From Niebla homalea (lineage: Eukaryota; Ascomycota; Lecanoromycetes; Lecanorales; Ramalinaceae), in assembly GCA_019925105.1 (NCBI GenBank), contig JAHGAU010000009.1:372001-436000 (forward strand): a stretch of DNA of 64,000 bases, given 5' to 3'. The translations under genes were made by a program, and so were the position numbers. Within the stretch, counting starts at the first letter, position 1, and every line of letters starts with the position of its first letter. The notes under the pieces are model-generated. The model had not been told where the DNA came from. It searched no databases and saw nothing but the letters and a program-made list of their open reading frames with translations. This document shows, piece after piece, positions 1-64,000 of the stretch.

Positions 1-3000
1 CGCTTGGTCTCCATAAAGAGGGACTTGACATCTGCGTCAGGATCTGCAATACCTGTCAGCGATATTGTTTTTTACCCAAACTCGACTTGTGGCTCACCTT
101 CAGACTCGTGCAACTTGGGGTTCAAGGTAAGGCAGATCTCAGATGAGCCTACTCCTCTCAATTCGCTCTCATTGTTCTTAGCACTGCCGAGTTCATGGAT
201 GACTTCTTGGAGGATATCGTCTCTGTTATAGCAGATGAAGGGTGCTTCTGCTCCCACAAAATGATGTACAGAAAATATGTCGGCCATCTTAATGTAAAGA
301 GTTGGCTTAGTGCGTGAGTAGAGGTCATTGAACTCGTCAATGTCAAATTGCGCTTCGGCCTTGGGGACATCGATCACTGTTCCAAAACGTTAGATATGGG
401 ATTCGCGCTGCAAGATTCAGGGCCACCTACAATTGCTCCAGATATCGCCAAGCCGCTCGATCGATTCTCCAACATAGCTGTTCAACGGCTGCAAGAAGAC
501 GTTCTCGCCCCCAAACAGCCTGCCTGCAGCGACCTGCCCGACGACTTTCGAGACTTCACCAATGTTCCTTTTATGCTCTTGCGACAAGCCTCGATCCACC
601 ACGCCGTACTTTTCGGGTTCAGTTAGTGCGGGTTGGAGATAGCTCTTCCAAACCCAATGGCCCACTATCTGCAAGATGTGACCTCTCTCGTCGTGTGGGT
701 ATCTGGCGACTAAAGACCCATACATCTGCTGAGCTATGTACCTAACGCCGAATGGCATCTTGTGCAGCTGTTCCTCCAGACACAAGAAGAATTGATCGGC
801 AATATCTCTGAGATCTTGGAGGTGGGTAATGAAAGTACGTTTGGTTTCTGGATCTCGGATCGCGGCCTCTCGAGGGATGTCAGGATTCCTCTGACTTCGT
901 TGACCCGTGCGCAATTCTTCGTTCTCGATGGCGGATAAATAGATCTGCATAGGATCGCTTTCGAGGTCAAGCTCTGGGTTGTCAATGATGCTCTCCTTGA
1001 CAACAGGACCCATAATATCCCTCAAGTACTTTCGATCCCGAGGAGATTTTGCATAGGCCGCGAACAGTCTTGTCCAGAAGAAGTTGCTTCTGAGATAATC
1101 TTGCAGTGAGGGACAGTGATCGATCTCCTCTTTGAGTGACCGCGTGATAAGCTTAATGAGGTAGTACTCCTCGCGCCTCTTCTGTGCATACCCAAACAGG
1201 CCCATCATCAGATGCTTGATTCTTTCACATTCCTTCTCGGCCGTGGCTTGCTCCCTCATCCGCTTGAATATCCTGGCAAGATATTGGGGTTGAGTTTGGA
1301 GAATGAAAAACAGCTCCTGGTAGTGCTCCAGCTTCCTTCGTGAATTCTTGTTCAGCGCCTTCAGGTCGAAGGGATCCTTTGAAGCCAGCTCTTTGTTCGT
1401 CAACAGACTGCCAGCAGCACCGCCAAAATGCTTTTGATGTTTGACGACTTCATCGAGAGTGATCTTGTTCTTGACAAGAAGTGCGATCTTGATGTCCAGC
1501 TGCGATATGTATTGATCGGCCATCTCATTTTGTCGAACGTGCTGCACGACCGTCTTCCGAAGCCTTTCAAATTCCACCTCTTCGTCGAAATCGAAGTCAC
1601 TGTCATTCAGCAGGTGAACAAAGTTCTTGACGGTGCCCACGGGAGGATTCTCGCCGCTCGTCAAGCTTTTATACGCTTCGCCTTGTTGCTTTGCACGGAC
1701 GAAGCTCTGGACCTTGATGACCTTTTCCATGTTCTTCTTGAAAAATCGCTGCTTCTCGGCAAATTTCACACGAACCAGATTTGCTCGTATTGCCGCTTGT
1801 ACTTCTGCGATCACTGGTTCCTCATCTTCTAGCTCTGCGAGTACAGCCCCGATTTGCGAACGGAGGAGCATTGCCCGGCCAAGGCCTTGAAGTTGGACGA
1901 CCTCATTGGCATTGCTGCACAGGTCGGCCAGTTGGTCAGAATTTCGTTGGCGAAGATGGAAGCCTCGCATCGAAGACTGCAATGACGTTATAGCTCTCTC
2001 CTGGCTTTTGATCTCGTTCCAATCACGCAGGCGCCGTCTCTGAAGATTATAGCGCCGGGCGAAGGCCTGTAAAGAAATGCTTTGATTTTCACATCCTTGA
2101 AGAGCGCTTCGTGTCCTTGCTAGGTGACCTCTCAACAAGTGGGCACGAGCCAGAGCCTGGGCAGCAACTATTGACGTCTGATACTTCCTTAGATTCTTGT
2201 CAAAGACTCGTATTCTATGTCTGCACAGCATTCCCCTAGAAGCGGACTGCAGGAAAGACCAAGCCTTAGAGGTAGCTTCAAGTTGCTCATAGTTATGGGA
2301 AACCTCTTTCCTTTGGGCCTGACCTCTGACGGCTGCTTGAAATTTGGAGACACTTTGCTGAGCGCCCTTAAGGTGATGCTTTTCGGTATGTATTATCTGT
2401 CTGAGAAGATGCCCCCTTATCACGGCCTGGAGTTGATCAACGGTTGAAGCCGCCATTTGAGTCTGCTCGTGCTGATCTTCGAGCACCTTGCGTTGGAGAG
2501 CACCTCTGATGGCTGACTGCAATTGTCTGATGCTGGAATTTTCATGCTGGATTTGGATCCGCAGATGCTGCTTTTCTGCTCTCACTTTTCGAGCGCGAAC
2601 GAGACTTTGCAATGTCACCACCTGATCTTGCCTGCCTCTCCACCAATCTTGTCTGTGGCGTTGTCTTGACCTGACGAGGAATGCCCGCGCAGCACTCTGC
2701 ACCTGTATTGCAGATCTTTGCATCTCGAGTCGGTACTCTGCAATCTCGCGGCCCCATCTGCCTCGCATGATCGATTGTAAATCGACGAGACACTCTTCAA
2801 AGTCCCATAGGCCATGCATCATGTCTCCGAGTCCTATTCGAAGAAGTGAGCCTCTGATCTGGGACTGCAGATCGAGGATCATCGAGTCATGCTCCTGAAT
2901 CTCTCGTGATTGTCGCTCCTCCTCACTTTCGACAGGTTTTGGTGGTGGAGGTGGAGGTTCTGGCTCGGCCCCAAAGCTTGCCCCCATACCAGCAAAGCTA

Positions 3001-4286
3001 GGCATGCTCACTCCAGCTTTGTCAAGACCCTTCTGGACCTCTTCAAGCTCATGATGCTCAAACTCTAGCTGGCCGACGAGATTGCCTATCCTGAAGTCCA
3101 CCAGACCCTTCCTCAAAAGAAGCCATGACAATGCATGAATGCAGTGAATCACTTTGGGGATGTTCTTCTTCTCATACAGATCTATTAGCTCGAATCGAAA
3201 AAGCTCCGGCAGCTCCATGTCATCCAAAAAGCAGAAGAAGACAGCAATGTTGTCTGAATGTCGGAATTGAAGTTTGGGGTTTCTAAAAATACGGATTTTC
3301 TGATCTGGGTAAAAAGCTTGAACCACCTCGGCCAATGTGACACCATTGCGCAAGGCTTGCTCCAGTTGTACTATCGGCGGCAGTGGCGTATGTATGATGC
3401 CCTCGATCCATTCCTTGGCTTCGCCTATATGACAGAGGTACTCATACGCCTGGATGAACTGCCTCTGCTTCTCCATCCAATTACTCTCCAGCCAAGCTGA
3501 GCCCCTCTGGCTGGCATTGGCGGTAGTGGTCTTGCCTGGTCTCACGGATCCAGTCCGCTTGAGTTGTCTCCGTCCCGATAAACCTGCGACTGAAGGCGTA
3601 GATGGCGCTGTAGCGAATTCTTCACTATCGCTGCTCTGGGCAAACCTAGACAATGTCTTGAGATACGGCGTGGAGGATTTCTGGAATTCAGAGAGATCGG
3701 GAGAGGTGAGCGAACTGGACTGCTTATGATGGGCTCCTACTCTGGCAGAAGAAGATGTCATTGGCGTGATTGAGCCGGTCCGGTTGGGAAAGCCGGTGTT
3801 GCCGATTAAATTTCGCCGTGGGGGAAGGCCTTCTGAGTTGTATGCCGGTCCATCGAATTGGTCCCCAACGGATTCGTACGCATTCTCATTAGACGTGTTT
3901 GGGGGATACAGCTTCGGCGGTGCAGGAGGACTTGAGGAGTTCGGAGCTTGCGGTAGAGGTCTAAGGGATTGTCTGACTGATTTGTACCCAGAAGCAGCAT
4001 TTTGATCTGGCCGAAAGGTTTCTCCTCGAGCCACAGGTCGCGTTGGCGAGATTTCACTGTTGCCGCGCTTATGACCCAACCCATTGTACGAGTGTGTACT
4101 AGAGGCGTTGGATGAGATGGTGCTGGTTCGACTCGGGGGGAAAGGATTTGAAGACATTGAGAACGAAGAGGAAGTTGAAGCGTTGGAATTGTAGCGCAAA
4201 GGGCTTGATCGTCCAGGCTGATTTTTGTCCTGGTTTGAAGAGCGTGGTGGTGAGGACCACGACATACTGTCCTTAATGCCTTCCAA
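1..4286 (-). CDS. IQGAP-family cytokinesis scaffold (Rng2/Iqg1-like), 3' end outside window
   Basis: Exons complement(<1..43, 98..376, 431..4286), with two 54-nt introns whose phases match. IQGAPs link actin, calmodulin/myosin light chains and Rho-type GTPases at the contractile ring. In order the protein has a disordered Ser/Pro-rich N-terminus (about 260 residues), a calponin-homology domain starting near WLESNWMEKQRQF, a short poly-Pro stretch, a long run of IQ-type motifs (about residues 480-860) and a GAP-related domain (about 930-1250). The RasGAP C-terminal region begins in exon 2 and continues past the left edge, so the protein is incomplete here. Two start codons are possible, at 4286 and 4265 (MSWSS); the sequence does not decide. 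The family call is secure from domain order. It is divergent to IMP dehydrogenase across about 450 bp. Confidence 0.93.
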
Positions 4287-4738
4287 GTCTGGTGATCATC
4301 GTTGAACTTTTCGACCCTTCAATGGTGAATGCCGCCCTTTTAAAATCCCCTTAAATTGAGCTGAACGCGTTTCTAGCTTCCTCAATATCCATCGATGGTC
4401 AGGCTTATAGCGATACTCTTGCGACCGTGGTGTCATGTTGGTTGCGACAAATTGGTTGAGTTGTTGGTCGAGTGCGGAGTGAAAGTAAACAATGTGGTCT
4501 TAGATGCCAAGCCGCTAAACGCGCCCCTGCAGGAGGGGTCACCCCAGTCCGGTTCCCCCACATTGCAACTTTTGTCCACGCGGTTTCGAGTCCTTCTTTT
4601 CTCTTACTTGGGAGAAGGCAACTTCAACCCGTCAGTATACAGATCGGATTGTGGTGTGATCATCTACTGACTATCTTTACCCACGCTAATAATACTCTCT
4701 TTGAATTCATCACCATTTTAGAGCTCCATACTTGGATC
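4287..4738. promoter_or_regulatory. Divergent intergenic region between IQGAP and IMPDH
   Basis: This 450-bp spacer separates two oppositely transcribed genes and must hold both promoters and 5' UTRs. A pyrimidine-rich stretch lies just upstream of the IMPDH ATG. I see no RNA gene or convincing conserved operator in it. Confidence 0.5.
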
Positions 4739-6649
4739 ATGCCCCTTGCGAACGGAGACTCCCATACAGGGGCACACCATCTCATGCCTGGAAAGAAGAC
4801 TTTGGACTCTACTTCTGCCACCAAGGTTTTCGAGCAGGAATACTCGAGAAGTGATGGTGTAGACGCCAAAACTCTGCTCGATTCGAGGGCACATGGCGGA
4901 TTGACGTACAATGATTTCCTGGTACTGCCTGGCTATATTGGTATGATGTGTGCAGCAATTGCAAGACTAGCTATCTAATGCAGCATATGCAAAGGCTTCG
5001 CGGCATCTGATGTCACCCTTGAGACTCCTATTACCCGAAACATCACTTTGAAGACGCCTCTCGTCTCTTCGCCAATGGACACTGTGACCGAGCACTCAAT
5101 GGCGATCCATATGGCTCTTTTGGGCGGACTTGGTGTCATACATCACAACTGCTCAGGAGAAGATCAAGCAGAGATGGTCCGCAAAGTCAAGCGTTTCGAG
5201 AATGGCTTCATTCTAGATCCTGTTGTGCTGTCCCCGAAGACTACTGTGGGTGAAGCAAAGGCCTTGAAGGAGAAATGGGGCTTTGGAGGCTTTCCAGTCA
5301 CGGGTAGGTGACCATTCAGTCCATCTCCTTTTCACACAAAGCCGAGAATGTTCCATGATTATTTCGATATTATTAACTTTCGTTCATCCAATACGTTTCG
5401 TCGTGATGCGGAAACAACATCTTCAACCCTATGAGAAACATTTAGGTTACGATTCAACTTCATATTGTTCGTAATGCTCAGACTAACTATACTGTCTCCT
5501 ACAGAGAACGGACTTCTTCGCTCGAAACTCGTCGGCATAATAACCTCGCGCGATATTCAATTCCATTCAGACCTCTCCGACCCAGTCACAGAAGTCATGT
5601 CCAAAGACCTCGTAACAGCAAAGGAGGGGACTGACCTGACTAGAGCCAATGAAGTGCTATCAAAATCCAAGAAAGGCAAATTGCCCATTGTCGACCCGTC
5701 CGGCAGGCTAATTTCCCTCCTTTCCCGCTCCGATCTCATGAAGAATCTTCACTACCCTCTCGCCTCAAAGCAACCTGGCTCCAAACAACTAATCTGTGCA
5801 GCCGCGATCGGCACGCGACCAGAAGACAAGGAACGATTGAAGCTGCTAGTTGAGGCAAATCTGGACATTGTCATCCTCGACTCATCACAGGGGAATTCCA
5901 TCTTCCAGATTCAAATGATCAAGTTCATCAAAGAAACCTACCCGAAACTCGACGTCATTGCAGGCAATGTCGTCACCGTCGCTCAAGCGGCTAACCTCAT
6001 TGCTGCTGGTGCAGATGGCCTCCGCATTGGCATGGGCTCGGGTTCTGCGTGTATCACCCAGGAAGTCATGGCCGTGGGGAGACCACAAGCGGCCTCCGTC
6101 TTCAACGTCTCAAACTTTGCGGCTAGATTTGGAGTCCCGTGTATCGCTGACGGAGGTATTCAGAACGTTGGACACATTGTCAAAGGTCTTGCTCTTGGCG
6201 CCTCGACTGTTATGATGGGCGGTCTCCTGGCAGGAACCACGGAATCGCCAGGAAACTACTTTGTCAGCAGGGAAGGCCAGCTGGTCAAGGCATACCGAGG
6301 AATGGGATCGATCGATGCTATGGATGATAAGAGAGCCGGAGCTGGTAAGGTCGCTGCTGCCAAAGCGGGTAACGCAGGGACAGCTCGGTATTTCAGCGAA
6401 GGCGATCGCTTGCTGGTGGCTCAAGGCGTCTCCGGCTCAGTGCTTGACCGGGGCAGCGTGACCAAATTCGGTCCATATCTGCTGGCTGGCCTGCAACATA
6501 GCTTGCAGGACATTGGCACTAAAAGCCTGAGCGAGTTGAGGGAAGCCGTAAGACAAGGGGAAGTCCGCTTCGAACTGCGGACCGTTAGTGCGCAGGCGGA
6601 AGGCAACGTGCACGGCCTGCACAGTTTCGACAAAAAGCTGTACTCTTGA
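4739..6649 (+). CDS. Inosine-5'-monophosphate dehydrogenase
   Basis: Exons join(4739..4940, 4995..5303, 5505..6649) give 551 residues, in the usual range for eukaryotic IMPDH. The enzyme oxidises IMP to XMP with NAD+, the rate-limiting step of GTP synthesis in the cytosol. Exon 2 carries the N-terminal barrel ([28 protein letters not shown]). Paired CBS domains follow across exons 2-3 ([20 protein letters not shown]). The catalytic loop reads [11 protein letters not shown] and contains the nucleophilic Cys. The flap and monovalent-cation regions follow ([10 protein letters not shown], then [12 protein letters not shown]). The C-terminus ends LYS rather than the peroxisomal-type SKL seen in some orthologues. 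The second intron is long for this window (201 nt). The start is the first ATG with a family-like N-terminus. Confidence 0.96.
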
Positions 6650-6822
6650 ACGTTGAAAGCATCGATCATGTCAAAAGCATCGAAGTCTTGCATCTAGGCG
6701 TTAATCTAGTATGATGTGCCATGGTCATGGGGGTATATTGCATATCAAGTCATCAGATAGATGATCCAAAATTCTCTCGTCACCCATCAACCCCATCTAC
6801 ACCGACCACATTCCTGTTCCAC

Positions 6823-8101
6823 CTACATCTTCGCTCCCTTCCCTTTCCCCCCCTCCCCAAGCATGTCCCTCCGCCAACACACCTCCACCGGCCTGGGCCT
6901 CTCCCTCCCCTTCTCCGTCTCCTTATCCAACTCCACCCTCAACACCCGCTCCTCATCACCCTTCCTCCCGAACCTCTCAACCTCCGGTCCCGGATCGCTC
7001 ATACCCATGATCAGCCATTTTCCCTTCTCCCTCTTAATCGGGTTAGGACTGATACATTTATCCCTCCACGGTGGATCTCCATCCCTTTCCACCCACTCTT
7101 TCAACTTCTGCCTTTGTATCCGCAGGCTCGCTTGCTGTTCCGCAGCAGAAGATGACCTTGAAGTCAGCGGGGAAAGGAAACCCGCAACCAGTGACAGCAA
7201 AAAGAATTGTGGCGGGAACAGCACAATCTCCCTCCGTATCGCCAGGTCCAGCCACTCGCGCGCGTGCTTGAAGGATGCGGCGGTGTGCTCGACCCCACCG
7301 TCTGGCGTGGGTACATGTAGTTCTCCATCTTCTTCTCCCTCCTCCGCCGCCGCTGCTGCTGCTGCTGGTGCTGGTGAAGGGCGGATAGGGAGGAAGTAAA
7401 GGTACATCTGCGTGCTATACCGTTTGGCCAGATTCCCCGGGGTGAGCCAGCGGGTGAATGGGATCAATCCCTCCGTATCCATCCTACCACCGCGGTCCCG
7501 GACCCACTGCTCAAACCCGATGGTGCCACTGTGCACGGCTTCGCGGCCTCGTTCCTTGTCTTCCTCCGTGAGCCTCAGCAGTGGTGGATCCCCCTTCTTC
7601 TTCTTTTTCCTCTTCTGATGATAATGATAATCCTGCAGACCCTCCTCCGGTCGCCTCACCCCGTTCGTCGACGGCGGGCCGGGCAAGCAATATCCCACTC
7701 TCCTCGAAACACTCCCGCACCCCCGCCATCCGATACGCCGCCCCGTCTTCATGCCGCTCCCGCTGCCCCTCCGCCGGCATCTCACCGTCCTGGGCATCGA
7801 CATGCCCGCCGGGGAACACATGCGCGGACGCGAAAGCTGAGGAGTGGCTCACGCGGTGGAGGAGGAGTATCCGGTTGCTCGGGGAGATGAGGAGAATGCT
7901 GGCGCTCGGAGAAGCCGGAGCCATGGGGGTGGCTGGGGGGTTGGGTTTGCCGGGGGTGACCATGCTGAGGGATTTCTTCAGGAGGCGGGAAGGTAGAGTG
8001 GAGGAGGGTCCCGGTGTGTGAGAAGGGTTGGCTGGGGTGGGGTAGGACAGGCCGCGCATGGTGTTTTTGAAGAGGGTTTCTTTGGAGGCGCGACGAGGCA
8101 T
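6823..8101 (-). CDS. NUDIX hydrolase (NUDT19-like), apparent frame break inside
   Basis: The N-terminal part carries the Nudix box region (VFPGGHVDA, then AGVRECFEESGILLA), which has the REXXEE-type metal-binding glutamates. The C-terminal part (LLRLTEEDKERGREAVHSG, then DTEGLIPFTRWLTP and STQMYLYFLP) is the conserved tail of fungal NUDT19-like proteins, which hydrolyse CoA or nucleoside diphosphate derivatives. The two parts lie in different frames, with the switch near 7590-7660 in a low-complexity Glu/Lys tract next to a G-run. No intron of normal size there joins the frames, so an assembly or sequencing indel, or a real frameshift, is likely. The end at 6823 is firm. I prefer the start at 8101 (MPRRASKE); an in-frame upstream ATG at 8191 would add 30 low-complexity residues. 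Confidence 0.8.
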
Positions 8102-8191
8102 TGGGGTGAAACGGGCTAGGGATGCTGAAATGGGGGAATTAGGGAGATGTGGAAGCGGATGTGGGGGTAGGCATGAAGGGCGTAGGGGCAT

Positions 8192-9650
8192 ATGAACTTC
8201 TCTGAGCCATGGAGATCAGCCCATTGCTGGGGGTTTTCATGGATGAGGAGGTCAAAAGGGGCAGCACGGCCAGAAATTTTGAGTATATATTTTGTAATAA
8301 TAACACATTCTCACTTACGACCATAGGACACAGAAAACTCGGGTTCCCGTCAGCTCACCCAAAGATAAGCTGTGTACCGGCTGCGTAGTAGTTGGGTCGG
8401 TGACGACCAGCGAATGGCAGCTGTTGTAAGTTTTGCCATTTTTGATCTCTGGATTTTTGGCAACAGTGTGGATAGAGTAAAGATCACGAGAGTCATTGTA
8501 TAGAGCTACTGGGTCAGCACATGGCAATCCTGGTGGTATAAAGTTGATGACTCCTCCAAGCAGAAGAATATCTCGACCTAGGCTTGAGCATGCCGACAGC
8601 CACGAGATCCTCTAAGCCCTGAGACTACCCTACTTCTTTCGCTTAAACGATCTACATTCCCTCTTTCGCCCTTCGAGCTCGCCGTAGCAAGACCCGTGTA
8701 CCTTCGCGCTTCATATCAAATTTACTGCCCGTCCCTTCCGCTTCCTGATCCTGGCGACCACCGTTTACTACACTGTCGAACAGCGGGACGTTCAAACTCC
8801 CCGACTACCCCCAAAATCTTGAAAATGGCTCAATTGTCGCCTTCACTATAGAACCATTTTCATTTGAGACTCGGAGAACGACCCATTGCGCTGCGCCGAT
8901 ATGTGATTGCCGGATTCCATACCATCGACCGCGTATTATCTCGTTCATTCTCAAGAAGCTCATGAATGCTCTTGATCTTGATCTTGTCGTGTAAGCTGTC
9001 ATTGCAACTGGAACCATGTAAGTGAAACTGGTAGTGTCGGGGCTGTAGGGCAATTGATCCCTGTGGTGGTAGGGATTGGTGATCTGGTGGAGGGACTGTG
9101 GGTGAGGCAAGTCGTCCCGCTTCTTTCTCAGCAAATAAATACTCTGGAACATGGTACTGATCGAAGTCATTCTGTGCACTAGGTATGGTGGGATGGAGGA
9201 AGTAAGGCTAGCATCAGAAACTTACAAGAAGATCAAGTGGGAGGGTGGATGCGCGGCAGATCCCCCTTCAGTCTGAACCATGCTCGAGAGTGTATCGTTG
9301 CTCCTCAATGGCTTTCTTCGTCTGCTTTGTTTATCTTCCCAATCATTAGCCTCGCATAATTTCTCCAGAGCATTTCATAAAGAACGTCATAAGAAGGAGA
9401 GGGCCCTAGAGAAGCTCGGAGGCATGGAGTAGGGGGCCATGCAGGTGCAAAAACATATCATATAACAGTGCCAGGATGAATGATCTGGACAGAGACCAGG
9501 AAACATTAGAAAGGCTGTAACACCTCAAGGGCCGTACATTCCTGAATTGATTGGACCCACTAATCAGCAAGCTGGCGATGAATCCACAGTGCTGACATGA
9601 GTGTCAAGCCGACTACGTGACTTTATGAGATTTCGGCTCTCCTCATGCAT
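8192..9650. other. Intergenic region, no supported gene
   Basis: Both strands contain only short open frames without recognisable domains. The stretch from about 8540 to 8800 is pyrimidine-rich and could be a 5' UTR or promoter, but I cannot attach it to a gene. No tRNA, rRNA or repeat array is visible. Confidence 0.4.
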
Positions 9651-12612
9651 CTAAACCGAAATCCTTTGCTCCGGCGAAGTCTCCACGGGTTGGCAGTCGG
9701 ATGCATCTTGGGCTCCCCTTAGCTCAGATACATTGTCGGGTCCTAATGTAGGCGAAAAGTGGCTATTGGTCATACTTTCAATGTCTTCCTGCCCGATCAA
9801 CGTAGGAGTCTCTCTTAGGAGAGTCCCAAACTCGCGGCGTGTCTCATCGGGCGTAGCTGATAATTGGTCAAGCCCGAGTGATCCACCAGACCTCTCGACT
9901 CTCGGCCGATGTTGGTTCCAGCTGATCCCGTAATGATCGGATTGGTTGCAGAAGCGCCGAATCCTTCGGAGACAGGTGGAAGAGCCATGATGCCTCAACC
10001 CAGACAGTGACGGCCATTCGACATAGTGATGAATTGGGCGAGTGCAGCCCTCCATTCGCTGAATTCAATTATACCAATTGAAGGCTTATACTCAACTTGA
10101 ATGCCACTGCTAGAGCCTGCTCTACGATTCATCTCCAACAGAGCCTTGCGTTCTGCGGCAGTCTCTTGCAAACATAGCCTGAGGTGCTCTACCCAACAGA
10201 GGGTTGCGTATCTGAGAAGCGGATACCGAGCCGAAACTTGAGATCTGTAGGAGTTTCTATTACTAATCATTTGTCGCCGAGAGCATTCTGGGTCCACGCG
10301 TGACACCGCTGTGTGATCTGGCTGGCCTGAGTCATTCTCTATAAGGCCTTGCAGAGATCTTCCTCGAACGTCGTTGGCAAGTTAAAAAGGCAGTCTGCGG
10401 CGAGTCCCGCGCGAAGCGGTCTCTGATTTCTCAGGGAGAAATATGGGAAGTTTTCGGACTCTGATGACAGCAAGTTTCCTTGAATGACAGATGTATGAAG
10501 CTGAATTTGCCGTCCGCATCAAGTTCGACCAGGGCGCACGTGATTTGAGGAATACAATCTGGATAGTTGACAAGTAGGTGGGAGCCCGTAGTCGGATGTC
10601 CCGGATCAATTGTAAGGGCTACATTATGTGCGGTCAGATTGACAGGGTAAAGGGAACCACTTATCCACACGAAGTTCTTGCCTGTAATTTTCCTATTCTG
10701 TACATATCCTTAGTCTAAAAACGAAAGGATGCGGGAATATAATCCTTCCAGGCCTTCCAAGAGATTCGCTTCCTTCAGGAGTGTATGTCGATATCGTGGT
10801 GACATGGCAGGCGAGCGTAACAGGTTGATCAGCATTCTGATCCACAGAAACATACCGTTCGCCCTCGCGCCAATCTCCTCTATCGTTGAGACAGCAATTA
10901 GGCTTTTACCAAACAAACCTTCCGAGGTCATCAGATCGAATATCGAACGCGAAAATTTCAGAATAACTCCGCGATTGTGTTCGCTTCTGAGAGGCAACAT
11001 CCATTCAGTCCCGAGGATTCCAGTAGGCGGAACAGGAATGACCAGATGAGGTCGGCTCAGTATCAATACTCTTGTATCACTGATCTCAGTGATCTCTTTC
11101 AAAGTCTTCAGGAATTCCGACTCGTCTTCACACTCATCAACGCCATCAACGACTAGATATGTTCGACACTGAAGTAGCAATAGCTTCAAGATGGCGCAAG
11201 CGTCGGCAGCGGATCCAACAGGATAACCACTACGAGTCTCACTGACAAGTAAAGCTAGGCTGTCCATAGTGACCGCCTCCTTACCGTGGGTGTGGATGAG
11301 CTGGACGGCGATGGCTCTAAAGGCATTGATAGGCTTCTCGTAGCCAGGACCTAATGTATGTCGACTGATTGCCGGAGGTTTCGATAGCTCTAGATTGCAG
11401 GTCGTCAATTATGCATGTCGAAATGAAAGTCTTCCCATAACCTGGCTTGCCTGCACGACGATGAGCAAAAGCACCCAGAGGAGAGCAGACAGGGAGCGGA
11501 CCTTGCAGTGGCAAGCAACGCTGCGGCCAGCCGGGCACATCTGTTGCTGGCCCGAAGTTATTTCCTACGCTATCGCGCCACTGAGCGTATCTTGGGAGGC
11601 CCAAGAGGAATGTCCTTGTAAAAGGGCGTCTGAGGCGGCAAGTGCTCTTATAGATGTGCCTGTACTCTGGATGACCGATCGATGACATGACGTTGGATAC
11701 TTGTGCCGCTACGACAGCACACGACGTTAAGTGATGCCTTCGGCGAAATATGTTGTACGTACCTGCGTTGCGTCTCTCCTGACGTGCTGTCCTAACTCTG
11801 TCCTCCTCTCTCATCTTGTCAAAGCGGTGCAATTAATTCTGGAAGTCTTCGAAATGCTTCGACAGTATTATTCGGTCATTAACCCGTATCTCTCGTTCGA
11901 ATATGCTACGATCATAATCAATCCGCAACTGAAGATCTGCAGAACGTTTATTGAAAGGCTTCCATATCACATTACTAAGGAGCCGGGTTTGCCACATCAT
12001 TCCACGGCGCTTCGGACTACGTGAGAATATGTTGTTGGCAAAGCTCAATGATGTCGGAGTACATGAAAGACATTATCTTAAGTAATCGATCCTGATTAAG
12101 GTATGGGGATCTTTTTCGGCATTCTTGCAATAACGTGTGATACTGTGGGAGGGCCAAAGCAATACCTTTGAACATACTTGCAATCTGTTCGAAAACCACG
12201 ACAAAGTTGCTCCCAAACTTTAGTCCACGTTGTATGCTTCACTTTCATGTGCAGTCTACGAGTACGGAGGCACGCATACCCTGAAGATCAACCTGATGGA
12301 GCCCCAGAAAAGTCCAAATCGTTCCGGCTTGACTTGCACGAACACGTTGATAATGTCAAAGAATGGCTCGAACGAGTCCGAGAACGCTTTGATCTTGTTC
12401 AAGCAGGCTGCCAGCTTTCCAGACTGTGTACGTACGGAACATAATGTTTGCAATTCATTGATTATCGCTGTAGCACTAGCACACTGCTGCCTTGATGCTC
12501 GACCTGCCTCTGAGAGTGTATTCCTGAAAGCAGAAATAGAAGCAGTGAAGACTGCAATCGCGTCGGCATCCTCATTATTGGGTAGATCCGTGCTTGCGAA
12601 CTCCATCGTCAT
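9651..12612 (-). pseudogene. Decayed fungal NLR/STAND gene with NACHT domain
   Basis: Reading the minus strand from 12612, the N-terminal domain typical of fungal STAND proteins appears first (ERFGLFWGSIRLIFR). A good 62-nt intron (12279..12218) joins it to FGSNFVVVFEQIASMFKGIA. The P-loop is intact (GKPGYGKTFIST, about 11430), as is Walker B (TYLVVDGVDECEDES, about 11150). Downstream pieces typical of the post-NACHT region follow (ALTIDP, FIHLSFKE, LLRYATLCWVEHL). The frame breaks repeatedly: near 12010, near 11340-11400 and several times between 9900 and 10700. There is also an in-frame TAA near 11836 between DFQN and LHRFDKMREED. NLRs of this type act in non-self recognition and cell death; this copy is very unlikely to make a full protein. 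The sensor repeats are not recognisable. Confidence 0.82.
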
Positions 12613-12964
12613 GAATTCCTTCGTCCAGAAGCTCGAATCTCGACGTAGTACGCTTGCGCAATTGGTGCGATGTACTGTAATCTTGCTTCGTGCTTCCGCT
12701 TTCGAGGAACAGTGTTGGTTTTTGATACAAGGCTAAGGCTCCTTCCCAGGCTCTCGCTTATCAAACAGCGCCCCAATGACAGTAAGGATCCGGTGATTCT
12801 CGTAGCGCCACCCCTCCGCTTCCACCCAACTCCGAGAAAGGTACACCAATCACCTCCAGGGTGCTCAGTCATCAAGCTCTGCCATAAACGCGCTACGACA
12901 ACTCCCTGGAGTCCCTCTGTTCTGCCCTCCCATTGTCTCCCCCTGCTCTGGCCCCCTATTCTCC
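12613..12964. other. Spacer between NLR relic and an unrecognised gene
   Basis: This 350-bp region lies upstream of the NLR relic and downstream of the 12965-14781 gene. It has open frames on both strands but no recognisable protein feature, RNA gene or repeat. Confidence 0.35.
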
Positions 12965-14781
12965 TCAAATCACGTAACGAAACCCCACAAGAATCCCATG
13001 CTCATCGAACCACCCTGATCTCGCCGTCGCCACGTTCCTCACTATCCCCTCCTCCGCATACCCAAGGCGTCCACTAGCACTCAACTCATCAGGCACGAAA
13101 AGGATGTCGCTCCGATGATGGCGGCCGCTAGGCGGGAACGCCACAGCAATCGCGTTCCTTAGTGTGGGAGGATATGCGAGTTTGACCCACATTCTTGGCC
13201 TGGCGGGTTGGCGGGCTGGTCTAGGGCGTGCGCTGTTGCTAGACTCGGGCACCGGAGGCAGTGGTGTAATAACAGTATCACGATTCGGAAGTATGGGGCC
13301 AAGGCCAGGACCGCTGGGAATTGAGGGTGGTGGTCGGGGTGGATGACCGAATGTTGCTGGGTTGAGAGATATCTGTGCCCATTCCGGTGAGGCTGGGTTT
13401 ATGAATCGTGGTGGAGCTTCTGTCTGGCCCGGTAGTGCGGTTTGGAGGAAGGGGGATGAGATGTGTAACTGTGCCAGTGCTGTCTGGTGGGCCGGTGTGT
13501 TGGACTGCTCCAGGTAGCTGTTGAGGTGTGCGGTGTTGTGTGGGTGACTGGTCGGTGCAGGTGGGCCTCTGGAGCTTGCCGCAGGCACTCCGCTACTTGC
13601 GTTGGGGGTCTGGCTGGGTCCGGATATGCTACTGATGCCATGCTGCAGCTGGGAAGGCGCATTACGTCGTATCTGGCTAGGTGTAGATGCTTCGCCAACT
13701 CCTTGTGCTGGCTGTGATGGGACAGCAAACCCTGTCAGCTGTAGCGGAGTTGGTTCAGTAATGAAGCTTGAATTTGCCCCGAACTTGGCTCCCGCACCAA
13801 ATGTAACGACTACGTCAATAATTCCAATCCGCTGGTCTTGGAATTGGTCTAGACTACTACTACTAGGATCTAAAGCCGCCAAAGACTCAAGATATTGACT
13901 GAAGAGCGGACGTTGACCCCTCCCATTATACCCAAAGGCTCCTGACTTTGCTAGAAGCCTAGAGGAGACCGTTTGCCAACGCTGTATCGCTGGCACTGTT
14001 CCATCGGAAGATCTGCTACTGGGTGGAGTAAGTATGAAAGGCTTTTCTATCATACGCAAAAGCCTTTTCCCGGTGAATTGAAGGATCTGCTCCGTGCCCG
14101 CAACAAGATCGTGCCTGCTAGGCGTGCGGACAAGTCGTGATTCTGCCAAGTCGCCATTGTAGAATACGTCGATCTTGCATTTTTTTAGCCACTTCTCCCA
14201 AAGATCTGATTATACGTGAAACGCAAGCTCACCTTGAGCTCATACGTCTCGCCTCCTCTCTGAGGGCTTCCACTAGGAGCGAGGAACGCCTTAGAACCAA
14301 GACTGATAGTTATGCATAACGCCTCGGGTTCCTGGTCCAGAGGGTTGCTGTTGGGCGTATTCTTCAGGTAGGAGGGTTTCTCTACATATGCATATTAGTA
14401 TCTCAACATTACAGCCTCGTTGTCCTATTTTCCAAAGCTTTTGCTTAAGATCTGCTCACCGGCGCGGAAGTTGAGGAATGGCATATCTCTGTTTCTGCCA
14501 AGATATTGTAGCGCGCAGGGATCTGTGCCTGTATGAAGGCTACGCTCTGCAAGGGTATCATTCCCTATGGTGTAGGCGAATGCTTGTTTGGTGCCTTCCA
14601 AAACGCGTGTTGACTCCGGATTCTTGTTGTACAAAGGGTTTCGTGTCGATGTGCTATCGACGCTCGCGATTGACAGCTGTGCTTTCGCACCGGCAGCGTA
14701 GAACGTAGGCATAGTGATGGGCGTGTAGAGTGGTGAAAGGTTTGAGTCGATTGTAGTGTGTAGTTGAGAGAAGTCGGCCAA
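12965..14781 (-). CDS. Conserved-looking protein of unknown function, 559 aa
   Basis: Exons complement(12965..14173, 14233..14381, 14460..14781). Both introns (59 and 78 nt) have good donors, the first with a TACTAAT branch site, and the phases close to 560 codons. I do not recognise the family. The N-terminal half looks folded (IDVFYNGDLAESRLV, FTGKRLLRMIEKPF, AFGYNGRGQRPLFSQYLESL). A long Pro/Ser/Gln-rich disordered linker follows. The C-terminus is again folded-looking (MWVKLAYPPTLRNAIAVAF, ending GWFDEHGILVGFRYVI). No signal peptide or transmembrane segment is evident. The folded-linker-folded layout would suit a nuclear regulatory protein, but that is inference. Confidence 0.78.
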
Positions 14782-14854
14782 GGTGGTGTTGTTATTTTGA
14801 TTTCATCCGCCACCATCACTCCGTGATAAAAGTACGCGTCCCAGTTCTAATACA

Positions 14855-15679
14855 TTAAAATGACGCGCCAAGTTCCACAATCGTCTTCTCGTAGACTCTC
14901 GCGATCTCCATTTCCCATCTGCCGTGATTGTCTGGTATATCCAAGTCTTCCATTGCGGAATCATCATTCGTTGTCATATCGGCATCAGCTTCAGTCGCTT
15001 GGCTACTCTCAGCTATGTCGTCGGTCTTTGAAGCGACAGAAACGATGGCAACTCGTGTCCTTTCGACAATACCCCTCAATCGAACTTTTTCTGTTGTGCT
15101 CATGTGTCCCCGGCCACCCTCGAAGCCCGGCAGCTGATCGCCGGTTTGAGGATCTTCGCCTTTCAGCAAGGAGAAAAAAGCGAGATCCAACTTGTCAAGG
15201 AGGCTGAATGTTCTTCGAGGAGCAAAAGAAAATGACGGTAAGCAGGTGTAGGTGGTGAGAGCAATTGTCAGGAGATAAGGTATTTGCAACGATGCTAGAA
15301 GTGTTCAGATTTATACCAAGTATTTCGACAAGTATGAAAGTGGGAACCTACGTGTTCCAGATACCCAGACAAGATGGAGTGCAGCCTCCAACTCCAGCGC
15401 CATTTCTCCGAAATCAACATATCCCTTGGCGTCATCAGCTTCTTCTATTGAGTGCCTCGGATTGGCAACGGAACGTTTTTCATAACGCCTAGATATGTGA
15501 AGTAATTTTTCATCAACAAATTGAATGAAAGTGCTCTGCTTTTGGCTCCCAGGTTTCAAGGGAGTTCTACGAGTATTGGGGAGCGCAGAAGAGGTTGTAG
15601 CAGTTGAAGCGGCAGACGAAGGCGGTGGAGAGGGCAAGACAGGGGGCAGAAAGCCTCCAGGACCGTTCTCTCCGTCCAT
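14855..15679 (-). CDS. Unrecognised conserved-looking protein, 255 aa
   Basis: Exons complement(14855..15294, 15352..15679). The 57-nt intron has a GTAGGT donor and a CTAG acceptor and closes to 256 codons. The N-terminus is Pro/Ser-rich and ends in NTRRTPLKPGSQ. A helical middle follows (TFIQFVDEKLLHISRRYEKR, GEMALELEAALHLVW), then a conserved-looking block around SLLDKLDLAFFSLLKGED, GFEGGRG and STTEKVRLRGIVERTRVAI. The tail is acidic and ends in a helix. I do not recognise a catalytic motif. The block resembles small single-copy fungal regulatory proteins, but I cannot name one. It is divergent to the Ran gene across about 430 bp. Confidence 0.75.
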
Positions 15680-16112
15680 TATTGTGAATCGCGTAGAGTT
15701 TACTAGCTATCGAAAGGACTCGAGGGTCTTATGTCTACATAAGACACAACCTATCCTGCAGCTCCTGCTGTCTCACGCGGAGCGCTTGGATATCACTACT
15801 CTGCCTAAAGTGGACTAGCCTCTGGATATTTTCAGCCTTAAGCTGGTGCCACTAGCCTGCCAAGCCTGCTTCTGCTGCTGCTTCTGCCACTTCCGTGCTT
15901 TCACTTTACCATATTTCTAAGTTCTAATAGCACTATCACTCAACAAGTTGCTCTTGTCCACTGCAATCTATCTTTTGGGGATCATACTGCATAGCTGGTA
16001 CGAGCTGCTCTCTCTCGCGTGTTCTCACAAGCAACTCGAGGTATTCAGCCCTTGACAGTTTATTTACACGTTACACAGACACCCACAATTCTCATCAGTA
16101 AGCTGCCTCAAG
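15680..16112. promoter_or_regulatory. Divergent promoter and Ran 5' UTR
   Basis: This 430-bp spacer lies between the minus-strand 255-aa gene and the plus-strand Ran gene. It holds CT-rich tracts near 15850-16030, usual upstream of highly expressed fungal genes. No open frame of interest is visible. Confidence 0.45.
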
Positions 16113-17033
16113 ATGGCTGCCGCTCCTCCAACCTTCAAGCTCGTGCTTGTCGGTGATGGCGGTACCGGAAAGGTACGCTTCCACTTTTGTCTCTCCATAC
16201 AGCCGACGTGCAAGTCAACAGTCATAGCTTCACTTCGCTCAAATTCTGTCTTTCTGCACGTCATTTTGACCATCAGTAATTGACTCATTTTCCAGACTAC
16301 CTTTGTCAAGCGTCACTTGACCGGTGAATTCGAAAAGAAATATATTGCTACTCTAGGTGTGGAAGTTCACCCTCTTGGATTTACAACAGTGAGTTTGGTC
16401 TTGTGGAGATCCAGGGTTCACGACGGGCATTAATCTTGCACAGAACCTTGGTCCTATCCAATTCGATGTCTGGGACACAGCAGGGCAAGAGAAGTTCGGT
16501 GGTCTGAGGGATGGATACTACATCAACGGACAGTGCGGGGTTATCATGTTCGATGTCACATCACGTATTACGTACAAGAACGTTCCCAACTGGCATCGTA
16601 AGTGGAGGCACCTCCCGAGTCTTGTGCTCTGCTAATGCAACAAAGGTGATCTCGTCCGTGTCTGCGAGAACATTCCCATCGTCCTGACTGGCAACAAAGT
16701 GGACGTCAAGGAACGAAAAGTCAAGGCCAAGACTATCACGTTCCATCGCAAGAAGAACTTGCAGTACTACGACATTTCAGCCAAATCCAACTACAACTTT
16801 GAGAAGCCGTTCCTGTGGCTTGCGAGGAAGCTGGTTGGCAATACTAGCTTGGTGAGTGAACCCATCCGTCTCGTCTTTTCAAAGGCTGAACTTCCACCCA
16901 GGAATTCGTCGCTAGTCCAGCCCTCGCTCCTCCTGAGATGAAGGTCGATCACGCTCTTCTCGAGCAGTACAACAAGGAGATGGAGGACGCTGCGAATCAA
17001 CCGCTGCCTGACGAGGACGACCCAGATCTGTAG
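16113..17033 (+). CDS. Ran/Gsp1 nuclear transport GTPase
   Basis: Exons join(16113..16172, 16296..16388, 16444..16597, 16646..16851, 16902..17033) give 214 residues, the normal size. The small GTPase controls nucleocytoplasmic transport and spindle assembly. The motifs are complete: P-loop GDGGTGKTTFVKRH, switch I around [12 protein letters not shown], switch [18 protein letters not shown], base-recognition NKVD and SAK, and the Ran-specific block [13 protein letters not shown]. The acidic tail ends DEDDPDL. There is no C-terminal Cys for prenylation, as expected for Ran. Four introns of 48-123 nt all keep phase. Confidence 0.98.
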
Positions 17034-17731
17034 AATAGAGACATCACCAACAGGCCAACAGAGGGCTATCGGGGCAAACCAATCTGCACGAACAGGAGGT
17101 GTAGGCTCTAGGATATTGCATTCTTCCCAGAAAGAGCATGTATTTGGTCACTCATGCTATGGTCAACGAGCTCCTTCTGTGAATACCAAGCCAATGTGAG
17201 GCAGACGTTTCTCAATGCCTCCAACATGATTATCATTTCAACCATACAGAGCAACACTTCTGAATCTTCCTAATCAGGTCATCATGACCAGACTTACTGC
17301 TCATTGGACTAAGGCGGGTTGGTACATAAAAGTTAGGGACCAACACTCTTTTAATGCTTCATAGGTCTCAATGATGCCTCAGCACTTCCGCATTGGCACA
17401 CTTCATATCTTCACTGTTTTGAACACGAACATAAGTTTGAGCCTTCGCCACCTCGTTCGAGATGTGTCATCCAACATCGCAACACCTGCGTGTGTGATAC
17501 AACATGCCATGTCCATCGTAGCTAGCTACTAAATAGCACAAGGTTTTCGACGCAGATTTAACCATGTTAATAAATCTCTCTGATCGTTTCTTGCTCTCCT
17601 CCTTGCCTTCACGATTTCTTACCAGTCTGCCGCTAATCACTACTTTTCATAAACGATAGCCATCGAGCTTTCAAAAGTTTCCCACAAAATCTGACAGATC
17701 TCAGGTCTGAATCACCAGCCAAGTACCCAAC
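17034..17731. other. Intergenic region after Ran
   Basis: About 700 bp holding the Ran 3' UTR and the promoter of the ubiquitin-containing gene. Only short frames without domain features are present. I see no RNA gene or repeat. Confidence 0.4.
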
Positions 17732-19285
17732 ATGAAGATGCTCACCGCCAGCCTTTCGGGACGAGAAACACATCGCAAAGCCCATGATACGATCCATATC
17801 AAAGGCAACAGCCACGAGAGTATCAAGGTCTCCTTTCAGCGCACCATTCGTGTTCCCGACAATCAAGAGGACAATGAGCTGCCCCCTAGCATGGGCACTT
17901 TTCCTCTCTACTCGGTCAGCCAGTATCAGGACAAACTGCCCTCTGAGGTTTCAGCCAAAGGTGGCCTGTTCCTTCCCATGTATCGTGAGTCCAAAGCAGA
18001 GACCCATATCGGGGGATAGTCAACATCGCGCGCTAACGAGAAGTAGAGCGCGAGGCGATGTGGGTCAACTTTTCCGCCAAAGCACCCTTCGCCATCAAAA
18101 TCTTCGTGGGAGGTATCAACGCAGTCTCCAGCGAACCCTTGACCGAAAACCCGGCGACCCTGCTGCGTCGAATGACTTTGCTGTCCAACGGCAAGTCTGT
18201 GCAGGATTACGTTGTGCCTCCAAGGCAGCTTTGGCTTGATGGCTTTGCAAGCGAAGACGGCAAGGTCCGTCAATTCGTGGCCATGCCGTTTGGCACCGGC
18301 TACACTGTGGAGGCACAGATCACCGGACAAGACGTGCTCGGAGGTCTTCAATTCCACGTGATCCCCTCGAGCTGGACACCGCCTCCACCACCGCCTGAGC
18401 GTCTCGAAAACGGTGATACCGCTGATTACGTGGTGTCCCAAGTCATGATTAAGACCCTTACCGGCAAAATTGTGTGTCTGGGTCCTCTCCATTCGTCGAC
18501 AACGATATATGGGCTTCAGCGAATGATAAGAGATAAAGAAGGTATCCCTGTAGACCAACAGCGCATGCTCTTTGTTGGCAAACAGTTGGAACGTAGGTCC
18601 CCAGCTACGTTTCTGAGATGGCAACCACTGACCCTGCCTTGACAGCCGGACGATGCCTCGCTGATTACAACATCAAATCCGTAAGTTCATCCGTCCTCTG
18701 TCACGAGCCCTTCCGTGGGCCATCGAATGACTGCTCATCCTCTACAAGGATCACACAATACAACTCATTATGCGCCTCCGCGGTGGTGGGACCCCCAACA
18801 TGGAAGCTCTGGAGCTCGGCATCGCCCCCGGCGGTCTGATCAAGCAATCCATCGTCGCGGACCCCTACCCCCCCACCAGCTGGGAGCCCGAGCGCTCCAT
18901 CTCGTTCAACGTGCAGCTCCTCAACTCGGCGCTCTTCCGTCAAATCACCGGTCACGCACCCCCTCCGACGCCCATCACCGCTCAGACCTACGCTGACCAC
19001 GGGCTCCCCTTCTACAAGCTGTACGAGGAGGAGCAGTCGTCGGGCATCAAGGGCGACTTCGAAGGCGTCAAGTCCGTCAAGGCGATCGACAAGAATGCCG
19101 AGGTGAAAACAACCGGGAAGGAGGGAGGAGGAGTTGAGGAGGGGGAGGAGGATGAACCGGCAACGGTCAATCCGCTGATCGTTCTCGACCCGGACGGAGC
19201 CTTGGCAATGAAGGCGGGATTCAAGCCGGTGGCGGTTATGACGGAGGAGCTGAGGAAGCTGAATCTTGCCCAATTTTCTGATTAG
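17732..19285 (+). CDS. Fungal integral-ubiquitin protein, 456 aa
   Basis: Exons join(17732..17984, 18047..18592, 18646..18680, 18749..19285), phases consistent. The N-terminal 230 residues belong to a conserved fungal family of unknown function (SVSQYQDKLPSEVSAKGGLF, YQREAMWVNF, PPRQLWLDGF, ATMPFGTGY-like region). A ubiquitin fold follows from about residue 245 (MIKTLTGKIVCL, IRDKEGIPVDQQRMLFVGKQ, LADYNIKS). It ends in an intact LRLRGG-type tail (MRLRGG), but the chain continues for about 160 residues (IAPGGLIKQSIVADPYPPT, then an acidic stretch, then VLDPDGALAMKAGF). Compared with canonical ubiquitin, Lys11, Lys33 and Lys48 equivalents remain, while the Lys27, Lys29 and Lys63 positions are changed. 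Start ATG 17732 fits the family; an ATG two codons later is also possible. Confidence 0.9.
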
Positions 19286-20078
19286 GTGTTTAGTAGATGA
19301 CGCCACCTTGATAGGCATCTGAGACCAGCATGGGGATCCCTTATCGCTGGCACATGGGTTTGAAAAGGCGCAGATACGGAAGATGGGGGAGGGATGGTGC
19401 TAGCATGAGAATTTGCAAAGGGATGTAGCCACATGTCTAGCCTTTGGTTCAGTGGATATCATACCAAGGCGTTTCCACAGATGAAGTTGTCTCGTAGCAA
19501 TGGCTAGCCAAGCAGCCCGCACGCGCATTTGATATACACAACACACTAAACTCGAGTAGAACAAAGCATCAATTGGAGGACTGGTGTACAAAAAAGTAAT
19601 CTTTATTGGCAAGCTAAGTTCACAAGACGGCATACAGGCTGCCCATACTACTGCTAATCGTCTGCGTTCGCCGCGAAGCTGATAATTCTATACCACATCA
19701 AGAAAGTAAGAGAAGTGCACACTTGATATTTGAAGGCTATGAATGGTGCTGCCTTGTTCTCGCTTTCGCCTGGGATGCCACCAGTGACATATTTCCCATT
19801 CAGACCTTGGTTTAGGCGCCGATTGTATCTACCTGTGTGTGTGGGGGGCAAAAGGCAAGATCAGCTTTCCGCCGAGAGGAAACTTTTTGATAATGAGAAT
19901 GTTGTGCAGGCGGAGGAAAATCATGTGGAAACTCCGCCTATACCTGCCTTGTCCAAGCGGTCGACGCCTTACGAGAACAAATCTGTCCGTAGAAGCAGTC
20001 TGTAGTAGAAACAAGGCAAGAGAAGCCATGCGAATGTTTTATGTGCGAAAGCATGGACCCCGAAGCCTCGAGGAGACC
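19286..20078. other. Convergent 3' region
   Basis: About 790 bp between the convergent ubiquitin-containing gene and the SNF2/RING gene, so it should hold both 3' UTRs. Frames here are short and lack recognisable features. Confidence 0.4.
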
Positions 20079-23000
20079 TCAGTGATGCAGCGGAACGTCG
20101 AACAAGAAAGCCAGATCTGCCGTACCCAGACGGCCAATCCTCTTGCTCTCGCTCTCATCGAGTGCCGCCTCTATCATATCCCGTTTCTTCTCCTGCAGGG
20201 CAAGGATACGATCTTCCACAGTATCAGGCACCAGGATGCGGTGGACGTGTACCGGGTTCATTTGACCAATGCGGTGCGCTCGATCAATGGCCTGTTCCTC
20301 AATGTAAGGATTCCAGAAGGGGTCGAAGATGATGACCTGAGATGCAGCAGTGAGATTAAGACCGGCATTGCCAGCTTTGAGGGAGATGAGCATGATCTTG
20401 ACGTCTGGTTTGTCGGTGAAGTCGATGACAGCCTGATTACGTGCGTTGGAGTCCATGCTGCCGTCGTACCGGCGGTAATTCCAGCCTTCCTCGCCGATGG
20501 GGACTTCGAGGAGGTCAAGCAGTGAGGTGAATTGCGAGAAGATGATGGTTTTCTCTGGTAGTCCGGTCGCCTCACTCTTGGTGTGCTGGATATCGCGAAG
20601 GATTTCTAGGGTCTTTTCGATCTTGGCGGAAGGTATGAATTCCTTGCGGAGGCGGTTGAGATATCGACGCTTTGCTTTGACATTCCTTGAAGACTCTCTC
20701 TTGAGCTGAGCAAGTGTCTTTCTCGACGGCGCATCTTCCTTTGCTCTCGCTTTGCCCTTACCCTTGGCTCTCTTGGCCTTTTTCTTGGAGGCTTTCTCGA
20801 ACGGTGTCTTGCCTTTACGATATTCGGCTTCGTCATCGTCATCTTCATCAGAGGCAATGAAGTCCTTCAGATTCCCCTTTGAATCGACATCATCTTCCTC
20901 ATCTTCCTCATCATCATCGCTGTCACTCTCGCTGTCGTCGGAAGCCTCGGAAGCATCTTCTTCCTCCTCAACAAACCCGCTTTCAGCTTCCTGTGCCTGT
21001 GGCATATGAACTTTCTTGAAAGTCTGATGATCGATGACTTTAGACGCAACGACTTTACCTCTACAATTAGGACATTTGGCTTCTCCTTGTCGCGCGTCGT
21101 CGCCACTTGCGATTGCCTGACTTGGATCTGTGATCCTGGTAAAACATTCCGAGCAGGTGTTGTGTCCGCAAGGGATGAATATGGTCGCGTTCTCGGCCAT
21201 GTCCATGCATACTGGGCATTCCAGTGCGGACCCATCACTCGATCCGGTCTGTTCTTTCAGCCGAGCAACGACGTCCTCTGCTAGTTCTTTGGCAAGTTCC
21301 ACCATGTCTTCGCCCGTTGCAGTGCCAGCGAAACCCTCTTGACCAAAATCCCTGATCAAATGTGGATGGCAACATGCTTGACGTAGCCGGAGTAGGAGCA
21401 CCAAGATGTTTGAGTAATTTCGTCCAACCGTGTTTGCTCGGAGGTATTTGTTGAATTGAAGCTGAGTCCGAGTCTGTAAAGCATGGTACAAGGCGTGCTC
21501 ATCGGGACTGAACGCTGCGTGCTGTGATGCTGTGCTCCGGGCGGGTAGATCAAGGATTGGTTTACCGTCAATGACAGACTTCTTCGTACGTCGCAACAGT
21601 ATAGCCTTGAGCAACACTTGCAACTTTTGCATGGCTTGTTGTCTCGCTTTGATGCTGCTACCTTTGAGGGGGCGCGAGAAGTTCCTGCTGAAATGGCCAT
21701 GGTCTTTCCACGGCGAAATTCCAATGAAGCGGACCAAAGAATATAGCTCATCAATGCTGTTCATCATTGGAGTCCCTTGGGCTTGTTAGTTTGATTTCTT
21801 GCCTCTTGTTAGGAATAGACTGACCGGTCATGCAGAAACGCGATTTTGCTGTTAGTTCAAATGCTGCCATAGCAGCCTTCGTGTTCTTGTTCTTGATACA
21901 CTGTGCCTCATCGATGATCACTCGATACCATCGGCAGTCATCACCCAAGGTCGAAAGGATATCCTCCTTTGCAGTTGGGCGCCAATTGGGATTGGCACGC
22001 TTCTTCATGTCAATAGCCTCACGACGCTTGAGTTCACTGCAAAGAGTACCGAAAGTCGTGAGAACTACGTCGTAAGTACGAAGAGTCTCCCACTTCTGGA
22101 GGCGAGCAGCCTTATGTAGGACGAAGGTCTTGAGCATGTGCCTTCGGTCTGGTTTAAGTTTTGTCTGGATTTCCCGTTCCCATTGCTTCATCAACGCAAC
22201 CGGAGCGACTATCAGGGTGGTTTTACATAAAGGGTCAGTGGATCTCTTGGAGACCATGAGTGCAAGAGCTTGTATAGTCTTGCCAAGGCCCATATCGTCC
22301 GCAAGAACTGCACCAGTCAATTAGTAGACATAACTACGAGTGGTCTCCACAAGCTTACTGCCGCCCTTCTGCTCGCTCTCCTCCATCTTCTTCATCCAAG
22401 CCAAACCCAGCTTTTGGTGCTCCAGAAGTGGGTAGGTCATGGCTTCAGGAGTCCCTTCTCGATTCTGCGGAGGAAGATCTTCATCTGGACGGATATTCTG
22501 CAAAAGAGTCTTGATTTCGTCTTTGGTCTTTGTCGGATCATGTGAGACATGTTGAATTCGCTCCATGTAATTCTCATACATCTGTCTATCGGACGGATCC
22601 AAGCCAGCTCGGGCGAAAGCATTATCAGCCATGGCGCTTGTCGAAGATTCACCTGTAAGATCGAAGTAATCGCTGCCGTAGACAGAGTTGCCCCCAAAAT
22701 TGACCATTTCTTGAGCCGTATTGTAAAGCCCGTTGGCGGAATTGACCAGATTTTGGCCATATTGGGGAAAGCCGTTCATGAAACCGTTGGCAAGATTGGA
22801 ATAAGGATTGGACGCGTCTGTGGCAGATTCGGCGGACAGATCGACAAACGGAGCTCCCTCCCAGGGTTCTGCATCGAGGTCGATAACATTGTTGGCCTCC
22901 TGCTTGTACGGGGTAGGAGGCATTTCATCTGATTCGCTCAACAGATCAATCCAGTCGGATCCAGAAGAGTGGTCCTGCCTTGGGTTCTCCCTCTGGAGGG

Positions 23001-24189
23001 AATTGCTATGGGGCTGATTGGCCAAGTATGAGTTGTAGCCAGGCTCTTCTCTCTTGACTGTGCTGCCGAATGACCCGCTCCTAGACTCGTTGAGATCGGA
23101 ATGGGAGTTGAATGGCTGGTTAAACCGTCCATGACTGGTTGATGGATATGAATGGTCGGAGCGACCTGCTTGCAACGGGGTTCGAGCCGGAGCAAAGCCT
23201 GAGGTTGAAGCACTCGAAGGAGTAGCAGACATTCGAGCTGTGGGCATGGGAGTTGGTGTTCGGTACCTCCCACCGGCTTCTAGGGTTGTCCGAGAGGGAG
23301 TGCTTGGGGGATAGTTGGCTTCGCTCTGGATGGACGAAGACGGCCACTCAGGCAGCTCGTCCTGCTGCTGAAGTGATCGAGCAAACTCTTCGTCCTGTTG
23401 CAAGATCCGATGTCTTTCCTGAGCCTGTCTCTCCTGCTGTAGCTGGCTCTCGTGGAGCTCTTTCATTGACGCCTTGGCGTCAGCTCCGAGTAAAGCAAGT
23501 ATGTCGTCAGGGAAATCGTCGGAGGAGTCGGGAGTGGTGTTGCCTGTGACAGTGGGGCTTTGCGAGGTGCGGAGGGATTTGCTCTCCCTGTCCAGATCTT
23601 CGTCTGTGAAGGGGAGATCGGGTCGCTTCCGCTTTCGTGGCATTGCATGGATTGAGTCAGGACTCGAAGTGGATACTGATCCAGGAGAGCCGTCCATGTT
23701 GAGCGGGGTTACTGTTGAGAGTGGCGGGTCGTCGTTGAGAGAGTCGAAGTTCCAGGTGCCCGGCATGGTAGTATTATACGTCTGGCCTAACAAAGCTCCG
23801 TCAGATGCATAGTGGCCATTGAAGCCATTCTGGCTGGCTCCAGCGTATGTAGAGATATCACTAGGTTGGGGCAGGGTTGCAGAGCTGGATTGTGGTTGTG
23901 TGTAGGTATGACGGATGGGAAGAGTGGGAAAGTTGTAGTTGTTTGCTGGAAAGGTGAAGTTGTTTGTGTCAAGCTCGTGACTAGTGTGGTGGGGGATCCC
24001 CTGTGTCGAGAAGTTGCTGAGGGGCCTGCCCGCTAATTCTGTCTTACACGTTTCGATTTCGAAGCCGGCTGCGTTCTTTTTGATTTTGTATTCGGGATCA
24101 CTCGGATGTAATGAGGCCAATTTGGATCTTGCTGTCGCAAGACGTTCCTCTGCGATGAGGACAGAGTCACGGCGTGGAAGCCTGTCCAT
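20079..24189 (-). CDS. SNF2 translocase with RING finger and SUMO-interacting motifs (Uls1/Ris1-like)
   Basis: Exons complement(20079..21775, 21825..22307, 22359..24189) give 1336 residues; introns are 49 and 51 nt. The family strips or ubiquitylates SUMO-modified proteins from chromatin. The N-terminal half is disordered and carries at least four SUMO-interaction-like cores, each next to acidic or Ser residues: WIDLLSESDE, VIDLDAEP, FVDLSAES and YFDLTGESS. The ATPase follows: Walker A ADDMGLGKTIQ, DEAQ box IIDEAQCIKN, and CMTGTPMMNSIDELY across the second intron. A C3HC4 RING (CPVCMDMAE, CGHNTCSECF, CPNCRG) sits inside the SNF2 domain, then an acidic Ser/Asp/Glu insert, then helicase-C with IDRAHRIGQ. 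RING-in-SNF2 plus SIMs fits Uls1 better than Rad5 or Rad16; no HIRAN domain is seen. Confidence 0.93.
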
Positions 24190-25239
24190 TTGAAAAAGAG
24201 GTCTTCAGAATTTTCAGGCTGGAGGAGGCAGCGCAAAAGGCGGTCAATAGAGGTGCCTGTGTTTGTTGTACAGACTCCACGGCAAGGTTTTTCGCATGTG
24301 TGTTGGGTGTACTGCGTATCTCTTCTACAACGAGGTCGGTCATGCGTCCGGCTGGAATACTAAAGGACAGCTGGACAATAAAGAGTCCAGGAGGCCGAGG
24401 ATGGTGAGGAGGCTTTTGTCGTGAGTTTTATGGCAAGGCTGAGAAAGGCAAACGCTTCAGGACAACTTCGGGAGATCTCCCCGGAGCAATGTGGAGAGCG
24501 CTTAAAGTGAGGGCAGCGAGCAGCGAATGGAGGTCGCGCGATTAAGACAGATGGATCGGATGGATGTGGATTGACCCCGCCGCGACTTTGCAGACGCAAG
24601 GAGTCAAGGGAGTGTGATAGTGACAACTGACGGTTTCACTGTTTATACTCTGATGTCGCCTCGGTATCCTCCTGCGACGAAATTTCCGAGCTCAAAGCGA
24701 AGATGACGCGCCTGGGTGGCTAAAGCCAGAACTAATGACTAATATCTAATCTGATCTGCTCCTTTGATTCACACGAGTCGCGAGATATGAGTCACTAGCG
24801 CCACACTCCGTATGTCCTTGGTACCAATCCATACATAGGTACGGATCCATAGAGTTGCTGGAAGAATCAAGACCGATAGGAACTTCTGCGCAAAGAGCCT
24901 ATAGTACGCGGTTTTCGTGAGGTCCGTGCGGCACCTTCGTCAGAGTAAGAATAGGCTGAGGCTCATGCAAGGATGAAAATTTGCCCTGATCCACCAACAT
25001 ACGCCCCAAGCAAATCCTTGAAGATCAAGTTTTGGAGCAATTCACTTCCATGGGTCCTATATCTGATTAATCTGGCGTTCCCGTGAGCAGGTATCGATCC
25101 TCTCTCTCTCTCCCTCCGGTGACATAATCAGCAGCATACCAAAGATCCACTCACTCTGTGAAGCGCCATCTCTCCCTGCACAATCGTGGCATTTCAATGT
25201 TGGATGTTGAGTCCTCTGGACAGATCGAGCCCACGTCGC
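24190..25239. other. Intergenic boundary between housekeeping genes and the orphan island
   Basis: About 1 kb upstream of the Uls1-like gene. Short frames only, with no domain features. A (CT)n-rich tract lies near 25095-25120. No mobile-element terminus, tRNA or direct repeat is visible at this edge of the accessory region. Confidence 0.4.
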
Positions 25240-25761
25240 TCAATGCCGATACTGAAAAATGCCTTGGCTTTCCTTGTGACTTGGCTCACTCGCTCTATAT
25301 CTGCTGCCACGCGTGGCCGATATTGCGGGCGGTCGTAACACTGCCGATGAACCCTTTCTGGAGTCGCTCACTTTACCACGAAATGTCGTAGATTGCCATC
25401 TCCCAATTCCGCATGCGGTCAAGGACACCAAGCTCTCTTCTTCTGTTTCTTCCTCTTCTTCTTCTTCATCGTTGGAAGCGTCATGGACAGATCTTCTCCG
25501 CCCTTTAAAGGCTTGCTCCTCGAATTTGAGTATCTTTTCCTTCATGATGGAGTATCTCTTTCCAGCGGACCTCATGTCGTACCCGGCCTCTTCTTCGTCT
25601 TGAAAGGATTGAGTATTGGCTTGCTGCTCACCACTGTGTGCTCTTACTTTCATCCACAGGAGAGCAGCCTCGTTCAAGCCTATGTCTCTTTCAACGGAAT
25701 ACTTGGGGAAAATCATCTTGTTGTCATCGCTCGCATGTGACTTTGCATGCTTGCCTTGCAT
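25240..25761 (-). CDS. Hypothetical acidic/basic low-complexity protein, 173 aa
   Basis: A single open frame from a true ATG. The predicted protein has a helical middle (YSIMKEKILKFEEQAFKGRR) followed by an acidic run of about twelve Glu and Thr residues and a Ser/Arg-rich tail. I recognise no family. There is no signal peptide, and no splice evidence was needed. It marks the left edge of the orphan-gene island; it lacks the shared promoter module and post-stop intron seen in C1-C9. It could be a chance frame over low-complexity DNA. Confidence 0.4.
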   Translation of the reverse strand: MQGKHAKSHASDDNKMIFPKYSVERDIGLNEAALLWMKVRAHSGEQQANTQSFQDEEEAGYDMRSAGKRYSIMKEKILKFEEQAFKGRRRSVHDASNDEEEEEEETEEESLVSLTACGIGRWQSTTFRGKVSDSRKGSSAVLRPPAISATRGSRYRASEPSHKESQGIFQYRH

Positions 25762-25904
25762 ATGACCAATATCACCAACACTATATCTTAAGGCTTATCT
25801 TGTGATATTTCGAGATTCACTAGCTTCACACATGATCTCGTTGCCGTCATCGCTTCGTTGAAAGTGATAATGGCCCGCGCCGCGCATGGTGCTGCGACTT
25901 AATT

Positions 25905-26213
25905 TCAGCAAGCCACAACAAGCTTCATTACGGCTACTGCCACTCGATTCTCAGCTGTCACGGCATGTTTGGCTAAGGTAAGATACACTGGAACGGTGAT
26001 GATTGTGTGAAGCATTGCTGATGTTGGAGTCCGTGCGGTAAGGTCTCTTGAAATCGGTTCGTGGTACCCAGGATGGCCGTTGTCATAGACGGCTATCAAT
26101 TCGAATCCACCAAATTTTTTCTTCCGCAGGTCTTGTCGAATGTCTCGACCGCCAGACTTCTTAAGAAAGGTTGGCAACTCGATGTCATACTCAACGATAT
26201 ACGCAATGATCAT
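25905..26213 (-). CDS. Hypothetical short protein, 102 aa, doubtful
   Basis: Open frame from ATG at 26213. The middle part has credible composition (FLKKSGGRDIRQDLRKKKF, ELIAVYDNGHPGYHEP) and the tail is hydrophobic. A possible exon boundary lies just upstream (ATGAG followed by GTAAGA, around 26220-26230), so the true 5' end may differ. No family recognised. It may be a remnant. Confidence 0.3.
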   Translation of the reverse strand: MIIAYIVEYDIELPTFLKKSGGRDIRQDLRKKKFGGFELIAVYDNGHPGYHEPISRDLTARTPTSAMLHTIITVPVYLTLAKHAVTAENRVAVAVMKLVVAC

Positions 26214-26738
26214 GCGATCTTCTTACCTCATTCGCACTGCAATCCTTTCAGCGGCAGTCTATCTGACTCTTGATATGTATTTTGAGACTGGGAAGACTCC
26301 GTATTCCGCGTGTCAGAAGCAGAGCTTGAACGATTCGCAATCAGCACCATAAGAAGGCTGGTACTTATGGGCGGGACCTGCATCGATTTGGAGACCTTGA
26401 CCGTCTACTCCTTGATTCTGGTGGGCTATTGGCTTTGACTGCTTCCGGAAGTAGGCTGTGAGTAGCTGGCAGGAAGGAGAGTGCCGCAGGACGCCCGAAA
26501 TCCGCACCAGGCTCGACACCCTCGAATTCGCGAAACAACCAATAAAAGTGAAGCGGAGTTTGCATAAGGCTGTCGAATCAAAACTTACAAGGGTTTAGAC
26601 TCAATGGGCCAAATTCAGCCATTTTGCCTCATCGTCGAATGCGTTTGCCTGGAAAGTTTGAAACTCGCAAGGCTCGAGGTTTTGGAAGAGGCATTATTTG
26701 CACACCGAGGTACGTGGATCCCAACAGGTCCACCCATG

Positions 26739-27095
26739 TCATTCGAGGCCCATGAATAGTGCACTAGCTGGATTATTGTGACCGGCTACTCGCATCTTTA
26801 AGCCTCGTGTTGTCGGCGCTGTTCCAATCGTACGACTTGCAGGCAAGTCAGCCAGGTCGAGTAGCTCTGGCTTAGCCTGCCTTTCTACCCAAGTTGCTGC
26901 AGCTCGCAAGTTGGATCTTCTACAGACCGAACCATGGTCAAGGTTTGTGATCATGCAAGGTATTTGTTCAGATTCCATTTCCAAATCGCTCCGCACATAT
27001 GTCATTGAAAATTCACGGTCGAAAACGCGTTCTCTATTGGGTCCTTTGAAGAGTAGCAGGCTAATGAAAGAGTACGGCTTGACTGGTACATGCAT
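26739..27095 (-). CDS. Hypothetical short protein, 118 aa, doubtful
   Basis: Open frame from ATG at 27095 without recognisable domains; the composition is mixed and mildly basic. It lacks the cassette landmarks found further right. Kept only as a possible gene between the hypothetical 25.2-26.2 kb frames and C1. Confidence 0.25.
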   Translation of the reverse strand: MHVPVKPYSFISLLLFKGPNRERVFDREFSMTYVRSDLEMESEQIPCMITNLDHGSVCRRSNLRAAATWVERQAKPELLDLADLPASRTIGTAPTTRGLKMRVAGHNNPASALFMGLE

Positions 27096-27314
27096 TATCT
27101 AAGCTCGAGGTCCTCGCTTAAGAGGTTGGCACCAGACGAACTCCAAGTCCTGCCTTATCCCCTTATCGCACGTGTCATGAAATGTCCAGCATTGTATCCA
27201 TTCAAATTGTTCGTGGAAAGATGGCACTCCTGACTGTGTATCAAAGTTGATGATGGTAGCCGCTTTGTGCGGTTTCGCATGAAAGGAATGGCTCCAGTCC
27301 GAACAGTGTGCAGA

Positions 27315-27363
27315 CTAATAGCATCATCAGATGTGTGGATACAATCAAGTGGAGTGTACTGAC
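27315..27363 (-). other. Post-stop intron of C1
   Basis: A 49-nt GT-AG element with donor GTCAGTAC, branch-like TCTGATG and acceptor CTATTAG followed by TCTGCAC. It begins 15 nt after the C1 stop. Donor, branch position and acceptor match those of C2-C9 and C11, which supports a real 3'-UTR intron. Confidence 0.65.
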
Positions 27364-27378
27364 CATTTGCTGATCTCA

Positions 27379-27882
27379 CTATCTGGACGACTTCGGCAGC
27401 TTGCCAGACTTGCCTAGATCAGCAAGATCCTTCTTGAGCTCCGACTCCTTCACCGCAAGAGCTTGATCCATCTCCTCCTCCGACCATCCGAGCTCCTGCA
27501 TGTTACATCTGCTATTGACTCCGAACATATCAACGACCTCGCCTCCGAAGATGGCAACGACTTCACTATTGACGTTTGTCCTCTGCGAATCAGATGCATA
27601 CGGCGCTTTTTGTAGACAGCGCAGTCTCTCAACCAGCTCATCCCGTTGATGACAAAGCTCGAACGTTTGGGCAAACCCCGGCGCTTCTGCAGCGACACTC
27701 CGAGCCTTGTGATTTCCCGACGATGCCGACAGCTTGAACTGGGACTCTGCGCTGTCAGTCTGGATAGCTGCGTTGACCTTCTTCAGCTGCTCCTGCAGCC
27801 CAGCCTCGTATTCCGGACTCTGGCTGGCATCGACGCTTTTCCCACCGTCTTTCGCTCCGTGATTGCTGTTGCTGCTGGACAT
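27379..27882 (-). CDS. Orphan cassette gene C1, helical protein, 167 aa
   Basis: First of eleven small minus-strand genes. Starts at ATG 27882 (MSSSNSN). The N-terminus is Ser/Asn-rich. A helical part follows (EYEAGLQEQLKKVNAAIQ, FELCHQRDELVERLRCLQ), and the C-terminus is charged: LGWSEEEMDQALAVKESELK, then a Lys-rich end. The GWSEEE segment resembles similar short motifs near the ends of C3, C6, C7 and C11. No signal peptide or membrane segment. The stop codon is 15 nt before the conserved intron at 27363..27315. I recognise no known family; the role is unknown. Confidence 0.62.
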   Translation of the reverse strand: MSSSNSNHGAKDGGKSVDASQSPEYEAGLQEQLKKVNAAIQTDSAESQFKLSASSGNHKARSVAAEAPGFAQTFELCHQRDELVERLRCLQKAPYASDSQRTNVNSEVVAIFGGEVVDMFGVNSRCNMQELGWSEEEMDQALAVKESELKKDLADLGKSGKLPKSSR

Positions 27883-28674
27883 GATATTCAATCTGGCAAT
27901 TGGGCTTGTGTCTCAGGTTGGGCAAGATGTGCTTGATGTGACGCAATTCAGCTATATTGAAGGAGAGCGAAAAGTTTGGGGACCAGGAGTGTACCACTCC
28001 GTCAAGTATTCCTCGGGCCACGGCAAAGGATTTCAAAACGTGGTAAAACGAGAGAAGGTCGAAGGAGCAAAACGGGTTGGGCAAGCAGCGAGCGATAGAG
28101 AGGAGCGAAATCAGTGGCGCTAACAGGATCTACGTGGGAATACTTGCTACAGTGGAGAAGCACGTATCTCCATCGTCCCGAAAATTGTGTTTGGAAATTA
28201 AGCAGCTCCAAAGTGAGTGCCTAGATACATCATGTACTTCCAACCTCTGCCTTCCGCCTGCCTTCTTATCTAAATATATTGTGCATAGTCAGGGTTGTAT
28301 TGTGTTCTGGGTCGCGAGAATCCTGTCTTTTCCTGCATTTGCACTGATGACCCTGCTTGGACGGAAAGTAAGAAGATGTGTTACTTCAAGCTGTCCGTCT
28401 CAAAAAGCTATGGTAGCCGTTTCCTTTCTCATGCTGCCTGATCAAACCGCCTTAAGGTATAGATATTTGGCGGCCGTTATCCCTCGTGGAACCAGGTGTC
28501 TCATCATGCATCGTACCACCCATCATCTCGCATCGTGTCTTCGCATGAATTCTCGTCCCTCGTGGTGTGCCAATCCAAGAAGGAGAATGTTGTACACACT
28601 GAAGGCTTCGAGACGCTGGTCGTCGTGTCAAAATCGAGTGTGGTGTCATGTCGCGCATAGTACAATGCATGTGT

Positions 28675-28798
28675 CAGAGAATTGTGCCTACTGAAGGTGA
28701 TGATGTGCATGCTGAGCGTGTTGTGATATAGGGGCATATCGAGGGTAACGCTACCTGTCTCGAGGGTGTTATGATGTGGTGCATACTGAGGGTTGTGG
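28675..28798. repeat. Degenerate short repeats downstream of C2
   Basis: Several imperfect copies of a unit reading roughly GTGCATACTGAGGGTTGTG on the plus strand, for example at 28681-28720 and 28779-28797. They lie 165-290 nt beyond the C2 stop. Related copies follow C3, C4, C5 and C9. Confidence 0.6.
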
Positions 28799-28895
28799 AA
28801 TATGAAGAGCATTGGGAGCTCCTAACAAGAGGGCCACCCTGGCCCAGATGAGGATAGTGGCTATGCGCGATGTTGCCAGATCGAGAACATTACAC

Positions 28896-28945
28896 CTGCT
28901 CTTGATTGTCAGAGCCGCGGCTGACGTCTTCTAGGAGACACTGAC
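28896..28945 (-). other. Post-stop intron of C2
   Basis: 50 nt, donor GTCAGTGT, branch region CTCTGACAA, acceptor AGAGCAG. Starts 17 nt after the C2 stop. Confidence 0.6.
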
Positions 28946-28962
28946 CAAGGCTGCTGCTCCTC

Positions 28963-29268
28963 CTACTTGTTGGCATCGCGCAAGTCTGCCAAACTCACAT
29001 CGTATTCTATCTCCTTCCGGTCGAAATAAGCCTTCTTCTGGCGTTCCGCAGCAGTATAGTCTGGGAAACTCCTCCCTGCCACCTGATCATTGAATGCCTC
29101 CTTTTCGACGAGCACGTCTCTATACTTCAACAGGATTTGCAACGCTGCTTCGGCCTTAGCTTTGAGGGCATCATTTTTCTTCTCCAATCGAGCAACATTG
29201 GATGACATGTATGCATCGAACTGTTCTACCGTGGCTGGTCTTCCATCTGTGTTCTCGTTGTTGGGCAT
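28963..29268 (-). CDS. Orphan cassette gene C2, coiled-coil protein, 101 aa
   Basis: ATG 29268 (MPNNENTDG) gives a short, strongly helical protein: VARLEKKNDALKAKAEAALQ, then LKYRDVLVEKEAFNDQ and a charged tail ending DANK. A coiled coil is likely over residues 25-60. An in-frame upstream ATG is part of the leader and adds a non-helical stretch, so I prefer MPNNEN. Promoter module at 29373-29411, and a conserved 50-nt intron starts 17 nt after the stop. No family recognised. Confidence 0.66.
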   Translation of the reverse strand: MPNNENTDGRPATVEQFDAYMSSNVARLEKKNDALKAKAEAALQILLKYRDVLVEKEAFNDQVAGRSFPDYTAAERQKKAYFDRKEIEYDVSLADLRDANK

Positions 29269-29372
29269 ATTTTCTAATGTGATAAAGTCGATGTCGGCTG
29301 GTGTCAAGCACTGCTCGTGACAAGTAAAGGATGGAAAGGGTTCTGATCTTGACGGGTTCAGCAGAAAAAGCA

Positions 29373-29411
29373 CTGCACACGTCTTTTTATTACCGTTGTG
29401 CTAAGCAGCAG
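29373..29411 (-). promoter_or_regulatory. Cassette promoter module of C2
   Basis: On the minus strand: CTGCTGCTTAG, an AATAAAAAG box, then GTGTGCAGTG. It matches the right half of the module shared with C3, C5, C7 and C9 and lies about 105 nt upstream of the C2 ATG. Confidence 0.6.
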
Positions 29412-29930
29412 ATCCTAGGACATGGTGATTCGGAGCAAGAAAAACGGAACAGAGGAAGATGTAGTGCCGCGAATCGTTCCGTCTCCTTGGCTAAGTAGAA
29501 GAGGCCGAAACATCCCAAGTAGGAAGGGGACGCAATACCGAAAGACGAGTATCACAGAGTGAGGAGATACTCTACACTTATCACCGCTCTTCATCATACC
29601 TAAGTCTGAAACGTTCTGAATAGGCAGACGGTAAATTGGAAGACAACGCAATCTCGTCGACGAGGTGGCACAGAGCGTGAAAAGCTATACCGCTCTCTAA
29701 ACAGCTACTGTCACGATGTCGCTAAGGCAGTGGAGACACATGCCGGAAGTGGGCTCTGTAGACTTGTCGAGGTTAGTAGCTAGGTGCTTTGGGTTGGACC
29801 GCTGATGATATCGAAGAGCAGCCGTTCGAGCGTTCCATCACGGGTAGTTTTGCTAAGTATATCTATCCTGGACAGCTTTTCCCTTCGCTTGTCTACCTGT
29901 CCATGTGTTTTGGGAGCTGAAAGTCTCGTA

Positions 29931-29976
29931 ATGTTGTGCATACTGAGGGTTGTGTTGGTGCATACTGATGGCTGTG
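29931..29976. repeat. Tandem pair of the GTGCATACTGA repeat downstream of C3
   Basis: Two consecutive copies, GTGCATACTGAGGGTTGTG and GTGCATACTGATGGCTGTG, separated by a few bases. They are the clearest copies of the repeat that also follows C2, C4 and C9. Confidence 0.7.
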
Positions 29977-30048
29977 AGGATTTGTTCTGTGGAGATGATG
30001 GTAGCTACGTTGGTATGGGTGTGATCTGAGCCGCTAGCAGCAGTCAGA

Positions 30049-30096
30049 CTAACTGGAATGTCAGATTCGCCGTCAAAGTTTCTTGCAGGTACTCAC
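30049..30096 (-). other. Post-stop intron of C3
   Basis: 48 nt, donor GTGAGTACC, branch region ATCTGACAT, acceptor CAGTTAG followed by TCTGAC. It begins 15 nt after the ancestral stop at 30112. Confidence 0.62.
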
Positions 30097-30111
30097 CACT
30101 TGACACTCTCA

Positions 30112-30543
30112 CTAACTGCGGGGCTTGTTCGACCTCGAATCAATAAGCGCCTCAAGGATTTCAAGCGCCGTCTCTTGACGGACTAGCACGGCTCATGGGA
30201 ATGCCTTGTTTATGGCATCCTCTGTGAAATTTAGCGCTTTCACCCTGCTTTTGCTATCTTTGGACCTTGTGTCCCTCGCACGCTGGTCATCAATTTCCCT
30301 CATCGGCGGTACTAGCTCGAATTTGCTGAGTATAAACCATTCGAGCTTCCACGTTAGATCAACTTGTCGACGAATGTATTGGAAGGGTCGTTTGTCCCAT
30401 GACGCTCCCAAGCTCTCTTCCATCTTTTCAAGCTCGAACAGCACGAGAGGTTCATCCAGAGTCCGGACCGGTTGATGATAACCAGCCTCCCGGCTAAATA
30501 TGTAGCCGCTGATTAGCTTCCAGTCTCACATAGTCGAGGCCAT
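30112..30543 (-). pseudogene. Orphan cassette gene C3, truncated by an in-frame TGA
   Basis: Tentative exons complement(30193..30493, 30530..30543), joined by a very short 36-nt intron; the ATG at 30543 is 108 nt from the promoter module. The protein is charged and helical (FELEKMEESLGASWDKRPF, REIDDQRARDTRSKDSKSR) and ends ALNFTEDAINKAFP at a TGA (30193). Past that stop the same frame stays open for 26 codons (AVLVRQETALEILEALIDSR) and ends at a TAG (30112) exactly 15 nt before the conserved donor, as in C1. The TGA is therefore probably a premature stop. Either a 104-aa protein is made or the gene is decaying. Confidence 0.55.
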
Positions 30544-30650
30544 ACTGAATCAGATGTGAGTTTGAGTAAAAGGTATTATTTGGAAGGTATGTTGCTCTCC
30601 AAGATAATGCGAGTAGATTAGAGGGAAAAGAAGTGTAAAGAGGAAGAAGA

Positions 30651-30704
30651 CTGCACGACTCTTTTTTGATTCCATCCCGGCAGGCAGTAGTATGCTGAAG
30701 CCAG
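30651..30704 (-). promoter_or_regulatory. Cassette promoter module of C3
   Basis: Minus-strand order: GCTTCAGCATA, CTACTGCCTG, GGGATGGAAT, an A-run in the TATA position, GAGTCGTGCAG. About 108 nt from the C3 ATG. Confidence 0.68.
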
Positions 30705-31145
30705 GTGATTCGAAGAAGTGTAGACGTGATACAAACGGTAGGGTAATAATGAATGGATCACATTGTAGGAGAGGGATGACGTGCTTGTTACCAGTGAAGA
30801 CAGTATCCACATGTTTCAAATTGCTCAACAAGACAAAAGAGCAGCCTAAGGTGGTACTTTTCTATCTGAAATATTGAAGATCTGATTAAATGACTAGATA
30901 CATGTTGTAATTCAACCTTTTGCTCCCAACCTATCCTAAACGAACGCTGAGTGCTATATGTGATGTCGCTGAACAAGATTGAGTAGTCAGTTCAGGAACA
31001 TCAGCTTCCTATCCAGCCCGCTGCGCATACTCAGGGGCGTTTAATATCGTAAGCCTCTTCGAATACCTTGCTGAAGTGATAGTGGCCGCTTCAGGTGATG
31101 TTGCTGCACATGACCGTTGAGTCAAGGCAGGGATCATCACGCAAG

Positions 31146-31192
31146 CTAGCAATCATTAGAAGGTTCGTCAAGATCGAGGACGTGGTACTTAC
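31146..31192 (-). other. Post-stop intron of C4
   Basis: 47 nt, donor GTAAGTACC, branch CTAATGA, acceptor TTGCTAG. Starts 17 nt after the stop. Confidence 0.62.
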
Positions 31193-31209
31193 CCTAACGC
31201 TACTCTGTA

Positions 31210-31593
31210 TCATGCCTGAGCACTCGAGGATCCACAGGAAGCATCCTCAGCAGCAAGCATCTCCTCCACTGGTCTGTATGCTACAGCAATCTCCTCTGCC
31301 AAGAACCAATCATGCAGCCCCAGCAGGGCTTTTCTATCATGGGCAATGATCGTCTCCACGGTTTCTACCTTCGACTTGTGGTCTTCGTTGTTGCTGACTT
31401 GCCACGCGATCTTTTGCTCCACTATGTCGAGTTGACTGCGGATCGAATCAATTACGCGGCGGCAGTCATCCCAGTCCATCTGCTTGTCGGCTCGGATACC
31501 TTCGAGCTTTTCTAACATCAATGTTGTGCGCTCGAGGGAGATCGTCCTGATTTTTATATTGAACTCTTGGATCTCTTTAGAGGGTTTGCCCAT
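31210..31593 (-). CDS. Orphan cassette gene C4, helical protein, 127 aa
   Basis: ATG 31593 (MGKPSKE). Almost the whole protein is predicted helical and charged: SLERTTLMLEKLEGIRADK, RRVIDSIRSQLDIVEQK, VETVETIIAHDRKALL, LHDWFLAEEIAVAYRPVEEM. It ends in a Ser/Ala tail. No cysteine-rich secretion signature, signal peptide or catalytic motif. A weaker promoter module lies at 31745-31786, a 47-nt conserved intron starts 17 nt after the stop, and a CATACTCAGGGG repeat lies about 170 nt beyond it. Family unknown. Confidence 0.66.
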   Translation of the reverse strand: MGKPSKEIQEFNIKIRTISLERTTLMLEKLEGIRADKQMDWDDCRRVIDSIRSQLDIVEQKIAWQVSNNEDHKSKVETVETIIAHDRKALLGLHDWFLAEEIAVAYRPVEEMLAAEDASCGSSSAQA

Positions 31594-31744
31594 TTTGTTG
31601 GATGTATCAGGGTCGGATGTAGTTTCGAAGCCAGCGCAATATAGTAGGGCGTGGGGGATACGTTGATAGCGAGACTTTAATTGGATGTGATGGAATACTG
31701 AGGGAAGGATTGATTGGTGATGGAAAAGAAGTAGAAGGAGAAAC

Positions 31745-31786
31745 AGCAGCGTGATGGCTTTTATATCTATCCGTTGAGCTGCCGAG
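31745..31786 (-). promoter_or_regulatory. Cassette promoter module of C4 (weak)
   Basis: Minus strand: GGCAGCTCAAC, GGATAGA, TATAAAAG, then CATCACGCTG. It keeps the spacing of the shared module around a good TATA box but the left half is diverged. Confidence 0.45.
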
Positions 31787-32157
31787 GAGAGACAGATGTG
31801 GTACAAAAGTAAAATAAATAGCTAGGAAGTTTTGGGATTGATAAGTAAGCCAGGGGAGTGTTTCAGCATAACGCAGTGGCAACAGTACACGTGGGAGCAT
31901 GATGAAATTGTTAGAATGGCGTCGGAAAGAAAACATTAGAGACGAGACCTATGCTTTCAACTCCCTGAATGCCCTCGCTATATCTAATGTTGACTTTGAG
32001 AAGGTCCTACTCTCATCCCTCTCGCAGCTAATGTCTTTGCTGGTAATGTATATCTCAGGTGAAGAGCTTTGCCCACGGATTCAATACATTCTGAGGGTCT
32101 GCTCGCCCATAAATCACTGCAGGAGGTCTCGAGCGCAGTAGACGCCTTTCTTGAAAA

Positions 32158-32721
32158 TCATAGTAGTTGCTTTCTCTGATATTGTAGAAGAATTTGGAGG
32201 ACGGCCAGAAACATCGCACAAACTAGAAATTCGTCAGACTTGCAATCGACCTTATTCGAGTGGTACATACCAAGTACCGCGTGCGTTAATGCTTGAGCTT
32301 TGAAGGCGCTGTCGAGCACGTTCTTATCATCACGAAGGACATCATTCTTCACCCGTGATAAGTATGCATCAACCTCCTTTGCCATCCAATCCGCGGCTTG
32401 CAATTTGTTCCTCCCGCGTTGAAGCCATTCCTCGACCATGGTATTTGCATCCTTGTTCTGCGGCGCCGGGCTTAAGATACACCCCATAGTTGAAGCCCTT
32501 TTCTCTATATCCTTTAGCGTCTTGAACAGTTTTTGTTGATCATCCAGAGACCGCGGCAGTCGGTTCGAGCTGTCCCAGTCAATGGTATCAAATCCCGCTT
32601 GAGTGCCGGCCTTGAAGAACCTAAGCTCAAAGACATCCGATTCCACTTTGTATTGCTCAATCTCCTGCTGAAGACCAGTAATTCGACTGATCAAGTCTAT
32701 GGTGCTCTTATTCTTTGGCAT
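32158..32721 (-). CDS. Orphan cassette gene C5, helical protein, 171 aa
   Basis: Exons complement(32158..32222, 32271..32721), or unspliced with 16 more residues because the 48-nt intron is in frame. ATG 32721 (MPKNKSTIDL). The N-terminus is a coiled coil (ISRITGLQQEIEQYKVESDV), followed by an amphipathic helix (LFKTLKDIEKRASTMG) and EEWLQRGRNKLQAADWM. After the intron the end is hydrophobic (VCAMFLAVLQILLQYQRKQ), a possible membrane or packing helix. The intron matches the post-stop introns of the other genes, but here the reading frame crosses it. Promoter module at 32842-32894. Confidence 0.65.
   Translation of the reverse strand: MPKNKSTIDLISRITGLQQEIEQYKVESDVFELRFFKAGTQAGFDTIDWDSSNRLPRSLDDQQKLFKTLKDIEKRASTMGCILSPAPQNKDANTMVEEWLQRGRNKLQAADWMAKEVDAYLSRVKNDVLRDDKNVLDSAFKAQALTHAVLGMYHSNKVDCKSDEFLVCAMFLAVLQILLQYQRKQLL
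32223..32270 (-). other. Cassette intron of C5, inside the reading frame
   Basis: 48 nt, donor GTATGTACC, branch region GTCTGACGA, acceptor TTTCTAG. Homologous in position and motif to the post-stop introns of neighbouring cassette genes. Confidence 0.65.
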
Positions 32722-32841
32722 GGATCAATTTTCGACGTTAGAAGTTGACAAGTGGAGGTCAGTCAAAGATCAGGGAGGCTGGCCGAGGGGAATAATCGAG
32801 GTGATGGATGATTGATTGATCGAGAAAAGGTCGAGAGGAGA

Positions 32842-32894
32842 GTGCACGACTTATCTTGTATCCAGCCCACCAGGCAGCAAGATTCTGAAACATA
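32842..32894 (-). promoter_or_regulatory. Cassette promoter module of C5
   Basis: Minus strand: GTTTCAGAATC, TTGCTGCCTGG, GGGCTGGATAC, AAGATAA in the TATA position, GTCGTGCAC. It ends about 120 nt upstream of the ATG. One of the best copies. Confidence 0.72.
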
Positions 32895-33315
32895 GTCTAT
32901 GAGAGAAATGACTCGGGCGAATGTGGTCAAGTGTCAAACCCGAGATAGATTCAAAATGCAATCTCATTTCCTAATGGCCCTTAATTTTGTGATGACTTAC
33001 TAATACCTAACCAAGATAATCGTACGGACGATCTTAGTCCCGCTTGTATAGCGGTACATTGGATTTGTCTTTGTACCACATCTCCAAGTTTCAGAGCAAG
33101 TCTGTCTGATTCGCCCTTCAAAAGCTGAGGATGCTGCTGTTGAAACGCAGGACCACAGATGGGCTTTCCGTTTCCACCGCGGACCGACACATCCAACATG
33201 TTGTGCATGAGGAGGACCAGGCCAAAAATCCCCAGATCATCATTTCTCTGTCGTCAAAGTCGCACAGTGTAATGTCGCAAGAATATGCGTAGTCAAGTCA
33301 AAATGGTGGTGCACG

Positions 33316-33367
33316 CTATCTGGCATGTCAGATAGGTGGCCAAAATCATGCATATCGTAGTACTCAC
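33316..33367 (-). other. Post-stop intron of C6
   Basis: 52 nt, donor GTGAGTACT, branch region TATCTGACAT, acceptor CAGATAG. Shares the segment CCACCTATCTGACA with the C7 intron (CCACGTATCTGACA). Confidence 0.65.
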
Positions 33368-33413
33368 CTATCAATCTTCTTATTTGTGCTGGGGGTCCGA
33401 GGCTCCATCCCTG

Positions 33414-34019
33414 TCAGCCTCCAAGTGCCTGCTTCACTTGTTCATATGCTTCGTGGGCCTTCTCGGTCGTCCAGCCGGCTCTTCCGGCCAGGTCGCTTAC
33501 ACCTTGTTTCAGCGACTCCTTCAACAGCTCATGCTTCGTCTTCTTCTTGAATGCTGTTGAACTTCCATTGTAGCGTTCGTTTCTTGCTTCTAGAACTTGC
33601 CATTCATTATAGGCAAACATCTCTTCAAGAATAGTCTCGACCACGAGAGATAGTCCCTGTCCGTTGTTGTCTTTGTGCTTTCCCTCGAACATCAATTTCG
33701 AGCGATCTGTCCTGTATCGATCAATCTTTGCCCTCCAGAATAGGACCTCCACAAGCTCGTAGTAATAGTCGTGCTCACGCGGGGGAATCGTTTGCCCCAG
33801 TCTCTTCTTGTCCTCTTCGATCACATGCTGGAATTTCTCCACTCTGAGCCCCCAATCCTCAGATTCCTTGTCAAGTCGCCTCATCTCGTCTATAAGCTGG
33901 ATCTCATAGTCGATTGAATCATAGATTTCAGTAATGCGAGTTGGAGCGTAACCATGACGCCAAAAGTCATTCAGCAACTCTTTACGCTTCTTCTGTTCCT
34001 TTTCTCGAGTCCTGTCCAT
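33414..34019 (-). CDS. Orphan cassette gene C6, helical protein, 201 aa
   Basis: ATG 34019 (MDRTREKEQ). Largely charged helices: KEQKKRKELLNDFWRHGY, YEIQLIDEMRRLDKESEDW, YYYELVEVLFWRAKIDRYR, VVETILEEMFAYNEWQVLEA. The C-terminus is AGWTTEKAHEAYEQVKQAL, similar in shape to the GWSEEE end of C1. No signal peptide. Promoter module at 34203-34243 lies about 185 nt upstream. The stop is 46 nt before the conserved 52-nt intron, the longest such gap among the cassettes. Family unknown. Confidence 0.66.
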   Translation of the reverse strand: MDRTREKEQKKRKELLNDFWRHGYAPTRITEIYDSIDYEIQLIDEMRRLDKESEDWGLRVEKFQHVIEEDKKRLGQTIPPREHDYYYELVEVLFWRAKIDRYRTDRSKLMFEGKHKDNNGQGLSLVVETILEEMFAYNEWQVLEARNERYNGSSTAFKKKTKHELLKESLKQGVSDLAGRAGWTTEKAHEAYEQVKQALGG

Positions 34020-34202
34020 CTTATCTCCTGAGCCCCGGAAAAATGCAAAGATATTGCGGTAGGATTGCTTGTCTGATGTGATAAGATAGATAGTCTTTTG
34101 TGACAAGATAGGTGGGAGATGAATCCTGCTGATAGTTTTGGATGATGAAGTGTCAGATGTATGTATTGTCATAAATAGGGGAGGAAGTTGAACAAAGAAA
34201 GA

Positions 34203-34243
34203 CTGTACGACACTCTTGAAACCCGTCAGCAGGCCGCTGAAAC
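34203..34243 (-). promoter_or_regulatory. Cassette promoter module of C6
   Basis: Minus strand: GTTTCAGCGGC, CTGCTGACGGG, TTTCAAGAG in place of a TATA box, GTCGTACAG. Good match at both ends. Confidence 0.65.
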
Positions 34244-34614
34244 ACGGAGAACTACGAGTAAAGCATCATTGAGCGTGGATGAGCCGAGACTAGCAGCGCC
34301 ACTAGAGAATATATGCTTCGAGACCATGTTATTTTTAATTGACGGAGGCTATGTACAAATGTTGGAGAAATTGACATGTGAATAGGTAGCCAATGAGAGC
34401 CGACATGCTTGACTTGTCCTCAGAGAGGCCAATTTTCCTGCCGAAGAAATGAATCAAAGATAAGCTTCTCCCTTTCCATGCGCTCATACTCAAACATGTC
34501 GTTGACGCAGAACGCCACATTGTCCATCCCAGACCGTTAGAGATGCCGTTACCAGTCGAGTAGTATTTCGCTTCGAGAACCGTTACACAAGTCATGTCAA
34601 TGGCATTTTACCAG

Positions 34615-34662
34615 CTATGTACACTGTCAGATACGTGGCTGAAAGCAAAGAGGGAAACCTAC
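34615..34662 (-). other. Post-stop intron of C7
   Basis: 48 nt, donor GTAGGTTT, branch region TATCTGACAG, acceptor ACATAG. Starts 12 nt after the stop. Confidence 0.65.
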
Positions 34663-34674
34663 CAACTGCAAATC

Positions 34675-35127
34675 TCACTTCTGCTTGCTCCCTTCAATTT
34701 GCCCCTCTCCGTTGTTTAGCTTCTGCTCCACTAGATCATATACCTCCTTGATCAACCTCTCTGCCTCTGCTTCATCAAACGACTTGCCATCACCGCAATT
34801 CTTCCTCATTGTACTCATCATGGCTTGCTTGCCCCTGTGAAGACATGTCGACTCATCCACCACCCTTCTCTTGACCACGAGCTTTGCACCTATCTCCTCC
34901 TCCCGTACTTCTTGACGAATCATAGCAGCCACGATATCAAGCATTTCATCGTCTTTGTTCTTCTCTTCTACCAGTTCCATCACGATTTTCAAGCGCTCGG
35001 CCTGGAGCTCATTGACTTTGCGTTTTCTATCACGGGCTTCTTGCTCCCGGGCGAGTGCTGCTTCAGGTGGTGACTCGCTGTCACCCCTTTCAATAGCTCT
35101 TACCACATTCTCAGTGTAGCGGGGCAT
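34675..35127 (-). CDS. Orphan cassette gene C7, helical protein, 150 aa
   Basis: ATG 35127 (MPRYTENVV). A long charged coiled coil (ALAREQEARDRKRKVNELQ, ERLKIVMELVEEKNKDDEM) is followed by MIRQEVREEEIGAKLVVKRR. The C-terminal helix is KSFDEAEAERLIKEVYDLVE, and the end is polar. An in-frame upstream start exists at 35292 but would add a hydrophobic, promoter-derived stretch, so I reject it. Promoter module 35265-35315; the conserved intron starts 12 nt after the stop. Family unknown. Confidence 0.68.
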   Translation of the reverse strand: MPRYTENVVRAIERGDSESPPEAALAREQEARDRKRKVNELQAERLKIVMELVEEKNKDDEMLDIVAAMIRQEVREEEIGAKLVVKRRVVDESTCLHRGKQAMMSTMRKNCGDGKSFDEAEAERLIKEVYDLVEQKLNNGEGQIEGSKQK

Positions 35128-35264
35128 CTTGTGTAATAAGGTGAGGTAGATGCTGGATCGTGTCAAGAGTAAGAATCGTTCATTACAAGCTGTCAAATGT
35201 ATGTTGAGGAGGTAGATTGGGTATGCTAAGGAGACAGAATGGAAAAAGAAAGAAGAAAATTGGG

Positions 35265-35315
35265 CTGCACAACGTTTTATAACTCCATTCAACCTAGGCA
35301 GCAGCGTACTGAAAC
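35265..35315 (-). promoter_or_regulatory. Cassette promoter module of C7
   Basis: Minus strand: GTTTCAGTACG, CTGCTGCCTAGG, TTGAATGGAGT, TATAAAACG, TTGTGCAG. It carries the best TATA box of the set and ends about 138 nt from the ATG. A GTACATACTGAGAC repeat lies just upstream. Confidence 0.72.
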
Positions 35316-35661
35316 GTCGTGGATTAGTACATACTGAGACATACTATGGAACGATGCAGACTATGGACACAAAACCCTTCTAGTTTGAAACCGTAGATGA
35401 CGAAACTCTGACCCGTGTGACAACATTGAAATGACCTGACGGAAATACGAGGGGTAAAGAGTTTTAGGTATGAAGTGAGTCATGAAGCAGGTATCATAAC
35501 TTGCACGGTCACCAGAGTCTCAAAGGGGCTAGTATCTACTCCTACGAAGCTGATAGTCCAACGGAGGAGATTAGTCATAGCCAAAAATCCCTCGTGGTTT
35601 TCTTCCAGTCCAAACTGTTGGGCTTGCTAGGATTGATGTAGTACTATCAACAACGTGCAGG

Positions 35662-35711
35662 CTAATCCACATCGTCAGATTTGATTGTTCATAACATAGA
35701 CATTACTTAAC
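35662..35711 (-). other. Post-stop intron of C8 (weak donor)
   Basis: 50 nt, donor GTTAAGTA, branch region AATCTGACGATG, acceptor GGATTAG followed by CCTGCAC. Branch and acceptor match C1 closely; the donor is poor. Confidence 0.52.
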
Positions 35712-35737
35712 AACCGCTGCTCTCATGAAGGCCTAGA

Positions 35738-36073
35738 TCATTTCGACGGTCGATAAGCCGACTTGTACATGGGAGCATTGATCATGTATCGCTCAAGTCT
35801 TCCATACTTCTCTTCAGTCTCCCTTCGCGAGTAGGTACCCCGCCTATTCATACGGTGTTTGCCCTCCGATATACATTTTCGATATTGACCCTGGGGCTTC
35901 TCTCCAACTTGTAGCTTGTAGTATATCTCCCTGTTCATCATGTCAAGTAGCTCCTCACATTCCTTCGCGTCGGTGAGGTCTCGTCCATAGAAGAAGCCGG
36001 CACGTTCGTTCTGCAGAGTCTTGACTATGTCTTTGAAATCGCTTTTGCCAAAGGAGCTTCTGCCGAAGTGCAT
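35738..36073 (-). CDS. Orphan cassette gene C8, CISEGK protein, 111 aa
   Basis: ATG 36073 (MHFGRSS). Clearly paralogous to C9: both contain a helical part with LQ..RA..F.G, an acidic helix, the motif CISEGK, then N..G, a Tyr and a late MI pair. In C8 these are LQNERAGFFYGRDL, KCISEGKHRMNRRG and GRLERYMINAP. The only Cys outside CISEGK is in KECEELL. The C-terminus is basic (YRPSK). Promoter module at 36190-36237 is weak. A conserved intron with a GTTAAG donor starts 26 nt after the stop. Confidence 0.68.
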   Translation of the reverse strand: MHFGRSSFGKSDFKDIVKTLQNERAGFFYGRDLTDAKECEELLDMMNREIYYKLQVGEKPQGQYRKCISEGKHRMNRRGTYSRRETEEKYGRLERYMINAPMYKSAYRPSK

Positions 36074-36189
36074 GTTGTAAGATGTCGAGAGTTTGACGCT
36101 AATTTGTTGCAAGAAGGGTAAGCTTAGAGCAAGATGTTAGGAATGTGGTGGCTATAAGGGTTGGAGAAGAAAGCAGCCAGAACAAGGGC

Positions 36190-36237
36190 CACAGAACTAC
36201 TTTATTATGCATCTGGCCCCGGAGAACAATGAAACAC
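36190..36237 (-). promoter_or_regulatory. Cassette promoter module of C8 (weak)
   Basis: Minus strand: GTGTTTCATTG, CTCCGGGGCC, AGATGCATAATAAAG, then TTCTGTGG. Left end and TATA box match the shared module; the CTGCTGCC core is lost. Confidence 0.42.
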
Positions 36238-36670
36238 CTTTATTCCTCTTTGTCCCTAACATTAGCCTCGTTCCTCTTGCCAAGAGTTGGCAGATCTATC
36301 CCAGTATTTCGGAGGCACACTGTTCATTGCGTCTCGCAAACGAGAGCAATCATCTCGGCGGTACATCTCAGTCTCAAGATCGAGGACAAGCCGACGTGTT
36401 ACGCAAAAGTCTTGGAAAGATTTGCGGTCTAGGGGCTACCTGTAGTCACGCGTCCAGTGTGGTGATTACAAGACTAGATGAAGTTTTGAAAAGATGATAC
36501 TAGCATGGGCAGCGATTATAGAGAGAGTGTGTATTCGTAAGTGGATATATGTTATGTGGTGAATCTGCCGCCAGAAGCACCAAGGCTAATAGAGATCATT
36601 TCCAAGCTGACATACCAATGAATTCGATCATAGATCTATCTTGTCTCCCTGCCTTCATATCCAACACCTT

Positions 36671-36820
36671 GCTAATGCTGAGGCTTGTGTGATGTAGTGC
36701 ATACTGGGGGTGGTGTTGTGATGTGTATGGTAATGACTGTGTAAGGTACTCGATGATTGTGACGACTTTATGTTGTAGGAACTGAAGATGGTGTGATGTG
36801 GTACATGCTGAGGCTAGCAT
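36671..36820. repeat. Short repeats downstream of C9
   Basis: Imperfect copies of the GTGCATACTGAGGG unit, clearest at 36697-36715 (GTGCATACTGGGGGTGGTG) and 36799-36815 (GGTACATGCTGAGGC). They lie 150-290 nt beyond the C9 stop. Confidence 0.58.
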
Positions 36821-36900
36821 GATGGTGAGCCGGCTCACGAAAGTGGAAAGGGAGTCCTCGGTAAAAATGTCTTGGGACCTTGTTAGCACTATCGCCCTTT

Positions 36901-36950
36901 CTGTTCACATATTTCAGACACAATGCTAACTCTTGGCTAATAGTACGTAC
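36901..36950 (-). other. Post-stop intron of C9
   Basis: 50 nt, donor GTACGTAC, branch region TGTCTGAAAT, acceptor GTGAACAG. Starts 12 nt after the stop. Confidence 0.6.
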
Positions 36951-36962
36951 CAGTTGCTCCAC

Positions 36963-37316
36963 TCATTTCTTTTTGGACTTTGACGCTCCAGCCTCAGCAT
37001 ACTTGGACAACAGAGGGGACTGCCACCCTGTGTCGATCATGCGCTGCGCCACCGCTGCGTATCTTGCTCTAACGTCGTCCTTCTTGAAGACCCCTGTCTT
37101 ATTCAGATATTTTTTGCCTTCGGAAATGCATGGTCCAACTAAGTCCTGACCTCTCTGACCATTTGCTTCTTTGAGCCCAATCTCGTTTGATATATAGGAA
37201 ATGATTCTGTCGCATGTCTCTTTCGTCTCTGCAGGATTGTTGAAAAAATCTCCAAGAAATTGCCTTGCGCGCTTTTTCTGGAGCCCAGAGATTGCTTCCT
37301 TGACCACTGAAGGCAT
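36963..37316 (-). CDS. Orphan cassette gene C9, CISEGK protein, 117 aa
   Basis: ATG 37316 (MPSVVKEAISG). Paralogue of C8 with GLQKKRARQFLGDFF, a helix with two Cys-free turns, then PCISEGKKYLNKTG, DVRARYAAVAQRMIDTGW, and a Lys-rich end. The two proteins agree on CISEGK, the N..G that follows, one Tyr and MI. The Cys-Ile-Ser-Glu-Gly-Lys motif is the only near-invariant block and may be functional. No known family recognised. Promoter module 37443-37483; the conserved intron starts 12 nt after the stop. Confidence 0.7.
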   Translation of the reverse strand: MPSVVKEAISGLQKKRARQFLGDFFNNPAETKETCDRIISYISNEIGLKEANGQRGQDLVGPCISEGKKYLNKTGVFKKDDVRARYAAVAQRMIDTGWQSPLLSKYAEAGASKSKKK

Positions 37317-37442
37317 CCTTTATTGTAGAATGAAGTAGAGCCAAGATAGTTTCAAGAAAGCGTAGTTGCGAGTACAATATCGGAGATAAGTCCAGAATGA
37401 GGTACGAGTAAAATACGGATCGAAGAAGCGGACCGCAAGTCT

Positions 37443-37483
37443 CATTATGTATTCATCCAGCCCAGCAGCAGGGTTCTGAAACG
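37443..37483 (-). promoter_or_regulatory. Cassette promoter module of C9
   Basis: Minus strand: GTTTCAGAACC, CTGCTGCTGGG, CTGGATGAAT, ACATAATGAG. It ends about 127 nt from the ATG and is continuous upstream with a 250-bp block that recurs near 39095-39330. Confidence 0.7.
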
Positions 37484-37500
37484 CTCTGGATCAGAAAGCA

Positions 37501-37751
37501 ATAGATATTGAACATGTGACCGTGAAAGAACAATGTCGTATTTTTCAAACAAGGGGAAGAGGACCCAGCGTCATGTGCCATAATAGAGCGAATAGAGCGG
37601 ATAGAGCTGCGGGGCAAAATCGAACTTGGTAGTTTCATAGTATTCATTGTAGCAAAGTAGAGTGTCATCTGCAATCTATACTCATGACTGGGACGAAAAA
37701 ATCAAGCTGGTACTCTCGGACTCGGCTGAAGTGAATTTTATACAGCCTCAT
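37501..37751. repeat. Duplicated block, copy 1 (upstream of C9)
   Basis: Strongly similar to 39095-39330. Shared landmarks on the plus strand are GTATTCATTGTAGCAAAGTA, AAATCAAGCTG, CTCGGACTCGGC or CCCGGACTCGGC, and a terminal ACAGCCTCAT. In the best part most differences are transitions. Confidence 0.8.
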
Positions 37752-38904
37752 ATGTGGGATGCGTGAAAATAAGTAGGGGTGCATCGTGTATATTGAGTGA
37801 TCTATGGATGATGTATAATGAAGGAAGACTTGGTAGACAACATCTATCTGTAGGAAATGCCCAGGTGTACTGAGATGTACCGCTAAGTGCTCTAATATAC
37901 ATTTCCCATATGAGTGTCTTGGCATGACGGCTCATCATTGTATGCTGAAATATAGAAGCACCAAGAAGCTGACCTGGTTGATCATTTCCAAGCCGACAAT
38001 CCCAAATTCCATACCCAAATTGCTGTACATGGTGAGGTTGGTGCAATATCATGCAGTCTGAGGTTGTTGTTTGGTAGTTTGTGCTAAGTCTGGTGTGAAG
38101 GATGACATGGTGATGGGCATATTCAGGATGGTGCTGCAGTGTTAGAAATGAATGCTTTGGTATCATTACAAGGTTTGGGAACACAAGCAAACGCCCAGTA
38201 GCTAGCGTGTATGATATCGCAAGGACGCACCAGCCTCCGGCGAGGTGCCATCCTCCTATCAAAATTGTCAGGCCACCGACTAGAATCATGCGGATAAGAT
38301 TTACCGGTTGCGGAAAACGTTCCAGCACAGGGGCTTGCACTGCATCAACCTCGCTTGCCGGGTAAGGGCCATTGACTGGACCCGTCAGAAGGACCTTGTC
38401 CTCTGCCATCACGCCTCGCAAATCTTCGGGCCCCTGGGGAGTGAATTGAAGGTTCTGAAGGCTGATTTCACGAATCATGTTGTCCAATATCATAAGGGCG
38501 CGTTTATCATCCATGGTCTGGCCGAGGGTTAGGACGTCCAAGTATGAAAGCAGACGTTGCCGGCGCACATTTTCGATCTGTTCAGCAATAGGGATTTCGG
38601 GTGTCGCAGTAAGATGTTGCTGCATACTTCGTTGTGCATCATCAACCACGCTTTCCTGCAATCCGGCCCCCTCCGTCATGAAAGCCCTATCCTCTGTCAT
38701 GAAGCTTCGGAATCTTTTGAACCTCTGGGAATCACCTTTTTGAAGGACCAAAAGGGCTCGCTGACGAGATATACAACCGAGTATGGCAGAGGCGCGCTGG
38801 CTATTCATAGGGTGGCCGACAGCTAGGACTTCTAAGAATTTGAGCAGACGTTCATGGCGTACATCTTCGATCTGTACATGAAGAGGAATATAGGGGTTCT
38901 GCAT
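37738..38904 (-). CDS. Orphan cassette gene C10, internal repeats plus membrane segment
   Basis: ATG 38904 (MQNPYIPLHVQ), 147 nt below a promoter module. The protein has two copies of a helical repeat of about 45 residues: IEDVRHERLLKFLEVLAVG with SQRASAILGCISRQRALL, and IENVRRQRLLSYLDVLTLG with DKRALMILDNMIREISL. A hydrophobic segment follows (LIRMILVGGLTILIGGWHLA), long enough for one or two membrane passes. The open frame runs on to 37738, but from about 38140 it reads through DNA resembling the 3' flank of C9, so the true end is probably near 38150 with or without splicing. Family unknown. The repeats are not ankyrin, TPR or WD in any form I recognise. Confidence 0.6.
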   Translation of the reverse strand: MQNPYIPLHVQIEDVRHERLLKFLEVLAVGHPMNSQRASAILGCISRQRALLVLQKGDSQRFKRFRSFMTEDRAFMTEGAGLQESVVDDAQRSMQQHLTATPEIPIAEQIENVRRQRLLSYLDVLTLGQTMDDKRALMILDNMIREISLQNLQFTPQGPEDLRGVMAEDKVLLTGPVNGPYPASEVDAVQAPVLERFPQPVNLIRMILVGGLTILIGGWHLAGGWCVLAISYTLATGRLLVFPNLVMIPKHSFLTLQHHPEYAHHHVILHTRLSTNYQTTTSDCMILHQPHHVQQFGYGIWDCRLGNDQPGQLLGASIFQHTMMSRHAKTLIWEMYIRALSGTSQYTWAFPTDRCCLPSLPSLYIIHRSLNIHDAPLLIFTHPTYEAV

Positions 38905-39040
38905 AATTAGGGCTGAAGCTTTCTCTTCTGATGTGACAACGTAAGTGCTATACCAAAACGGAGACTTTGGCTTGGAGGGGAATGTCAAAGTGATGTTGAT
39001 ATCAAGATTTGAAGAAAGAAAGAAGTCAAGAGGACCAGGA

Positions 39041-39090
39041 CCGAAGGACCTCTTTTATGCCCAACCATCCCCCAGCAGTATCTGTAACGC
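39041..39090 (-). promoter_or_regulatory. Cassette promoter module of C10
   Basis: Minus strand: GCGTTACAGATA, CTGCTGGGGGAT, GGTTGGGCATAAAAGAGG, TCCTTCGG. TATA box and CTGCTG core are clear. Confidence 0.6.
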
Positions 39091-39094
39091 CATG

Positions 39095-39330
39095 TAGATA
39101 GACGTTGTACATATCAGCGTGAAGGACCCATGATGTAGTCTTGAAACAGGGAGAAGAGGAGTCGGCCTTGACAGAGGGAATGGAGCCACGTGGAACATTG
39201 GATTTGTAAGTCTCAGAGTATTCATTGTAGCAAAGTAGAGTATCATCTCCAATGCACACTCACGACTGAGACGCAAAAATCAAGCTGATACTCCCGGACT
39301 CGGCCGGGGTTGATACTGTACAGCCTCATC
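39095..39330. repeat. Duplicated block, copy 2 (upstream of C10)
   Basis: Second copy of the block at 37501-37751, about 1.6 kb away in the same orientation. It sits in the same place relative to the promoter module. Confidence 0.8.
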
Positions 39331-39407
39331 GTACGCTGAGATAGGTCCATTTGACGCACAATTCCCCATGTTGACCCCGCTCCTCCTCGAGACTCCTGTC
39401 GTTTTGA

Positions 39408-39455
39408 CTAGCAACGTCAGCTGGATTGCTTGACGAGCAAATCAAGCGTACGTAC
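39408..39455 (-). other. Post-stop intron of C11
   Basis: 48 nt, donor GTACGTACG, branch region AGCTGACGT, acceptor TTGCTAG. Starts 13 nt after the stop. Confidence 0.62.
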
Positions 39456-39468
39456 CTGCTGTGCTTCC

Positions 39469-40053
39469 TCAGGCAGACAGGAAATCCTTCACCAGAGCCG
39501 ACGTCAACTCTCGGACGGCATTTCTCGAGACCGTGATTTTCTCCTCGATCTCCTCCTTGGGCATCCCCTGCTTCTTGAGCTGCTGGGCGATTTCAGCTGT
39601 CTTGTCGTAAACTAATCGCTGCAGATCCGCGATTTTATCTTTCAGGCTGTCCTGCAGCTCAGTCCTTGCCAGTTCCGTATCCCGGCGTCTATGCTTCAGG
39701 ACCTTTTGGTACTCGTCGAGAGTCTTCTTGCGTTGCTTGAGACCCATCTTTTCTTCTTCGTGGGACGAGGAGCCCTTGCCATCTGCACTGCGTTCCTTGG
39801 CCCTCACCGCGAATGCGGCAGCATCGTCATGATACTGAGCAGACTGTCTATCCAATGTCCGCGACTCCTCCAGCCTGTCCTCGCACCTTTTGGAGATTGG
39901 TCGCCACTCATCCTCAAACCACTGCCGGATCCTGAGCACATCCACCTCGATCAGTGACGTGTCCCAGGGAGCCGTTGCGAGGTTGTCATAGACAGCAGCG
40001 ACTTGATTCGTATCGCTGGCCTTGGACAGAAATGGAACCCCTGCTGTCCTCAT
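39469..40053 (-). CDS. Orphan cassette gene C11, coiled-coil protein, 194 aa
   Basis: ATG 40053 (MRTAGVPFLS). The protein is charged and helical: DVLRIRQWFEDEWRPISKR, a coiled coil through EEEKMGLKQRKKTLDEYQK and TELARTELQDSLKDKIADL, then AEIAQQLKKQGMPKEEIEEK and RNAVRELTSALVKDFLSA. The GMPKEE segment sits where C1 has GWSEEE. No promoter module is visible upstream, but the conserved intron (39455..39408) starts 13 nt after the stop. It is the right-most gene with that intron. Family unknown. Confidence 0.68.
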   Translation of the reverse strand: MRTAGVPFLSKASDTNQVAAVYDNLATAPWDTSLIEVDVLRIRQWFEDEWRPISKRCEDRLEESRTLDRQSAQYHDDAAAFAVRAKERSADGKGSSSHEEEKMGLKQRKKTLDEYQKVLKHRRRDTELARTELQDSLKDKIADLQRLVYDKTAEIAQQLKKQGMPKEEIEEKITVSRNAVRELTSALVKDFLSA

Positions 40054-40059
40054 TTCCAC

Positions 40060-40910
40060 ACTCGATGATGTAGTGCGTCTTCTGTGTTTGATAGCTGCTA
40101 TGACAATGGAGGGTTACCAGAGAGAGAAACAAGCAGCACGTAGTCAAATCTAGACCCACTTTGCTACGTAGCTACCACTAGCGTGGTTTTTCGCTAGGCA
40201 AAAGAAGACTTGGTACCACAGACGAACGCAATAAAACTACGGCACGGATCAGGAAAGGATGAAGGTGCTGGCATGATATGACATTTGGTCTCATCCTAGT
40301 GTTGAATCCCTATATGAATGCCACGATGCTGTCCTGAGACAGTCCACTGATCAGATCGTATCATTATTCCACGAGTCTAGGAGATCGTATCAATGTGCTC
40401 TGTCTGGAGAAGAAGTGTTGGAAGCATCTCGATGGCCATTGTGTCGAAAAGCATAGGTATGGCGTGCGTGTCTTTGTCAGGTAACCGTAAGAAACACTGG
40501 TGTTGCGCAAAGGTCTCTGTTGTAGTAGAGTGCTGTTGCTGAAGGAGGAAGAACAATAATGGGGTAGTTGAATGAGAGTGTGTCTGATGTAGTAGGGTGC
40601 TGTTGGTGCATGAGGAAGACCGAACGCACAATCGGGTAAGTTGAATGAGAGAGTGTCTGATGTGATAGAGTGCTATTGCTGAGGGAGGAAGGCGGAATGC
40701 ATGACGCAGGTAGTTGAATAAGTGTGACGTTCCTAGGAAAGAAAATCCAAATGGATGGTGGTTTCAATTGTGACAGCGTGCCGATTCCAGGGGAGAAAGT
40801 CGTGCCAGGGGCCGTCGGAAGTTGTAGGGAGGGGCTATGCCGGTAGAATGGCACACATAGTACCTCAGATTCAGTCCTTGTTCTGCCCATATCAATCACC
40901 CAGCATCCTA
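40060..40910. other. Spacer between C11 and the next orphan gene
   Basis: Contains imperfect repeats near 40515-40690 around GTAGTAGAGTGCTGTTGCTG, GTAGTAGGGTGCTGTTGGTG and GTGATAGAGTGCTATTGCTG, each followed by GAGGAAG-like text and, in two, GGTAGTTGAAT. No gene supported. Confidence 0.5.
40515..40725. repeat. Three imperfect tandem repeats of about 65-85 bp
   Basis: Three units share GTAGAGTGCTGTTGCTG (variants GTAGGGTGCTGTTGGTG and ATAGAGTGCTATTGCTG), then a GAGGAAG element, then AGTTGAAT(G/A)AG. The first two also share GAGTGTGTCTGATGT-type links. The units are A/G-rich on the plus strand. Confidence 0.6.
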
Positions 40911-41827
40911 CTATTTCTCACTCTGACAATTTTTTTCGATGATGTATTGCTTTGGCTCAAGTATCTGGACGGTCTTGACCACCAACACTCGAAATTCTTC
41001 GGGGAGCGCTGGATCCGCTATCAGCCGTTGAAGTGCGTCTATGAGCTCTTTGAGCTCATTGCTTATTGCGAGAGCCACCTCCTTGTTACTGGGGATTCCC
41101 GAGTTGATTTTGTTGACTAATGCAAGGGCTCTGGAGACTGAATCGATCATGCTCTCCATTTTCCTTAGATTAGATAGGATCGTTTCCCGGAAGTCTCCCG
41201 GTTGGAGTGTTGGGATTTGGATTTTGCAACCCTGTATACAATTTTGGAGGGTTGCCTGCGATGCTTGCTCATCTCGGGGTGTATAAAAAACCTTGCCACT
41301 GACGACATCGCTCAGATAGGCTAAGCTCTCCAACATGCCTCGTTGCACGTCTTTTGTAATATCGGCGAAGGTAGCAGAGTCCATTTTATCAACTCCTCGG
41401 TTGCTAGCCTTGAAATTGCTCTGGGCCATGCTCAGGATAGAGCCCCTAGCCTGAGTTGCGGACTTCAGTTGGTTCCAGAATAAAGGAAACGCTTCTTGGT
41501 GGGGACTGATATGATTTAGGACTGTTGACTGGGCTACCAAGGCAGAAGTTCTGTCAAAGTTGTCCTCTGCGAAGAGCAGAAGGGATGCTATCGGTAACGT
41601 AAAGATTTGAGTAATGAAAGAGGTGGACAAGCGAGCAGGAATTACGTTTTGTACCCATCCTCAATAACGCCTGAAACGCTTCTCTGGACATCTTTCAATG
41701 TCTGAAGGAACACAAGAAGCGTTGACTTGTAGACCTCGAGCCAACAGATGATCTCAAATAGAGTGATAAGACTAAAGAAATCAGACACCAAATATGAAAC
41801 GCGAAACAATTGGGCTCGGATTTCCAT
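40911..41827 (-). CDS. Orphan protein with hydrophobic N-terminus, 273 aa
   Basis: Proposed exons complement(40911..41550, 41646..41827); a 95-nt intron joins KDVQRSVSGVIEDGYKT to TSALVAQSTVL in phase. Start at ATG 41827 (MEIRAQLF); earlier in-frame starts are not ATG. A hydrophobic stretch (LVSDFFSLITLFEIICWLEV) may be a membrane anchor or helical core. The rest is helical, with the last 80 residues amphipathic (MESMIDSVSRALALVNKIN, ALAISNELKELIDALQRLI). It lacks the cassette intron and promoter module, so I treat it as a neighbour of the C family, not a member. Function unknown. Confidence 0.55.
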
Positions 41828-41854
41828 CTCATTGCGCACAGAAGTTGAGGAGCA

Positions 41855-42316
41855 ATGACAGCGGTGGAGAGCAACATGCACCCATTCGTTCAGACACTGA
41901 CTATCGAGATCTTTACCCCTGAAGACCAAATTTCGCAGATCACGAGGCTTGCTCGTTTATATTTTTTCCAAGGGGAAGGCGAAACACGTGTAAATTGCAA
42001 ATGTCGTACAGAGAATGTGAAGTGCTTCGACCTAGCCTGTGAAGTAATTGTCTATGCCTGCGACATGCTTAACCAAAAGAATAGGAGGTACAGATTGCGG
42101 CTCCTATCGTGGAAAACTCAGCATAGCAAATTGCCCAAAAAGCGTATAACCTACGGCAGATCTGACATCGATAGCGTCGTTGATCAATATTTCCGATTCT
42201 TGTCAAGTCAGACAGCTCATTGGCTGACGAGTCACCCCTGCATTGCGCGTGCGGAGCCTGGTGATGCCGTCATAGCAGTTCTTGAAACAAATAATCATTC
42301 CCAAACAGAAGAGTGA
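41855..42316 (+). CDS. Hypothetical protein, 153 aa, divergent to the 40.9-41.8 kb gene
   Basis: Open frame from ATG 41855, only 27 nt from the neighbouring start codon on the other strand. Composition looks like a real protein (RLARLYFFQGEGETR, DLACEVIVYACDMLNQ, IDSVVDQYFRFLSSQ) with several Cys in a CKCRTENVKC cluster. No family recognised. The very small spacer argues against both genes being correct as drawn. Confidence 0.38.
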   Translation: MTAVESNMHPFVQTLTIEIFTPEDQISQITRLARLYFFQGEGETRVNCKCRTENVKCFDLACEVIVYACDMLNQKNRRYRLRLLSWKTQHSKLPKKRITYGRSDIDSVVDQYFRFLSSQTAHWLTSHPCIARAEPGDAVIAVLETNNHSQTEE

Positions 42317-43137
42317 AGGGGTTTGCTTGTGACCTTGATCTGGGACAAGTGAAATGAAGAAGCCATGTGATCAGCAGACCTACTTTGAGAATTTTGTGTT
42401 CCCTGGTAGACCCAATGTGGCGGCCCCGTCACAGATATGGGGACGGGCTGACTGCTCCCCCAAAGAAGGGCACGCCAAGCCCCGGTGTCGATCACTGGAA
42501 AATCGACGTCATCGTGCCGCTGCACATCGAAGGTCCACACGACCCGCTTGTTGCATGATTGGAGGAGTAGACACCGAGCACTTTCCTGGTATGTAATACT
42601 ACCATTTGGTCTCATTTTTGGACGATTGTGGAGGTGGGCGACCTGACATCCCATCATCCTCTCGGTGAGACTGCCGTGTTCCTGTCAACGGCGAGGCGTG
42701 ACGTAGCCTGGGATATAGTAGTGTGCCACGGCGGAAAGACCAGAGCAATACCGGGGAGGGTCTGCTGCTTTTGCCGCCGGGCGTGAGGAGCACAGCACCG
42801 TCATTCTTGCAATCGGTCTTTTAGCCGTCCAACCAAAGCCTGCCCGTTGGTTGGCCTGACAAGTGATTTATCCACCTTGTTGAAGCATTGCCATTTCCAA
42901 ACTGTCAACATGTCTTTCTCAAGGCTGTGAGACATTCTCACCCTTATCTTCCTCTTCTCGTCCTCTTGTCGTACAACGCGATTGGATCCTCAATCACGAC
43001 ATTCTCAGGACATCCACCCTGAGAGGTTCGTTCTTCCGGCGATATCGAGAACGACCTCACCGCCGAATCTTTTCAAACATCACCAATACAGTACAACACA
43101 CATAAACATCATTCACTTCACATCCACCAGCCTAACC
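42317..43137. other. Right border of the orphan island and SCOC promoter
   Basis: About 820 bp with short frames only. The part after 42900 is CT/CA-rich and precedes a plus-strand housekeeping gene, so it is probably its promoter and 5' UTR. No mobile-element end or RNA gene seen. Confidence 0.4.
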
Positions 43138-43721
43138 ATGGCTGCAGTGTCTTCTCTCAACCCCTCCAATCCCCTCAATCCACATACATCAGCAATCTCC
43201 ACCCCACACACCGACTCGACTTCCCGAGCAGCATCGACAATGTCACCGCCTCGCCCAGCCCTCGGCTCCCGCCAACAATCCGGCTCTATGATCGTCCCCT
43301 CCAACCACCCCGAAATCGAATGCAAAACCCCGCGCGAATTCCATCCTGACGACGCTCGCGCCATGAGCCCACGCCAATCGACCGAGAATCTGCAGGAGAT
43401 GTGTGGGGAGTCGCGAGACAAGATCCAGAGGTATGTATCTTTCTTTCCCCCTCCACATGCTTGTTTTCTTCGTATTCTATAGCTGTGGGGATATCGTGGA
43501 CTTCCCGGTTTTATTTGTTGATCTTATTTTTTTTCCTTTCGGGGATGAACAGTTCAGCAGTCGAACAGCAAGCGGGCCTCGCCGCCCTCGTCGAGAAAAT
43601 CGAGGATGTGAAGTCGGGCCACGAGAAGTTGGAGCGGGACAACAACGCGCTGCAGGAGTACATTGGCGGGCTGACGAGGAGCATGAGCAAGACGGATCTG
43701 ACGACGGGGCGGAAAAAATGA
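43138..43721 (+). CDS. SCOC-like short coiled-coil protein, 153 aa
   Basis: Exons join(43138..43430, 43553..43721) close to 154 codons. The N-terminal 95 residues are disordered and rich in Ser, Pro and Asn. The C-terminal coiled coil (QQAGLAALVEKIEDVKSGHE, KLERDNNALQEYIGGLTRSM) matches the Golgi-associated SCOC family, whose animal members bind Arl1 and act in Golgi traffic and autophagy. The family's heptad block and the NxxLQxYI signature are present. The intron is 122 nt with a T-rich acceptor. Family assignment rests on the coiled coil alone. Confidence 0.82.
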
Positions 43722-45534
<1,813 letters not shown>

Positions 45535-46807
45535 TGTTCAGCAAACCTGCAACAAACGAAGTCAGCAAAAGTTGGGATGGATGAGACATGAGTTGATCAT
45601 ATGTAATGGGCGCTGGGCGAGTTGTTGAGCACACGTCGTTTCTTTGGCCGGATCGACGGTCTTTGGACATCAAGGCGCTGTTAGTCTAGGCGACAGTGAG
45701 GCCTAGCTGCGACCATTGATCGTCTTGATCTGGATATCCAAAGCCCAGGCGGTCTCTCCCTCTCAGTAATTGCTGAGTGATGGCAGACAGGCGTGCTTCC
45801 AGCCTTGTAAAGTGATTCAACCCGTACCAGGCTGAGGTCACGCGTCACTCGGAAGCGTCGTCCATACACAATACAGGGGGGCTGTGAGATACAGGGGGGC
45901 TGTGAGAGCAAATCTCTTACCTTTGAGACGCGTGTTAGAGGTGACCTTGAAGGGTATTGTGATGGTTGAGCTAAAATTGGACAGATGACGAGAGGATTCG
46001 GGCGGAATGATCTTGACAGGCCAGATGATTAGAACAGATGGTTGAACTGACGATTGCGCATGTGTTAGTACTGAGTGCAAAACGGTACCTAGGCACCCTA
46101 AGCCCTTTACAGACTTGGCTCAGCCTTATCACTATCATCGACCGCCAAGACCGGACAGTCTGTGCTTCTGTCACTCCATCTAGAAATTCCACCTATACAT
46201 CCTCGTTGAGTTGTAAAGGTCTTTCCATGCCAGCCTTCAAGCCGGTGGCGCTTATCTCTCTGGCTTTCAATGCTGACCATGATATGTTCGTATACTAAGT
46301 GTCCTGCTTGGTCTTAGAAAATATCTCTAACTAAGCGCTCCAAATCGCCATGTCGACGGCAAATCGCTCCCAAAACCTCTAGAAAGGTTACCAGCAAGGT
46401 AGACGTGAATCTCAAAAGCCATTTGAGCAAAGCTATCTGGACATGGCTATATCTCAATCGAATTCATCATCATATTTTCCTTATAGATTAATTTGCCTTG
46501 GAGTCAGTTTCCCAGGTGCTTGCAAAGCTTGCAAATCGCCATGTGATCCCTTTTTCCAACTATCACCATTGATGGGTGATGGATGTTCAATTCGCGCTTT
46601 CCATGATTTGTCTTGGCACAACATTGCTAGCTAGCACTCCTCACGCTTCCACGTATCACTGCAAAGTACATACTTTCATTGGCCTCTTTGCTGGCTTGCG
46701 TCGTTGCAATTGTAAGCCCGAGAGCATCGTTATTGTGTCTATATCGTGAAAACACCCCTCTTGTATGCCCAGAGCTGTCCCATTTCGGCTCCACGTCAAA
46801 GCACACA
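45535..46807. other. Intergenic region between 14-3-3 and the RhoGEF gene
   Basis: About 1.27 kb separating divergently transcribed genes, so it holds two promoters. Short frames only. A perfect 18-nt tandem duplication sits at 45871-45906. Confidence 0.42.
45871..45906. repeat. Perfect 18-bp tandem duplication
   Basis: Unit ATACAGGGGGGCTGTGAG occurs twice in direct tandem with no mismatch. The G-run makes slippage a likely origin. No gene or promoter element is evident in it. Confidence 0.85.
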
Positions 46808-48876
46808 ATGACTCCCTATCCACACAACAAGTCCGATTTCAGTGATCTGCCAGGCTCAAGCCTTCCCGATGAGTTTCCTCGCAGTCCGTTGAGCAGAGAT
46901 ACTTCCTCATCCAATCAATCCACGGAGAAAGGTCAATACAGTCCGACGAAAAGGGTCCCTACCACGTCTAGGGCGTCGGTGGAGTCTCATTCTCCTCTCC
47001 GGGTGGTAAAGACAAATGTGACCCCAGGCCTACCCGATGAGTATTGTCACAATTCGAGCGGCGAGGTTTCATTATCATCCAATGAATCCACTCACACGGT
47101 TCAATTCAATCCAAAGACGAATAGTCTTAGCAGTTCCAGCGCGTCGATACTGTCTCCTTCTCCGCTTGGGCTGATGAACAAGAATTTAGCGGTCGGAAAT
47201 AACATACCAGAGTCGAGCAACTACATTTCTTATCCGCAATCCCAATGGAAAGACCAGGTCCCACAGGAGACTATATACCCGGGAGTAGCGTATGGCCGTA
47301 GGCATGATGACTCTATCGCAAGCAATACCAAATCTCTGTACAAGTCCCAGTTCACAGGTCCATATATACAGGAGACTGTATCACCTACACCAGCGCATGG
47401 CCCAGTCAACCGTGGGAGAAAAACAAGTCACGCAGAAGAGGATCTTGACGCAGACCGTCCTGCTAACGAACTCGAACACAATTACCAAGGGAGCGAAAAG
47501 AATCCGATTCGCCAGACGGGCCTGAAAGAAAATGCAAGTCCACGCCTTAGAGAAGGTAGTCGCGTGAAGCCAAACGCCCAGCATGAATCGAATCAGACCA
47601 TTTCATCCGACGCTGTAGCGCATACTCATGGAAGCAATGCTTACACAAACTTCAAAGCCACGCTATCAAGCATCAATCCGATGACAAGACTTTCCAAAAT
47701 GTTTCGCCCTCAGGACCATCAGGACCAAACGCATCCGATGGAAGGGAGAGCAAGTTTCTTGATGGACGAGCTCCCGGACGAGGTCATGACCAAATATTCA
47801 GGGAGGCTCATTCAACATCAGCCCCGTCGCTACGGAAAAGATTCCTCATCGGATTCCAACGGCCCACCGGGGACAGCCCAACATTCTGAAGGGGCAGGAA
47901 AACTTCGGTTTTTTCGACGGAGCGATAGGGGGAGCAGAAGCTCAGGGGTAACCGATCAGCCAGTCACAGCTACTCGCTCTAGGCCGGCTCCTGCTCTCGA
48001 CGATGCAGCGCGCGAGCGCAGCGTACAGCGGTGCAGGTTGAAGGAGGAGCTGGTGACTCTGCTGCAAAGCAACTTGACCGACCAGGCAATCCTGGTGGAG
48101 GTAATGTCCTCTTGGTCCACTAATTGACTGCGCTAACGTCCGAAGATGTATCTTCGGGTACTGTCTGCCACCACCAAACATTCTCATTTGATTACGCCTG
48201 AGATGAAGCGCATCCTTGAAAGGATGCTTGCCCTCCATCAAGAGTTGCCCAAGCACTTCGAAACTCCGGTTCAACCTCCTCACAGCCGATCCAACACCAA
48301 CGGGAGCGATGCTGGCAACGATACCAAGACACGCCGATCGTTTGATTACGTTTGGTTCCGTCTCGATGGCCCTCAGACCCGATGTCCCCAGGAAGTGTTG
48401 GACATCGTAAGCTTTTTCGACCCAAATGTAAGTGATGAATAATCCATATTAAGCCCAGAGCTGACAAGTTGCAGCTCCCTCAATTGTCCATCTACGAGGA
48501 GTACGCGGCGATCTACAAAGACTTGCGCCAGGCGTTCCAGTCGACCTCCGCGGAGGTCCAAGTTTGGGCTGCGATTGAGGCCGGCATAGAAGGGCTGACC
48601 AGGGCTCTGTTGGGTGGCGGAGGGAAGGCGATGACGATGCTGGACCTGCTCATTGAGGTAAATCCTTCTTCACAATGTATAGGTATTATATGGAATCAGG
48701 TGAGCTAACGCGGTCTTCAGCCGCTCCACCGCGTTCCGCGGTACCGGCTGTTAATTCAGCAGTTGAGCAAGCAGACCCCGGCCGGGGACAGCAGCGAGGC
48801 CCAAGTGGCCATCAATTCGATCCTGCAGCGTTTGGGAGAAGTAGGAGATAGGATCAACCATGCTGTACATACGTAG
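46808..48876 (+). CDS. RhoGEF (DH-domain) protein, 637 aa
   Basis: Exons join(46808..48100, 48146..48427, 48475..48657, 48721..48876), all phase 0. The first 400 residues are disordered, Ser/Thr/Asn-rich, with repeated short blocks (GLPDEY, SSNESTHTVQFNPK versus SSNQSTEKGQYSPT). The C-terminal 230 residues form a Dbl-homology domain: LKEELVTLLQSNLTDQAILV, MYLRVLSATTKHSHLI, QLSIYEEYAAIYKDLRQAF and the conserved final helix PLHRVPRYRLLIQQLSKQTP. DH domains load GTP on Rho-type GTPases. No PH domain follows the DH domain, which ends at the stop, and parts of the DH sequence are diverged. Start is the first ATG in frame. Confidence 0.85.
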
Positions 48877-49040
48877 TTTACCAATGCAATGGATGATCAA
48901 CCACTCTAAGCTCAATGGAACATAAGAAATATAAGTTGAACTGCATTTACAACCCTTTTGAATTGGTTTTTACTATATTTCACTTCACGAAGCTCCATCC
49001 CCATCCCCGTTTCAACCATCACCAATCCATGCTAGCCCCA

Positions 49041-49759
49041 CTACTTCTTCTCACCCTCCATCTGCTCGCTCCTACAACCACAAATCCCTGGATCAGCTTG
49101 ATGATGATCCCTTTTGGGGGAGGGGGGGGTAATAAGGGGGGCAACGCAAGGCCACACAACAACATACACATTCTTATCCAGCTCCTCGAGATGCGCCTGG
49201 TGCTCCGCAATCTTGTCCTTGAGAGCCTGCAGCTTCTCCATCTCCCGCTTCCGGATGGCGTAGTTCTCGTCGGCGTTCTCGCGCTTGGTGAAGGCGTCGC
49301 TGTTTGTTTGAAAGGAGGGGGTTGGTCAGAGGTTAGCTGGACTGAGCTGTGCTGTGCTGTGCTGTCGTGTTCAAAGCTTGGTTTGTCTTTCTCTTCTTGC
49401 GTTGCGGCTGTGGAGTATGGCATGGTATGGCATGCCATAGCATGGTGTCAAGAGGGGAGGAGAGAGCAGGAAGAGGTGAAGGCGCGGCAGCAGGAGCAGG
49501 AGTAGGAGCAGCAGCGGTGTTGACGGGTTTTGGCCGTGCCGGCATGAGGGCTTGGGTGATCGGGTGGGGTATATAGATGTGGAAGAGCAAAAGACGGGGG
49601 GGGGAATGCTCACCCTTGACCCATTCCCCCAGTCCTAGGCGCACCGGTATCGCCCTCGCCCATCCTGACAACTGAGGTGCTGATGCTGCGGGCTGCGACG
49701 GCGGTTGTTCTGAGAGTAGCTGGTTTAGTGATTGCTTGGATGATGGTGGGAGCGAGCAT
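49041..49759 (-). CDS. Mitochondrial ATP synthase inhibitor IF1
   Basis: Exons complement(49041..49071, 49168..49299, 49614..49759) close to 102 residues. IF1 binds the F1-ATPase when matrix pH falls and blocks ATP hydrolysis. The N-terminus is a mitochondrial targeting sequence (MLAPTIIQAITKPATLRTTA, with RSIST near the likely cleavage site). The inhibitory helix is DAFTKRENADENYAIRKREM, and the coiled coil is EKLQALKDKIAEHQAHLEEL. The last exon supplies only VSEQMEGEKK; its GTATGT donor is ideal. The first intron is long (314 nt). Divergent to Nas2. Confidence 0.94.
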
Positions 49760-50097
49760 GGTTGGTCGAAATGGGAGACTCGATATCGATTCGAGAGATT
49801 GAGCGAGGAGACCTTGAGATCTTGATTTGCGAGTCTGGGAAGAGGAGATGTCAGGGTCCGAGTAGGGGGAATGACGATGCAGCAAGCAGCAAGCAGCGTT
49901 GCTTTTGCCCGCATAGCCGTTTCCAAAGCCGCGGAAGTAGCCGCTGCCGCCCGCCGTATTGTTGATAGGAGTGACGCACGCATGCCCGGCGGAGCTCTAA
50001 CGATGTCGATCCACTGAACACTTTTCAGGTATCTGGACGGAAAAATTCCATTTTGATAAGTCGGTGTGAGGATCCTCTTGATTGTTGAGCTACAGCT
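49760..50097. promoter_or_regulatory. Divergent promoter between IF1 and Nas2
   Basis: A 340-bp spacer shared by a mitochondrial protein gene and a proteasome assembly gene on opposite strands. An Ala/Arg-like open frame crosses it but has no support as a gene. Confidence 0.5.
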
Positions 50098-51171
50098 ATG
50101 GGTCTCCGCATGGACGACCTCCACAACCCAACCGTGGTGCCCTCGGGCCCGTCGACATCCTCCCCATCTGGGTCAAACGATGCAAAAGACACACGCTCAT
50201 TACTCGAGCTGATGGACCACAAGATGATGCTCGAGGCAGAGCTATCGGCGCTTGGGAGCGTACTCGACAGTGTAAGTCATTGTACCCATCCATTCTTCCA
50301 TACATCCCCATTCTCCACGCCCTGTCCTCCAGCTTTGCAACCCCTTCCTACCGCCAAATAGCCCAAAAAAAAAAGACAGAAAGAAAAAGCTTGGTTATCT
50401 CTTCCCCCCCACTTCTTCGCTATCATCTCCTACTACTACAACTTCTGCTCCCCCTCCCCCTACCCCTCCCCAAATCCCCGCAATCCCACACCAGAAAAGC
50501 CCGTGGTTGCTAACTTAACCCCTCTCCTCGGGCAGCACCACGCGACCATGTCCACCCCACTCACGACCTTCGACGGCTACCCCCGCCCGGACATCGACGT
50601 CGCCCAGATCCGCACCACGCGCGCGCGGATCATCCGGCTCCGCAACGACCACAAGGGTGTCCTCTCCCTCATCGCTGAGGGGTTGCATGCCCGGCATGCC
50701 GAGTACCAACAATCCTCCTCTTCCTCCCCCTCCACTGCTCCTGCGTCATCTTCTGCTGCTGCTCCAACTTCTTCGTCGTCGCCGTCGTCAATAAGGCGGG
50801 GGGTTGAAGAAGGACGAGCGGGGTGGAGAGGAGGGGGTGGTGTCAACGAAACGGCGTTTGCGATTGTCAATAGTGTGGTGGAAGGGGGGCCGGCAGCAGA
50901 AGCGGGATTGAGGGCGGGGGACCGGGTGAGGAGGGTTGGGGATGCGACGTGGTTGAATCATGAGAAGTTGGGGAGGGTGAAGGATGTGGTGATGAGGAAT
51001 GAAGGCAAGGAGGTCGTCGTGAGGGTGCAGAGGTTGAAGAGGAGGAGTGTGGGTGAGGGGGAGGAGGAGGAGGGAGGAGGGGTGGATGTTGAAGAGTTGG
51101 ATTTGGGGCTTGTGCCGAGACGGGGGTGGGGGGGCCAGGGGTTGTTGGGATGTCATCTGCTGCCGTTGTAG
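50098..51171 (+). CDS. 26S proteasome assembly chaperone Nas2/PSMD9-like (PDZ)
   Basis: Exons join(50098..50271, 50536..51171) close to 269 residues. Nas2 chaperones the Rpt5 base subunit during 19S assembly. The N-terminal helical domain is split by the intron (SLLELMDHKMMLEAELSALG, then DGYPRPDIDVAQIRTTRARI and RLRNDHKGVLSLIAEGLHAR). A Ser/Ala-rich linker follows, then a PDZ domain (FAIVNSVVEGGPAAEAGLRA, GDRVRRVGDATW) with the usual GGPA and GLRAGD turns. The C-terminus is LVPRRGWGGQGLLGCHLLPL, the expected Nas2 ending. The intron is 264 nt. The first ATG is used. Confidence 0.94.
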
Positions 51172-51566
51172 GATGGGATTATAGAGAGGGAGAGAAGGGA
51201 GGGAAAGGTCTTAGTATTGAGGGAAAAGACAGCGGCTGTGTGATGATTTGATGGATGAAGGAGGCATCTATTCGGGGATGAACGTCGTCTGCATAGCGAA
51301 ATGTGCCAACTGTACAAATGCATTCGGGAAAAACTAGGAGTCACGAGAACAAAGTCTTCATGTTGATGTACTTCCTAGCTGCATGCAAGTTTCATTCCCA
51401 TCCACATCACTCTCCCACGTTCTCCTCTTCTCCACCTCAAAAGCTACCTCGTCCATTTCCATGCTTTGTAGCAAGCCAGCAATCCCCATTTCGAGCCCCC
51501 CTTCACCCCATGACTCGCCCCATCCTCGTATCTCGCACACGTCTCAAATCGGCTCCTCTCTCCCCC
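51172..51566. other. Convergent 3' region between Nas2 and Rtc3-like gene
   Basis: About 400 bp with short frames; holds the two 3' UTRs. No RNA gene or repeat seen. Confidence 0.4.
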
Positions 51567-52235
51567 TCAATGCGCCACCGCCCCACCCTTACTATCATTC
51601 TTCGGTCCCTGCCTCTCGTGACTCTACGCGCAACAGCCGAGAAGTAAGCACAACCGTCCATGCACATGCCGCACCATCATCAACCCTCCCTCATCGACTC
51701 CGCTCCCCACACGCGTTTCCGATTCAAAGCGAGACATTCCACATACCTCGGTCTCCTGGACGACGCCGCCCTCCAGGATCTTGATCATGCAATCATCCTC
51801 ATTGCTGGTGCCGAATTCGTTCTCGAGGGTGGATTTGGAGGCGGCGTCGAGGACGCCTTGGGCACCGTGCCTGTAGTCACCAGCACAATCTCATCATCCA
51901 TCAGGCACTTGAGTGAGAGAGAGAGAGAGGAAATAGCGTGCCCAAAACAGCAAGCCCCGTAGCCCATCACCCCACCACCCCAAATTGTGGCAATTGCGAC
52001 AAAGTGGCCCCCCGGAACGGCGAAGGCAGAAGAACAAGGACAAGGGGATCAATCGGCTCCTAACTACTCACTTGTGTGTGATGAAGATCTTGAACCCGGA
52101 CACAACCTGTGCCAGCGGTATCGAGCGGTCGGCCTTCCAGTTCTGGACAGCCTTGGGGTCATCCACCATGATGACGAAATCCTCCTCCTTGCCCTGGTAA
52201 TGGACTTTGGATTGGGGAGCGTTGCCGCGGGGCAT
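51567..52235 (-). CDS. Rtc3/SBDS-like RNA-metabolism protein, 114 aa
   Basis: Exons complement(51567..51623, 51747..51870, 52072..52235); no single exon is long, so the gene is easy to miss. The protein starts MPRGNAPQSKVHYQGKEEDF and continues DDPKAVQNWKADRSIPLAQV, VSGFKIFITHKHGAQGVLDA and SKSTLENEFGTSNEDD. This is the single SBDS N-terminal-like domain of yeast Rtc3 (restriction of telomere capping 3; also linked to stress response and RNA metabolism). The end is SHERQGPKNDSKGG-AVAH. Introns of 201 and 123 nt keep phase. Confidence 0.92.
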
Positions 52236-52956
52236 CTTGATAGGGGTTCTGTTAAGGTGGGCGGATTTTGCGAGGTGTGGAAGAGGGGGTAAAGGACTTG
52301 GGAATGACAGGTAGGTGTCTATGAAGCTGGGCTTTCAGTTGCTCTACTGAGAGCTGAAGTGACGCAAGATTGATCTAATGTAATTGGAGGGTATTACATT
52401 CAAAGGGAAGTGAAGGAGCTTTGTTTGCTTGCAGAGAGCGGTTGACAGGTCTTGGCGTCGACGTCATTGCCCTCGTGCGCATGTCTGAGTGGTAGAGTGA
52501 CTTCAAGAGGGTGGGCACGCCAGCGGTAGATCACCGTACAGTTGTTTCTGGATTCGGAATGGCCGGAAGGAAGCCTGAGCGTCTGAATGTTAAGCTTTGT
52601 GAAGCTAGTTCAGATATTCGACTATGCTATCATCGAAAGGGCCTGCACCTCGTGAGGTTGGCAAACGAGTATGAAATTCACCTAGTGCAGAATATGAGGC
52701 AATGATTTCCGCGATTCCTCATTGTTCAACCACTGGATAGCGAGTATCCCTTTGAAACGCCTCCACGTTGTAGATCCATTGGAAAGATGTGGAAACGTAG
52801 ACAGGCCAGCGACATTGGCGTCACCCCGTCTTCAGATTTAGCCGCCGAACGCCATGCTTAAAAATCTGGATCGTCATTAGAGTTGGACCAGTCGTAAGGT
52901 CCGTGAGATAAGAAGCTTTAGCTGCTGTGCGATCGTAGTAGGATCTGTAGAACTGG
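52236..52956. other. Intergenic region before the histidine kinase 3' end
   Basis: About 720 bp with short frames only. It holds the Rtc3-like promoter and the kinase 3' UTR. Sequence near 52480-52545 looks faintly tRNA-like but fails on inspection. Confidence 0.4.
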
Positions 52957-55900
52957 TCAATACGAAGAGCTTGATTGATAGATGACTGGACGAACCCTTT
53001 CCATCATCATCGGATCCTGGATGTCCGCGGTCAGCAGCCCTGGGCTCTCTGCCCCACCGACTGGGCCAGCAGCAGTGATAGCACGATTCTCCATCCCCGG
53101 TCTCTTGGTGAGGCTCGAAGACTTGCTGTGCCCGGGCCCACCCGCATCTCTGTCAATGCTGTCTTTTGCCGAGATACGTTTTTCCTTGCCTTTCTGCAGG
53201 AGCTTGCCACCTAGCATGCCACATTTAAGAATGGTTTGCATCATCGCGTTTTGTTTGAGAGGCTTGGTGAGATACTCGTCCATGCCCACGGAAATGCATT
53301 TCTCACGATCTCCCATCATAGCGTGAGCTGTCAGTGCGACGATGGGAGTCCGGACTAGCCCTTCTTCACGCTCAAATTTGCGGATCGCTTTGGTGGCATC
53401 GAATCCGCCAAGTATTGGCATTTGTACGTCCATGAGAATGACATCGTAGCGTTTAGTCTTGATCAGGTCAACAGCCTCTTGACCGTTGTTTGCCACTGTA
53501 ACCATATGGTTGTATTTCTCCAATATCCGTTTGGCCACAGCTTGATTGACCTGGTTGTCCTCTGCCAGCAGAATATCGAAAGACTTGGAGGCGTCCGCGA
53601 TAGAGCTCGTTTGACGCCCTTCAAGTGCGGGTATCATCCCATTTGCAAGATCCATGGTAGTGCAAGGAGTAGTCATGTATGACGCGATACCTAGATCCAA
53701 TGTCTGCTTCATGCTCACGTGAACGATCGGTTCCAGGAGTACGATAGGAACGAAGCGCAACGCATCGTGATCTCGAAGGCTGACCGCCGTGTCTATGCCA
53801 TCGACAAGTATGACATCGTACGGTAAGCTTGACTCGGCCTTAACTGGTGACATTGGCTGTGGTGGGAGCGGCACTTCCACCTCCTTGTTCACAATCATGG
53901 GGTCAAGTTCGAGCGTCTGCAACATCCCCGCAATGTGTTCGGAACATTTCGTGCGACCCTTGTCGATGAAGAGGACAACATGGTTCTGATATGCACTTAG
54001 CTGAGAACGGACAGCAGTAAGATCCTGGGATCCCAGCCTCGTGACACAGGTGAAAGAAAAGGTGCTACCACTGCCAGGTTTCGAGTCCACCCAGACCTCG
54101 CCACCCATCAATTGCACCAATTTGCGTGATATAGACAAGCCAAGACCGGTACCGCCAAATTTCCTGGTAGTGGAGCCATCAGCCTGTTGAAACGTATCGA
54201 AAATAAGATCCTTCTTGTCAGGGTGAATCCCAATCCCGGTGTCGGACACCGCAAATTCAAAGGCGTATGCATTCTCCGCCAATACCATTGACGGAGCTGG
54301 GCGGATAGTCAGTTGCACATGCCCTTTATCTGTAAATTTGATCGCGTTTCCGACGAGGTTGAGAATGATCTGTCTCAGACGGAAAGGATCTCCAACGACG
54401 TAATCTGGTAGAGAGCTGTCGACTTGGTACTTCAGATCAAGCCTTTTGTCATTGGCCTTGACGGCCAACGTCTTCAGTGCACTGAAGACACTGCCTCGCA
54501 TGGAGAAGCTTATAGATTCCATGTGCATTCGATTGGCCTCTATCTTCGAGATGTCAAGAATGTCATCAATGACTGTCAGCAAGCTGTTGCCCAGGTTGTG
54601 CACGATGTTCAACATTTCCCTTTGGTGAGCCTCCAGTTCAGTATCAAGAGTCAGCTGGGACATGCCAATGATGCCATTCATGGGCGTTCGAATCTCATGG
54701 CTCATGTTAGCGAGGAACTCTGATTTCGTCTGATTGGCCAATTCGGCAGTCTCTCGAGCGGCTGTGTTTCTCTGGATGCTGTCACGCAAGTTTGAAATCA
54801 TTTTGTTGATCTTCCTCTTCAGATCATCCATTTCTCCAGATGCCTCAACGGAGATCAACTTTGAGAAGTCTCCATCCGTGGCGGCATCTGTGATCTCTCC
54901 AAAGGCGCGAACTTGCGCGGTAAGATTGTCGGCCATGGTATTCACGTCCTGGGTGATCTCTTTCCATCTCCCTGCAGCATTTTCCACATTGGCTTGTCCA
55001 CCCATCTTGCCGTCCACGCCCACATCCTTAGCAACCCTCTTGAGCTCTGAAGCGAAAGTGTTCAATTGATCTACCATGTTGTTGATCGTGTCCTTGAGTG
55101 CCGCCACTTCACCTTGAGCGTGAACCTCAATTTTTTGACTGAGGTCACCCAAAGCGATGGCTTTGGTAACGTCGGAGATATTGCGAACTTGGCCAGTGAG
55201 ATTGTTGGCCATGGTGTTGACATTGACGGTGAGCTCTTGCCATTTGCCTTCAACGCCTTCGACTTCAGCTTGACCGCCCAGGTTGCCATCTGTACCGACT
55301 TCTCGGGCCATTCGGCTAACCTCATAAGCGAATTTATTGAGCTTGTCCACCATAGAATTGATTGTTGTCTTCAGATCCTTGATCTCGCCTTTCACATTCG
55401 CCGTGACCTTGCGGCTCAGGTCACCGTTTGCCACAGCAGTTGTGACGGACGCTATTTCGCGAACCTGAGTGGTGAGATTGCTTGCCATGCCGTTGACATT
55501 CTCGGTCAAGTCTTTCCACGTCCCCTCTACATTGTCGACCGTAGCCTGGCCACCGAGAACTCCCTCCGTGCCGACCTCCCTAGCAATCTTCGTCACCTCG
55601 GAGGAGAATTGGTTGAGCTGATCCACCATAGAATTAATAGTGTCTTTCAGCTCCAAGATCTCGCCATCACAGTCAGCTACGACTTTCTTGGTCAAGTCGC
55701 CTTTCGCAACCGCTTTAGTCACGACAGCAATATCTCGTACTTGTCCAGTCAATCTGTTGGCCATTGCGTTGACACTTATTGTCAGATCGTTCCAGGTGCC
55801 CTTGACGCCTTCGATGTTAGCTTGGCCACCAAGCTTGCCCAAGGTGCCGACATCATATGCGACCTCGGTGACCTGACGAGCGAACTCGGCGAGCTGCGTT

Positions 55901-56971
55901 ACCATTCCATTGATAGTCTGCTGAAGTTGCAGAATCTCGCCGCTAGCGGTTCGAGAGATCGTCTTGGTGAGATCACCTCCAGCAACAGCGGTAGTGACAT
56001 ATGCAATCTCGCGGACCTGATCGGTCAAATTGGTCGCCATCATGTTCACTGCAGACTAAGATGAGTATACCTGGGTACGAAGGAGCGAAAGACTTTGAAT
56101 TACCATTGTACGTCACCTGGGCCCAGATACCATTCACGTTGCGAAGATGCGCTTGACCCCCAAGTTTGCCCTCGGTGCCGACCTCCTTTGCGACTCGAGA
56201 CACTTCCTTACCGAATGCCTCCAATTGATCAATCATAGTGTTGATGGTCCGTTTGAAAGTGACAATCTCATCGTCCATCTCTCTCGCATTGATCCTGACC
56301 TTCTTTGACAGATCTCCCTCAGCAATGCTGGTGATGACCATGCCAATCTCTTTCAAGGCTTTTTGGAACGCTTCATTGGCTTGTGTATGCTTACTCAACT
56401 CTCGCTCTAGTCTCGATAGATCTTCATCCTTGACTCTGTTGAAAGCCTCCTTGAAATTGGCCTCTTGCTTCTCCAGCTGCCGACTAATGTCATTGATGGT
56501 CGCACTCTGACATTTGATCTCCTCAGCTTGTTTATCCAGATGGTCTCGGATAGCTGTCAATTCCTCGTCCGAGAAGGTTTTACCTGCAAGAATATTGGTC
56601 ACTTTGGCCTGCCTGACAGAGTTCGAGTTCTTGCGTGTATTCCCCCGGGATGCGCCATTACGAGTTGTGGATGGAATGGCGCCGGTACCAAAAGGGGCTC
56701 CGTACGAATCTTCATCTGGCGTGTCGGGCAATGGTTGGTTGGCAGTTTTGGCCTCTTCTTCCAGATAGTGCATTCTCGAAGCCAACGCTGCGAGTTCGAC
56801 CTCGAGAGTAAGCTTAGCCTGAGTTTCGTCCCCAGGTAGGGGAACTCTGCCTCTCAAGAATTTTTGGGAGCTTTCATCACTGTTGGGCGGGACAGCGAAA
56901 CTTGGTGCAGACTGTTGACCCAGGTCACGTATAAAGGCCAGGACGGCGGCCAGAGTTTCGTGCTGAGCCAT
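52957..56971 (-). CDS. Group III hybrid histidine kinase (Nik1/Os-1-like)
   Basis: Exons complement(52957..56048, 56104..56971) give 1319 residues, the family norm. The kinase senses osmotic stress and feeds the Ypd1-Ssk1-HOG pathway; it is the target of fludioxonil-type fungicides. After a helical N-terminus come six HAMP repeats, each with a GDL or GDF turn ([60 protein letters not shown]). HisKA has the phospho-acceptor His in [13 protein letters not shown]. The ATPase has [15 protein letters not shown]. The receiver has the phospho-acceptor Asp in [14 protein letters not shown]. No transmembrane segment, as usual for this group. Start: first ATG ([10 protein letters not shown]); an extra 5' exon is possible because the frame is open upstream. 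Confidence 0.97.
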
Positions 56972-58213
56972 GATTATCAAGTCACAAATCTCCCTCTTGC
57001 CGAGCTCCTTCGCTAATCCGAACAAGCCTGAGTCAGTCTCAGCTGCGACAAATGGGCGATATCACGACAGGTGGAAAGGTAGCTTCATCTGGCCTGGTAG
57101 GCTCAGAGCTCAGGAGGATGAGATAACAGTACCAGCTTGGTAGCCGAGTAGAGTTGGGGTCGAAAGCAAGAATGCTATGGCGGTATGCAGGAAGAAGCGT
57201 GGTGGATACGGGAAATCCCTGTGTGTCTTGGTAGAATGTAGGACAAAGGCTAAGGGACAGTGAACAAGACAAGGCGTCTGTAGGTGAGGCGGGCTTCGCG
57301 GGGGACGAGTTCAATGACGAGGACCCGGCGATTCTTGTGAGAGGATGCAGGAGCTCATCGTAATTGGTCTACGCAATCGCTGATGATGATGCACTTCTTG
57401 CCCATCACACTCAAACCCAGTGAATATGGATTGGGGTTGGAATGAACATAGGGGGCAGGCCTTGGATGAAGATCATGCCCCCCAAGGGGTCATAAATTGA
57501 CGCCGGTCGGGTAGCACCCGAGGACCCTTGGTGGGATTCTAGGTAGGTAAGGATTGTTCTGCTAGGCTGACGTAGCTTAAAGCAGGCTAAGCAAATGAAA
57601 TCTACGCTTAGTTCTCGTATATCTGCTACAATTCGTATTGGGAAGTGTGGGCTGATACTGGTAAGCAATTCAGTGTTTTCTGTACAGCTTCATACAGCTT
57701 CATCGACGTACACGTCTCTGAGAATGCTCAGTTGCTCTACGTAGACTGCTTTGAGGGTCTCAAATTATGAAAGTGCCAGAAATGCCATTTCAGGATTGCA
57801 GGTAGAAGAGAAGAGGAGTTCTTCCAATCCCCGCTTTCCTCTTTGGGAACGTGACATGATGAATAAATATGATTCGAACCATTCAAACTTCGAAATGATT
57901 CACCTCGTGACTCTACTCGTTTAATCGACTCTGGATAAATCCAGCCTGCCATGACGGAAGACATCGTTTCTGCCCATTCCTGACGCAGGGTGAGAGTGAA
58001 CCTGACAGAATCAACGAGAGCAGTGCTCTTGCGGGTCTGACTTCCCTTAGATTGGGAATGAGACAGCCCAATATTTCTGATAGGAGGTCGAATTGCAGCC
58101 TGATCAGGGCCAGAGACGACGCTCGGCTTTGGCTTCTGGGTGTACATTATTAACCTTGTTGACCTCATCGTTGAGTCCCTGAGGCAGACCTTTGGAAGCA
58201 ATAGCGTCGCCCA
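56972..58213. other. Promoter region of the kinase and downstream region of the repeat protein gene
   Basis: About 1.24 kb. A minus-strand open frame at 57737-58201 lacks an ATG near its start and has no recognisable domain, so I leave it out. The short repeat CTTCATACAG occurs twice in tandem near 57688-57704. Confidence 0.42.
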
Positions 58214-60155
58214 TCATTTGCGCACTCGCCTGGCATGCTTCACAAGGTTCTCAATGACGCCTTCAAAGGCCTCCTTGTCGCCCAAGGCACTGTCCCTTCG
58301 CTTTAGCCAGTGCTCTAAGACTTCACTAGCTCGGGTGGTAAGATCCTCAAGCTTCTTTCTGTGCGCCAGCAGCTCTTCCTTAGTCATATTGGAAAGTGCA
58401 GCCGTGGTGGTGGCGCAAATCATTCTTGTTTCCTGTAGATCAAGCTCAGGCGCTGACGGGGGGCCTTTACGTCGCTTACCCTTGGACGATGTCCCTGCCT
58501 TGTCGATGGAGGTTGAAGACGCATTGTCCTGCTTCAAGCGTACCCGAGAATCGGTGCGTTGTCCTTCTGCTGGTGACGGCGAGCCGTTGCGCAGGTGTAT
58601 TGACGGTAGAATCAATTTCTTCTGTTTTGAAGCTGGTAAAATCTCATCAAGGTCCACCGGAACTCCTAAAGAGACGAGGAACAACCGGCGTATGCGAGAC
58701 CTGACCCAGTTCGGAGGCTGCAGCGGTGGAGGTGCAACAAGCTGGGTCCACAACGAGAGACTTCTGTCACTCAGGAACAAAGAGTTTGAGGGCGTCTGTG
58801 AGGTCGAAGGATCGGTTCGGGTGTCTTTCGTTGAAGGAAAAATATCATCCAGATACGGATTAGTAGCTTCTACAACTTCGTCAAGGGTATCTATATCGCT
58901 AAAATCAAGAAGGGGCTGTATGCCACTTTATCAGCATTGCAATTTGAGATAGGGTATTCGCCTTGTTACTACTTACAAAAGGGATGTCAAATGTGGATAC
59001 AAGTTGTGGTGGAGGTTCTTCTGAGATTGGTACTGCGTCTGCGCTTTGAGATAAAGACTTCTGATTTGGCATCTCATCGAATTCGCCAAAGTCCTCATCC
59101 TCGTCCCCTTCCTCGAAATCGTCAAAGTCGTCACCAAAAGCATCCTCGGCATCTTCGGCAGCAAGCTCATGCTTCTCTACAGTTGAAACATCCGCCTCTA
59201 TGCTGTCCTCTTCTGACTCGTCAGAATCCATCGGACCAAAGCCGCCATCAGCCGCGATGGGCGATACACTCTGCGTCTGTTGCCCATTTATCTCGGGATA
59301 TGAGGTTAGGGATCTAGTGCCTGGCTTAGTCATTGGCTCGTTGAACAAGGAAAAGGTCCCTGGAATCTTACTCACTGGGCTTTTCGGCCTTGCGCTCAAT
59401 GATGTCGGGTCTAGCATCTCCTTTACGTAGATTGAAGGCTTCCGTGCCTGGGACTTCTCCGTGACTTGGTTTTGAATCAACCCTTGTTATCATGGTCCTT
59501 GGCACGGGGGTGTGCGAAGCTGCTTCACCAGCACTGGCCTCGGTGCTCTGTTGCGAAGCAGGACGTATTATATCAGGGACTGCATCGGCTTGTCGCTTTG
59601 TATGCGCTGTTGTGCCTGGCAGATCCCTGTGACTTGGAGGTGATGAATCAACCTTGTCGACAATGGTCCTTGGTATGGGTGTACCTCCGGGTGTTTCCGG
59701 CCTCTCAATACTGCTGGTCGCCCTAGATCGAGCATGGCCTTCCGGAACTATTTCAACTTCATCGGGCACCGCGTCTTGCGTTCTCAGCTTCCATGCTGCC
59801 GTACCAGGGACTTCACCATGACTTTCGCGGTCATCGACCTAGGGATCAAATTAGACCTAGAGACTGTGATGTTCCATGATGATTCGCTCACCTTTTCAAC
59901 TCTAGTCATAGGTATCGGTGAACTTGAAGCTGGATTGGATGCTCGATCTTCTTGTGCATCTGAGAAGACGTCGTCGTCGTCTTCAGCTTCCGAGCCGCCT
60001 TTCGCATTTCAGCTTCAAGTTTTCAAATTGCTTCAATTGAAGCATGATGCTTTGTATGACTTACTGAGCTCATGCGCGCCAGCATCTTCAAGCTCCTTAC
60101 CTTTGTGTGGAGGGAGCAGGGTTGGACTTCTCGGAGCGTCAGGGGAGGCCGACAT
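58214..60155 (-). CDS. Acidic repeat protein with adaptor-ear-like motifs, 556 aa
   Basis: Exons complement(58214..58915, 58977..59320, 59376..59838, 59892..59998, 60101..60155); five exons close exactly. The N-terminal half contains three degenerate repeats, each with a TRV/KVD start, SHGE.PGT-type middle and DA.PD end: SHGEVPGTAAWKLR, SHRDLPGTTAHTKR, SHGEVPGTEAFNLR. An acidic region with Phe-rich motifs follows (AFGDDFDDFEEGDED, EDFGEFDEMP), like motifs bound by clathrin-adaptor ear domains. The C-terminus is helical (EELLAHRKKLEDLTTRASEV, LEHWLKRRDSALGDKEAFE). This layout recalls AP-1 accessory proteins such as yeast Laa2 or aftiphilin; that is inference. Divergent to Nsp1. Confidence 0.82.
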
Positions 60156-60554
60156 TTTGATTGAAATCGAAGGAGTTGGGAGGGGGAGGATATGTAGTGT
60201 TAAATTAGAACCAATAGATGGCCACTCCTTGCAAGCTGACCGATATGTAAAGGAGAATCATGAGAGGAATTGAGGGGTTTGTGAATGAAGGAATGAGTGA
60301 GACCGCCTCGACTGCTCCAGGCCTCGTTTGCGGAAGACCTCCCACGTGACAATTGTCAGGAACGGGTCTAGCGTTTAGGGGCTGGGCTGTAGAGCGCGTC
60401 TCATGCGTTACGTTAAATTTGTTTGTCGAATATTTTGATGTCAAGTGCCCCATCTTGTTCCCCCCCCCCCTTCCTTGGCCCCTCTTGCTGTCCCGTATTG
60501 AAGATGCTCAGGGTAAAATCGTCACTCATCTGAACGAGTGGAAAGTATCTTATC
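60156..60554. promoter_or_regulatory. Divergent promoter between repeat protein and Nsp1
   Basis: A 400-bp spacer serving two divergent genes, with a C-run at 60461-60470. No additional frame is supported. Confidence 0.48.
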
Positions 60555-62840
60555 ATGGCGGGCCCCCAAAAGTCATCAACGTTTTCCTTTGGCCAAGCAT
60601 CAGGAAATCCTGCCCCTTCCATGTTCGGTCAGACAGCTACTACATCTCAGCCTCAAGCTGGTGGACTATTTGGCTCTGCTCCTAATCCTCCAGCAACATC
60701 AGGAGGCGATGTTCCATTTGGGAGCAATCTATCAGGCGCCACGAGTGGGCCGAGTCTCTTTGGAAGCACGCCAGCGACTTCCTCTGGGGGAGGTGGCCCC
60801 TTCGGCAGCACACCGACAAGCACAGCTGCTGGTGGAGATGGATTATTCGGTAGCACACCAACGAGTACTGCCGCTGGCGGGGGAGGTTTGTTTGCAGGCA
60901 TGATTCCAGCTGGTGGAGGTGGAAGTGGATTCAGCGCATTTGGAGGAGCCAATAAGACTGATTCTTCATCCACGAGCTTTGGACAGCCGTCAAGGATCAG
61001 CACTGCTCCGCCTGGAACGGGTCTCTTTGGATCTAATCCTGCTTCATCGCAAGCTACGCAACCAGCAAGTGCAGCGACTTCATCAGCCCCCTTTAGCTTT
61101 GAAACCCCGAACAAAGATGCCTCTCACAAGCCAGCACAAGCCGCAACTCCTTTTGGCTCGACAACCAATCCTCAAGGAGGTTCGATGTTCAGTCTCAATA
61201 CATCATCAAGTACGACACCAGCAAGCAAGCCGACCGCAACTCTTTTCGGCTCTACGACGCCAGCTGGCCCTCCGCCTATCGGTGGCATAGGAGGCACCTC
61301 ATCGACACCCTTCTCCTTCACAAAGCCACCGGGTCAGAATAACCAAGCTCCAAAGCTTCCCTCGTCATCCGCAGGTGCTCCATCCATGTTTGGCAATGTA
61401 CCACAGTCTTCAAGCTCCAGCAATCCGGTGCAATCGCCATCAACTTCAACAGCTGCTGCTCCAAGCATCTTCGACACCACTCCAAAAGCAAGTGCTCCTC
61501 CCGGCGGTGGCTTGTTCAGCAACCTTGGGAAACCTCAAGAAAACGCTGCTGCCCCAAAATCGAGTCTCTTCTCACCATTATCACAAACCACGGCTGCCTC
61601 CTCGACCACACCAGCTTCTACTCCGCCAAATGCTGCGCCTAAGCCATCGGCAGCTCCTTTCAGCTTCATGAAACCGTCAGAGCCAGCGTCTTCGGGGCCG
61701 GCTGTTTCGTCTCCTGCACCAAGCAGTGGTGGCGGTGGGTTTTCACTCGGTAGTCATGCCGTCACAACATCCGCTCCGGCCAATTCATCCGCTCCGGCAC
61801 CAGACAATGTCTTCAGCCTTGGCAAGCCTCAAGCTAGTGCTACAACTACTTCAGCGCCCACTTCATCCGCTCCTGCACAGACCTCCAACCTTTTTTCAAG
61901 TCTCGGCAAACACCCAGCTATGGCCTCCAACGCTCCCCAGGCGCCAGCTCAAGAGGCATCCACACCGGCAACATCTGGAGCTGCACAAGCACAAACCATG
62001 GCACAGGCAACCAACATGTCCGCTTCGACAGCAGGCCCAGCTCCTCCGGCAGCGTCTCGCCTAAAGAACAAATCAATGGACGAGATCATCACCCGTTGGG
62101 CCACCGACCTAGCCAAGTATCAGAAGGAGTTCCAAACACAGGCCGAGAAAGTCGCTCATTGGGACCGCCAATTGGTCGACAATTCCGTGAAAATCCAGAA
62201 GCTCTATGGGCAGACATTGGAGGCAGAGAGGACTACCGCCGAAGTCGAACGCCAGTTGAGTGTGGTGGAGAACGATCAGGACGAATTGGAGAGCTGGCTA
62301 AACTATTTCGAGAAGGAGGTGGATGAGATGATCAAGGCTCAAGGAGATGCTGAGGTCGCGACTGGACCTGACGCTGAGCGACAGAAGACGTGAGTTGATC
62401 TTACCGTGATACTTTCTGTCATGCAATTGCTGACGCCAGCGCCACAGGTATCAGCTGGCCGGAAATCTCCAGGAGCGTTTGGACGAGATGGGCAAGGATC
62501 TGGGGAGCATGATTGAGGAAATCAACGATGCTTCGTCCAATCTGAGCAAGAGGAACAAGCAAGACGACCCGGTACGTTCAAGGCTCCTGTCATTGGCCCC
62601 TCTGCTTCCCATGACTGACCACGCCTCCAGCTCTCACAAGTCGTCCGCGTCCTGAACAGTCACCTATCGCAGCTTCAGGAGATCGACCAGGGCGCTGCAG
62701 CGTTGTCCCTGAAAGTGCAGGAGGCGCAGAAGGCGTCCCGTGCATTCGGCTCTACAAACGGTAATGGCATGAGGGGTTTGGGGGGACCCAGCAGCGCGGC
62801 TGCAGATGGGTTCTGGAAGAGCTACACCGGCCGCAAGTAG
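60555..62840 (+). CDS. FG-repeat nucleoporin Nsp1/p62
   Basis: Exons join(60555..62389, 62448..62571, 62631..62840) close to 722 residues. Nsp1 is a central-channel nucleoporin that forms a trimeric coiled coil with Nup57 and Nup49. The first 490 residues are Gly/Ser/Thr/Pro/Ala-rich with many FG, GLFG- and FSFG-like units (STFSFGQASG, GGLFGSAPN, SLFGSTPAT, SAPFSFETP, GGLFSNLGKP). The C-terminal Nsp1 domain is a coiled coil starting SRLKNKSMDEIITRWATDL and running through KVAHWDRQLVDNSVKIQKLY to LNSHLSQLQEIDQGAAALSL. The end is FWKSYTGRK. Two short introns interrupt only the coiled coil. Confidence 0.97.
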
Positions 62841-62988
62841 GGTGGTATGGACATCACAATGGGATCATCAATGCCTCAAATAGGCCAGGAGCGCAATACG
62901 TAAGCCGCAGAGACCATGAGAGAGAGCTTTGAAAGCCTCATCTGAGGCAGATAGCCCAGCAATAGTATGACTACAAAAGCTCATGCGC

Positions 62989-64000
62989 TCATACCCTCGC
63001 TCCCGCGGGTGCTCCAGTTCTCCTCCTCCCCAGCGCCTTCCCCATTGCATCTCTCACCTCCGGATCTGCCCTGATAGTATTGTTGACGAGCCACTCCCTG
63101 ACCTTCCCTCTCAACTCCCTCGTCCCCTCTGCATCCCCCACAAACGGCGCCATATCCATCTGCAGCAGCCTCCCGGCCTCAGCATCATTAGCCTGAGCCA
63201 GCTGCTCCAGCCTCTGCAGCTGCTGCATCTCCTCCGGCGACCTGCCCACCGCCGAACTGGCAGCCGGTGGCGCTGACGCAGGGAAAAGCCCGCTCAGCTG
63301 GCTGATCGCGATGAACACGGTGAAGGTCGCCTTCCTGGCCAGCACCAGCAGCTGGAAGGGCAGCAAGGGCGGATGCCTCGTCAGGCCCCGCAGCAGGGGA
63401 TTCACCAGCCTCGTCAGGATGGGGCCGAAGTACGGGCGGCTGATGGTGTGGCACTCCAGCGCCAACAGCATGAAGGTGAAGAGGTAGCGCCAGAACCGGC
63501 CCGCCTGCAGATAACTCGTCAGGCTCAGCAGGCCCAGAAAGGTGAGCGCGACGCCGTAGAGGGGGCCTTGCACTTGGAGGGTGCCGGCGGCGAGGTAGTC
63601 GCGGATGGTGACGCAGTGCTGCCAGTTGAGGATGTCTGGGCCGTAGCGTTCGTAGGCGAAGCGGCGGGACGGGTCGGTGAGGGTGTCTTGGGCTTTTTTG
63701 AGGAGGACGAAGTGGGTCTCGGCGGCGGAGAGGAGGGCGGGGTCGTCCGTAGTGAGTTTGTCGGGGTGGTAGAGGGCGGCTCTGTGGAGGGGTCCGGTGT
63801 CAGTCGTCGGGAGGTAGATAGGAGAGTTGGAATTGTGGAGGAGAGGGGGGGGAAGGGTCAAGGCATGGTGGACAGAGAGAACATACAGTCTTCGGAAGCG
63901 CGACTTGATCTTCTTTTCGTCGGCGTCGAGAGGAATACCAAGGATCTGGTAGAAATCGGCATTTTGCTGTACCCAGTAGTCTGCTTCGTAGATGGTGTAG
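62989..64000 (-). CDS. Membrane-anchored J-domain protein, 5' end outside window
   Basis: Exons complement(62989..63781, 63887..>64000); a 105-nt intron splits the J domain. Exon 1 as seen reads YWVQQNADFYQILGIPLDAD then EKKIKSRFRRL; exon 2 continues AALYHPDKLT with the HPD tripeptide intact, then FVLLKKAQDTLTDPSRRFAY. After the J domain come hydrophobic segments (GPLYGVALTFLGLLSLTSYL, FWRYLFTFMLLALECHTI, LVLARKATFTVFIAISQL), so it is probably an ER or Golgi-type membrane Hsp40. The tail is helical and basic (GKALGRRRTG). J domains stimulate Hsp70 ATPase. The start codon lies past 64000. Confidence 0.9.
   Translation of the reverse strand, partial: YTIYEADYWVQQNADFYQILGIPLDADEKKIKSRFRRLYVLSVHHALTLPPPLLHNSNSPIYLPTTDTGPLHRAALYHPDKLTTDDPALLSAAETHFVLLKKAQDTLTDPSRRFAYERYGPDILNWQHCVTIRDYLAAGTLQVQGPLYGVALTFLGLLSLTSYLQAGRFWRYLFTFMLLALECHTISRPYFGPILTRLVNPLLRGLTRHPPLLPFQLLVLARKATFTVFIAISQLSGLFPASAPPAASSAVGRSPEEMQQLQRLEQLAQANDAEAGRLLQMDMAPFVGDAEGTRELRGKVREWLVNNTIRADPEVRDAMGKALGRRRTGAPAGARV

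Follow-up and report, generated by a model that had tools for sequence, protein, structure and literature searches.

A head-to-tail array of small, strongly diverged genes with recurrent promoter and intron elements in Niebla homalea

Eleven small genes at one locus

The window, which is the whole 64,000-nucleotide stretch of Niebla homalea DNA analyzed here, lies on the contig labelled C9 (distinct from gene C9 below) of a 50.6-Mb genome in 52 contigs. It contains 11 small, coding-like genes, C1 to C11, all on the minus strand and arranged head to tail at positions 27379-40053 (Table 1). RasGAP, IMP dehydrogenase, a split SNF2/RING helicase, and TFB6 lie on one flank of the array, and Nas2, a HAMP histidine kinase, LAA2, and Nsp1 lie on the opposite flank. 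The initial annotation had described 11 minus-strand genes placed between housekeeping genes, and both statements were borne out, the first with corrections to the gene models.

Within positions 27301-41700, 11 ATG-initiated open reading frames (ORFs) of at least 110 amino acids were found on the minus strand (a set overlapping but not identical to C1-C11) and 2 on the plus strand, while 200 shuffled versions of this region gave a mean of 1.11 such ORFs and a maximum of 5. The training set of the codon score comprised 54 long frames, taken from the window flanks and from other parts of the genome. No more than 1.1% of wrong-frame pieces reached the score of any one of C1 to C11 or of C0, a possible extra member.

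Two gene models differ from their apparent frames. The apparent ORF of C2 (388 amino acids) extends into non-coding-like sequence, and positions 38304-37741 are non-coding by codon score; thus, C2 was taken as a shorter, spliced form. In C9, the first ATG is followed by a stop five codons later, so this gene is probably decayed. The frames of the other ten genes are open, with genome-like codon scores. At C0, the intron pattern found no match. RIP was considered as an influence on the region and rejected, as the window values of TA/AT (0.47-0.79) and (CA+TG)/(AC+GT) (1.26-1.57) are beyond the range set by the usual RIP index thresholds.

Table 1. Genes and associated elements of the array, by position in the window
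Feature	Position	Strand	Remark
C0, possible extra member	40911..41429	-	172 aa; coding-like; weak promoter match, weak profile score
C1	39469..40053	-	194 aa; tied to the array by the post-stop intron only
C2, predicted spliced form	38202..38904	-	two internal repeats; intron before stop
C2a, internal repeat of C2	38904-38611	-	
C2b, internal repeat of C2	38610-38305	-	
C3	36963..37316	-	117 aa; five helices in model
C4	35738..36073	-	111 aa; nearest to C3 (27-28% identity)
C5	34675..35127	-	150 aa; in family by profile, least secure of five
C6	33414..34019	-	201 aa; in family by profile
C7	32158..32721	-	187-aa ORF; predicted intron near ORF end; cassette-linked only
C8	31210..31593	-	127 aa; in family by profile
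C9	30193..30543	-	probably decayed; open coding-like piece 30525-30193
C10	28963..29268	-	101 aa; cassette-linked only
C11	27379..27882	-	167 aa; cassette-linked only
Promoter module, C2	39031..39098	-	
Promoter module, C3	37424..37495	-	
Promoter module, C5	35256..35327	-	
Promoter module, C6	34195..34254	-	
Promoter module, C7	32833..32904	-	
Promoter module, C9	30641..30712	-	
Promoter module, C10	29363..29433	-	
Upstream block of C2	39038..39329	-	partner 37430-37751
Upstream block of C3	37430..37751	-	partner 39038-39329
Predicted post-stop intron, C1	39408..39455	-	missed by leave-one-out
Predicted intron, C2	38256..38304	-	before ORF stop
Predicted post-stop intron, C3	36901..36950	-	
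Predicted post-stop intron, C4	35662..35706	-	weak
Predicted post-stop intron, C5	34615..34662	-	
Predicted post-stop intron, C6	33320..33367	-	
Predicted intron, C7	32223..32270	-	before ORF stop
Predicted post-stop intron, C8	31146..31192	-	
Predicted intron, C9	30053..30096	-	
Predicted post-stop intron, C10	28896..28945	-	
Predicted post-stop intron, C11	27315..27363	-	
Downstream repeat, two copies after C3	36680..36819	-	
Downstream repeat, two overlapping copies after C9	29919..29976	-	
Downstream repeat, two copies after C10	28697..28797	-	

Promoter module and leader

A promoter module had been described as recurring around the genes; it was found at C2, C3, C5, C6, C7, C9, and C10, but C4 has only a weak match at the expected place (1.7 bits) and the profile gave no listed match for C1, C8, and C11. 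When the profile was seeded with the copies of C3, C5, C7, and C9 and run over both strands of the window, the next three matches were those of C10, C2, and C6. With each of the seven copies left out in turn, the left-out copy exceeded all counted non-seed matches in the window, a count that excludes other matches upstream of the seven genes. The left-out scores were 33.6 (C3), 27.0 (C7), 31.2 (C9), and 34.5 bits (C5), and 6.3 (C10), 10.6 (C2), and 6.9 bits (C6).

The module appears to be local. A pattern derived from C3, C5, C7, and C9 matched exactly only those four copies in 50.6 Mb; with one or two mismatches it gave 18 further matches genome-wide, whereas the control with the reversed pattern gave 7. 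When the C7 promoter was used as a DNA query against the whole genome, only the self-match was returned and the other array copies were missed. In 242 kb of background, part of which had been selected with the same promoter pattern, the top match reached 14.8 bits (L038). This match was taken as chance: it lies within an open frame, a 129-amino-acid frame begins 52 nt downstream, and no intron-profile match is listed on its strand. In the NLR relic, about 15 kb from the array, neither the promoter profile nor the intron profile had a listed match.

C2, C6, and C10 also share a leader motif, whose best further copy lies in the spacer between C0 and C1. A Gibbs motif search of upstream sequences yielded only a pyrimidine-rich leader. 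The array genes are presumably co-expressed.

Predicted introns near the stop codon

An intron of 47 to 52 nt at or just after the stop codon had also been proposed. Introns chosen by eye could be predicted in all 11 genes, but they measure 44-50 nt, and those of C2 and C7 lie before the ORF stop. The intron begins 12-17 nt past the stop in C1, C3, C5, C8, C10, and C11, and 31, 46, and 96 nt past it in C4, C6, and C9, respectively. In the leave-one-out analysis, 9 of the 11 introns scored above all background (C2 and C3 narrowly so), the C4 intron scored below three background matches, and the C1 intron was undetected. A strict intron grammar, composed with the introns already seen, fitted 6 of 10 array stops against 5 of 471 in the background, and a loose version fitted 8 of 10 and 26 of 471, respectively. 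The array transcripts are presumably spliced at these sites.

Downstream and dispersed repeats

The short downstream repeat was confirmed as a recurrent element behind some of the genes only, clearly after C3, C9, and C10 and weakly after C2. Allowing at most one mismatch, all five of its matches in 50.6 Mb lie in the array; at two mismatches, there were 45 genome matches versus 32 for the control.

A second repeat, of about 200 bp, lies between C2 and C3 and has 33 other matches (E of at most 1e-6) among the genome matches listed. Such a dispersed sequence would be expected if the array were made of transposable element remnants. However, it aligns to a single array site in the 18 loci compared, and the six proteins and two patterns tested are not dispersed. 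This origin is contradicted for the genes tested, and we regard it as very improbable for the array.

Protein kinship

The initial annotation had noted little mutual similarity among the proteins, and this held: pairwise likeness is minimal across the array, and C3-C4 is the only clear pair (27-28% identity). Leave-one-out profiles recovered C3, C4, C5, C6, and C8 each at 0 of 982 background pieces, with the lowest score for C5, although members had been added by score, which flatters this test. With both internal repeats of C2 left out, C2b was recovered at 6 of 982 and C2a, at 81 of 982, was unrecovered. An R and an [EHR][GD][KR] triplet are kept in 7 of 7 rows of the family alignment.

The reversed C7 sequence scored 7.1 bits, above both C7 itself (2.4 bits) and the background maximum of that run (4.4 bits). 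Profile scores below about 8 therefore mean little, and C5 (9.3 bits) is not far above this level; background maxima in other runs reached 9.0 bits. The family profile failed to recover C1, C7, C9, C10, and C11. When all proteins were submitted to a Gibbs motif search, half-reversed controls performed equally well, and the search thus did not demonstrate one fold for the whole array of 11.

The profile comparisons show C3, C4, C6, and C8 to be one homologous family, to which C5 and C2 belong less firmly. The single family that had been proposed therefore stands for these genes and does not extend by protein profile to the remaining five, for which we infer common descent from the cassette parts.

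Another proposal was that unrelated small coding regions have repeatedly recombined into a fixed promoter-intron frame. The five genes without established protein kinship all have the intron, and three of them (C7, C9, and C10) also have the shared promoter, as such exchange would predict. On the other hand, several coding regions are homologous, so divergence alone accounts for about half of the array and exchange is unneeded for the related genes; all of the proteins are also rich in charged residues, as expected of one family. We consider exchange unlikely, although some of the inserts in C1, C7, C9, C10, and C11 may be unrelated sequences brought in by swapping.

Outside the array, genome protein searches with C6, C3, C5, C0, C2, and C8 (C1, C4, C7, C9, C10, and C11 were outside this query set) found no second locus, with outside matches at chance level, and among the six queries only C3 retrieved another member, C4. 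One genome match to C3 (L012, E 0.008) was taken as chance, as its frame resembles a dienelactone hydrolase by eye. Pfam gave no match over the cut-off for the ten array proteins scanned (all but C9) and listed none for C0; NACHT, NB-ARC, HET, or related domains were absent from these 11 Pfam results. A PDB sequence search with C3 and C4 gave no relative at E up to 5. The term "orphan" in the initial annotation thus extends, for the proteins tested, only to this genome, Pfam, and, in the case of C3 and C4, the PDB. In prokaryote genomes, 2 of 93 candidate stretches were confirmed (L075 and L076), both with long frames that resemble LmbE/PIG-L deacetylases by eye and were taken as chance; in viral contigs, 0 of 86 were confirmed.

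Structure and protein character

Structure prediction had been suggested as a test of common descent. The best of five C3 models has five helices (pLDDT 78.7, pTM 0.71); the C5 model was poor (pLDDT 54.5). The C3 model had no convincing fold match in PDB or among viral models.

All array proteins are rich in charged residues and cysteine-poor. By crude hydropathy of 12 proteins, for which C2 was taken as spliced and C7 lacked the hydrophobic terminal part of its frame, no N-terminus is strongly hydrophobic (highest, 1.85 in C2) and no membrane-like stretch occurs (highest 19-residue mean, 1.21 in C11). The proteins are presumably intracellular.

Conservation and selection

Different parts of the cassette seem to have different histories. 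In an alignment of 322 columns, the upstream blocks of C2 and C3 are 68% identical (78% when the 290 ungapped positions are counted), whereas synonymous sites between C2b and C3 are saturated. The protein nearest to C3 is that of C4, whose promoter match is weak. Thus, the upstream block was probably copied, by conversion or partial duplication, later than the split of the C2 and C3 coding regions. Against this, likeness to C3 within the 70-nt core promoter is the same for C2 and C7 (0.59 each) and slightly greater for C5 and C9 (0.63 each). The same observations cut both ways for exchange of coding regions: the block shared with C2 beside saturated codons and a protein nearest C4 is what exchange would leave, but the core promoter of C3 is not nearest that of C2. 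The claim that non-coding parts are better conserved than coding parts holds for C2-C3, where the upstream block is far above the coding region in conservation, and is reversed for C3-C4, given the weak promoter match of C4.

The two internal repeats of C2 are 62% identical over 294 columns, with a dS of 0.53, a dN of 0.57, and a dN/dS of 1.07 (bootstrap 0.66-1.78) over 97 codons. For C3-C4, dS is saturated, dN is 0.90, and dN/dS is <1 (0.14-0.83). These ratios therefore do not demonstrate the strong diversifying pressure first suggested, and do show some constraint.

An arms race, in which strong positive selection acts on an effector, allorecognition, or anti-parasite system, would account for the near equality of dN and dS in C2 and for proteins strongly diverged beside recognizable flanks. 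However, the C2 interval includes neutrality, C3-C4 is below 1 at saturated dS, no signal-like N-terminus was seen by hydropathy, and Pfam gave no over-cut-off match in the ten proteins scanned; we find this reading doubtful. Somewhat less doubtful, but still improbable in our view, is the idea that an old and dispensable tandem family with no special role diverged in an ordinary, relaxed way, its conserved parts being only the core promoter and splice signals. The broken C9, the C2 dN/dS near 1, and the part of intron likeness explained by splice signals are in its favor, but the other ten frames are open with genome-like codon scores, and C3-C4 is constrained.

A probable, locally confined tandem family

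The best explanation, with a probability of roughly 0.6, is a locally confined fungal birth-and-death tandem family encoding small, charged, intracellular helical proteins. Duplication would have produced head-to-tail units, each with a promoter, a short leader, one main coding exon, and a short intron at or past the stop, and in places also a downstream repeat. The expression parts would have remained recognizable through constraint and, for the C2 and C3 upstream blocks at any rate, probable late copying, while the proteins would have retained a helical scaffold and replaced most residues. C2 would have gained its internal duplication, and C9 would be decaying.

Antagonistic processes are a common setting for such arrays. 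That this one encodes modules for recognition or interaction in such a process is a tentative guess from the pattern, possible but on balance not expected. Distinctly less probable is a cassette array for intracellular recognition proteins, with a promoter-intron frame homogenized by recombination and helical inserts diversifying or swapped, which would be an undescribed self/non-self or anti-parasite system; if true, strains would carry different repertoires. If strains do differ in this way, the array would become a candidate recognition or conflict locus. Genes too diverged for plain protein pairing can still be tied through their promoter and intron, and this linkage could provide a route to hidden families in other fungal genomes.

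Comparison with known systems

Among the literature matches listed, no account of such an array appeared. The wtf spore-killer family of fission yeast is likewise fungal, fast-evolving, and multicopy. The wtf genes produce dual transcripts and proteins with several membrane helices, whereas no membrane-like stretch was found in the 12 array sequences measured. The CSEP/RALPH effector candidates of powdery mildews also evolve fast, and their intron position is conserved among paralogues; they are secreted, with an RNase-like fold, whereas the array proteins have no signal-like N-terminus and the C3 model is all-helical.

Snake venom families offer a parallel in mode of evolution only, not in membership. 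The venom proteins are toxins secreted by animals, with conserved cysteines and a reported acceleration of coding change, whereas the array proteins look intracellular and cysteine-poor, and did not pass the selection tests. Three-finger toxins, with their "ASSET" segment switching, and phospholipase A2 form multigene families whose introns resemble one another more closely than do parts of their coding exons, a mode comparable to the one proposed for the array. One study reports intron segments more than 85% identical and some exon segments only 12.5-50% identical (PMC2474615).

Candidate unit and repeats around the C1-C11 array

In the tandem array of small genes (C1-C11), the 388-aa open frame of C2, an unspliced reading, is inflated by one copy of a dispersed repeat. 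For this repeat, 34 additional genome matches were listed, including one with an E value of 0.365, and some of those listed were grouped in a local cluster (L027/L030). When C2 was read unspliced, hydrophobic stretches were encoded from the intron onward (38120-38304, minus strand). The unspliced C7 frame likewise ended in a hydrophobic stretch (32158-32223, minus strand). These stretches are possibly due to chance.

From its sequence, C0 may be a twelfth array unit; its weak promoter match was located at 41679-41645. Between C0 and C1, units of about 70 nt were repeated at 40513-40800; after C2, C6 and C10, it is within these units that the leader motif of the array has its next strongest match.

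Features in and around the array
Feature	Position	Strand	Basis
Dispersed repeat copy (roughly 200 bp)	37748-37953	minus	Genome search
C0, coding-like frame	40911-41429	minus	Weak promoter match and weak family score
Open frame (498 residues)	46631-48124	plus	
NLR relic, NPHP3_N-matching fragments	10713-11832	minus	Pfam, two frames

A Pfam scan of the 498-residue frame gave no match. Of the fragments termed the NLR relic, the second NPHP3_N match fell under the cut-off; NPHP3_N is a NACHT-type ATPase.
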